Source of the DNA: Sedimenticola sp. | Lineage (GTDB): Bacteria; Pseudomonadota; Gammaproteobacteria; Chromatiales; Chromatiaceae | Direction of reading: 5' to 3' | DNA: 34,393 nt | NCBI GenBank assembly: GCA_026983675.1 | Contig: JALSTP010000190.1 | Span: 1-34,393, forward strand | Shown here: positions 1-34,393 of the stretch, piece by piece | Layout: each line of letters opens with the position of its first letter | How positions within the stretch are numbered: the first letter of the stretch is position 1 | Program-made: the position numbers and the translations under genes | The notes under the pieces: generated by a model | The model's input: the letters and a program-made list of their open reading frames with translations, nothing else | The model's database searches: none | Told to the model about the DNA's origin: nothing

Positions 1-480
1 GGCGGCCACCTTCTGCCAGTCCGGTGTCTCGGGCGCCTTGGGAAACAACCGCGCCAACGCCTGTTTCAGCGCTTGCTCATCAGGGAGCTCGAAGGGAGCA
101 GCGCGGGCCTCCAAGGCCGCCGCCAGACGATACTCGTGCCGCCAGTATCGATGCAGGTAGAGACGCGCACCGTCGAGAATGAGCGGCCGGAACTCGCCCG
201 GTCCACCCACCACCGCGCTGCGGCGCAAGACATCGATCCAGGGACCTGGCTGTGGCAGTACCATGCCCTCTCCCGCTCTTCCCGCGCCATCGCCCGCCCG
301 ATCCAGCGGCAGGCAGACATGGCCTTCGCCGGTGTGCCGACTCACCAGCGCCGCCGCCAGGGCCAGGGCCTCCGAACCGCCATCGTCGAGCCGGCACATC
401 AACCGGGCGAAATGGAGATCGAGGGGGCCGGCCAGCCCTCCCCGCTGCAACGAGGCGAAGAGCCCTTCCAGATCAGCCAC
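1..480 (-). CDS. recD: RecD, exonuclease V alpha subunit (N-terminal part, runs off the window)
   Basis: RecD is the 5'-to-3' helicase of the RecBCD double-strand-break repair nuclease. Only the first 160 codons are present; the rest lies left of base 1. Translation from GTG at 480 begins VADLEGLFASLQRGG and continues LDLHFARLM and HTGEGHVCLPL, matching the RecD N-terminal domain that contacts RecB. The Walker motifs lie further on and are not in the window. The GTG start is supported by GGAGGAAG just upstream and by an 8-base overlap with the recB end (TGA at 475-473), so the two are translationally coupled. The gene order recC-recB-recD without ptrA between is common outside the enterobacteria. 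Confidence 0.93.
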   Translation of the reverse strand, partial: MADLEGLFASLQRGGLAGPLDLHFARLMCRLDDGGSEALALAAALVSRHTGEGHVCLPLDRAGDGAGRAGEGMVLPQPGPWIDVLRRSAVVGGPGEFRPLILDGARLYLHRYWRHEYRLAAALEARAAPFELPDEQALKQALARLFPKAPETPDWQKVAA

Positions 481-3400
481 GGCCTTCCTCCAGATAGCGG
501 TCCAGCGCCGTTATCACCGCCCCCGGGATGCGCGCGCGGTAGATACCGTAGTCCGACCCCCATTCCGGGTCCATGCCGCGCAGGAAGAGGTAGTAGATCC
601 CGCCGAAATGGGTCTCGTAACGATAACCGGGGATGCGCCCACGCAGGTAGCGATGCACCGCCAGCGCGTAGAAAAGATATTGCAGATAATAGCTGTCGCG
701 AGCGATGGTCTCGCCCAGCCGTTCCGCGGCATAGGGCGTGCGGCCCAGCCCCAGCCAGTTGGACTTGTAGTCGAGCAGGTGGAAACGTCCTCCGGCCTCG
801 AACACCAGGTCGATGAAACCGTGCATGAATCCCCGCACCGGCTGAAAGTCGAGCCGCCGCAGCGCCTCGCGGACCGGACCCTCGGGGGCGAACCCGTGCT
901 CCACCAGCAAATCTCTCAGGCCGCTCGAATCCAACTGCTTCAACGGATAGTGAAACTCCAGCTCGGTGAGGCGGCGTCCCAGACCGACCTGGGCCAGACG
1001 CAACCCCTCGCCGTCCAGAGGGGTGTCGAGCACCCGCGCGGTCCAACGGCTCACGAACGGCGCCCAGTCGGCGCCAAAACCGTAGCGGGCGAGCGCCTCG
1101 CCCACCACCGATGACAACACCTCGGGGGTCGCATCGGTGAAATCGAGCCGCTCGAAGATCCGGTGCAGACAGCTCCCCGCGCGGGCCCCGCGAGGAAAAC
1201 TGTCCACGCTGTAGCCCTCGGGGATCTCCGGCAGGGGCGCCGCCTCGTCCGGCAGGGCGTCGTGGTCCGCATCATCCTGGACGTGGAGGCGGGACGCCAG
1301 GGCACTGAAGCTGGTCAGCCGTTGCGGCGGGGGGATGACGCCTTGAAAGCGGAGCGCCTGCAACTGTTGCATCACGCCCCCCTCGAGGTCCAGCGGCACC
1401 TCCGGCCGTATCTGATCGATGCGGGTGACCGAAATGGCGTCGCATCGCCGGGCGAGCGCCTCCAGCAGGGCGTGATGGGCCTCGCCGTCCATCCCCTTGA
1501 AGGCCGCCTTCCGCTCGTCGATCTGCATCCCCTCGGCAATCGACGCGGGAGGACGCAACAACCAGCCAAGTCCCGTGTAGCCGGAGCCGTCGAAGGGGAC
1601 CCAGGTGCAATAACAACGGCACTGGGCGCGGGTCACGGCCACGTAGAGCAGACGTATCTCCTCCGCCAGCGACTCCGCCAATGCCTGCTGCCAGTGCGCC
1701 TCCATTTGCGCCGAGCCCACCTCGAGGACGAGGCGTTCATCCTCCCCCGCGCGGTGGAACAGAAAGGGCGTGCCGGACGTGGCGGCGCCCCACCTTCCGG
1801 AACTGGCATACCAGAGGTACGGACAGAAGACCACCGGATATTGAAGCCCCTTGCTGGCGTGGATGGTGACGATCTGCACCAGAGCGGCATCGCTCTCCAG
1901 CCGCAGCACGGAGGGATCATCCGAGGGGTGGTTCAGACTGCGCTGCGCGGAGAGCCATTTCACCAGCCCCTCCATGCCGGGCTGGCGCTCCCGCTCCTCG
2001 GCGTGCAGCAACTCGGCAAGATGGTTGAAGTTGGTCATGCGGCGCTCCCCGCCCTGCCGACCGAGTAGCCGTTCGGCCACCCCCTCTTTCAACATCAGGC
2101 GGCGGAACATGCGGGCAAAGCCCTGCGCGCGCCACAGCCGATGGTAGTCGAGGATACGGTCCATCGCCTCGTCCAGCCCCTCCTCGTCCCCGTCCAGGGC
2201 GCCCAGCCGGTCACCGCTGTAGCCGAACAGGGGGGTGACCAGCGCCGCCCTCACCAGTCCGCCCCGCCCCGGCTCGAGCAAGGCCAGCAGCAACCGCTCC
2301 AGCGCCACCGCCTCGTCCGTCTGGAACACGCTGTCGTGGGTGCGGAGGACGGCGTTGATCCCCACCGCCCGCAACGCCTCCAGAACCTGTTGCCCCTGCA
2401 CGCGCGTCCGCACCAATACGGCAATGTCCTTCGCCTCCAGCGGCGCATCCCCGATACAGGCCTCTTCTTGTTCCGCCGCCCGCAGCAGGCGGGCAATCTC
2501 CGCCGCGGTGTCCATCGCCACGCATCGACTGCGTCCCTCCGCGTTCCGCATCTCCTCCTCCATCGTCAGGAAGCGGAAACGGAAGACCGAGGGATCGTCA
2601 CCCTTCACCGTCAGATCCGCCTTACCCTCCTGGGCAGCGACCACCGGATGGAAACCGATGCGCGGATCCAGAAAGGGCCGCTCATGGCCCTCGAACAAAC
2701 GGTTGACGGCACCCACCAGAGCGGGCACCGAACGCCAGTTCTCCGCCAGCGTATATTGCCGCCGGGTATCGCCCCTCGCCCGCAGATAGGCATAGACATC
2801 GGCCCCCCGGAAACTGTAGATCGCCTGTTTGGGGTCGCCGACCAGGAACAACGGATGGGGCTGGCCGGCGTAGATGCGGGAGAGGATGCCATACTGCAGC
2901 GGGTCAGTGTCCTGGAACTCGTCCACCAGCGCCGCCCGGTAACGTCCACGCAGCAGTGCGGCGAGGCAGTCGCCATGCTCCGCGTGGAGCGCGCCGTGGA
3001 GATCGCCGATCAGATCGTCGAAGGTGCGCGCGCGCTCGCGCGCCTTCTCCTCTTCCAACCGCTCACGGGCAAAGGCCATCAGCGCCGCCCGGTGGGCGAA
3101 ATACGCCTGGCGGTAGAGGCCATGCAGCCGTTCCCGGGCATCGAACAGTTCCTGGCAGGCATGGAAAAAGGGGTGCTGGAGAGGAGTGCATCCTTTCTTG
3201 GTCGCTGCTTCGATCTCGCGGTGGGTAAATTTTTCGAATTTCGGTGGACAAGCACCGCCGCCACCTAGATAGGCGTCCATCCCGGCGAACCAGCCGTCGA
3301 ACAATCTCTTCCTGTATATGTTTCCTTTCAACGTTACGTTGTCCTTCAGCAACGCGACAATCGCCTCTCGCTCCCGGCGCCAGGTGCCGGCCGCGACTTC

Positions 3401-4051
3401 GAACGCCGCGTCCACCGCCGATTCCGCCATCTCCACCACCTCTGGCGCCGGCATTGGCACCGCCAGCACCTCCAGTCCGGGCCGGCCCAGCCATGTGCTG
3501 AGATCCTGGTACAGGCTGTCCGCACTGATCTTCTGCTCCAACAGCCAATCGACGAAAGGGGACGCACCATGCTGAAGATGCATCGCCCAGTAGTCGTCCA
3601 CCACCCGCTGCAACCGCTCCGGCTGCGCCGCGACCCGCTCCACCTCGAAAGGCAGCGCGCCGCGAAAGGCGCTGTCCGCCAGCACCCGCTGGCAGAAGCC
3701 GTGAATGGTGTAGACCGCCGCCTGATCGAACTCGAGGATGGCGCGCTGCAGCCGCAGGCGCGGCGTTTCCACATCGCCACAGGCGCTCACGAGCCTCTGC
3801 GCCAGTTCATCGTCCCCACCGCTCTCCAGGGCATCACGGCAGCTGATCAGACGGGCAAGGATACGCTCCCGCAATTCGGCGGTGGCGGCATTGGTAAAGG
3901 TCATCACCAGAATGGCAGCCACCGGCAGATCCTTTTCCGCCACCAGCCGGAGATAGAGGCCGGTGATGGTGTAGGTCTTGCCCGTGCCGGCACTCGCCTC
4001 GATCAGCGTCGGGCCGTCGAGTGGGGCGGTGAAGAGATCCCAACGTTCCAC
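473..4051 (-). CDS. recB: RecB, exonuclease V beta subunit
   Basis: RecB is the 3'-to-5' helicase and nuclease subunit of RecBCD. The protein is 1192 residues, close to the 1180 of E. coli. The Walker A motif EASAGTGKT is at residues 18-26, LVDEFQDTD (motif II) at about 400, and the C-terminal RecB-family nuclease shows GFIDLVFEAGG then LLDYKSNW, the Asp/Asp-Tyr-Lys metal site. I place the start at GTG 4051, not at the longer open frame reaching 4447. The Walker A motif then falls at the usual place, AGGAGGGG precedes the GTG, and the start lies one base after the recC stop (4055-4053). The extra upstream codons would overlap recC extensively and read as recC antiphase. All catalytic motifs look intact. 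Confidence 0.96.
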   Translation of the reverse strand: MERWDLFTAPLDGPTLIEASAGTGKTYTITGLYLRLVAEKDLPVAAILVMTFTNAATAELRERILARLISCRDALESGGDDELAQRLVSACGDVETPRLRLQRAILEFDQAAVYTIHGFCQRVLADSAFRGALPFEVERVAAQPERLQRVVDDYWAMHLQHGASPFVDWLLEQKISADSLYQDLSTWLGRPGLEVLAVPMPAPEVVEMAESAVDAAFEVAAGTWRREREAIVALLKDNVTLKGNIYRKRLFDGWFAGMDAYLGGGGACPPKFEKFTHREIEAATKKGCTPLQHPFFHACQELFDARERLHGLYRQAYFAHRAALMAFARERLEEEKARERARTFDDLIGDLHGALHAEHGDCLAALLRGRYRAALVDEFQDTDPLQYGILSRIYAGQPHPLFLVGDPKQAIYSFRGADVYAYLRARGDTRRQYTLAENWRSVPALVGAVNRLFEGHERPFLDPRIGFHPVVAAQEGKADLTVKGDDPSVFRFRFLTMEEEMRNAEGRSRCVAMDTAAEIARLLRAAEQEEACIGDAPLEAKDIAVLVRTRVQGQQVLEALRAVGINAVLRTHDSVFQTDEAVALERLLLALLEPGRGGLVRAALVTPLFGYSGDRLGALDGDEEGLDEAMDRILDYHRLWRAQGFARMFRRLMLKEGVAERLLGRQGGERRMTNFNHLAELLHAEERERQPGMEGLVKWLSAQRSLNHPSDDPSVLRLESDAALVQIVTIHASKGLQYPVVFCPYLWYASSGRWGAATSGTPFLFHRAGEDERLVLEVGSAQMEAHWQQALAESLAEEIRLLYVAVTRAQCRCYCTWVPFDGSGYTGLGWLLRPPASIAEGMQIDERKAAFKGMDGEAHHALLEALARRCDAISVTRIDQIRPEVPLDLEGGVMQQLQALRFQGVIPPPQRLTSFSALASRLHVQDDADHDALPDEAAPLPEIPEGYSVDSFPRGARAGSCLHRIFERLDFTDATPEVLSSVVGEALARYGFGADWAPFVSRWTARVLDTPLDGEGLRLAQVGLGRRLTELEFHYPLKQLDSSGLRDLLVEHGFAPEGPVREALRRLDFQPVRGFMHGFIDLVFEAGGRFHLLDYKSNWLGLGRTPYAAERLGETIARDSYYLQYLFYALAVHRYLRGRIPGYRYETHFGGIYYLFLRGMDPEWGSDYGIYRARIPGAVITALDRYLEEGRG

Positions 4052-4052
4052 G

Positions 4053-7000
4053 CTACCCCTCCTCCATATGGGCGTGGAGCGGTTCGAGCACCCGCCGGGC
4101 CAGCGCCTCGAAGTGAGCATCCAGCACATCGCCGCCGGGGAAGACCAGGGAATAGTAATCGTCACGCACCCATTCACCTGGGCAGCGATGGTTGCCAAAC
4201 CATTTCCCTTCCGCCGCAGCCATCGCATCCTTTCCGGCGATGCGCGCCACGAGATAGGCCCAACTGGTGTTGGGGAAGTACGGCAGTGGCCGGGCCAGTC
4301 CTTCCCGGTAGCAGGCAAGCAAATCCGCCAACTGTTCACGGGCGTCCGCCACCGGGGTGAAGTGGAGCACACCGCCCTGATGGACCCAGACCGTATGCCG
4401 TCCTTCCTCCTCCGTGACCGACCCGGTATCGCCGTTTCCGCGAACACGCGAAGATCCGGGCCTGCTCACAGGCTGCCGTTTGTCTTCCACCGGCAGGTTC
4501 AGGCAGAGATGGCGCAGCCACAATCTGAGCCGATCCTTGTCCCATAGTTCGCTGGCGCTGTAGCCGAACTGCCCATGACGGCCGATGCCGAAAAGCTCGC
4601 CGCTGAGGGTCATGTCGCCACTGCGCAGATCCACCGACACGCGCTCTGCCGGCACCGTCTCGTGGTACTGGCGTATCCGTTTCACAATGCTTTCCGCATC
4701 CGCCAGATAGCGGGCGAAAAGCGCCTCGCCCCAGGCCCCGTCCGGCAATACGCCCGCCCCCTGCATCCACCGGTGCACCTCTTGCGGGTCCCTGCCATCG
4801 AGCATGGCCGCTACCATCCGTTGCCGCCATTCCGCCACCTCGAAACGGCCCAGTGCCATGGGATCCCGCACCTCCGGCAACGCCGCCCCGCCTTTCAGGT
4901 CGATGCCCATCCGCCGGCGCAGCAGAAAGCGTACCGGATTGGAAAAGAAATACTCCAGGTCGGTCAGTGTCGGGTGGTTCCAACGCTCGGGCGGCTTTGG
5001 CAGAAATCCATCCAGAAAAGGCGGTGGCGACACCTTGCCAGGGACCGTCAACCACTGGGCGGCGCGCGCCAGGGCGCGGGAATAGGCCGCCAGCGGCGAG
5101 CGGCCCGCGGCAAAACAACGGGGATCGAACGCTTGCAGGGGATGGCGGATCACTTTCCCGTTACGCACCTCATCCCGCGCCTTTGCATCGGCGGCATAGC
5201 GGGCGAGGCAGTCGATCAACTCGCTGACCACCACGGAGGGCGGCCGGGGGCTGTTATCGCCGATGTCTTGGCCGACGTAGCTGATCAAGAGTTCCCGGCG
5301 GGCGGCGAGCAGGGTCTCCAGAAACAGATACCGGTCATCGGCCCGGCGGGAGCGGTCCCCCGGCCGGCGATGCCCCTGCATCAGATCGAAATCGGGTGGA
5401 TGGCGCTCGCGGGGAAAGCGGCCGTCGTTCATTCCAATAAGGCAGATGACCTCAAAGGGCAGGCTGCGCTGAGGCGTCAGGGCGCTGAAGGTCACGCCGC
5501 CACGCAGGAAGCCCCCCAGCCCCTGGGTCTGACCGATGCGCTGCTCCAGCAGCCACAGCATGCGCTGGGTCGACACGGGGGCTTGATAATCCGCGGCGCG
5601 CGCCTCGTTCAGCATCGTCGCCAGCAGGTCGCGGAGGGTCTGGAGCTGCCCCTCCTCCTCCCCTTCCGGCAGAAAGAACAGATCCAGCGTCTCCAACAGC
5701 AACGCCACCCATCGGTCCAGGGTGCGGGGGTGCTCCAGTCGTCCGGCCAGGGTGAACAGACGTTCCATGAACTCGTGCAACGCGCCGAGAACGGCGGCGT
5801 CGCCGCCGTCCACGCCGGCATACGGGTGCCATCCCTCGAACATCCGCCCCTCCCCATCGCCCATCGCATAGCCGAGCAGCATCCGGTCGAGTCCCGCCCG
5901 CCAACTGTTGGCGTCACGTCCCTCGCGGCCAAAGCGGCGGCGATGGGCCGCATCCCGCCCCCAGCGGATGGCGTCCTCCCGTACCCAGCGGATGATCTCC
6001 GGCAGATCATCCTCGGCGAGTCCGAAACGCCGCTGCACCGCCGCCACCTCCAGCACCGACAGCGGCCGGTCGGCCTCGAAACGGCCCAGCGGCATGCGCA
6101 GCAGATCCAGAAAGGCGCGGACCATAGGGGCGGCATCCAGGCCGGGGCGGTCGGCGAGTTGAAACGGGATCGACGGCCGGTCGCCCGGCTCGCCGAATAC
6201 CGCCTCGATGTAGGGCGCGTAGACGGCGATATCCGGTGTCATCACCAACACGTCATCGGGCCGGAGACCGGGGTGACGTTCGAACAGGTCGAGCAGCCGG
6301 TCCTGCAACACCTCGACCTCCCGCATCGGGCTGTGACAGGCATGAATCTGTATCGACGGATCGCGGCAGATGGCCGCTGGTTCGATCCGCGCCCCCTCCT
6401 CGGGGGTGCTCAAGAGCAGAATATCCCGCTGCAGCCGGCCCAGCAGCGTCTCCGCCCCCGGCGCCTTGAACAACTCTTCGGAACCTGGATCCAGGTCCAG
6501 GATGGAGGCAAAGAAATCGCGCCCCTGCCCCCCCATCGAGGAGAGCAACGGATTGCCCACGTCCAGATAGAGCTCGTCGCCGCCGGCCTCGGCCTCGCGC
6601 CGGGCCTGCGCGGCCTCGCTCACAGTCTCGCTCCAGTGGCCCTCGCTGGGGTTGAGCAGGAACAGATGGACCTCCGTATGCTCCGCCACCCGCTTCAACA
6701 CCTCCAGGTAACCCGGCGAGAGGGTCTGAATGGCGAACAGAATCACACGATCCGGCAACCGGCCGGTATCGAGACGGCCTTCATCCAGCCCGGTGAAGAA
6801 ACGTTGCTGCCAATAGACCCAGTGTTGCGCCCGGCCCCCTGCCGTCAGCACGCGCCACAACGCCGCCTGCCAGTCGTCGCCTTCGATGGCGCGTTTCCCC
6901 TGCTCCCAGGCCAGAATCCAGTCCGGCCGGTAGACGAGGTATTGGTCGAATACATCGCTGATCCTTTGCGCCAGTTCATGCCGCATGCGTTCATCGGCTT

Positions 7001-7358
7001 GGGAAAGATAGGCGCGCAAAGGATGGAACACGTCGGCGTCGGGTAACGCGGAGAGAAAGGCGTCGATACGCCAGACCATCACTTCCGGCTCGAAGCCTGT
7101 GACCTCGGGGATCTGTTCCGGAAAGAGGCGGCGGAACAACCCCCAGATGAAGGCGCCCGGCAGCGGAAACTCCACATTGGCGCAGACGCCCCGCCCCTCG
7201 GCCAGCCGCAAGGCCAGCCACCGTCCCAGGCCGGCATGGGGCGTCACCACCGCCTCCGGGACGAAGGGAGAGCGGCTCCCCGTCTGCATCACATCGGCCA
7301 GTCGCTGGGCGAGGTCTTCGAGCCGGTTGCTTTGATAGAGACTGAACATGAACGCCAT
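4053..7358 (-). CDS. recC: RecC, exonuclease V gamma subunit
   Basis: RecC is the Chi-recognising scaffold of RecBCD and carries an inactivated helicase fold. The 1101-residue product compares with 1122 in E. coli. It begins MAFMFSLYQSNRLEDLAQRL, recalling the E. coli start MFTVYHSNQLD, so the second Met (codon 4) is an equally good start. Neither has a recognisable Shine-Dalgarno sequence. Later landmarks include VICLIGMNDGRFPR and the C-terminal nuclease-like fold near LTDLEYFFSNPVRFLLRRR. It is the first gene of the recCBD unit, and repeat element A ends only about 40 bases upstream, so the promoter must lie in that short gap or inside the repeat end. Confidence 0.95.
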   Translation of the reverse strand: MAFMFSLYQSNRLEDLAQRLADVMQTGSRSPFVPEAVVTPHAGLGRWLALRLAEGRGVCANVEFPLPGAFIWGLFRRLFPEQIPEVTGFEPEVMVWRIDAFLSALPDADVFHPLRAYLSQADERMRHELAQRISDVFDQYLVYRPDWILAWEQGKRAIEGDDWQAALWRVLTAGGRAQHWVYWQQRFFTGLDEGRLDTGRLPDRVILFAIQTLSPGYLEVLKRVAEHTEVHLFLLNPSEGHWSETVSEAAQARREAEAGGDELYLDVGNPLLSSMGGQGRDFFASILDLDPGSEELFKAPGAETLLGRLQRDILLLSTPEEGARIEPAAICRDPSIQIHACHSPMREVEVLQDRLLDLFERHPGLRPDDVLVMTPDIAVYAPYIEAVFGEPGDRPSIPFQLADRPGLDAAPMVRAFLDLLRMPLGRFEADRPLSVLEVAAVQRRFGLAEDDLPEIIRWVREDAIRWGRDAAHRRRFGREGRDANSWRAGLDRMLLGYAMGDGEGRMFEGWHPYAGVDGGDAAVLGALHEFMERLFTLAGRLEHPRTLDRWVALLLETLDLFFLPEGEEEGQLQTLRDLLATMLNEARAADYQAPVSTQRMLWLLEQRIGQTQGLGGFLRGGVTFSALTPQRSLPFEVICLIGMNDGRFPRERHPPDFDLMQGHRRPGDRSRRADDRYLFLETLLAARRELLISYVGQDIGDNSPRPPSVVVSELIDCLARYAADAKARDEVRNGKVIRHPLQAFDPRCFAAGRSPLAAYSRALARAAQWLTVPGKVSPPPFLDGFLPKPPERWNHPTLTDLEYFFSNPVRFLLRRRMGIDLKGGAALPEVRDPMALGRFEVAEWRQRMVAAMLDGRDPQEVHRWMQGAGVLPDGAWGEALFARYLADAESIVKRIRQYHETVPAERVSVDLRSGDMTLSGELFGIGRHGQFGYSASELWDKDRLRLWLRHLCLNLPVEDKRQPVSRPGSSRVRGNGDTGSVTEEEGRHTVWVHQGGVLHFTPVADAREQLADLLACYREGLARPLPYFPNTSWAYLVARIAGKDAMAAAEGKWFGNHRCPGEWVRDDYYSLVFPGGDVLDAHFEALARRVLEPLHAHMEEG

Positions 7359-7400
7359 TTAAACCCAGTCAGGGGCTCAAGGCGCGAGCCTCCGAGCCGG

Positions 7401-7735
7401 ATATTAACCCGGCAACACTATATACCGTATTCAGCCGTGGCGTGCCGGTTCGCAGCAAGGCGCCCCATCACCGCTGTAGCCACCCTACAGCAAGATGGGG
7501 CAACGCAGTCTGCGGGCCGGCACGCCGCAGCCTGTCATTGAATATCATAGGGTTAGGGGCTTCAGGCAGGCGCCGGACCTGCGTTCCAGTGCGCTGGACA
7601 GGATGTCCAAGTGTCGCGAGTGCATGGATGCACTGGAGCGACCTTGGCAAAGGAACGACCCTTGCCTGCGTACTGCGCCTTGTTCCGGCGCCTGCCTGAA
7701 GCCCTGAATGCGATATATAGTGTTGCCCGGTTAAT
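7401..7735. mobile_element. MITE-like element, copy A (with nested palindromic insert)
   Basis: A non-coding element of about 335 bp fills the gap between recC and the GGDEF-EAL gene. The left end reads ATTAACCCGGCAACACTATA and the right end, on the other strand, reads ATTAACCGGGCAACACTATA, giving terminal inverted repeats of about 32 bp. Inside is a core (7559-7704) bounded by its own inverted repeats, GGCTTCAGGCAGGCGCCGGA on the left and the complement on the right. The same ends and core recur at 17911-18120 and 30976-31222. The short open frames crossing it are not conserved between copies and I regard them as non-coding. No transposase is present, so it would move only with help from elsewhere. 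Confidence 0.85.
7438..7527. repeat. Nested 90-bp palindromic insertion inside copy A
   Basis: Copies B and C run directly from the outer end (CAGCCG or CAGCCA) to CCTGTC. Copy A has 90 extra bases at that junction. The insert folds almost completely on itself: GGCGTGCCGG (7439-7448) pairs with CCGGCACGCC (7517-7526), GCCCCATC (7462-7469) with GATGGGGC (7494-7501), and GCTGTAG (7473-7479) with CTACAGC (7485-7491) around a CCACC loop. It looks like a separate hairpin module that landed in the arm of the element. Confidence 0.75.
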
Positions 7736-7779
7736 AACACCATTCTACCGGAGTTGGCGGGTCAGAAGGACACGGCGGT

Positions 7780-10182
7780 TCAGGCCAGAGGCTCGGGCCG
7801 GCCCAGGTGATAACCTTGGGCGAAATCGACGCCGATATGCCGCAGCAGTTCGAGAATCTCTTCGTTTTCAACGAATTCTGCAATGGTTTGCTTGCCCAGT
7901 AGCTGGCCGATCTCGTTGATGGACTTCACCATTGCCAGATCGATTTCGTCCTCGTGGATATCACGCACGAACTCGCCGTCGATCTTGAGGAAGTCCACCG
8001 GCAAATGCTTGAGATACCCGAAGGACGACATGCCGCTGCCGAAGTCGTCCAGCGCAAAACGGCAGCCGAGTTCGCGCAGTTCCTTGATAAAGGCGGACGC
8101 CTTGCTGAAGTTGGTCACCATCGCCGTCTCGGTGATCTCGAAGCAGAGGCGGTCCGGGGGTATGCCATAACTCGCGATCTGCTCGCGGATGAACGCCAGA
8201 AAGTAGCTGTCGGTCACCGAATGTCCCGATAGATTCAGGGTGCATAAGGCGATACCGTGCAACCGATCCGGGTGTTCCGCCAACCATTTGAAGGTGGTGC
8301 GCACCACCCAGCGGTCGATGGTGGGCATCATGTTATAACGCTCCGCCGCCGACAGGAACAGGGCGGGCGAGACGAAGGCCCCCTTCTCGTCCTGCATGCG
8401 CAACAGGATCTCGAATCGCTCCCCTGTATCATCATCCTGCCGCAATGGCCTGATCGGCTGGTGATAGAGAAAGAAGCGCCCGTCCTCGAACGCATCATGC
8501 ATCCGGCTGATCCAGCACATCTCCTGTTTGCGCTGCGCCAGATCCTCGTCATCGGTCCGATAGACATGCAGGCGGTTGCGCCCCTCTTCCTTGGCTGAAT
8601 AACAGGCGGCGTCCGCTGCGCTCAACACCTCCGCCAGACTCATCGCAGGATAACCAAGCGCGACCGCGCCGATGCTGCAACCAACGCTGAAGACCTTGTC
8701 TTTCCAGGTGAACCGGTACTCGCGAATGGTATCCAGCAGTGTCCTGGCGGTCTCCACGGCATGCTCCAGGCTGCAGTTGCGCAGCAGGATACCGAATTCG
8801 TCACCCCCCAGGCGGGCGAGCAGATCGGAGCCGCGCATGTGGCGGCGGATCAATGCCGCAAGCTGGCGCAGGAGTTCGTCGCCGGCCGCGTGGCCGCCGG
8901 TGTCGTTGACCACCTTGAACTGATCGAGATCCAGATAGAAAAGGGTGTGCCGGTCGCCCTTGTCCATCTCCGACAAGGCATGGTTGACGCGCTTCTCGAA
9001 CTCGCCTCTGTTGACCAGCCCCGTGAGGGAATCGTGGCTGGCCTGGTAGGCGAGTTCCTCGGCCAGTTCCCGGGCGTCGGTGATATCCCGCATAAAGGCG
9101 GTAAACACGGGATCGCCGTTGATATCCACCCGACTGACGGCCAGCTCCAGTGGAAATTCACTCCCGTCGCTGCGCATGCCCAGGGTCTCCATGCGCCGCC
9201 CGATGAGGGCGTTGCGTCCCGTTTCCAGATGCTTGTCGAAGGCCCGGTTGTGCGCCTCGCGCAACGCCTCGGGAATCAGGAGGGGCGCCATCGGCTCGCC
9301 GACCACCTCGTCGCGCCGGTAGCCAAAGATCTTTTCGGCCGCCAGATTGAAATCGATGATCCTGCCGTCCACGCCGACGCTGACCACGCCGTCGAGGCTG
9401 GTATCGAGAAAGGCCCCTTTACGCGCCTCATTCTCCTGCATCGAGGCGATCGCGTCAGCACGCCGCCGCTCTTGCCGGTAGAGCTTGTGCATGGCATAGA
9501 AAATCCCGCCCAACCCCACCAGCCAAAGCATCAGAAAACCGATGGTACTGCTCACCAGCCGTGTGTGGCGACGCGCCAGCAGATCGTTCATCGGCAGCTT
9601 GATCCCCACCCCACCGCCGATATCGCCCTCTCTATACCCTTGTGCCGCGTGGCAGCGAACACATCCTTTGCCCATCATGATCGGTCGCATCAAGCGCAGG
9701 TAGGTGCCGTTCCCGTCCTCCACCAGGTCGAAAACCTCCTTCCTGCCCGCCCTGAACTGTTGCAGGGCGCGCCGTTCCCATGCGTCCGGTGCGTTCTCCG
9801 GGCGCAGGGGATGGAGACTGGTGATGCGCCCCGGCACGCCATAGAACTCGCCGTAGCGTTCATTGATCTGGCGGATCATGCGCGCCGGGTTGATGAGCGT
9901 CAGCCGTTTCCCGGAGGGCGTGGTGATATCCCGTTCCGGCAGGTGCGCCAGATAGGGGTCGGGTCGGTTGAGATCGGAAACAGGAACGTAGAGGGTGGCG
10001 TAGTCGGAGGCCCACAGGCGAAAGGCCAGATCCTTGCGAAAATGCGCGCGTGCCTCACCGGTGGCCACTGCCATCATGGTGCGGTTGGCTTGATGGTATT
10101 CCCAGACCAGCAACCCCCCAACCAGCACGCTCCATAATAGGATCAGTGCCAATCCGCATTGCAAAAAGCGTCTCCGCGCCAT
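7780..10182 (-). CDS. Membrane heme-sensor (DUF3365) PAS-GGDEF-EAL c-di-GMP enzyme
   Basis: Predicted bifunctional c-di-GMP synthase/phosphodiesterase of the inner membrane. From ATG 10182 it has 800 residues. A transmembrane helix at about 7-25 precedes a periplasmic DUF3365 (Tll0287-like) domain with CVRCH at about 174-178, a covalent c-type heme site. A second helix (about 209-232), a PAS domain, GGDEF and EAL domains follow. The GGDEF signature is intact (LGGDEFG), with the inhibitory RxxD site (RGSD) five residues before it. The EAL domain reads EIL but keeps DDFGSGMSSF, the Lys of LKIDGEF and EFVENEE, so it is probably active. A TTG at 10203 opens the frame further, but ATG 10182 starts just before the membrane helix. 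The heme suggests redox, NO or CO sensing. Confidence 0.9.
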   Translation of the reverse strand: MARRRFLQCGLALILLWSVLVGGLLVWEYHQANRTMMAVATGEARAHFRKDLAFRLWASDYATLYVPVSDLNRPDPYLAHLPERDITTPSGKRLTLINPARMIRQINERYGEFYGVPGRITSLHPLRPENAPDAWERRALQQFRAGRKEVFDLVEDGNGTYLRLMRPIMMGKGCVRCHAAQGYREGDIGGGVGIKLPMNDLLARRHTRLVSSTIGFLMLWLVGLGGIFYAMHKLYRQERRRADAIASMQENEARKGAFLDTSLDGVVSVGVDGRIIDFNLAAEKIFGYRRDEVVGEPMAPLLIPEALREAHNRAFDKHLETGRNALIGRRMETLGMRSDGSEFPLELAVSRVDINGDPVFTAFMRDITDARELAEELAYQASHDSLTGLVNRGEFEKRVNHALSEMDKGDRHTLFYLDLDQFKVVNDTGGHAAGDELLRQLAALIRRHMRGSDLLARLGGDEFGILLRNCSLEHAVETARTLLDTIREYRFTWKDKVFSVGCSIGAVALGYPAMSLAEVLSAADAACYSAKEEGRNRLHVYRTDDEDLAQRKQEMCWISRMHDAFEDGRFFLYHQPIRPLRQDDDTGERFEILLRMQDEKGAFVSPALFLSAAERYNMMPTIDRWVVRTTFKWLAEHPDRLHGIALCTLNLSGHSVTDSYFLAFIREQIASYGIPPDRLCFEITETAMVTNFSKASAFIKELRELGCRFALDDFGSGMSSFGYLKHLPVDFLKIDGEFVRDIHEDEIDLAMVKSINEIGQLLGKQTIAEFVENEEILELLRHIGVDFAQGYHLGRPEPLA

Positions 10183-10207
10183 GTCCACCACAATCGATCC
10201 CAAGTGT

Positions 10208-10216
10208 TTATTCCAT
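10208..10216 (-). promoter_or_regulatory. Possible minimal upstream ORF (Met-Glu-stop) with strong RBS
   Basis: Upstream of the GGDEF-EAL gene the strongest ribosome site, AGGAGGA (around 10221-10227), sits four bases before ATG-GAA-TAA, a two-codon frame. The likely true start, ATG 10182, has only a weak GGTGG. Ribosomes loading here could reinitiate downstream. It may equally be a chance ATG, with the Shine-Dalgarno acting at a distance. Confidence 0.3.
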
Positions 10217-10257
10217 AGAGTCCTCCTCTAAGGCATCGGCCGGACCTTTAATTTTTT

Positions 10258-10287
10258 TATTATTAACCCGGCAACAATATATATCGA
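10258..10287 (+). repeat. Solitary end of the MITE-like family
   Basis: The sequence TATTATTAACCCGGCAAC followed by AATATATATCGATA matches about 29 bases of the left ends of copies A-C. No matching right end or core is found between here and the HDOD gene. It lies about 75 bases upstream of the GGDEF-EAL start and may be a remnant or a one-ended deletion product. Confidence 0.7.
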
Positions 10288-10455
10288 TACCCCTCCGGGC
10301 GGAGCCTCCCGCGCTTGGTGTTGAAAAGGCGGCGAAGACGCATGGGGGTGGATAAAGACTAACGGCGGGACCCTGGCAAGGATATCCGGCATTCTGTCAG
10401 CGCTGCCGTAGAGCCGCCTCCCCACGCGGGTGTTGGATGAAAGGCGCCCTCCGGG

Positions 10456-11328
10456 TCAGTACCCGGCAGGATGGCTCCACTGAGCGCCGCCCGCGAGCAC
10501 GTTGGTGGTCATCTCCACAATCTGCGGGGAGGCCTCCTCCACGACACCCTCCACTTCGCTCCGGTCGAGTCCTGTGATCTCCCAGGCCACCGGATGAATC
10601 CGGCCGATTGAGTCGTCGAGATCATGACCCCATGACTCGCCGCTGGCAACGACACAACCGATATGCACCAAAGCGGTCTCCAGTCCGAAGTCGCCGACTT
10701 CTTCCAGGGCGTGGTGATACCGGACAACTTGCTGAATGCTCTCGGGAAGCCCCCATTGTTTCACTAATGCGTGGCCCACCTCGGCATGATCGAAACCCAG
10801 CACGTCCTGCTCCGCCGCGCTCAACAGATCGTCGTCCCGCTCGGCGATGAGGAGGATATCCCGCGCCTGCTCCGGGAGGTGCTGAAGGATGGCCAGCCGG
10901 CCAATGTCGTGCAACACCCCCATCACAAACAACCGTTCGCCATGCAACACATCGCAGCGTTTGGCCAGGGTCCGGGCATAGGCGCCGGTACTGATCGCAT
11001 AGTGCCAGTACTCGGTCATGTTCATCAGGTCCGCGGGGATCCCGTTGAAGAGCTGCCGCGCGGCGGTCATGACTGCCAGATCCCTCAGGTCCCGGGTGCC
11101 GATGACAGTCACTGCCCGGGAGATGGTCTCCACCGGTACCGGCAGTCCGTACATGGCGCTGTTCACGGTACGCAGCAGACGCGCACTCAAATCGGTATCC
11201 TGGCTGATGACTTCACCGATATCCGCCGCGGAAAATCGGGGCGAGTCGATCATTTGGTTGACGTGGACGCACACCTCGGGCAACGCCACCAGTTGGTCGA
11301 TATTGGCTACGAATTCGGTGACAGTCAT
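10456..11328 (-). CDS. HDOD domain signalling protein
   Basis: HDOD proteins are catalytically degenerate relatives of HD phosphohydrolases that act as scaffolds in bacterial signalling, often alongside c-di-GMP enzymes. The product is 290 residues from ATG 11328, chosen because GGAGAA lies about eight bases upstream; a start 14 codons earlier lacks one. The HDOD region covers roughly residues 5-205, with VISQDTDLSARLLRTVNSAM, VLHDIGRLAI and YHHALEE as landmarks. No output domain follows, only about 60 residues rich in acidic side chains. It is transcribed in the same direction as the GGDEF-EAL gene 250 bases downstream, and a functional link is plausible but unproven. Confidence 0.9.
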   Translation of the reverse strand: MTVTEFVANIDQLVALPEVCVHVNQMIDSPRFSAADIGEVISQDTDLSARLLRTVNSAMYGLPVPVETISRAVTVIGTRDLRDLAVMTAARQLFNGIPADLMNMTEYWHYAISTGAYARTLAKRCDVLHGERLFVMGVLHDIGRLAILQHLPEQARDILLIAERDDDLLSAAEQDVLGFDHAEVGHALVKQWGLPESIQQVVRYHHALEEVGDFGLETALVHIGCVVASGESWGHDLDDSIGRIHPVAWEITGLDRSEVEGVVEEASPQIVEMTTNVLAGGAQWSHPAGY

Positions 11329-11394
11329 AGTTTTTTCTCCGGAGAACAGGCTGTTTGTTGGATGGGCCAAGGGTATTGCAAGGATGTGCCGTCA

Positions 11395-11421
11395 TTTTCA
11401 ATGTCTGTAACCCATTGAAAA
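11395..11421. promoter_or_regulatory. Inverted repeat upstream of the HDOD gene
   Basis: TTTTCAATG and CATTGAAAA form a perfect 9-bp inverted repeat around a 9-base spacer, about 67 bases before the HDOD start. It could be an operator or a weak hairpin. There is no run of T on either side to make it a convincing terminator. Confidence 0.4.
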
Positions 11422-11474
11422 CAAAGGAACCAGAACAGGCCGTTCTTTCCGGTTCCGTGCTTGAAAGGGTCCGA

Positions 11475-11552
11475 GGAGTCTGTCGGATTTAGGATAAGTC
11501 TACTGCGCTTTCCCCCCATGCACGCGACGATCACCTAAACCCGACAGACTCC
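11475..11552. mobile_element. Second, unrelated short MITE-like element (78 bp)
   Basis: GGAGTCTGTCGGATTTAGG at 11475-11493 is matched, with one mismatch, by the inverted copy at 11534-11552. The 40 bases between are non-coding. CGAG occurs on the outer side of both ends and could be a four-base target duplication. The ends look like insertion-sequence termini, but I see no transposase and no second copy in the window. Confidence 0.55.
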
Positions 11553-11579
11553 GAGAGAGAGCCTTTCAACATCCTGTTG

Positions 11580-11607
11580 GGGCGCGGTGGCATCCTGCAC
11601 CGCGCCC
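11580..11607. terminator. Strong GC-rich hairpin
   Basis: GGGCGCGGTG (11580-11589) and CACCGCGCCC (11598-11607) form a perfect 10-bp stem around an 8-base loop, followed on the plus strand by ACTTTCC. It resembles a terminator without a full T tract. With no plus-strand gene ending just before it, its role is unclear. The rest of 11329-11736 contains no gene. Confidence 0.4.
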
Positions 11608-11736
11608 ACTTTCCTATAGTCGACCCAATATCCCCAACCTTTACCGCCTGGGGATCAGCCGCTACAGTGGGCACATTTCAGGATGTGACACAGATCTCAT
11701 GTGTCTCGCTTCAATCTTCATTCGGAGAGGTTACCC

Positions 11737-11961
11737 ATGCCCTATTTCATCTACAGAATCACACCACCGGACACCTTCGAACACCTCGACACGAAGGAAA
11801 AGTACCGGGACGCCAAGGTCCGAGTCACGGAACTGCGCAAGGCACTGCCCGATGACAGCGACGACATCGTTCGCATGATCTTCGCCAAGAATACGATGGA
11901 GGCCACCAAGCTGCTTGCCCGGCCCCCGGAGCACGAAGGCCAGATCATCGGCGACGACTGA
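11737..11961 (+). CDS. Small conserved hypothetical protein (74 aa)
   Basis: A soluble, charged protein starting MPYFIYRITPPDTFEHLD and ending IIGDD. I recall similar small proteins with the same MPYF-YRI opening and a GDD/GDE ending in other gammaproteobacteria, but no function is known to me. The start is ATG 11737, preceded by GGAGAGG, rather than the GTG-type starts further up. It contains no cysteine or signal peptide, and the Lys/Arg/Asp-rich middle (YRDAKVRVTELRKAL) is probably helical. It precedes the DUF1631 gene by 136 bases on the same strand. Confidence 0.8.
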   Translation: MPYFIYRITPPDTFEHLDTKEKYRDAKVRVTELRKALPDDSDDIVRMIFAKNTMEATKLLARPPEHEGQIIGDD

Positions 11962-12097
11962 CGCCTTGTACGCCTTCATGATATTCTTGTCTTTCGATGA
12001 GAATTTTATTCTTCCGCCTGCAGGCAGTAGACATTCAGGCACAGCAGCGATCCTGTCGCCAATGCACCGTACGCGACGCAGCGGTTGAGGAACGGAG

Positions 12098-14404
12098 ATG
12101 AAATCAAACCGGTCGCCCGAAACAAACACCGGCGCTTCGCGATTCCCGGGACTCTTGGACCAGTGCCGCGACATCGTGCTCGTCTTCGCCAATGCCCAGC
12201 TTGCGGAGATGTTCAGCCATACCGATACCGCCCTGATCGATTTTGCCGAAAAGGCGGAGAACAATCAGGTACAGGGGCGTTTTTTCGAGGCCATCACCGA
12301 GATTCGCAATCAGCGGCCCGATATCGAACACACGATGCGCCAGCAGATAACCGCGGCCTTCAACAAGATGGGAAATTGGCAGGGCGCTCAGTTCGGCGAT
12401 GGCGCCGGTCCCGGATATGAAGTGGAGGAACTGACCCTGGTGGATGACGACGACATGGACGAATCGGTCGCCATCGGCAACATGATCCAGCGCACCGAGG
12501 CGAACTGCTACGCCGAACTCTATGCCCTGGGACAGCGCTTCGCCATCCTCAACCGCGGCAGGAAGATGACCGCCGATGAGTTGCCGGCCGGTCCCCACCC
12601 CCTGGTCTACGGCTTTCAGGCGGCACTGCGGCCGGTGCAGATCGATACCCGGGTCAAGCTGGTGCTCTATGCCCTGTTCGACAAATTCTTTTTGAAGCAA
12701 CTGCCCGGTCTCTATGACGAACTGAATGCCCTGCTCACCGAAGCTGGCATACTGCCCAACCTCAAGCCCGCGGTGAACAAGGCCGGTCAAGCGGCGAAGG
12801 CGGGCCGACAAGAAAAAAAACATGAGAAAAGCGAACAGGATGGAAAGGCCGATCAGCCGCGCGCCGTACCCTCCCGGGCGCTGGGAGAGGAACTGTTCGA
12901 CAACATCCTCGACCTGATGAAGGCGAACCGGCAGCGTAGCGGCCGGCCCGTGCGCGAACCGAAGCACCCCGTTCCCAAGGAAGAACTGGTCTCCGTCATC
13001 CACCACATCGAGCCCTCCGTGGGCACCCTCTTTCCCGAAAGCGACGGAAGTGACGCCGCCCTCATCTCCAACATCGAGATCGACCTCGAACTCCTGGAGC
13101 GGATCAAACGCACCCTCGCCCAGGACCGGGAACAGATCTTCAACGAAATTGGCGAAGAAAACATCAGTGGCGCCGACGCGGACACGATCGACCTGGTGGG
13201 CATGCTGTTCGAATACATGCTCAACGACCCGGTCCTGCCCAACGTGGCCAAGGCGCTCATCAGTCACCTGCACACCCCATACCTCAAGGTGGCCATCATC
13301 GACCGCGAGATGCTCACCAACAGTCTGCATCCGGCGCGGGAACTGCTCGATCTGCTGGTGGAGGCGGGCGGCCTCTGGGTCGACGAAACGGATACCGCCT
13401 ACGGTATCTTCCCCCACATGCAGACTGTGGTGGATCGCGTTCTCAAGGATTTCATCGATGATATTACCCTGTTCGGCGAACTCCTCGCTTGGTTCAGAGG
13501 CAAGGTGGAAGCCCAGAGGCAAAGCACCCAGCTCATCGAGAAGCGCACCCAAGAGGCCACGAAGGGCAAGGAAAAGCTCCAAGTCGCGAGGACCCGCGCC
13601 CAACAGGAGATGAAGGCGCGCACCGGGCAATGGCCGCTCCCCGGCGTTGTGACGGACTTCCTCACCCGGACCTGGGTGGACAAACTGATCTTCATCCTGC
13701 TGCGCAATCCGGAAGGCGAATTCAGCGACGAATGGAACGAGGCACTGCGGCTGGCCGATGAGATCGCCTGGGCGTTCGATCCCAACGCTACCGACGCCAG
13801 TCGCAAGGCATTTGCACATAGCCTGCCCAAACTCCGATCAAGCATAGAAGAAGGTCTGGAATCCCTCGGCGGTGTGGCGCGTGGCAATATCGACGCCCTG
13901 TTCAGGTTGCTTGAATCGCCAGCAAAACCTTGGGATACGGTGTCGTCCGAGGAAAAGAAAGCCGCAGTTGAACCGCCGGCCCTGGCAGCGCAGCACCGTA
14001 CCCCGTCTTCCCGATTCATCAGCGGCGAAACCGGCCAGGCGGATGAAGAGGCCGAAAAACCGCCCACCCCGGCCGAAAACGAACTGATGGGGCGGCTGCG
14101 TGCGCTCGGTACCGGCCTGTGGTTCGAGCTGATCCCGCCGGACAGCGACACCCGGCGCCGCATAAAGCTTTCCTGGCTGAGTGAGAAAACCGATCTCTGC
14201 CTGTTCGTGGACCGCGCCGGCGTTCAGGCCGCCGTGATGCCCCTGCTTGACCTCGCTCGGGCCATTCTGTCGGACAACGCCCGCATCATTCGTCAGCCCA
14301 AGCAACCCTTCATCGAACGGACACTGGTGGCGATCCGCAACTTTCTCCGTCATCCGGAAAAAACGCAAAAAGATAAAGAGCCTGACGATACTGCCGCTAC
14401 CTGA
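12098..14404 (+). CDS. DUF1631 family protein
   Basis: A 768-residue cytoplasmic protein of the DUF1631 family, which has no established reaction. The N-terminal part (CRDIVLVFANAQLAEMF) and the segment EVEELTLVDDDDMDESVAIG are characteristic. A low-complexity linker rich in Lys/Gln/Glu is at about 225-255 and a charged helical stretch at about 470-500. The last 100 residues (FELIPPDSDTRRRIKLSW then CLFVDRAG) resemble a PilZ-like barrel without a clear RxxxR c-di-GMP motif; that is my inference. ATG 12098 follows GAGGAACGGAG. A true PilZ gene follows within 90 bases, which fits a shared c-di-GMP theme. Confidence 0.88.
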   Translation: MKSNRSPETNTGASRFPGLLDQCRDIVLVFANAQLAEMFSHTDTALIDFAEKAENNQVQGRFFEAITEIRNQRPDIEHTMRQQITAAFNKMGNWQGAQFGDGAGPGYEVEELTLVDDDDMDESVAIGNMIQRTEANCYAELYALGQRFAILNRGRKMTADELPAGPHPLVYGFQAALRPVQIDTRVKLVLYALFDKFFLKQLPGLYDELNALLTEAGILPNLKPAVNKAGQAAKAGRQEKKHEKSEQDGKADQPRAVPSRALGEELFDNILDLMKANRQRSGRPVREPKHPVPKEELVSVIHHIEPSVGTLFPESDGSDAALISNIEIDLELLERIKRTLAQDREQIFNEIGEENISGADADTIDLVGMLFEYMLNDPVLPNVAKALISHLHTPYLKVAIIDREMLTNSLHPARELLDLLVEAGGLWVDETDTAYGIFPHMQTVVDRVLKDFIDDITLFGELLAWFRGKVEAQRQSTQLIEKRTQEATKGKEKLQVARTRAQQEMKARTGQWPLPGVVTDFLTRTWVDKLIFILLRNPEGEFSDEWNEALRLADEIAWAFDPNATDASRKAFAHSLPKLRSSIEEGLESLGGVARGNIDALFRLLESPAKPWDTVSSEEKKAAVEPPALAAQHRTPSSRFISGETGQADEEAEKPPTPAENELMGRLRALGTGLWFELIPPDSDTRRRIKLSWLSEKTDLCLFVDRAGVQAAVMPLLDLARAILSDNARIIRQPKQPFIERTLVAIRNFLRHPEKTQKDKEPDDTAAT

Positions 14405-14487
14405 TCGCAGGGACGTTGTTGTTCCAACCCGGCGTCCCGGAGCGGGGGAGATCCCCACGAGACCACCACCAACAGGGCAGCAACGCA

Positions 14488-14844
14488 ATGACCGAAAAAA
14501 GGAACCAGACGAGAAGGGTTGCCAGGGGCAAATATGATCTTTTCGACATCAACAGCGGCGAGTACCTGGGTATTCTGGTCAATATGACCACGGAAGGCAT
14601 GATGCTCATGAGCCGCACCCCGATCCCCCCCGATTTCGTCTTCCAACTGGAGATGCGCATGTCCCGGCCATTCCGTGGTACCGCATCCGTCACGTTTGGC
14701 GCCGAAGCGCTCTGGTGCATGCGATCGACCGGGAATGGCCACTACTGGACCGGCTTTCGCATCATCGATATCGCCGATGAGACCGAGGGTTTTCTCGCCG
14801 AGATGATTGCCAGTTGGAAGCCGGAGACACGCTCCGCCGCCTGA
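14488..14844 (+). CDS. PilZ domain c-di-GMP receptor
   Basis: A 118-residue single-domain PilZ protein. The N-terminal RRVARGKY and the later NMTTEGMMLMS correspond to the RxxxR and (D/N)xSxxG c-di-GMP-binding motifs, the second somewhat altered (N-x-T-x-x-G). ATG 14488 is the start that places the PilZ motif ten residues in; a longer reading to 14416 has no support. The following glycosyltransferase starts four bases after the stop, indicating an operon. PilZ proteins paired with glycosyltransferases often couple c-di-GMP to surface polysaccharide production, which is a reasonable guess here. Confidence 0.88.
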   Translation: MTEKRNQTRRVARGKYDLFDINSGEYLGILVNMTTEGMMLMSRTPIPPDFVFQLEMRMSRPFRGTASVTFGAEALWCMRSTGNGHYWTGFRIIDIADETEGFLAEMIASWKPETRSAA

Positions 14845-14848
14845 ACGA

Positions 14849-15895
14849 ATGGCCCCTGCGACGCCGGCACCCCCCGCAGCCAAAACCGGCGTCACCATCC
14901 TGCTCCCTTTCCGGGATGCCGAAACCACACTGGCAGAGTGTCTCGATTCCATCGCCGTACAGACCTTCACCGCCTACGAACTGCTCGCCATCGACGATCA
15001 CTCGAGCGACCTCAGCGCATCGCTGGTCCGCCAGCGCGCTACCAGCGATCCACGTATCCGCGTGATCTCCAACCCCGGCAAAGGGCTGGTGGCCGCCCTC
15101 AATTTTGGTCTTGAACAGGCCCGGCATCCCTTTATCGCCCGCATGGATGCCGATGACCGCATGCTGCCGCAACGGCTGGAAATGCAACGGGCAAACCTGA
15201 CCGACCACCCGGAACTGAGTGTTCTCGGCACCCAGGTGCGCCTGTTTCCGGAAGAGGCCATCACCGCTGGCGCCCGCGAGTATCTACGCTGGCAGAATCT
15301 TTGCGTCACCCCTCAACAGATCGCGACCAACATCTACATGGAAGCGCCCCTCGCCCATCCTTCGGTGATGCTGCGACGCGCGGACGTCCTGGCCATTGGC
15401 GGCTACCGGGAAGGCCCTTTCCCCGAGGACTACGACCTCTGGTTCCGGGTACATCATTCCGGAGGACTGATGGCCAAGGTACCTCACATCCTGCTCCACT
15501 GGCGCGAAAGGCCCGACCGCACCTCGCGCACCGATCCCCGTTATTCCCGAGAAGCCTTCGACCGCCTACGCGCATCCTACCTGTCGAAGGATCCCCTGCT
15601 CACCCGCCGGTTCGAACGAGTGGTCATCTGGGGTGCGGGCAGGCGCACACGCAAGCGGGTCAGGCATCTGCTCGACCAGGGCATCGAACCGCTCGCCTGG
15701 ATCGACGTCGACCCACGCAAGATCGGAAACCGGATCAACGGCGCCCGGATCCATCCACCCGGGTGGCTGGAAGAACAAACGCCGAAACCACTGGTACTCT
15801 GTTATGTGGCAAGGCATGGGGCCCGCGAACGGATCGCGGCGTACTTGGACATGCTGGACTATGCGGCTGGAACGGATTATTTGATGATCGGGTAG
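14849..15895 (+). CDS. Family 2 glycosyltransferase with C-terminal nucleotide-binding-like domain
   Basis: A cytoplasmic GT-A glycosyltransferase of 348 residues. The N-terminal domain shows VTILLPFRDAETTLAECLDS, LLAIDDHSSD and the metal-binding ARMDADDR; FPEDYDLWFR is the usual acceptor-side motif. From about residue 245 a different module begins (VVIWGAGRRTRKRVRHLL), a GxGxxx Rossmann-like fold resembling the N-terminus of sugar acyltransferases. ATG 14849 lacks a clear ribosome site but is coupled to the PilZ stop at 14844. A TTG reading from 14807 overlapping pilZ is less likely. The sugar donor and acceptor cannot be named. Confidence 0.88.
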   Translation: MAPATPAPPAAKTGVTILLPFRDAETTLAECLDSIAVQTFTAYELLAIDDHSSDLSASLVRQRATSDPRIRVISNPGKGLVAALNFGLEQARHPFIARMDADDRMLPQRLEMQRANLTDHPELSVLGTQVRLFPEEAITAGAREYLRWQNLCVTPQQIATNIYMEAPLAHPSVMLRRADVLAIGGYREGPFPEDYDLWFRVHHSGGLMAKVPHILLHWRERPDRTSRTDPRYSREAFDRLRASYLSKDPLLTRRFERVVIWGAGRRTRKRVRHLLDQGIEPLAWIDVDPRKIGNRINGARIHPPGWLEEQTPKPLVLCYVARHGARERIAAYLDMLDYAAGTDYLMIG

Positions 15896-15945
15896 CGGCC
15901 CCCGTTTACCCTCCCCTGCCGATGCGCATGCAGGCGAGTGAACGC

Positions 15946-16560
15946 TCAGGAATCTCCCGGCCGCGCCGTCTGTTGATAGAAGCTGAGCACCTTGCGTACG
16001 TAGTCCTGGGTCTCTGGGTAGGGAGGGACACGATTGCCATACTGACGCACGGCCTTTTCACCGGCGTTGTAGGCGGCCAGAGCCAGCTTGAGGTCGTAAC
16101 GAAACATCTCCAGGAGTTCACGCAGGTAGCGGGCGCCCCCTTCAAGGTTGGCCTTGGGGTCGCGCCGGTCGCTAATACCGAGCCGCCGCGCTGTCTCCGG
16201 CATCAACTGCATCAGCCCCACTGCTCCCGTGCTCGACGTGGCATTGGGATCATAGAGGGATTCAACCCGAACCACCGCGTTCAACAGTTCGGGCCGCAGT
16301 TGCCAGCGTTCGGCTACCGCCCGTATCAAGGGCTCAAAACGCTTGCGATTACGCTGAAAGGCCTTGGCATTGACGCGGGAGGTTTTGCGCTCAAAGGCCG
16401 TCGAACGCCACAGCAGGCGGAACCCCGGCCGCTTGATGGGACGGTTGGTGTAATGCATGACCCCATCGGGGCCAAGGTACTTGTAGACCACCGCTGCCGT
16501 CCCCTGTGGCAGCACTATCCCCAACGCCAATATGAAAATCGCAACCGATGAACGAAGCAT
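15946..16560 (-). CDS. DUF4124 - lytic transglycosylase (SLT) exported protein
   Basis: Predicted periplasmic peptidoglycan lytic transglycosylase of 204 residues. A signal peptide (MLRSSVAIFILALGIVLPQG, cleaved near TAA) is followed by a DUF4124-type strand motif (YKYLGPDGVMHYTNRP) and a Slt70-like domain. The catalytic Glu is in VVRVESLYDP, followed by GAVGLMQLMPETA and LALAAYNAGE. The start is ATG 16560, which puts the signal peptide at the N-terminus; longer readings to 16716 have no ribosome site. It converges with the glycosyltransferase gene, 50 bases apart, with no clear terminator between. Confidence 0.92.
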   Translation of the reverse strand: MLRSSVAIFILALGIVLPQGTAAVVYKYLGPDGVMHYTNRPIKRPGFRLLWRSTAFERKTSRVNAKAFQRNRKRFEPLIRAVAERWQLRPELLNAVVRVESLYDPNATSSTGAVGLMQLMPETARRLGISDRRDPKANLEGGARYLRELLEMFRYDLKLALAAYNAGEKAVRQYGNRVPPYPETQDYVRKVLSFYQQTARPGDS

Positions 16561-16772
16561 CAAACGTTTACCCGTAACGAAATCTGATCCTTTGCTCCAC
16601 GACGGAAGCCCCATTCCGCACTTCCACCCCCAGTGTACTCGGCTTGCGCCACGGAATCCTTGAACCGCGACACGCCGCAGATGCCTTTCTATTGACCTGT
16701 CGATCAAACAGGTCATCCCGACCTATTGATTGCATGCCCTCTTCCTTCGGCGATCTTACCCATAATATTTTT

Positions 16773-16812
16773 ATATTAACCCGACAATTCTTAATTGCCG
16801 GATTGATAATAT
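16773..16812. repeat. Minimal hairpin with the MITE-family end motif
   Basis: ATATTAACCCGACAATT is followed after CTT by AATTGCCGGATTGATAAT, its imperfect inverted copy. The left half matches the ends of copies A-C (ATTAACCCGGCAA) with one change. It may be two element ends fused after loss of the interior. It lies in the 300-base gap between the divergently placed SLT and RRM-like genes, which otherwise shows nothing I can name. Confidence 0.5.
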
Positions 16813-16860
16813 TTCCCGGACGAAAAAAATCCAGTGTCACCCCCTCTCCGATACCATCAA

Positions 16861-17304
16861 TTAGGTCCGGGAGAAATCGGCCAGCCCCTCGATCTCGATC
16901 TGCGGCCGGCGAATGGTGCGTATTCGCAGCTTGGCGCGCCGCCGGTCACCACGCCGACGATCGTCAAAGGCGAGATCGTCTCCGTCAGCATAATAGCGCC
17001 GGCGGTCCTTATAGCTCGAGCGCCGAAAATACTTGCGGACCTCCACCGGCTTACCGCGAATTCGTTCCCCATCCAGTCTGTTGATCAGGGAGAGGGCCGC
17101 CTTGGCCGGCTGCACCGAGATCAACCCATGATACTCGATGTGTCCGTTTTCGAGATCCTCGATGCGCAGAATCTCACATTTGTCCACCTGCGGCTGCGAT
17201 ACGAAAGGCAGACGCCACCAGAAACGGTGAGTCGCCTTGTCCACAAAACGGCCGAGTTCCCGTCTGGAAACCCCTTCAGGAATGCGTCTGACAAAGATAT
17301 ACAT
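16861..17304 (-). CDS. RRM-like RNA-binding protein with basic tail
   Basis: A 147-residue protein with MYIFVRRIPEGVSRRELGRFV at the N-terminus, a beta-alpha start like an RNA recognition motif. EYHGLISVQPAKAALSLINRL and GKPVEVRKYF match the remaining strands and helix. The C-terminal 60 residues are very rich in Arg and Asp (YKDRRRYYADG, DRRRGDRRRAK). ATG 17304 is preceded by GGGGAGGAAA; the earlier GTG-type start at 17343 is not needed. I recall similar proteins in gammaproteobacteria annotated only as RNA-binding. Its target is unknown. Confidence 0.75.
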   Translation of the reverse strand: MYIFVRRIPEGVSRRELGRFVDKATHRFWWRLPFVSQPQVDKCEILRIEDLENGHIEYHGLISVQPAKAALSLINRLDGERIRGKPVEVRKYFRRSSYKDRRRYYADGDDLAFDDRRRGDRRRAKLRIRTIRRPQIEIEGLADFSRT

Positions 17305-17382
17305 TTTCCTCCCCTCGGCGCTGCTGTCCCTACGATGTACCAATTATATGCCATCCACGCCCGTGCGTTGCAAAATGTCATT

Positions 17383-17871
17383 TCATCGCCCGCAACACTT
17401 TTTGTATTTTCTGCCGCTGCCACACGGGCAGGGATCGTTGCGCCCCACCTTTGGTGCATCGTGTTTGCGGGGTTTCGGCGCCACAAACTCACCATCCACG
17501 TAGTACCAGACGCCCTCGACCCGCTGAAACCGGGCGATTTCGTGGTGTATGCGGTGCACACCCTTTTCATGGAATCGGGCAACGAACTCCACCACGCCTT
17601 CGTCGTCTCCCTCACCTCCCCGTTCCACCGAGCGCACCTCCAGCCCCTCCCAACCGGCCTCGCGCGCCCAGCGGCGGGTGGCCTCGATATCGTGGTCGTC
17701 ACGGTGCTCGGGATGCAGGGTTTCATGCAGATACTCCACGTCGCCCTGCAGATAGGCGCTGTAACGCGAACGCATCAGCGCCTCGGCCGTCGCCGCCTGT
17801 TTCTCCCTGGCCAACAGAGGGGCGCAGCATGCCCCCGCTGCCCGCCCGGAACCGCAACCACACATCGTCAT
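17383..17871 (-). CDS. ychJ: YchJ family protein (UPF0225) with SEC-C zinc motif
   Basis: A 162-residue cytoplasmic protein. The N-terminal CGCGSG, then ACCAPLL, the central [20 protein letters not shown] and the C-terminal [19 protein letters not shown] are the YchJ architecture, an NTF2-like core flanked by SEC-C-type Cys clusters that bind zinc. The function of YchJ is not established. GGAGGTGG lies eight bases before ATG 17871. It is transcribed toward the RRM-like gene, which begins 79 bases downstream, so the two may share a transcript. Repeat copy B lies just upstream. Confidence 0.92.
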
Positions 17872-17910
17872 CTCTCGCCACCTCCACTTATGGTCAGAAT
17901 CGCAATAACA

Positions 17911-18120
17911 TTATTAACCCGGCAACACTATATATCGCATTCAGGGCTTCAGGCAGGCAAGGGGCATTCCCTTGCCAAGGTCGCTCCAGTGCATCCATGC
18001 ACTTGCGACACTTGGACATCCTGTCCAGCGCACTGGAACGCAGGTCCGGCGCCTGCCTGAAGCCCCTCACCCTATGATATTCAAAGACAGGCTGCGGCTG
18101 AATACGATATATATTGTTGC
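17911..18120. mobile_element. MITE-like element, copy B (internal deletion, damaged right end)
   Basis: The left end TTATTAACCCGGCAACACTA is complete. The right end stops at ATATTGTTGC and then runs into unrelated ATCCAACCC, so its outer 10 bases are lost. The core is about 25 bases shorter than in A and C: at the left the sequence passes from GGCTTCAGGCAGGC straight to AAGGGGCATT, consistent with deletion between short TGCC-type repeats. Once the copies are turned so that the arms match, B has the same core orientation as A and the opposite of C. It separates YchJ from the exported protein gene. Confidence 0.82.
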
Positions 18121-18165
18121 ATCCAACCCACGCGCGCGGTTGAGGGTTCCGCGACGACCGCTCTG

Positions 18166-18804
18166 CTATTTCCTGGCGGCAACATTTTTTCCCTGTCTTG
18201 CCCTCGGTAGAAAGGCGAGGCTGCTGAGAACCTGTTTCAGTTCTTTCTTGACCGCTGCATAGTCGTCGAAGAGAAACACCACATAGGCATCGGCCACGGT
18301 GCTGCGATGCATGGCGAGCACCAGCCCCTGTTTGTACTGGCTGCCGTAGTCGGGGGCGACATCGAAGACCCCGGCCGCCGCCCAGTCGGCGTTGAACAAC
18401 TGTCTTGCCTGCTCCACCGGATACTCCTTGGTCGGTGTATAGCCTCCCCCAGAGAGACGGGTGGCCACCGACTGGAACATCAGCGGGAAGATGTGATTGG
18501 GATCAGGGGCCGAACCATGGGGGTCGTCGTACTCGATGTGCAACCGCTTGAAAGGCCGTACCGTATAACGAATCTCCAGCCGTCCATCGGGGCTCGCTAC
18601 GGCCCTGTCATAGTCGAACACCTCATTCGGGCGCACCGCTTTTTCACGATACCCTTCGGGGAGTTGCAAACGCATCTCGCTCTCGTCGATTAACGCAGTG
18701 AATCCGGGATAATCCCCGGCAACGGGCGCGCCGCTCTGGGCGGCGGGCGCGGCCATCAGGCCCAATGAAACCATCGACAAAAGCATCGTCATCAGAGGCT
18801 TCAT
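18166..18804 (-). CDS. Exported protein of unknown function, coupled to a TPR gene
   Basis: A 212-residue secreted protein with a signal peptide (MKPLMTMLLSMVSLGLMAAP, cleavage near AQS). The mature part includes YPGFTALIDESEMRLQLPEGY, LEIRYTVRPFKRLHIEYDD and VADAYVVFLFDDYAAVKKEL. I do not recognise the family. It has no cysteine near the cleavage site, so it is not an obvious lipoprotein. Its ATG (18804) overlaps the TPR gene's TGA as ATGA, giving translational coupling. As the last gene after the cytochrome and TPR genes, it may be a periplasmic partner of that system. Confidence 0.8.
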   Translation of the reverse strand: MKPLMTMLLSMVSLGLMAAPAAQSGAPVAGDYPGFTALIDESEMRLQLPEGYREKAVRPNEVFDYDRAVASPDGRLEIRYTVRPFKRLHIEYDDPHGSAPDPNHIFPLMFQSVATRLSGGGYTPTKEYPVEQARQLFNADWAAAGVFDVAPDYGSQYKQGLVLAMHRSTVADAYVVFLFDDYAAVKKELKQVLSSLAFLPRARQGKNVAARK

Positions 18805-19625
18805 GGCGTCTTCTCCTTTGTGACCTCTGTTTTGGATTCCGCGGGCTTGTCTGCCGATTTGGCCACTTGGCCGGTGGACCATCTCTTGAGAATCGCCTGC
18901 GCGCTCTGTTTCCATTTCTCGTTCTTGCTGAGTTCGATGAAACGCTTGAGATCGGCCTCTGCGTCCTTCCGCCGCCCCAGGATGTCGTACACCATGGCGC
19001 GATTGAAATAGGGCGCCGGCGTATGGGGATCGACGGCGATACAACGATCGAAATCCTGCAACGCCTCTTGGTTCCTTGCCGCCTTCACCCGGAGCACCCC
19101 GCGGTTGAAACGCGCAGACAGGTTGTCAGGCTGCAGTTCGATAGCGCGATCGAGGTCCGCCATCGCCTCTTTCTTGCGTCCGAACTGGAGATAGGCCTGA
19201 GCGCGGTTGACGAGGATGCGGGCATCCTTGGGCGCCAGTGTGGCGGCCTTTTCGAGGTCTTCGAGTGCATTGGCATATTTCTGTTGCTGCAGGTAGAGGC
19301 TGCCGCGCACTGCATAGAGGTCGGCGTTGTCGCCGTACCGGGCGATGGCCTCGTCGAGGGTCTGCATCGCCAGCGGTGTGCGCCCCTCCTGCTGATGTTG
19401 CAGGGCCACCTTTATCAGGCTCTCGGGCCCCAGGGTGGCGTGGGGGTTGTATTGCCCGTGCGGCCCCCTGACGACCGAAGCCGACTGATTCATGGCCTCC
19501 TGCCCCGGCGCAGCCGCTGAGGGATCCGCCAAGGAGATTGCGGCGAGGAGGGACAGAATGGCGCCAACCCCCGTCAACCACGATCGATTCGGCAATTTTG
19601 AATGTTGTTTTCGACTCATCTTCAT
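18801..19625 (-). CDS. Exported tetratricopeptide-repeat protein
   Basis: A 274-residue protein with an N-terminal hydrophobic segment (SWLTGVGAILSLLAAISLAD) acting as signal peptide or anchor. It has about five TPR units, for example YANALEDLEKAATLAPKDAR, EAMADLDRAIELQPDN and EALQDFDRCIAVDPHTP. The C-terminal tail is rich in Lys, Glu and Ser. TPR proteins in the envelope usually assemble or dock multi-protein complexes. ATG 19625 has GGAG six bases upstream; codon 3 is also an ATG. The 12-heme cytochrome gene ends 127 bases upstream across a hairpin, so the TPR pair may be co-transcribed at a lower level. Confidence 0.85.
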   Translation of the reverse strand: MKMSRKQHSKLPNRSWLTGVGAILSLLAAISLADPSAAAPGQEAMNQSASVVRGPHGQYNPHATLGPESLIKVALQHQQEGRTPLAMQTLDEAIARYGDNADLYAVRGSLYLQQQKYANALEDLEKAATLAPKDARILVNRAQAYLQFGRKKEAMADLDRAIELQPDNLSARFNRGVLRVKAARNQEALQDFDRCIAVDPHTPAPYFNRAMVYDILGRRKDAEADLKRFIELSKNEKWKQSAQAILKRWSTGQVAKSADKPAESKTEVTKEKTP

Positions 19626-19668
19626 GACCTGCTCCGAAGCCCTTGTGTGGTAAGGGGTGCCGGTGAAG

Positions 19669-19702
19669 GAAAGGCCCGTCATGAGAACACGACGGGCCTT
19701 TC
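19669..19702 (-). terminator. Hairpin terminator after the cytochrome gene (distal)
   Basis: GAAAGGCCCGTC and GACGGGCCTTTC form a perfect 12-bp stem around a 10-base loop. Read on the minus strand the stem runs into TTTCCTTC. It is the better of two hairpins downstream of the cytochrome gene and probably terminates or attenuates transcription before the TPR gene. Confidence 0.65.
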
Positions 19703-19714
19703 GGTTTGTGCCTG

Positions 19715-19739
19715 CACTCCTGGCCCGGGGCCAGGAGTG
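19715..19739. terminator. Hairpin just downstream of the cytochrome stop
   Basis: CACTCCTGGCCC and GGGCCAGGAGTG form a 12-bp inverted repeat with a one-base centre, 13 bases after the cytochrome stop. A nearly loop-free palindrome would need to open to form an RNA hairpin. It may protect the 3' end of the mRNA or act together with the next hairpin. Confidence 0.5.
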
Positions 19740-19752
19740 TGCCCAGTCTACG

Positions 19753-22152
19753 CTATTTCTTCGACTTGGACGCGGCGTAGGTCTTGAGCAGCTTGTTCAG
19801 CATCTCGATGTGCTGCGCATCGGTGAGTTGACCCGGCGTGGAGACCTTGTCCCACAGCTGCTTGTTGGTCATTTCACGATGGCAACCCATGCAGAGACCC
19901 GTGCGCTCCATGGCCTGTCGCATCTCCTTCGGCAGCGACCGGGAGAGCGGCCAGTGGGTGCCCACGGTCTGGGTCTGCTCGCCATTCTTGACGATGGTTG
20001 ACCAGTCGTAGTCCAGTGCGGAAATCTTCTGGATCTGGATCTTGTAACGGTTGGGAATCACCTTGCCCGTCTTTTGATCGATCAGATCCTCGACGACATC
20101 CACCGGATACCGGGTCTGGAACACCCCGCCCGCGATCCCGTAGCCAAGCGCCTTGGGATTGTTGTGGCAAGACTCGCAGGTCCGTGCCTTGCGCTGCGCC
20201 GAGTGCGGCTGCACCGGGGCCATGTCGATGCCATCCGGCACCCGCTTTTGCCCCAGTTCCTTCTGCTCGTCGTAGGACTTGGCCATCTGGTTGAGCGCCA
20301 CCGCCTTGCCGTCACGTCCGATAACGGTGTAGACCACCTGGCAACCCGGCATCAGCGGCGTCACGCGCCCTTCGCCGTTGATCCCCAGGACCGGCTCTTC
20401 CCAACGCAGGTAGGAGCGCGTCTCGAACACCTTGCCCGGGCTCTTGATGCCGTGGGTCCCGAGCGGCGACTCGGCGGTCTGGCCGTTGTCGGTGCGTTTG
20501 GAACCGCCGGCGATCCAGTCGGTGTCCATGTAGGGCTTGCCTTTCTTGTCCTTGCCGTAGTTGACCTGGACGTGACAGCCATAGCACTGCGGCACCCATG
20601 ACGCATGGCAGGTATAGCACTCCAGGCTCTCCTGGTGCTTCTTCACCTTGCTCATGGCCACCATGGCGTCAGGGCTCTTCCAGCTGTTGTCGAGGGCGAT
20701 CTGCTTCAGCAGCGGGACCTCGAAATCGTTGCCGGTCGCCGAGTGCAGGATCACCTTTTTGCCTTCCTTCACCACGTTACCGAAGGGGTTGCCCCGGGTG
20801 GTCTTGAGGTATCCGTCCTTCTTGTCGTACGTGGTGGCAAAGGCCGCCGTCTCCGCCATCAACTCCTGCCCCAGACCTCTGCCCTTATCCGCCAGTTTGC
20901 CCTTGAACTCCTCGGAGTAACCCAGAGGCAGCTCCCAGGGAAATTTATCAGGCGTGCCATGACAGTCCTGACACTCGATCTCTACCTGCGCCAGCGTGGT
21001 GCCGAAGATGTTGCCATCGCCGTGCATGTCGATGGACGTGTGGCAGTCCTGACAGAGCATGCCGCCCTTTGGGTTGCCGGGCCGGCTCTGGTCGATCTGG
21101 TGATGCAGATCGTCGGAGATGAAGAGATACTTCTTGGTGTGCAGCTTCGGCTGCTTCATGCCTTTCTCGTCCCACGGCGACCCATATGGAAACTCCATCA
21201 ACCCCTGATAGGTCACACCGATACGCTTGCCGCGGTTGTGGCAACTGTTGCAGGTCTCTACAGGGATACCTGAATACTCCACGTCACCGTGTTTGACCTT
21301 GGTCTTGCGGGTGGCCTGAAGCTTGTGTACCAACATATGGCCCTTCTCGTTCTTGTCGATGGTGGGGTCGTTGCCCTCGTAGTAGCCCTCGTTACCATAG
21401 GGTATATGGCAGGAGGAGCACCCCATGCCACGGTAGTCACCCCGCTTCTCACGGCCTTTGACGCCGACATGGCAGCGCTGGCATTGCTGGCGCTGATAGG
21501 TGAATCCCGCCAGTTTCGGATCCTTCTCGATCTCCTCGACGGAAGGCTGCGGAATCTGCTTCAACTCGGTGGGAAACTGATCCTTGTGGGCAGCGATCAT
21601 CGCCTTCATGTATGCCTTGTACTCCTTGGTCCCCACCTGCGGCACCTGACCATCCGTGTCCTTCACGTCGTAGTCCCCCCAGGGCACCTTGTGGTTCTGC
21701 ACCTCCTTGATCCCCCAGGTATGGAGATTGCCCTGGATCTTTCCCGCCTCGGTGTTCATCAGGGCCCGTTCCAGCCGGTAGGGATATCCGGCATGGCACT
21801 GCCCGCAGGTATTGTTGGCGATCCAGATCGATCCGGGATCGGGGTAGAAGGTCTTGGGACCGGCGCCGCTCTTGAGCCCTTTCGGCGCCCCGCTATGGGC
21901 CTCCTTCGCGGTCAGCCCCATCGGGTTTCCCCCATGACAGACGACGCATCCGTTGGCATCTCCATTGGCCTGACCCAATGCCTGGATCTGCAACATCATC
22001 GGCGTCTTCGCGTCCCGGATCTCTTCGATACCCTCATGACAGCTCAGACACCCTTTTGCCTTGGCCGTCGCCGGACTCACTTTCTCAGGCACACCTGCCT
22101 GAACCCAGTTGGCCAGACTGATGGCCATCAGGATGAACAATAGTCGTTTCAT
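19753..22152 (-). CDS. Secreted dodecaheme c-type cytochrome
   Basis: A 799-residue periplasmic or outer-surface electron-transfer protein. A signal peptide (MKRLLFILMAISLANWVQAG) is followed by twelve CxxCH heme sites at about residues 34, 68, 116, 223, 244, 301, 367, 394, 511, 522, 658 and 755. They read CLSCH, CVVCH, CGQCH, CQRCH, CSSCH, CNSCH, CQDCH (twice), CYTCH, CYGCH, CESCH and CMGCH. Hemes 9 and 10 are only 11 residues apart. There is no transmembrane segment beyond the signal. I do not recognise it as nitrite reductase, hydroxylamine oxidoreductase or MtrA/OmcA, and no catalytic signature is visible. AAGGGGGGAAG precedes ATG 22152. Confidence 0.92.
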   Translation of the reverse strand: MKRLLFILMAISLANWVQAGVPEKVSPATAKAKGCLSCHEGIEEIRDAKTPMMLQIQALGQANGDANGCVVCHGGNPMGLTAKEAHSGAPKGLKSGAGPKTFYPDPGSIWIANNTCGQCHAGYPYRLERALMNTEAGKIQGNLHTWGIKEVQNHKVPWGDYDVKDTDGQVPQVGTKEYKAYMKAMIAAHKDQFPTELKQIPQPSVEEIEKDPKLAGFTYQRQQCQRCHVGVKGREKRGDYRGMGCSSCHIPYGNEGYYEGNDPTIDKNEKGHMLVHKLQATRKTKVKHGDVEYSGIPVETCNSCHNRGKRIGVTYQGLMEFPYGSPWDEKGMKQPKLHTKKYLFISDDLHHQIDQSRPGNPKGGMLCQDCHTSIDMHGDGNIFGTTLAQVEIECQDCHGTPDKFPWELPLGYSEEFKGKLADKGRGLGQELMAETAAFATTYDKKDGYLKTTRGNPFGNVVKEGKKVILHSATGNDFEVPLLKQIALDNSWKSPDAMVAMSKVKKHQESLECYTCHASWVPQCYGCHVQVNYGKDKKGKPYMDTDWIAGGSKRTDNGQTAESPLGTHGIKSPGKVFETRSYLRWEEPVLGINGEGRVTPLMPGCQVVYTVIGRDGKAVALNQMAKSYDEQKELGQKRVPDGIDMAPVQPHSAQRKARTCESCHNNPKALGYGIAGGVFQTRYPVDVVEDLIDQKTGKVIPNRYKIQIQKISALDYDWSTIVKNGEQTQTVGTHWPLSRSLPKEMRQAMERTGLCMGCHREMTNKQLWDKVSTPGQLTDAQHIEMLNKLLKTYAASKSKK

Positions 22153-22616
22153 CGCTCACTTCCCCCCTTGAACTGTTTGGACTTCATTCAGGTCTGGACC
22201 GCAACGAGCCCATGGGCAAACGGGACGATCCCCCTCGGTTTAATGGCATGATTCGTACCTTAATTCTTGAGATGGATAGTCAGGATTCGCGGATCGCAAT
22301 AAAAATCGTGGCATCGCCGGGCGTTACATCCACAAGATATTGATTGCACGGCGGTTGACGGCCGAATCAGCGCTTCGTCCGCAGTACATGCCGGGAAATC
22401 CCCAATCCGATACGTCGCGCGGGCATCGCGAAAGAACGCTCTTGTCACCCTCCTTCTGAACATTTCATTCAATTTTCGCAAAGAACATGGAACGCAATGT
22501 TCATAGTGCCCCCGCAACATCCGAATGCCGCTTTCACTGCGCCGGGATCCGTCCGGGCTACTCATTGGGATCGAGGCGGACAAGGCGGTTCGGCGCACGG
22601 TAGAATGGGATACACC
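22153..22616. promoter_or_regulatory. Divergent control region between the cytochrome and the small Cys protein
   Basis: This 464-base gap separates divergent genes and must hold promoters for both. An inverted repeat, GAACAT (22483-22488) and ATGTTC (22497-22502), is a possible operator. TAGAAT at about 22600-22606, shortly before the ATG at 22617, could be a -10 box that leaves little or no leader. The minus-strand frame of 191 codons across this region is not convincing as a gene. I see no repeat element here. Confidence 0.4.
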
Positions 22617-22907
22617 ATGAGTACTGCATCTGGAAAACCCGACACCCGCACCGCCATGAGGCGTCTCATCGAGGAGGCCAGGGCCACTTTTCCGTTCGAC
22701 GCCCCCGAGGCGCAAATCTGCGCGGATGGCTGCGACGGTTGCTCCATGAAACTGCTGGAATTCATTGGCCAACAACTGGACGAGTGGGAGGTCCGCCTCG
22801 ACGACGGCGAACGGCCCGACTTCGGCGATCTCCACCGTCTGGGCCGCCTGTGCAGGAAGACCTTCGATGTGCTAAAGCGCAACGGGCTAGTGGACACACC
22901 GATATGA
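22617..22907 (+). CDS. Small conserved protein with CxxxCxxC motif
   Basis: A 96-residue soluble protein with ICADGCDGCSMKLLEFIGQQ near residue 35, where C-x3-C-x2-C could bind a metal or iron-sulfur cluster. Asp/Glu-rich helices follow (LDEWEVRLDDGERPDFGDL) and it ends RKTFDVLKRNGLV. I recall similar proteins in Pseudomonas and relatives, without known function. ATG 22617 or the in-frame ATG four codons earlier (22605) could start it; neither has a ribosome site. The stop overlaps the symporter ATG as ATGA (22904-22907), so the two products are made together. Confidence 0.78.
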   Translation: MSTASGKPDTRTAMRRLIEEARATFPFDAPEAQICADGCDGCSMKLLEFIGQQLDEWEVRLDDGERPDFGDLHRLGRLCRKTFDVLKRNGLVDTPI

Positions 22908-24406
22908 ACAGCGGCCAAATCATCATTGGTCTCACCTTTCTGGTGTACATCCTGGCGATGCTGGCCATTGGCTGGGTGGGTTATCGCCGCACGAGCGACC
23001 TCTCCGACTTTGTGCTCGGCGGGCGCTCCCTGGGCAGTTGGGTCACGGCCCTGAGCGCCAGCGCCTCGGACATGAGCGGCTGGCTTCTGCTGGGCCTGCC
23101 GGGCTTTGCCTATCTTTCCGGCATGGAGTCGTTATGGCTCTCCGGCGGGCTGCTGGCGGGCACTTGGCTCAACTGGCGTTTCCTCGCTGCGCGGCTGCGA
23201 CGTTACAGCGAAGCGGCGCACAATGCCCTCACCCTGCCTGCCTTCTTCGCCCATCGTTTTCACGATGACAGCGGCCTGTTGCGCGGCCTCTCGGCGCTGT
23301 TCATCCTGATCTTCTTTCTTTTCTATACTGCATCGGGTCTGGTGGCGGGTGGCAAACTGTTTTCATCGGTGTTCGGCCTGCCCTATACCTGGGCGGTCAT
23401 TGGCGGCGCGCTGGTGATCATCCTCTACACATCTTTCGGCGGTTTCCTCGCCGTCTCCTGGACCGACCTGGTGCAAGGACTGCTCATGGCGGCAGCGCTG
23501 ATCGCCGTGCCCCTTATGGCGTTCACACAACTGGGCGGCGCCTCGGCCATCGCCGGGAAGATCACCCATTACAACCCGCACCTGCTCGACCCCTTCACCG
23601 ACGGCAAAGGCGCGCCCCTGACCCTGACCGCCATCGTCTCGCTGATGGCCTGGGGCCTCGGCTATTTCGGCCAGCCGCACATCCTCGCCCGTTTCAAGGC
23701 GATCCGTTCACCGGAACAACTGCCCCGCGCCCGGCGCATCGCCATCACCTGGGTCGCTGTATCCCTGGCCGGGGCATCCCTGGTTGGACTGGTCGGCGTC
23801 CCCATGCTCAACCCCCCGCTCGCGGACGCTGACTCGGAGAAGGTCTTCATCCATCTGGTTAACCTCCTGTTCCATCCCGTCGTCGCCGGTATCTGCCTGG
23901 CCGCCATCCTGGCCGCCATCATGAGCACCGCCGATTCGCAACTCCTGGTGGCCTCCAGCGCATTCACCGAAGACCTCTACAAGGGCCTCGTCGGACGCGA
24001 CGCCGATGAACAGAACCGGGTGCGCCTTGGCCGACTGGCGGTATGGGGAATCGCCCTGCTGGCCACCCTGCTCGCCCTCGATCCCGAAAGCAAGGTACTC
24101 GACCTGGTTGCCTATGCCTGGGCCGGCTTCGGCGCGGCCTTCGGCCCGCCGCTGATCCTGGCGCTCTTCTGGCGCCGCATGACCCGCAATGGCGCCCTTG
24201 CCGGAATCTGTGCCGGCGGCATCACCGTAGTGGCCTGGAAACAGCTTCATGGCGGTCTGTTCGACCTCTACGAGATCGTCCCGGGATTCCTGCTCGCCAC
24301 CCTCGCCACGCTACTCGTCAGCCTGTCTGACCCGCCACCGGCAAAGGCGACTACCGACCTGTTTGATGAGGTAGCGGAAGCTTCTCAGAAAAATCGCTAC
24401 GGATGA
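22904..24406 (+). CDS. putP: Sodium/proline symporter (SSS family)
   Basis: A 500-residue inner-membrane sodium:solute symporter. Features typical of PutP are the N-terminal SDFVLGGRSLGSWVTALSAS, then ASDMSGWLLLGLPG, the DLVQGLLM helix and LAAIMSTADSQLLVASSAF, where the sodium site lies. About 13 transmembrane helices are evident. ATG 22904 is chosen because it gives a normal N-terminal helix and overlaps the preceding stop; a longer frame from 22739 is out of step with the upstream gene. Proline is the most likely substrate, but no putA lies nearby, so another solute cannot be excluded. Confidence 0.9.
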   Translation: MNSGQIIIGLTFLVYILAMLAIGWVGYRRTSDLSDFVLGGRSLGSWVTALSASASDMSGWLLLGLPGFAYLSGMESLWLSGGLLAGTWLNWRFLAARLRRYSEAAHNALTLPAFFAHRFHDDSGLLRGLSALFILIFFLFYTASGLVAGGKLFSSVFGLPYTWAVIGGALVIILYTSFGGFLAVSWTDLVQGLLMAAALIAVPLMAFTQLGGASAIAGKITHYNPHLLDPFTDGKGAPLTLTAIVSLMAWGLGYFGQPHILARFKAIRSPEQLPRARRIAITWVAVSLAGASLVGLVGVPMLNPPLADADSEKVFIHLVNLLFHPVVAGICLAAILAAIMSTADSQLLVASSAFTEDLYKGLVGRDADEQNRVRLGRLAVWGIALLATLLALDPESKVLDLVAYAWAGFGAAFGPPLILALFWRRMTRNGALAGICAGGITVVAWKQLHGGLFDLYEIVPGFLLATLATLLVSLSDPPPAKATTDLFDEVAEASQKNRYG

Positions 24407-24471
24407 AGGCCAACCGTCTCCGGCATAACACACATGGCCGTCCCATTGCCTCCTCGCCATCGCCGATCGTT

Positions 24472-24486
24472 ATATCTTCGTGATAT
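24472..24486. promoter_or_regulatory. Candidate operator upstream of the Met-rich gene
   Basis: ATATC and GATAT flank TTCGT about 90 bases before the Met-rich protein start, within a wider AT-rich patch (TTATATC then GTGATATTTA). An OmpR-family regulator encoded two genes on could bind here. No second copy was found before msrP, which weakens the idea. Confidence 0.3.
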
Positions 24487-24574
24487 TTACGTGATCCAGC
24501 CTTTATCTCCGTCTGTTTTACTTCTTTCCGTGGCTTGCAAAGGCCCACCGTTTATCAATAGAGAGGGAAAAACC

Positions 24575-24880
24575 ATGAAAACAGCATATGTTACCGCGAT
24601 CATCGCACTCGTCACTGCCGCCCCCTTCGCCCAGGCCGAATCGATGGATAAGGGCAAAATGATGGAAAAACCGATGCATCACGAACAGATGATGCACGAA
24701 GAGAAAATGATGGATGGCGACAAGAAAAAGATGATGATGAAGAAAAAGGCAATGCATGGGGACGACATGATGGAGGAGTCCTCGAAAATGGAAAAGATGG
24801 AAAAACCGATGCATCAGGAGCACATGATGCACGAAGAGAAGATGATGGATGGCGACAAGAAAAAGATGATGATGAAATAG
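24575..24880 (+). CDS. Secreted Met-rich repeat protein (MrpX-like oxidant scavenger or metal binder)
   Basis: A 101-residue protein with a clear signal peptide (MKTAYVTAIIALVTAAPFAQ, cleavage near AQA-ES). The mature 80 residues hold 24 Met, 7 His, many Lys and acidic residues, and no Cys. Two 26-residue repeats, 31-56 and 76-101, differ at only two positions and contain MMHEEKMMDGDKKKMMM. GAGAGGGA precedes ATG 24575. It lies directly ahead of a two-component system and msrPQ-msrB. The Azospira MrpX protein, a Met-rich periplasmic sink for hypochlorite recycled by MsrP, is the closest known parallel. Copper binding by Met/His clusters is the main alternative. Confidence 0.85.
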   Translation: MKTAYVTAIIALVTAAPFAQAESMDKGKMMEKPMHHEQMMHEEKMMDGDKKKMMMKKKAMHGDDMMEESSKMEKMEKPMHQEHMMHEEKMMDGDKKKMMMK

Positions 24881-24894
24881 GCCCCGCCGATAGT

Positions 24895-24918
24895 GCCCCG
24901 GCACGCTGCTGCCGGGGC
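24895..24918 (+). terminator. GC hairpin between the Met-rich gene and the regulator
   Basis: GCCCCGGCA (24895-24903) and TGCCGGGGC (24910-24918) form a perfect 9-bp stem with a six-base loop, 15 bases after the Met-rich stop. No T tract follows. It could stabilise the 3' end of a short abundant transcript for the Met-rich protein while reducing read-through into the regulator. Confidence 0.5.
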
Positions 24919-24928
24919 GGTAAACCGC

Positions 24929-24934
24929 TATACT
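24929..24934 (+). promoter_or_regulatory. Possible -10 box of a leaderless regulator transcript
   Basis: TATACT lies eight bases before the ATG at 24943, and no Shine-Dalgarno sequence is present. A start of transcription near 24941-24943 would give a leaderless mRNA. The -35 position falls in the upstream hairpin and does not match TTGACA, suggesting an activator-dependent or weak promoter. Confidence 0.3.
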
Positions 24935-24942
24935 TGGACACC

Positions 24943-25671
24943 ATGTCTCCCAACCCATCCGCAAGAAAACGCGTCTTGATCGTAGAGGATGACGCCGACA
25001 TCGCCCGTCTGGTCCAACTTCACCTCGAAGACATCGACTGCGAGGCCGACGTGGTCCACGACGGCGCCGAGGGTCTCGAACGGTTTCAGGCCCGCCCCTA
25101 CGCTTTGGTGGTGCTGGACCTGATGCTGCCCGGGATGGATGGCCTCGCTTTGTGCCGTAAACTGCGCGAGTCATCCGACTATGTCCCCATCCTGATGCTC
25201 ACCGCGCGCACCTCCGAGCTGGACCGGGTGATCGGTCTGGAGAGCGGCGCCGACGACTACCTGACCAAACCCTTCAGCATTCCCGAACTGCAAGCGCGCA
25301 TCAAGGCGCTGTTCCGCCGTGTGGAAGCGCTCTCCAGCCCCCGCCCCACCGAACAGGAACAGGCCACGCTCCGCCACGGGGACCTGCTTATCGACCCCTT
25401 GCGCCATCAGGTGACGCTGGCAGGTGACCGCATTGACCTCACTGCGCGTGAATTCGCCCTGCTGCTGTATTTTGCCCGGCACCCCGGCCAAGTGTTCAGC
25501 CGCAGCCAACTGCTCGATCAAGTATGGGGCTACAACCACGACGGCTACGAACACACCGTCAACACCCATATCAACCGACTGCGCGCCAAGATCGAACGGG
25601 ACCCGGCCAACCCCCGCTATATCGAGACGGTGTGGGGCGTGGGCTATCGCTTCGCAGTCCCCCCATGCTAA
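24943..25671 (+). CDS. OmpR/PhoB-family response regulator
   Basis: A 242-residue DNA-binding regulator. The receiver domain has the acidic pair in VLIVEDDADIARL, the phosphorylated Asp at about residue 59 in LVVLDLMLPGMDG, and the conserved Lys in DDYLTKPF. A winged-helix output domain follows, with LTAREFALLLYFARHPG and YIETVWGVGYRF. ATG 24943 is preferred over TTG 24934. The stop overlaps the kinase start by seven bases. By position it is the counterpart of E. coli HprR (YedW), which controls msrPQ under hypochlorite or copper stress; that role is inferred. Confidence 0.92.
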   Translation: MSPNPSARKRVLIVEDDADIARLVQLHLEDIDCEADVVHDGAEGLERFQARPYALVVLDLMLPGMDGLALCRKLRESSDYVPILMLTARTSELDRVIGLESGADDYLTKPFSIPELQARIKALFRRVEALSSPRPTEQEQATLRHGDLLIDPLRHQVTLAGDRIDLTAREFALLLYFARHPGQVFSRSQLLDQVWGYNHDGYEHTVNTHINRLRAKIERDPANPRYIETVWGVGYRFAVPPC

Positions 25672-27143
25672 AGACGCTCTATGCCCGCCTCGCCGTTGGT
25701 CTCGTCCTGCTGCTGGCCGTGATCGGCCTGCTTTATACCGCCATCACCCGCTACGCCACCGAGCACTACCTGCAGGAGATCAGCCACAATCTCAACCGTA
25801 ACCTGGCCAGAAACCTGGTGGCCGACCGCAACCTGGTGGCCGCCGGAAAGCTCGACGAGGCGGCGCTCAAAGAGACCTTCCGCCAGTACATGGTGATCAA
25901 TCCCAGCATCGAGATCTATCTGCTCGACCTGGAGGGCCGCATCCTCTCCTTCTCGGCTGACCCGGGCAAGGTGAAACGCAAACGGGTCTCGCTGGGACCG
26001 ATCCGTGCGTTCCTGCGCGGCCCCCAGACTACCCCGCTGCTGGGCGACGACCCGCGCAGCCACGACCGCCAAAAGGCCTTCTCCGTGACCCCGGTCCCCA
26101 GCGCCGAGGCGCCCGAAGGCTATCTCTACGTGGTGTTGCGTGGAGAGGAGTTCGATCAGATCGAGCGCGCCGCCCGCGAAGGGTTGTTCCGCCGCATCAA
26201 CGGCTGGGCCTTCGGCATCAGCCTGCTGTTCGGCCTGATCGCCGGCCTGATCGTCTTCAGGGGCCTGACCCGGAGGCTCCACCGTCTCTCGTCGCAGATG
26301 CAGGCCTTTCACGAGAGCGGTTTTCGCCATCATACACCCTATCGCGCCACCCGCCGCCAGCAGGCGGACGAGATCGACCGGCTCGGACACACCTTTGACG
26401 AAATGGCCGAACGGATCGAAACCCAGATCAAGCAGTTGGAGGCCCAGGACGGCCTGCGGCGCGACCTTGTGGCGCGAGTCTCCCACGACCTGCGCACACC
26501 GCTGGCCTCACTGCAGGGCTACCTCGAATCGCTGGCGATGAAGGGCGACGGAATCTCCCCTGATCGGCGCAAGGAGTACATCCGCATCGCCCTGCGTCAA
26601 AGCCGCCGCCTGGCACAGCGCATCGATGAGCTGTTCGAACTGGCCCGCCTCGACGCCCAGGAGACGCGCCCCCGCTGCGAGCCCTTCTCCCCGGCCGAGC
26701 TCCTGCACGACGTATCGCAGAAGTATCACCCGCGGGCGGAGCAGCAGAGGGTGCGCCTGGAACTGCAGACCGGCGATGCGCTCCACATATTTACAAGTGC
26801 CGACATCGCCCTCACCGAGCGAGTGCTGGAAAACCTGCTCGACAACGCCTTCAGTCACACGCCCGAGGGCGGCCATATCGAAGTGCGTCTCGCGGCCGAC
26901 GGGGCGGGAGCCATCATCTCTGTCACTAACACCGGTCAGGGCATTGCCGCCGCCGACCTGCCCCACTTGTTCGAACCCTTCTACCGCGCCGGCAACGGCA
27001 ACGACGAACGTCCTCACGCCGGCCTTGGCCTCGCCATCGCCAAACGCCTGGTCGAACTCCAGGGGGGCGCTATCCGTGTCGAGAGTGTGCCCGCTAAAGG
27101 CACCACGTTCACCTTCACCCTGCCGCTGGCAGAGACGTTATAA
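25665..27143 (+). CDS. Membrane sensor histidine kinase partnering the regulator
   Basis: A 492-residue kinase. Transmembrane helices at about 9-27 and 181-199 enclose a periplasmic sensor region of about 150 residues without cysteine and with few Met. HAMP, HisKA (RVSHDLRTPLASLQ, phospho-His about 274) and HATPase domains follow, with ENLLDNAFSHT, NTGQGI, LFEPFYRA and GLGLAIAKRLV. ATG 25665 overlaps the regulator stop, so the pair is coupled. It occupies the position of E. coli HprS (YedV), next to msrP, but the sensed signal cannot be read from the sequence. Confidence 0.92.
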   Translation: MLKTLYARLAVGLVLLLAVIGLLYTAITRYATEHYLQEISHNLNRNLARNLVADRNLVAAGKLDEAALKETFRQYMVINPSIEIYLLDLEGRILSFSADPGKVKRKRVSLGPIRAFLRGPQTTPLLGDDPRSHDRQKAFSVTPVPSAEAPEGYLYVVLRGEEFDQIERAAREGLFRRINGWAFGISLLFGLIAGLIVFRGLTRRLHRLSSQMQAFHESGFRHHTPYRATRRQQADEIDRLGHTFDEMAERIETQIKQLEAQDGLRRDLVARVSHDLRTPLASLQGYLESLAMKGDGISPDRRKEYIRIALRQSRRLAQRIDELFELARLDAQETRPRCEPFSPAELLHDVSQKYHPRAEQQRVRLELQTGDALHIFTSADIALTERVLENLLDNAFSHTPEGGHIEVRLAADGAGAIISVTNTGQGIAAADLPHLFEPFYRAGNGNDERPHAGLGLAIAKRLVELQGGAIRVESVPAKGTTFTFTLPLAETL

Positions 27144-27196
27144 AATCGTGAGCCTTCCGTAAACGCCCTGTGAAAGGGGCAGACGATACTGTACCT

Positions 27197-28168
27197 ATGA
27201 AGAAGATACGACACTCAATCAGACCCTCAGAAATCACCGACCGTGCCGTCTACATGAACCGGCGCCGTTTCATTGCCGGTATGACGGCAGCGGGATTGAC
27301 TGGCACGGCCTCCGCCTTTTCGTTTTTCGGCCTGTTTGGCGATGATGAGCCCACGGCCGTCGAGCTGTACCCTCGCCGTCCCCTGAAGGCGTCGCGTCGG
27401 GCGTTCAGCGTCGACGAATCTCCCACCGACGAGGCAGATGCAATCGGGTACACCAATTTCTACGAATTCGGTACCGAAAAAGGGGATGCCCAACGCTATG
27501 GTGAGAGATTCAAGCCGGAACCCTGGCGCCTTACCATCGACGGCGAATGCGAACGGCCAGGCGACTATACGCTCGAAGATATCCTCAAGCCCCACCCATT
27601 GGAGGAACGCATTTACCGCCTGCGTTGTGTCGAGACCTGGTCCATGGTGATTCCCTGGGTGGGATTCCCCCTGGCCGATCTGCTCAAGCGCTTCGCCCCC
27701 ACCTCCCGCGCAAAATACGTAGCCTTCGAAACCCTGTATGATCCCGAACAGATGCCCGGCCAACGTCGTGCCGTAGTGGAATGGCCTTACCGCGAGGGGC
27801 TGCGCATGGACGAGGCGATGCACCCACTGACGCTGATCGCAGTGGGGATGTACGGTGAGACCCTGCCGGTGCAGAACGGCGCCCCTCTGCGACTCGTCGT
27901 GCCTTGGAAATACGGCTTCAAGAGCATCAAATCCATCGTCCGCATCCACTTCAGCGAGAAGCTGCCCGTCACCACCTGGAATCAACTCCAGCCCGATGAA
28001 TACGGCTTCTACGCCAACGTCAATCCAGCGGTGGACCACCCCCGCTGGAGCCAGGCGCGGGAACGGCCGGTGGGCGGTTGGCGGCGGCGCGACACCCTCC
28101 CCTTCAATGGCTATGCCGAAGAGGTCGCCCACCTCTATCACGGCATGGATCTGGCGAAATATTTCTGA
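27197..28168 (+). CDS. msrP: MsrP, periplasmic protein-methionine sulfoxide reductase (molybdopterin)
   Basis: MsrP reduces both R and S methionine sulfoxide in oxidised envelope proteins, taking electrons from MsrQ. This 323-residue protein is collinear with E. coli YedY. It has a twin-arginine signal ([20 protein letters not shown]), [15 protein letters not shown], the molybdenum ligand Cys at about residue 144 in [43 protein letters not shown] and [14 protein letters not shown] 27197 aligns with the E. coli MKK start; a GTG nine codons earlier is possible. It lacks a clear ribosome site. It lies 53 bases after the kinase and is followed at once by msrQ. Confidence 0.96.
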
Positions 28169-28170
28169 TC

Positions 28171-28836
28171 ATGAACAGAACCAAAAGAGTTGGAACAGCT
28201 GGGAGGGTTGGCGTTGTGAAGCCCTTGGTCTTCGCTGCCGGGATGATGCCCTTGAGCCTTCTTTTCTGGCGGGCTTTCAACGATACGCTGGGCGCCAACC
28301 CTGTCGAAAGCCTGATCCACGAGACCGGCCTGTGGGCGTTGCGGCTGCTGCTACTGACGTTGGCCATGACGCCTCTGCGCCGTATCACGGGCTGGCCGGG
28401 CTGGATCCGCCTGCGCCGCATGTTGGGCCTTTACTGTTTTTTCTATGCCGTGCTGCATCTCACGGTCTACCTGTGGCTGGACCAGGAACTTCGTCTCTCC
28501 GCCATCATCGAAGACGTCATCAAGAGACCCTATATCACCGTGGGGGCCGCCACCTTTCTGATGCTGACGCCGCTGGCCGCCACCTCTTTCAACCGTGCCA
28601 TCCGCTGGTTGGGCGGCAAGCGCTGGAAACAACTGCATCGACTCGTCTATCTCTGTGGACTGGGGGCCGTCATCCATTACCTCTGGCTGGTGAAGGCCGA
28701 TCTGGCCCCACCGCTGATGTACCTCATGATCCTGCTTGGCTTGCTTGCCTTCAGGATTCCCCCGTCACTCCTTCGCAGATTGAGGGGCTATTCCACTGGC
28801 AAACTGGAGACAAAACATGAACGCTATCAGACTTAG
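28171..28836 (+). CDS. msrQ: MsrQ, heme-binding membrane subunit of MsrPQ
   Basis: MsrQ is a six-helix heme b protein that passes electrons from the respiratory chain to MsrP. The 221-residue product shows [40 protein letters not shown] and [20 protein letters not shown], with the conserved His residues of the ferric-reductase-like core. ATG 28171 lies two bases after the msrP stop. A GTG at 28216, preceded by GGGAGG, could give a protein 15 residues shorter with the usual hydrophobic start. Its end overlaps the msrB start by 20 bases. Confidence 0.94.
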
Positions 28837-29440
28837 AAGACGCTGGATGCCGTTGTTGGCGGGTGCCGCCCTGCTGGGTCTTTGGGTTTTTGCGGCCGCC
28901 ACAGGCACCCGGACCCATCCGCAAGGAGACCCGACGATGAAAGACAGCTCAAACGCGCAGATTCAAAACACGAAATGGCACCGCCCCACCGCTGCGGAAT
29001 TGAAGCAACGTCTGACCCCCGAGCAGTATCACGTCACCCAGGAGGAAGGCACTGAACGCCCCTTCAAAAATGCCTATTGGGACAATCATCAGGAAGGCAT
29101 TTATGTGGACATCGCCTCCGGTGAACCGCTCTTCAGCTCGCGTGAGAAGTATGATTCCGGCACCGGCTGGCCGAGTTTCTACGCGCCTATAGAGCCGGCC
29201 AACATCGTCCGTAAACACGACCGGAAGTGGTTTATGGAACGCATCGAGGTACGCTCCCGGATAGGCGACTCACACCTCGGCCATCTGTTCGATGACGGTC
29301 CCGCGCCCACGGGGCTGCGTTACTGCATCAACTCCGCTGCACTGAAGTTCATCCCCAAGGAAGAAATGGAAAAGGCGGGCTACGGCGAATATCTCTATCT
29401 GTTCGAAAAAGCGCCTGAGACCGCCTCGAAAGCGCAGTAG
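28817..29440 (+). CDS. msrB: MsrB, peptide-methionine (R)-S-oxide reductase, exported form with internal start
   Basis: MsrB reduces methionine-R-sulfoxide. The 207-residue reading from ATG 28817 has an N-terminal membrane anchor or signal ([20 protein letters not shown]). The MsrB domain shows [40 protein letters not shown] and the catalytic Cys170 in [11 protein letters not shown]. Cys170 is the only cysteine: the zinc CxxC pairs are missing and the usual resolving Cys in SGCGWPSF is Thr. ATG 28937 (residue 41) has its own AAGGAG eight bases upstream and would make a cytosolic enzyme without the anchor. GGAG also precedes the first ATG. Linkage to msrPQ suggests envelope repair. Confidence 0.95.
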
Positions 29441-29442
29441 AC

Positions 29443-29462
29443 TATTATTATTAACCCGGCAA
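29443..29462 (+). repeat. Solitary MITE-family end directly after msrB
   Basis: TATTATTATTAACCCGGCAA begins two bases after the msrB stop, then diverges at TCTTCTCC. It matches the outermost part of the ends of copies A-C. It lies between msrB and the LMF-like gene and has no partner end nearby. Confidence 0.65.
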
Positions 29463-29499
29463 TCTTCTCCCCGGAAAGTGATGAGGAACCATAGAATCG

Positions 29500-30945
29500 A
29501 TGGGCGTCGTTGCGCGCTTGCTTCGGCCTGACGATGAACGCCAACTGATCGGCTGGCTGTTTCTGCGCGCGCTGGCGCTCATCTATTTCGCCGCCTTCCT
29601 CTCCCTCTCCGTCCAGATCACCGGCCTGGCCGGGCCGACCGGCATTCTGCCTTTTCAGGAGGTGCTGGACGAGGCCTCTCGCCAGCATGGCCGCCTGGCA
29701 TGGCTCCATCTTCCCACGCTGTTCTGGCTCAGCAGCAGTGACGCAGCCCTTGTGGGGGCCACCATAGCAGGGTGCGTCGCCTCGCTGCTCTTGTTGTTCA
29801 ATATCCTGCCCATCCTCTGCCTGATCACCCTGTTCATCCTCTACCTGTCGCTCTATCAGGCCGGGCAGTTCTTCCTCAATTTTCAGTGGGACTACCTGCT
29901 GATGGAGAGTGGCTTTCTTGCCATCCTTTGGGCTTGGTATCCTAGCCGGCTCGTGGTTCTACTATTTCATTGGCTGCTGTTCCGGCTGCGTTTTATGTCG
30001 GGGCTCTCCAAGATCGTCAGCGGCGACCCGACCTGGGCCAGCCTGTCGACACTGAACTACTACTTCGAAACCCAACCTCTGCCCCATGTGGGGGCCTGGT
30101 ATGCCCACCAGCTGCCCGAATGGCTGCTACAGACCGGTACTGCCTTTACCCTGTTCGCCGAGTTGGTGGTGCCCTTCTTCATCTTCCTGCCCAGGCGCTT
30201 CCGCCTCTTTGCGGCCGGTGTCACGCTCGTCATGCAGTTGCTCATCCTTGCCACCAGCAACCATAACTTCTTCAACCTGCTGACGATCGCCCTGTGTTTG
30301 TTCCTGCTCGATGACGGTGTCGTCCATCGACTGCGCGGCATCACCAGAACGGCACCGCCCGCCCCGGTAAACCAGAATCGCCCGGCGCTCGTGGCATCGG
30401 GACTGGCGGGGTTGCTGATCTTCTCCAGTTCCCTGCCCCTTCTCTTTCAAATGGCCTCCGGAAGCCCACTGGCAGAACCTCTCCATCGATGGACCGTGTA
30501 CGTACGCAACTTTGGCGTCGGCAACGCCTACCACGTCTTTCCGGTGATGCAGACCGAACGTGTCGAACTGGAGGTACAAGGCTCACTCGACGGAATCGAG
30601 TGGCGTCCATACCGCTATCGCTGGAAACCGCAGGCCCTCGACCGAACGCCGCCCTTCATCGTTCCCCACCAGCCGAGGCTTGACTGGATGCTTTGGTTCG
30701 TGCCCACCCAGCACCCGATGCAGCTCTATTGGTTCGACCGCTTCCTGCGCCGCCTGTGGGAGGGCTCTTCCAGCGTGGAACACCTGCTGGCCGGCATCCC
30801 CTTTCCGGACCAACCGCCCCGTTACCTGCGGGTCATCGCCTATCGCTACCACTTCACCACCGCCTCCGAACGCGCCAGGACTGGGGACTGGTGGAAACGC
30901 GAATACCTCGGTATCTTTCCCCGGATTCCCCCACGTCACCCGTGA
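29500..30945 (+). CDS. Lipase maturation factor (LMF1-like) family membrane protein
   Basis: A 481-residue multi-pass membrane protein. WLFLRALALIYFAAFLSLSV, GPTGILPFQEVLDEA, FILYLSLYQAGQFFLNFQWD and LLMESGFLAIL are typical of the LMF family, whose animal members fold secreted lipases in the ER. About nine helices occupy the first 330 residues. The C-terminal 150 residues are a soluble domain (VELEVQGSLDGIEWRPYRYR, RLDWMLWFVP). The bacterial role is not established. The start is ATG 29500; the nearest AGGA is 14 bases away. It follows msrB by 59 bases and could belong to the same operon. Confidence 0.85.
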   Translation: MGVVARLLRPDDERQLIGWLFLRALALIYFAAFLSLSVQITGLAGPTGILPFQEVLDEASRQHGRLAWLHLPTLFWLSSSDAALVGATIAGCVASLLLLFNILPILCLITLFILYLSLYQAGQFFLNFQWDYLLMESGFLAILWAWYPSRLVVLLFHWLLFRLRFMSGLSKIVSGDPTWASLSTLNYYFETQPLPHVGAWYAHQLPEWLLQTGTAFTLFAELVVPFFIFLPRRFRLFAAGVTLVMQLLILATSNHNFFNLLTIALCLFLLDDGVVHRLRGITRTAPPAPVNQNRPALVASGLAGLLIFSSSLPLLFQMASGSPLAEPLHRWTVYVRNFGVGNAYHVFPVMQTERVELEVQGSLDGIEWRPYRYRWKPQALDRTPPFIVPHQPRLDWMLWFVPTQHPMQLYWFDRFLRRLWEGSSSVEHLLAGIPFPDQPPRYLRVIAYRYHFTTASERARTGDWWKREYLGIFPRIPPRHP

Positions 30946-30975
30946 CCCAAAGACCAACCGGGGCATTGATAGATG

Positions 30976-31222
30976 TTGTTAACCTGGCAGCAATATATAT
31001 CGCATTCAGGGCTTCAAGCAGGCGCCGGACCTGCGTTCCAGCGCGCTGGACAGGATGTCCAAGTGTCGCGAGTGCATGGATGCACTGGAGCGACCTTGGC
31101 AAGGGAATACCCCTTGCCTGCGCACTGCGCCTTGTTCCGGCGCCTGCCTGAAGCCCCTAACCCTATGATATTCAAAGACAGGCCATGGCTGAATACGATA
31201 AATAGTGTTGCCGGGTTAATAT
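30976..31222. mobile_element. MITE-like element, copy C (core inverted relative to A and B)
   Basis: The left end TTGTTAACCTGGCAGCAATA has a few changes; the right end, read on the other strand, is ATTAACCCGGCAACACTATT. The core between GGCTTCAAGCAGGCGCCGGA (31010-31029) and its inverted copy (about 31136-31155) is over 90% identical to that of copy A. However, the long arm (with GAATATCATAGGGTTAGG on the other strand) is on the right here and on the left in A, while the core reads the same way in both. It occupies the gap between the LMF-like and rhodanese genes. Confidence 0.85.
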
Positions 31223-31261
31223 ATTGCGTATCGTTGCCCACCCTGAACAGCGAGGCCAAAC

Positions 31262-31690
31262 ATGACCGACAAGCTTCCCAGTCCCCTGACCCCCCAGCAG
31301 GCAATGAGCATGATAGAGGATGACCCTCGCACGCTGCTCGTCGACATTCGATCCACCATGGAGTTTCTTTTCGTCGGCCACCCCGAAGGCGCCGTGCATG
31401 TCCCTTGGATCGATGAACCCGACTGGGTCGTGAACCCCCACTTCGTCACCGAAATCCGCAAGCTCCTGCTTGGCGGCGCCATCTGCACCATCGACGAAGG
31501 CTGCGCCGCCGTGATCCTCATCTGCCGTAGCGGAAAACGCTCACTCGAGGCGGGCAAGGCTCTCTTGGAGGCGGGTTTCCATCGCGTATTCCATGTGGAA
31601 GAAGGGTTCGAGGGCGAACTGGATGAACATCATCACCGCAGTTCGGTCGGCGGTTGGCGGTTTCATGGATTGCCTTGGGAACAGTGCTGA
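31262..31690 (+). CDS. Rhodanese-like sulfurtransferase (single domain)
   Basis: A 142-residue soluble protein with a single rhodanese fold: LLVDIRSTMEFLFVGHPEGA near the N-terminus and an active-site loop CRSGKRS with Cys88. The six-residue loop suits sulfur rather than phosphate substrates. WIDEPDWVVNPHFVTEI is an insertion seen in bacterial members I recall from sulfur-metabolising species. The C-terminus (HHHRSSVGGWRFHGLPWEQC) ends in another Cys. ATG 31262 is preceded by GAGG. Carbonic anhydrase follows by 38 bases on the same strand. The sulfur acceptor cannot be named. Confidence 0.9.
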   Translation: MTDKLPSPLTPQQAMSMIEDDPRTLLVDIRSTMEFLFVGHPEGAVHVPWIDEPDWVVNPHFVTEIRKLLLGGAICTIDEGCAAVILICRSGKRSLEAGKALLEAGFHRVFHVEEGFEGELDEHHHRSSVGGWRFHGLPWEQC

Positions 31691-31728
31691 CGACAGCCCT
31701 TCCCACTCAGACACAGGAAGCATGAATC

Positions 31729-32328
31729 TTGTCCTCCCTGAAACATCTTTTCGAGCGGAACCGGGCTTGGGCAAACACCCTCAAGGACAAGGACCCGGAG
31801 TTCTTTGCCCGGCTGTCCAGGCAGCAGACGCCGGATTACCTTTGGATCGGGTGCTCCGACAGCCGCGTACCCGCCAACCAGATCGTCGACCTCCCGCCAG
31901 GCGAGGTATTTGTCCATCGCAATATCGCCAATGTGGTGGTGCATACCGATCTGAACTGCCTGTCGGTGATTCAATACGCCGTACAAGTGCTCAAGGTGAG
32001 ACATATCATCATCTGCGGACACTACGGCTGCGGCGGCATCAAGGCCGCCGCCGAGAATCATGAACACGGTCTGATCGACAACTGGCTACGCCATATCAAG
32101 GACGTGGCCCGTTTTCATGGCGATGAACTGGAAGGGCTTGACCACCGGACGAAACTGGACCGATTGTGCGAGCTGAACGTCGTGGAACAGGTGGTCAATG
32201 TGTCCAATACCACCATTGTGCGCCACGCATGGCGCGACGGCGCGGATCTCACCCTCCATGGGTGGGTCTACAATCTTGATAGCGGTCTGCTCAAGAACCT
32301 GAAAATCGTGGAGCCGGCCGGCCGATAG
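31729..32328 (+). CDS. can: Beta-carbonic anhydrase (type II)
   Basis: Catalyses reversible hydration of CO2 to bicarbonate in the cytoplasm. The 199-residue product has zinc ligands Cys42, Asp44, His98 and Cys101 in IGCSDSRVPAN and ICGHYGCGG. Trp39, Arg64 and Tyr181 of the allosteric bicarbonate pocket are at the same numbers as in E. coli Can, marking it as a type II enzyme. The only in-frame start is TTG 31729, since a TGA lies two codons upstream. AGGAAG is ten bases before it. An ATG at 31722 is in another frame and does not lead into the gene. Confidence 0.95.
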   Translation: MSSLKHLFERNRAWANTLKDKDPEFFARLSRQQTPDYLWIGCSDSRVPANQIVDLPPGEVFVHRNIANVVVHTDLNCLSVIQYAVQVLKVRHIIICGHYGCGGIKAAAENHEHGLIDNWLRHIKDVARFHGDELEGLDHRTKLDRLCELNVVEQVVNVSNTTIVRHAWRDGADLTLHGWVYNLDSGLLKNLKIVEPAGR

Positions 32329-32347
32329 TATTATTATTAACCCTGCC
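32329..32347 (+). repeat. Degenerate solitary MITE-family end after the carbonic anhydrase gene
   Basis: TATTATTATTAACCCTGCCA begins directly after the carbonic anhydrase stop. It shares the first 15 bases of the repeat-family ends, then differs. It sits between convergent genes. Confidence 0.45.
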
Positions 32348-32369
32348 ATGGCCGGCGTTGTAATCGCGG

Positions 32370-32747
32370 CTATTTTCTGTACGAGGTTTTGGCCGACTGA
32401 AGCAGCAACTCAGCACGCTTGTGGAGCACCGTTCCAGGTTTGGCGGCCTTGACGATCGCCCCCAGAAGCTCGACCCGGGGGGCCTTTCCCGCAAAAGTCA
32501 GTATCTTGCCTTCCACATAGCGATTCAACAGCCGCTCCGCCTCCTTGGCATTGAGGTCGGACAGGGTAACACCGATTTCCTTCTCCAGCGGGCTTGCCGT
32601 CGCCATGCCACTGACGCCCGCCGACAACGCTACCGCAAGCAGCAGCGGAGATAACCATGCGGACCTCCTGAGCCCCCATCGCCCCAAGCCGCCTCGCTTT
32701 GTGAACCCTGGATACGACACATTGCACATACGGGCCAATATCTTCAT
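32370..32747 (-). CDS. Small exported protein downstream of iscX
   Basis: A 125-residue protein I do not recognise. After a long basic N-terminus (MKILARMCNVSYPGFTKRGG) comes RRSAWLSPLLLAVALSAGVSG, a signal peptide or anchor with cleavage near ATA-SP. The mature part of about 78 residues is helical and charged: IGVTLSDLNAKEAERLLNRY and HKRAELLLQSAKTSYRK. GAGGTG lies five bases before ATG 32747; a longer frame reaching 32960 overlaps iscX out of phase and is rejected. It starts 31 bases after the iscX stop and may be read from the isc operon, but an envelope protein is unusual there. Confidence 0.7.
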   Translation of the reverse strand: MKILARMCNVSYPGFTKRGGLGRWGLRRSAWLSPLLLAVALSAGVSGMATASPLEKEIGVTLSDLNAKEAERLLNRYVEGKILTFAGKAPRVELLGAIVKAAKPGTVLHKRAELLLQSAKTSYRK

Positions 32748-32778
32748 ATCACACCTCGTTGCTGTGACCTGTTGAACC

Positions 32779-32979
32779 TTATTCCCTCTCGTCGATCCAT
32801 GCCATCTGAATCGCTTCCAGCACTTTCTCTCCAGAATGATCGGGGTCGTCGTCGAATTCGTCAAGCGCCACGACCCAATTGCGCAAATCCACAAAGTTGA
32901 CGGTTTTGGGATCCACTCCAGGGTATTTCTCATCGAGTTCGATGGCAATATCCAGCACATCCGTCCATTTGAGACCCAT
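32779..32979 (-). CDS. iscX: IscX, Fe-S assembly regulator
   Basis: IscX is a 66-residue acidic protein that binds IscS and iron and modulates the rate of cluster assembly with frataxin. The sequence MGLKWTDVLDIAIELDEKYP, VNFVDLRNWVVALDEFDDDP and EKVLEAIQMAWIDE matches the family over its whole length. AGGAGGT lies five bases before ATG 32979. It follows fdx by eight bases, in the standard order hscA-fdx-iscX. Confidence 0.96.
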   Translation of the reverse strand: MGLKWTDVLDIAIELDEKYPGVDPKTVNFVDLRNWVVALDEFDDDPDHSGEKVLEAIQMAWIDERE

Positions 32980-32987
32980 GCGACCTC

Positions 32988-33326
32988 CTAATGACTCTCT
33001 GACACCATATTGATGGTGTATTTCGGCAACTCCACTACCAGATCATCCTCACCCACCACGGCCTGGCAACTCAGACGGGACTCCGGTTCCAGCCCCCATG
33101 CCTTGTCCAACAGATCCTCTTCGGTCTCGTCCGGCTCGTTGAGGGAGTCATATCCCTCGCGCACGATGACGTGGCAAGTGGTGCAGGCACAGGATTTTTC
33201 ACATGCGTGTTCAATCTCGACGCCGTTGGCCAGCGCCGCGTCACAGATTGTGGTACCCGATTCCACCTCGACAACGGCGCCTTCGGGGCAGATTTCCTCG
33301 TGGGGGAGAAAGATGATTTGTGGCAT
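32988..33326 (-). CDS. fdx: ISC-type [2Fe-2S] ferredoxin
   Basis: Adrenodoxin-like ferredoxin that donates electrons in iron-sulfur cluster assembly. The 112-residue protein has the ligands Cys42, Cys48, Cys51 and Cys87 in HACEKSCACTTCHVIV and RLSCQAVV, at the same positions as E. coli Fdx, plus the conserved extra Cys46. The C-terminal LPKYTINMVSE is also typical. ATG 33326 starts 15 bases after the hscA stop. Confidence 0.97.
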   Translation of the reverse strand: MPQIIFLPHEEICPEGAVVEVESGTTICDAALANGVEIEHACEKSCACTTCHVIVREGYDSLNEPDETEEDLLDKAWGLEPESRLSCQAVVGEDDLVVELPKYTINMVSESH

Positions 33327-33341
33327 AACGTTCCGCTGCTG

Positions 33342-34393
33342 TTACTCGAATTCGTTGACTTTGTGGCCGGCCATGGCTTTGGAGATAGTGCTGTTCATGC
33401 GCCGCTCGACATAGAATTCCGCCTGCTTCTCCAGCGCCTTTATCGATGCCTCGATGAGGACATGATCCGTGCCCTCACTCACGTCCACAAGTTTCTGCAA
33501 TGCCTTCTCGATACCGGCCCGCTCCTCCCGCGACAGCAAGGCATCGCCGTCTGCGGCAAGCGCCGCTTTGAGCGCCTCGATGACCCGCCGGGCCTCCACT
33601 TGCTGTTCGCGCAGTCGGCGGGCCGCAAGGTCCTCCTTGGCGTGCTCGAAAGATGCCTTAAGCATCTGTTCGATTTCGGCGTCGCTCAGACCATAGGAGG
33701 GCTTGACCTCCACGCTTGCCTTCACGCCGCTGCTTTCTTCGGTGGCCGTAACACTGAGCAGTCCGTCCGCATCCACCTCGAAGGTGACACGGATACGCGC
33801 CGCCCCTGCCACCATGGGCGGTATGCCACGCAGTTCGAAGCGGGCCAGCGAGCGGCAGTCCTGCACCAGCTCCCGCTCACCCTGGAGCACGTGGATCGCC
33901 AGTGCAGTCTGGCCGTCTTTGAAGGTGGTAAACTCCTGGGCGCGGGCCACCGGAATGGTGGTATTGCGCGGGATGATCTTCTCCACCAGCCCTCCCATGG
34001 TCTCGATACCGAGGGAAAGGGGGATGACATCCAGCAGAAGCATCTCGTCCTCGGACTTGTTACCCACCAGGATGTCGGCCTGGATGGCCGCGCCAATGGC
34101 CACCACCTTATCGGGGTCGATGTCCACCAGCGGCTCGGTCTCGAAGAATGCGCCCACACGCTCGCGCACGCGGGGGATGCGAGTGGCCCCCCCCACCATC
34201 ACCACGTCCTCGATCTCCTCCGGCGATACGCCGGCATCACGGAGCGCCCGCCGGCAAGGTATCAAGCTCTTGCCGATCAGCGGGTCGATGAGCCGAGCCA
34301 ACGTCTCCCGGTCCAGGGTACCCTGCCAGCGATCGCCATCCGGCAACTCGATGTCCAGCGCCACGCTTTCAGACCCCGTCAATGCCTCCTTGG
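33342..34393 (-). CDS. hscA: HscA, Fe-S cluster assembly Hsp70 chaperone (C-terminal part)
   Basis: HscA is the specialised Hsp70 that, with HscB, releases clusters from IscU. About 350 codons are present; the N-terminal ATPase half lies beyond the right edge. Diagnostic segments are [58 protein letters not shown] and [16 protein letters not shown], matching E. coli HscA closely through the substrate-binding domain to the C-terminus. The frame stays open to base 34393, so the TTG near 34382 is internal rather than a start. Confidence 0.96.

Follow-up and report, generated by a model that had tools for sequence, protein, structure and literature searches.

A conserved gene module around a 12-heme cytochrome of a sister subfamily of ExtM: a candidate quinol-fed periplasmic reductase

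The closest described relative of the cytochrome reported here is encoded in the ext cluster of Geobacter, which affects selenite and tellurite reduction through the porin ExtI; the phenotype is genetically tied to extI, not to extM, and ExtM itself is conserved in every Geobacter species compared (PMC5877670). A further point of reference is the Nrf system, in which NrfA is fed by NrfH or by NrfBCD as alternative supplies, and in which NrfG is a TPR protein (PMC12285233).

We analysed a window of 34,393 nucleotides from Sedimenticola sp. As the sequence-only reading had proposed, the gene for a multiheme cytochrome is followed there by genes for a signal-bearing TPR protein and a second exported protein, with the start of the TPR gene now moved to 19625. 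The features discussed below are listed in the direction of transcription.

19753–22152, minus strand: 12-heme c-type cytochrome, ExtM superfamily (sister subfamily, not ExtM itself), 799 residues, with a Sec signal peptide
20620–20958, minus strand: second long heme-free insert of the cytochrome, residues 399–511, between hemes 8 and 9, from alignment and conservation
20179–20571, minus strand: heme-free insert of the cytochrome, residues 528–658, carrying the segment ETRSYLRWEEPVLGINGEGRVTPLMPGCQ and the invariant non-heme Cys604
19669–19739, minus strand: two strong RNA hairpins at the cytochrome/TPR junction (19739–19715 and 19702–19669), minimum free energy −67.2 kcal/mol, z −4.7
18801–19625, minus strand: exported TPR protein, 274 residues, from TPR Pfam matches, alignment and its conserved position downstream of the cytochrome
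18166–18804, minus strand: exported accessory protein, 212 residues, its start overlapping the TPR stop as ATGA

Exactly 12 CxxCH motifs are present in the 799-residue open reading frame, in agreement with the earlier count (residues 35, 69, 116, 224, 245, 301, 367, 394, 512, 523, 659 and 754), against a mean of 0.03 and a maximum of 2 in shuffled versions of the sequence, and homologs in other genera with 75–83% identity confirm the reading frame. The pair of hemes described as only 11 residues apart is real (residues 512 and 523). The two long heme-free stretches, previously given as 117 and 136 residues, come near the distances from Cys to Cys (118 and 136), but the motif-free residues truly number 113 and 131; a third heme-free gap, of 103 residues, had gone unremarked. 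The heme 3 motif of the window's protein is CX2CH, and many of its homologs have CX4CH at this position. Heme loss in homologs with 11 CxxCH motifs was considered and rejected, since heme 3 (heme 1 in L099 and L101) is CX4CH there; judged by these motifs, every full-length member of the subfamily carries 12 hemes. Single-sequence and profile searches of the PDB, at E up to 1, returned nothing that matches the cytochrome, and a plasmid collection yielded matches at 21% coverage only, with 26–29% identity, in sphingomonads. An AlphaFold model from a 15-sequence alignment reached a pLDDT of 38.6 and was unusable.

The cytochrome had looked like an orphan with no family to name, a view that did not survive profile comparison. 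Its best NCBIfam match is ExtM (NF040943, E 7e-61), scoring 206 bits where the cut-off is 800, and in an alignment of all kinds of relatives, ExtM included, the 12 hemes fall into a single register and the PGCQ cysteine aligns with them, which ties the protein to a superfamily, that of ExtM, of which little is understood. Against the same model, the true ExtM proteins found in Desulfuromonadia score 940–1132 bits. In the class of Desulfuromusa, 58 of 117 genomes hold proteins above the ExtM cut-off, and other genomes of that class hold two kinds of 12-heme relative far below it, one of about 800 residues, which is window-like, and one of about 630 residues. Because its score falls far below the ExtM cut-off, and because no ext neighbours are present, the window's cytochrome is classified by sequence as belonging to a distinct sister subfamily of ExtM, not as ExtM itself. 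It is the single ExtM-like gene of its genome, and its neighbourhood contains no recognised gene for a further cytochrome, a Rieske protein or a cytochrome b.

Conservation of the cytochrome reaches well past the heme motifs. Cys604 and the PGCQ motif are invariant in all 30 of 30 aligned sequences, ExtM included, and in a set of 23 sequences the share of invariant positions is 23% for the PGCQ insert and 35% for the region of hemes 4–8. Invariant across the superfamily outside the heme motifs are five histidines, the CYxCH...QCYGCH pair of hemes 9 and 10, and PGCQ with Cys604. The earlier suspicion of an embedded non-heme domain is thus borne out to the extent that the long heme-free stretch contains a conserved non-heme segment, common to ExtM. 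Invariant histidines outside the motifs number only 10, against the 12 hemes; near-invariant H272 (Lys in two sequences) and H351 (Tyr in one) could supply the two distal ligands that seem to be missing.

Profiles for all three proteins were used to search for the module, and the genes were found to keep together, as had been anticipated, at about 20 loci in two phyla. The order cytochrome, TPR protein, exported protein recurs in many families of Gammaproteobacteria and in Planctomycetota (23 loci, counting the window's own); in L005 and L183, from one genome, the contig breaks off at the TPR gene, and in L035 the TPR gene is present and the exported protein absent. In a maximum-likelihood tree, the cytochromes of these triads form one clade (support 87/97). 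Of 369 genomes examined in the class, 13 have the exported protein, 21 the cytochrome (E <= 1e-100) and 12 both (Fisher p 3e-16, uncorrected for phylogeny), these genome counts being samples that include many draft assemblies. An exported protein apparently without the cytochrome in the thirteenth genome (G489) was rejected as an exception, a contig end cutting the gene there. The 212-residue protein thus occurs essentially only with the cytochrome, and comparison across loci identifies the three genes as a conserved module built around the ExtM-sister 12-heme cytochrome. The cytochrome matches none of the characterised soluble enzyme families. In the open-access literature no description of the subfamily or of the module was found, and for ExtM only the ExtI paper and one on cable bacteria turned up. 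What emerges is a transferable three- to four-gene module, in which two protein families are linked to the cytochrome.

Coupling by ATGA, which had been read across the whole set, holds for the TPR and exported-protein genes but not for the cytochrome and TPR genes, which are separated by a 127-nt spacer holding both hairpins. The listed ATG at 19682 was rejected as the TPR start because it lies inside a hairpin, whereas the start at 19625 yields a signal peptide and has GGAG ahead of it. Strong hairpins, unrelated in sequence, occur at this junction in 10 of 15 loci, the shuffle test referring to the window's hairpins only, and some are followed by U-runs (L031, L033, L140). The window's hairpins were not flagged by a consensus terminator scan because no U-run follows them. 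They represent a possible attenuator or terminator, and the junction looks like conserved attenuation of read-through more than a simple coupled operon.

The TPR protein, which resembles a lipoprotein in several relatives, is a candidate dedicated scaffold or chaperone. For the exported protein, a 292-residue version was rejected as an open reading frame merely extended upstream; Pfam and NCBIfam contain no family for the 212-residue form. Its structural model (pLDDT 80) gave Foldseek likenesses to PsbP, CyanoP, LpqN and DcrB, the best seven matches being mostly PsbP-type at E 1e-4 to 1e-3 with modest TM-scores of 0.34–0.56. A PsbP/Mog1-like fold is tentatively predicted on this basis, a fold common among small accessory proteins.

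In sister clades, gene order indicates that the TPR and PsbP-like partners are replaced by quinol dehydrogenase modules. In L038 and L039 (about 58% identical), a gene downstream of the cytochrome encodes a NapC/NirT-type pentaheme protein (PF03264, 4.5e-72). In L003, L099 and L101 of the Desulfuromonadia (L100 in part) the cytochrome gene is directly preceded by genes for three proteins: one with 4 hemes, one DsrO-like with FeS clusters, and an NrfD protein of the DsrP family. A divergent histidine kinase and sigma-54 regulator stand beside this set in L099 and L101. The window's own clade has no quinol dehydrogenase linked to the cytochrome, and both NapC/NirT genes of the window's genome lie away from the locus. 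The linked partners of the sister clades point to a periplasmic reductase or an electron hub.

Sequence comparison makes it evident that the cytochrome is homologous to ExtM heme by heme, that the module is conserved and that quinol dehydrogenases occur as alternative partners. Building on this, we tentatively put forward as our leading reading that the cytochrome is a periplasmic terminal reductase of a small soluble oxyanion, quinol-fed and served by two accessory proteins. Electrons would exit the quinol pool via a membrane quinol dehydrogenase, here probably an unlinked NapC/NirT-type protein and in sister clades the operon partner, and would pass along the heme chain to the oxyanion, which would be reduced at a site made up of the PGCQ-containing insert and a heme for which no distal His is conserved. 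In the periplasm, the TPR protein may act as a dedicated scaffold or assembly chaperone, with the PsbP/Mog1-like protein as a small accessory subunit; the Porin_5 barrel, where present, may admit substrate. What we infer here is the reductase activity, which way the electrons flow, the substrate class, and what the TPR and accessory proteins do. Given the ExtM link, metalloid oxyanions are the first candidate substrates to consider; the connection to selenite and tellurite reduction could be incidental. It is a more doubtful proposition, which we hold as possible, that the module represents an undescribed class of respiratory reductase, with an ExtM-superfamily 12-heme cytochrome, dedicated PsbP-like and TPR partners, a spread between phyla, and an oxyanion site with an invariant non-heme cysteine.

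Many multiheme cytochromes serve as electron hubs or wires, and by this precedent the protein might instead be a non-catalytic periplasmic hub through which quinol dehydrogenases supply other reductases or the outer membrane; the linked quinol dehydrogenases of the sister clades would fit such a role equally well. Hemes 4–8 exceed the cut-off of the MtrC/MtrF domain II/IV model (55 bits against 30), but that model also matches a NapC protein and so is not specific, and the long inserts keep conserved non-heme residues even in sequences only about 30% identical, which seems beyond the needs of a wire; we consider a hub rather unlikely. The cytochrome might also work in the oxidative direction, oxidising an inorganic compound in reduced form, for instance a sulfur species, and delivering electrons to the quinone pool or to a cytochrome c, since NrfD/DsrP-type modules run either way and sequence does not reveal the direction. 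The family is present in lineages with sulfur oxidisers, among them Ectothiorhodospiraceae, which include such organisms. However, quinol oxidation is the normal role of NapC/NirT-type partners, and the link of the ExtM cluster is to the reduction of metalloids, so that an oxidative role appears improbable.

The trans-envelope conduit that the sequence-only reading had raised fared worst. A cytochrome lying in or docked to a porin and exchanging electrons with insoluble donors or acceptors would be consistent with the Porin_5 beta barrel that adjoins about a dozen loci (13 by our count), but these barrels have about 360–420 residues against about 700 for MtrB, and no surface-exposed cytochrome is linked. 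The window's genome (G000, 99.8% complete) contains no homolog of the linked Porin_5, and the same is true of several other triad genomes that are nearly complete. The MtrB/PioB barrel (PF11854) was not found in the window's genome by a search that did find it in others, nor was it found in nine further genomes (G008, G055, G054, G058, G111, G237, G318, G348 and G417), the first four of which have the cytochrome and neither a linked-porin homolog nor MtrB/PioB. These absences weaken the conduit reading, as does the identity of the sister-clade partners as quinol dehydrogenases, and we regard it as very improbable. Non-heme conservation, 10 invariant histidines for 12 hemes, the quinol-dehydrogenase partners and the small porin favour the quinol-fed periplasmic oxyanion reductase. 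This reading is more likely than a trans-envelope conduit, and the cytochrome is probably an undescribed enzyme of anaerobic respiration, not an outer-membrane wire. If the reductase reading is true, Gammaproteobacteria and Planctomycetota would have a multiheme respiratory enzyme of a new class, and there would also be a handle on the role of ExtM itself.

Comparison with known systems places the family as follows. The MtrA/MtrB, PioA/PioB and OmcA/MtrC conduits resemble it in combining a multiheme cytochrome with, in some cases here, an adjoining outer-membrane barrel, but the barrel is an optional Porin_5 in place of MtrB/PioB, and the OmcA/MtrC model TIGR03507 gives the cytochrome 17.9 bits against a cut-off of 209.3. 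At E up to 1, no HAO model is among its Pfam and NCBIfam matches, and no OmcS/OmcE/OmcZ-type nanowire matches it by sequence in the PDB. NrfA systems (NrfHA, NrfABCDEFG) are similar in supply, which comes from a NapC/NrfH-type protein or from a cytochrome/FeS/NrfD set, a likeness that is one of analogy, not homology: the cytochrome does not match the NrfA model, has 12 hemes and not 5, lacks a CxxCK heme and has no linked heme-lyase genes. The 630-residue 12-heme cytochromes of Desulfuromonadia (L102–L105, of which L102 and L105 adjoin a related two-component system) share its register and PGCQ at 37–38% identity, but have shorter inserts and no TPR or PsbP-like partner, and form a separate clade. 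ExtM (GSU2935-type, from the Geobacter selenite/tellurite cluster extHIJKLMNOPQS) differs in length (613–666 residues against 799), shares 26–29% identity with the window's cytochrome, and has none of its partners ExtN, O, P, Q, S or KL represented beside the window's gene, where TPR and PsbP-like proteins stand instead; yet the 12 hemes of the two correspond one to one, and both proteins have hemes 9 and 10 close together and share the non-heme PGCQ as well as the region around heme 7.

Small exported proteins follow the cytochrome in a sister clade that lacks the triad, represented by three loci from other genomes:

L145 9362-9793, small exported protein after the cytochrome
L041 1304-1720, small exported protein after the cytochrome
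L148 3850-4323, small exported protein after the cytochrome

A YTVxQLL motif is common to the L145 and L041 proteins, and the small exported protein may be a further clade-specific partner of the cytochrome. At two further loci the cytochrome is broken into two overlapping frames (L149 4301-6588; L007 7758-10366), which is a frameshift resulting from assembly error or decay. The cytochrome profile also weakly matched ~1250-aa proteins with 10 CxxCH sites at L045 (5943-9770) and L046 (6908-10633), which lie in a conserved cluster together with a second 10-heme protein and exported proteins.

The window also encodes:

473-4447 (-), large ORF, UvrD-type helicase of the RecB kind, by sequence match
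4053-7358 (-), large ORF, RecC, by sequence match
24434-24880 (+), small exported protein with Met/Lys/His-rich repeats
24934-27143, two-component system with a response regulator of OmpR type and a histidine kinase
27170-29440 (+), molybdopterin-binding oxidoreductase (PF00174) and SelR-type methionine sulfoxide reductase

Long + strand ORFs across 473-7358 gave no matches in Pfam searches and are probably antisense. The small exported protein, composed of the repeats MMHEEKMMDGDKKKMMMK, possibly has a metal-related role; it immediately precedes the two-component system, after which come the oxidoreductase and SelR-type genes, in a setting that resembles MsrPQ.

At L106, an ext locus, positions 10462-13586 just upstream of extM encode a protein of FeS type together with a large exported one that looks like a candidate molybdopterin oxidoreductase, a pair absent from the G. 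sulfurreducens ext cluster as described.

Follow-up and report, generated by a model that had tools for sequence, protein, structure and literature searches.

Six collinear genes of Sedimenticola sp. probably constitute a self-contained envelope oxidant-defence regulon (we put the probability at about 70 %), in which a Met-rich sink would be oxidised and subsequently recharged. The genes lie on the + strand of a 34,393-nt stretch of DNA, here called the window (GCA_026983675.1, contig JALSTP010000190.1, positions 1-34,393), and encode a Met-rich secreted protein, an OmpR-type regulator, a kinase, MsrP, MsrQ and MsrB. This arrangement, proposed in an earlier note on the same DNA, was confirmed by analysis of the open reading frames and, for the enzymes, by Pfam and NCBIfam profiles. 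Two-component regulation of the mrpX and msrPQB operons is strongly supported by predicted regulator sites. The features considered are the following:

24466..24509, + strand: predicted regulator box 1, ATCGTTATATCTTCGTGATATTTACGTGATCCAGCCTTTATCTC, before mrpX (26.6 bits, second-best site of the window)
24517-24522: -10-like TTTACT behind box 1 (by eye against aligned sites)
24575..24880, + strand: mrpX, Met-rich secreted sink protein, 101 aa, MrpX-like (from its sequence and the same position in sister loci)
24943..25671, + strand: OmpR/PhoB-type response regulator (PF00072, PF00486; alternative TTG start at 24934)
25665..27143, + strand: sensor histidine kinase (PF00672, PF00512, PF02518; conservation)
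27134..27177, + strand: predicted regulator box 2, GACGTTATAAAATCGTGAGCCTTCCGTAAACGCCCTGTGAAAGG, before msrP (30.3 bits, best site of the window)
27185-27190: -10-like GATACT behind box 2
27197..28168, + strand: msrP, periplasmic Mo-cofactor methionine sulfoxide reductase, 323 aa (NF003767, 443.6 bits for a cut-off of 207; PF00174)
28171..28836, + strand: msrQ, haem-binding membrane partner of MsrP (NF003831, 208.9 bits for a cut-off of 130; PF01794)
28817..29440, + strand: msrB, with a signal-anchor-like N-terminus (TIGR00357, 207.8 bits for a cut-off of 113)

The conserved DNA box consists of four tandem half-sites with an 11-bp spacing, a period that TRF also detected in box 1; box 2 overlaps the stop codon of the kinase gene. 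The box matrix was trained on 33 other loci, the Sedimenticola sp. genome being excluded, and when the window was scanned with it the top two sites were located exactly before msrP (30.3 bits) and mrpX (26.6 bits), the next separate site reaching 3.2 bits. Over 79 loci, boxes were found upstream of the regulator in 50 cases and behind the kinase in 33, and the same pattern is seen in 46 loci that were not used for training (30/46 with a box). The 3.08-Mb genome was also searched by pattern. The relaxed pattern gave only two exact matches, i.e. the mrpX and msrP boxes, and allowing three mismatches added one further site (32.3 bits), approximately 48 bp from the start of spondin genes. The genome has no spondin genes other than these two, and the same pair adjoins relatives of the kinase in many other species.

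A periplasmic oxidant (H2O2, an organic peroxide or hypochlorite) would alter the sensor domain of the kinase, and the phosphorylated regulator would bind the tandem 11-bp boxes predicted before mrpX-regulator-kinase and msrP-msrQ-msrB. The exported Met-rich protein may absorb the oxidant, its methionines becoming methionine sulfoxide. The latter would be reduced again by MsrPQ, with electrons from the quinone pool, and by the exported one-Cys MsrB, as the enzyme families and the work on Azospira and Brucella suggest, and the sink would therefore be reusable. The third box of the genome may drive two secreted spondin-domain proteins. The core of the earlier proposal, i.e. an envelope locus for Met oxidation and repair under two-component control, is upheld by the boxes before mrpX and msrPQB and by kinase relatives lying beside exported MsrA/MsrB, MsrPQ and Met-rich proteins, whereas the novelty of the combination and its likeness to HprRS did not hold (see below).

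The Met-rich protein has a signal-peptide-like N-terminus, and its residues 21-101 comprise 24 Met out of 81 (30 %, as previously claimed), 18 K, 12 E, 7 D and 7 H, Cys and aromatic residues being absent. It is thus of the MrpX type: small and secreted, with 30 % Met, a signal peptide and a gene 2.3 kb from msrP. Profile searches against Pfam and NCBIfam gave no match for this protein, and a search against its own genome and plasmids matched nothing except itself in the genome. As such sequences are of low complexity, homology of the sink to MrpX, BcrX or C3568 is not demonstrable. Of 69 informative loci, 22 have a Met-rich secreted ORF (at least 18 % Met) immediately before the gene of the orthologous regulator, compared with one such ORF elsewhere in 1.12 Mb, which argues against a chance association. 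In these sister loci a signal peptide is always present and the sequence differs, being mostly made of M, K, D and E with few His; it appears free to vary and displays no conserved interaction surface. Separately, a stem-loop between mrpX and the regulator gene was considered as an expression attenuator and dropped (z -1.43, 17 of 200 shuffles being equally good).

The start of the kinase gene overlaps the stop of the regulator gene, and the regulator is 66-70 % identical to those preceding msrP in three relatives. The phospho-acceptor of the kinase is His274. Its periplasmic sensor (residues ~31-180), which Pfam did not recognise, contains an invariant Met76 and the motifs NPSIEIY and GDDPR, as judged from conservation among relatives. 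A profile search of the scanned window genes detected no ECF sigma factor or NrsF gene, the locus carrying a two-component system with its boxes instead.

A response to copper or silver, in which the Met/His-rich protein would bind Cu(I), the kinase would sense the metal and the Msr enzymes would repair metal-driven oxidation, was judged unlikely. The 7 His and 24 Met of the protein would suit such a role, and copper has been linked to MsrP in E. coli (PMC9302797); the weak structural matches of the sensor model also include the CusS metal-sensor domain, but this match (E 2e-3) is not above those to PAS/Cache domains in general. Moreover, the regulator and the kinase scored below the cut-offs of the heavy-metal families TIGR01387 (191.0 bits for 279) and TIGR01386 (163.3 bits for 293), the scanned genes included no recognisable copper exporter, oxidase or chaperone, and sister loci have genes for Msr, catalase-like and spondin proteins together with mostly His-poor sinks.

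The oxidant-defence reading was further assessed through the distribution of the system. A scan with the sensor profile gave 80 loci. The kinase, with its sensor outside Pfam, recurs across several phyla, and next to it are found secreted proteins rich in Met, exported MsrA/MsrB, MsrPQ or proteins with spondin domains; the genes behind the kinase encode exported MsrB or MsrA-MsrB, DUF1223 or catalase-like proteins. In three relatives msrPQ follows an orthologous regulator-kinase pair, and one of the three has a Met-rich gene of its own. It had been suggested that Met-rich ORFs should co-occur with msrP, a rule that is not supported by itself: when 86 msrP loci from the order were examined, secreted ORFs with a strong Met enrichment turned up only in the window and in one relative, both with the same two-component system. 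The sink follows the two-component system, not msrP, and the two-component system is the constant element. This association, the co-directionality of the sink gene with the regulator-kinase pair and the invariant Met within the sensor would also fit a Met-rich protein acting mainly as part of a sensing circuit rather than as a bulk scavenger, its redox form or its repair by MsrPQ/MsrB setting kinase activity. We regard this as having only a slim chance, the Met-rich protein being missing from many loci with the same kinase and its sequence being variable, with no conserved interaction surface. That the Met-rich ORF is untranslated, or that it and the surrounding genes are chance neighbours, as its low complexity, its lack of a family match and the rarity of such genes near msrP (2/86) might suggest, is highly improbable: an ORF of this kind recurs at this position in sister loci, each time with a signal peptide and a sequence of its own, and predicted boxes precede it.

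Among distant relatives of the two-component system, the majority have spondin proteins in place of a sink, and several have no recognisable Msr nearby; Met repair is therefore not the sole possible theme. A literature search for a spondin/Msr two-component system found nothing direct except a Pseudoalteromonas oxidase operon. Overall, the data are consistent with a widespread two-component family, of which E. coli OrhK/OrhR would be a distant branch, and whose outputs may be swapped among species, i.e. Met-rich or spondin proteins on one side and MsrPQ, MsrB, MsrA-MsrB or DUF1223 on the other.

With regard to the reductases, MsrP displays a twin-arginine signal (RRRFIAG) near its N-terminus, and its start was moved from 27254 to the ATG at 27197, in line with the MLIKKPGDIKPSEITD start of its orthologues and with the match to the MsrP model, which sets in at 27206. 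The end of msrQ and the start of msrB share 20 bp, and msrB encodes 207 aa with the SGTGWPSF motif and a single Cys in RYCINS; lacking the second (resolving) Cys and the zinc CxxC motifs, the protein is of the one-Cys subtype, which is still MsrB. This subtype requires an electron donor, and none is encoded in the locus. The exported MsrB announced earlier was recovered in part: the protein is there with its signal-anchor-like N-terminus, which suggests export, and a cytoplasmic form could also arise from the internal ATG at 28937, which has a good ribosome-binding site. MsrB of the sister locus L155 likewise has a signal-like start.

More tentatively, the multi-phylum family, with OrhK/OrhR as one offshoot, might detect oxidants in the envelope by means of a Cys-poor PAS/Cache-like sensor in which the invariant Met76 would be the redox switch, and might control a modular regulon that combines a Met sink with repair by exported Msr enzymes and in which spondin proteins would be a hitherto unrecognised component of oxidant defence. 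On the main reading, OrhKR, from a pathogenicity island, and the few ECF-controlled sinks would become part of a common, transferable design for envelope oxidant protection, and secreted spondin-domain proteins of bacteria would be linked to oxidative stress. The box predicts regulon members, including unlinked ones, and the sensor, which contains an invariant methionine, emerges as a domain not yet characterised.

Several known systems can be compared with this locus. That of Azospira suillum, attributed to Melnyk (mBio, 2015), reportedly comprises the Met-rich periplasmic sink MrpX, YedY1 and SigF-NrsF, sacrificial oxidation followed by recharge having been proposed. MrpX and the sink of the window are both Met-rich, periplasmic and adjacent to an MsrP-type enzyme, a likeness drawn without demonstrable sequence homology, but control is by an ECF sigma/anti-sigma pair in Azospira and by a two-component system here. 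In E. coli, HprR/HprS (YedWV)-MsrPQ resembles the window in having an OmpR-type two-component system adjoining msrPQ and an oxidant response; to our knowledge, its operon includes neither a Met-rich sink nor MsrB. The analogy with HprRS drawn earlier is not supported, the window regulator scoring 160.6 bits, far below the cut-off of 353 of the HprR equivalog NF008567.

In Brucella melitensis, BcrX, a Met-rich MXKDX peptide, is co-transcribed with the MsrQP-type genes of BcrX-BcrQ-BcrP, which are induced by HOCl and contribute to HOCl resistance (PMC8315932); control there is exerted by an ECF16 sigma system (BcrS/AbcS), in contrast to the two-component control of the window. Pseudoalteromonas luteoviolacea carries a Spondin_N pair, an OmpR regulator and a kinase beside an L-amino-acid oxidase that produces H2O2 (PMC6316408). 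This spondin-spondin-regulator-kinase order is that of many loci studied here; unlike in the window, no Msr or Met-rich gene is reported there (PMC6316408).

The closest comparison is with OrhR/OrhK-C3566-C3567-C3568 of uropathogenic E. coli, whose peroxide-responsive two-component system controls a Met-rich peptide and an MsrQP-like pair (PMC8550376). A DNA-level match to E. coli, restricted to 169 bp of the regulator, pointed to this locus. The kinase is 34 % identical to OrhK over 488 aa, i.e. over its full length including the sensor (sensor profile E 7e-32, 138/152 columns), and the regulator is 56 % identical to OrhR; Asp55 and His278 of PMC8550376 agree with the E. coli locus as read here. 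In the kinase tree, OrhK is related to the window kinase on a separate branch. Both loci thus combine a two-component system, an MsrQ/MsrP-type pair and a small Met-rich periplasmic protein, and the earlier statement that the exact combination was undescribed has to be withdrawn for sink, two-component system and MsrPQ (PMC8550376). The E. coli Msr operon is nevertheless divergent from the two-component genes, its MsrP-like protein is only distantly paralogous to MsrP of the window (26 % over 165 aa) and MsrB is absent, whereas the window locus is collinear with orthodox MsrPQ and MsrB. The proposed E. coli site is an inverted repeat, compared with two tandem-repeat boxes in the window, and the box matrix gave no strong site on the E. 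coli/Rahnella promoter (9.3 bits). What is new here is the six-gene version with MsrPQ and MsrB, the wide distribution of the family, the box and the exchangeable outputs.

The genome to which the window belongs (3.08 Mb, 99.8 % complete; the window is its contig C190) carries six genes in the following order:

24575-24880, + strand, Met-rich secreted protein (mrpX; secretion predicted)
24943-25671, + strand, OmpR/PhoB-type regulator
25665-27143, + strand, histidine kinase
27197-28168, + strand, msrP
28171-28836, + strand, msrQ
28817-29440, + strand, msrB

The observation of this locus in the earlier note was correct, as all six genes were located on the + strand and MsrP, MsrQ and MsrB passed their NCBIfam cut-offs. 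Residues 21-101 of the Met-rich protein include 24 Met among 81 and are composed of ten residue types only (M, K, E, D, H, G, S, A, P, Q), with Cys and aromatic residues absent. MsrB has a signal-anchor-like N-terminus and one Cys in all; a cytoplasmic form might be produced from an internal ATG at 28937. An LMF1 (lipase maturation factor) family membrane protein is encoded 59 bp downstream of msrB (29500-30945, + strand). A 799-aa multihaem cytochrome c (19753-22152, - strand), partially resembling ExtM/MtrC-type proteins and scoring under the ExtM cut-off, adjoins the locus and a PutP symporter gene (22904-24406).

MsrP was found above cut-off in 84 of the 210 genomes of the order, and the window genes were mapped onto 85 msrP neighbourhoods. 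In three relatives, msrP is immediately preceded by orthologues of the regulator (66-70 % identity) and of the kinase (49-63 %); L092, among these, has its own, different Met-rich gene (27 % Met) at the same place as in the window, and the corresponding place lacks a Met-rich gene in the other two (L103 and L104). Three other genomes (L078, L080 and L089) also have msrB after msrQ. Among the mapped neighbourhoods, the complete six-gene set was restricted to the window, and strongly Met-rich secreted ORFs near msrP to the window and L092. Co-occurrence with msrP, which the earlier note had proposed as a test, is therefore no rule by itself, and linkage to the two-component system is: the Met-rich gene tracks this system, not msrP alone.

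The kinase sensor (about residues 31-180) had no Pfam match. A profile built from four sensors gave matches in 68 genomes out of a 369-genome sample of the class and retrieved 92 relatives from GTDB representatives, with 80 loci kept, spanning Gammaproteobacteria, Mariprofundaceae, Nitrospirota, desulfobacterial lineages, SAR324 and Acidobacteriota MAGs. Partners around these loci include secreted Met-rich proteins, Spondin_N proteins (frequently as a tandem pair), MsrPQ, DUF1223, exported MsrA-MsrB fusions, exported MsrB and a catalase-like protein. Of the 69 loci with sufficient sequence (69.5 kb), 22 have an ORF of at least 18 % Met immediately ahead of the regulator, versus a single such ORF elsewhere in 1,115 kb, itself immediately before msrB and msrA of L225. 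At about 8954-11366 of a Nitrospirota MAG locus (L210), a box, i.e. a predicted regulator site, is followed in series by genes for a Met-rich protein, exported MsrA, exported MsrB and a TlpA/thioredoxin-like protein, the last of which might supply electrons to periplasmic Msr. The kinase of L210 starts at about 1070, and its Met-rich protein has a folded middle with Met-rich ends. In L181, a secreted catalase-fold protein (PF00199; 12169-13173) is encoded close behind the two-component system.

The AlphaFold model of the sensor was moderate (pLDDT 76, pTM 0.74) and weakly resembled PAS/Cache and CusS/WalK/DctB sensors (best E 2e-3). The Met76 that precedes NPSIEIY is conserved without exception in 78/78 kinases, a set partly chosen by a search pattern including Met76, and Met76 is also invariant in the 47/47 kinases found without a Met76-containing pattern; Cys is missing from 72 of the 78 sensors. 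The sensor may be a Met-based redox switch, a ligand-binding role being equally possible.

An 11-bp periodic element before mrpX was flagged by TRF, and the tandem motif GTTATnnnnnnGTGATnnnnnnGTGATnnnnnnGnGAtCTC gave 46 hits upstream of regulators (108 kb) versus 2 downstream (331 kb). A 44-bp box matrix, trained on 33 sites, none from the window, scored 30.3 bits at 27134 (before msrP) and 26.6 bits at 24466 (before mrpX), the next separate site reaching 3.2. Over 79 loci (threshold at least 20 bits), 50 had a box upstream of the regulator, 33 had one directly behind the kinase and 19 had both, with only 9 boxes elsewhere in 2.37 million strand positions; at least six of these nine lie ahead of Msr, Met-rich or spondin genes. 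Among 46 additional loci that had not contributed to the training, a box is present in 30, a spondin gene in 20, an Msr gene in six and a Met-rich gene in three. Downstream of the box lies a -10-like element at near-constant distance, and we infer that the regulator would activate from over the -35 region, the spacing being as expected for that.

When a pattern was relaxed to fit both sites of the window, it had no other match in the 3.08 Mb. The consensus pattern with up to 3 mismatches added one genome site, on contig C1 (32.3 bits with the independently trained matrix), upstream of two tandem Spondin_N-type secreted-protein genes (424-1819, - strand; L296, L297, L298). The genome has no other spondin genes, and in other species the same kind of pair adjoins the two-component system. 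Contig C215 carries a second, unlinked msrPQ (L034; msrP 4657-5631) that encodes a 58 % identical MsrP, its msrQ lying behind purL-like sequence; beside it there is neither a Met-rich gene nor a two-component system, and it has no box (best score 5.0 bits). In Azospira, too, a second YedY lies outside the SigF regulon. The distribution of boxes thus points to a predicted regulon made up of mrpX-regulator-kinase, msrPQB and the spondin pair.

The earlier note's functional guess, a catalytic oxidant sink, is reasonable and now better supported. Gene content, operon overlap, boxes, family-wide linkage and homology to OrhKR, an E. coli two-component system, are evident from sequence. By analogy with Azospira and Brucella studies, the Met-rich protein would be sacrificially oxidized and recharged; as in known families, it would be secreted, MsrPQ would take electrons from quinones and MsrB would repair the R-sulfoxide.

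H2O2 and tert-butyl hydroperoxide both elicit a response from OrhKR, which activates c3566-c3568, its Msr-like/Met-rich targets (PMC8550376). A DNA search of E. coli genomes retrieved an ATCC 25922 locus (L231) that combines a regulator and a kinase with a divergent MsrQ-like gene, a gene for an MsrP-like protein and one for a Met-rich protein of 80 aa; the Asp55 of its regulator and the His278 of its kinase are those published for OrhR/OrhK (PMC8550376). The MsrQ-like gene (1290-1888) is annotated as frameshifted in that strain. A Rahnella plasmid carries an equivalent gene set, one protein being annotated 'pentapeptide MXKDX repeat'. The window kinase is 34 % identical to the ATCC 25922 kinase over 488 residues, and the sensor profile matches the latter at E 7e-32; by this homology, the window system is distantly related to a peroxide-responsive system that has been studied experimentally. 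Similar OrhKR-family hits occur on Escherichia, Klebsiella and Rahnella plasmids (131 records), and a Burkholderia pyrrocinia plasmid (L234, 4105-6314) carries such a regulator and kinase, with box, Msr and Met-rich gene all absent nearby.

The kinase tree places the window in a clade where Met-rich partners are common (17/26 rows, SH-aLRT 97), far from the E. coli/Rahnella branch. The Met-rich label requires 10 changes versus 22 in shuffles, which argues that sinks were repeatedly gained, lost or swapped. In a published Pseudoalteromonas operon, a pair of Spondin_N genes is combined with genes for an OmpR regulator and a kinase, and the neighbour is an H2O2-producing oxidase (PMC6316408); this likeness in gene content hints independently at peroxide. 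Because the OrhKR locus already has a two-component system, an MsrQ-like/MsrP-like pair and a Met-rich protein, describing the combination as undescribed was too strong; the locus is a new variant inside a two-component family much broader than the descriptions found.
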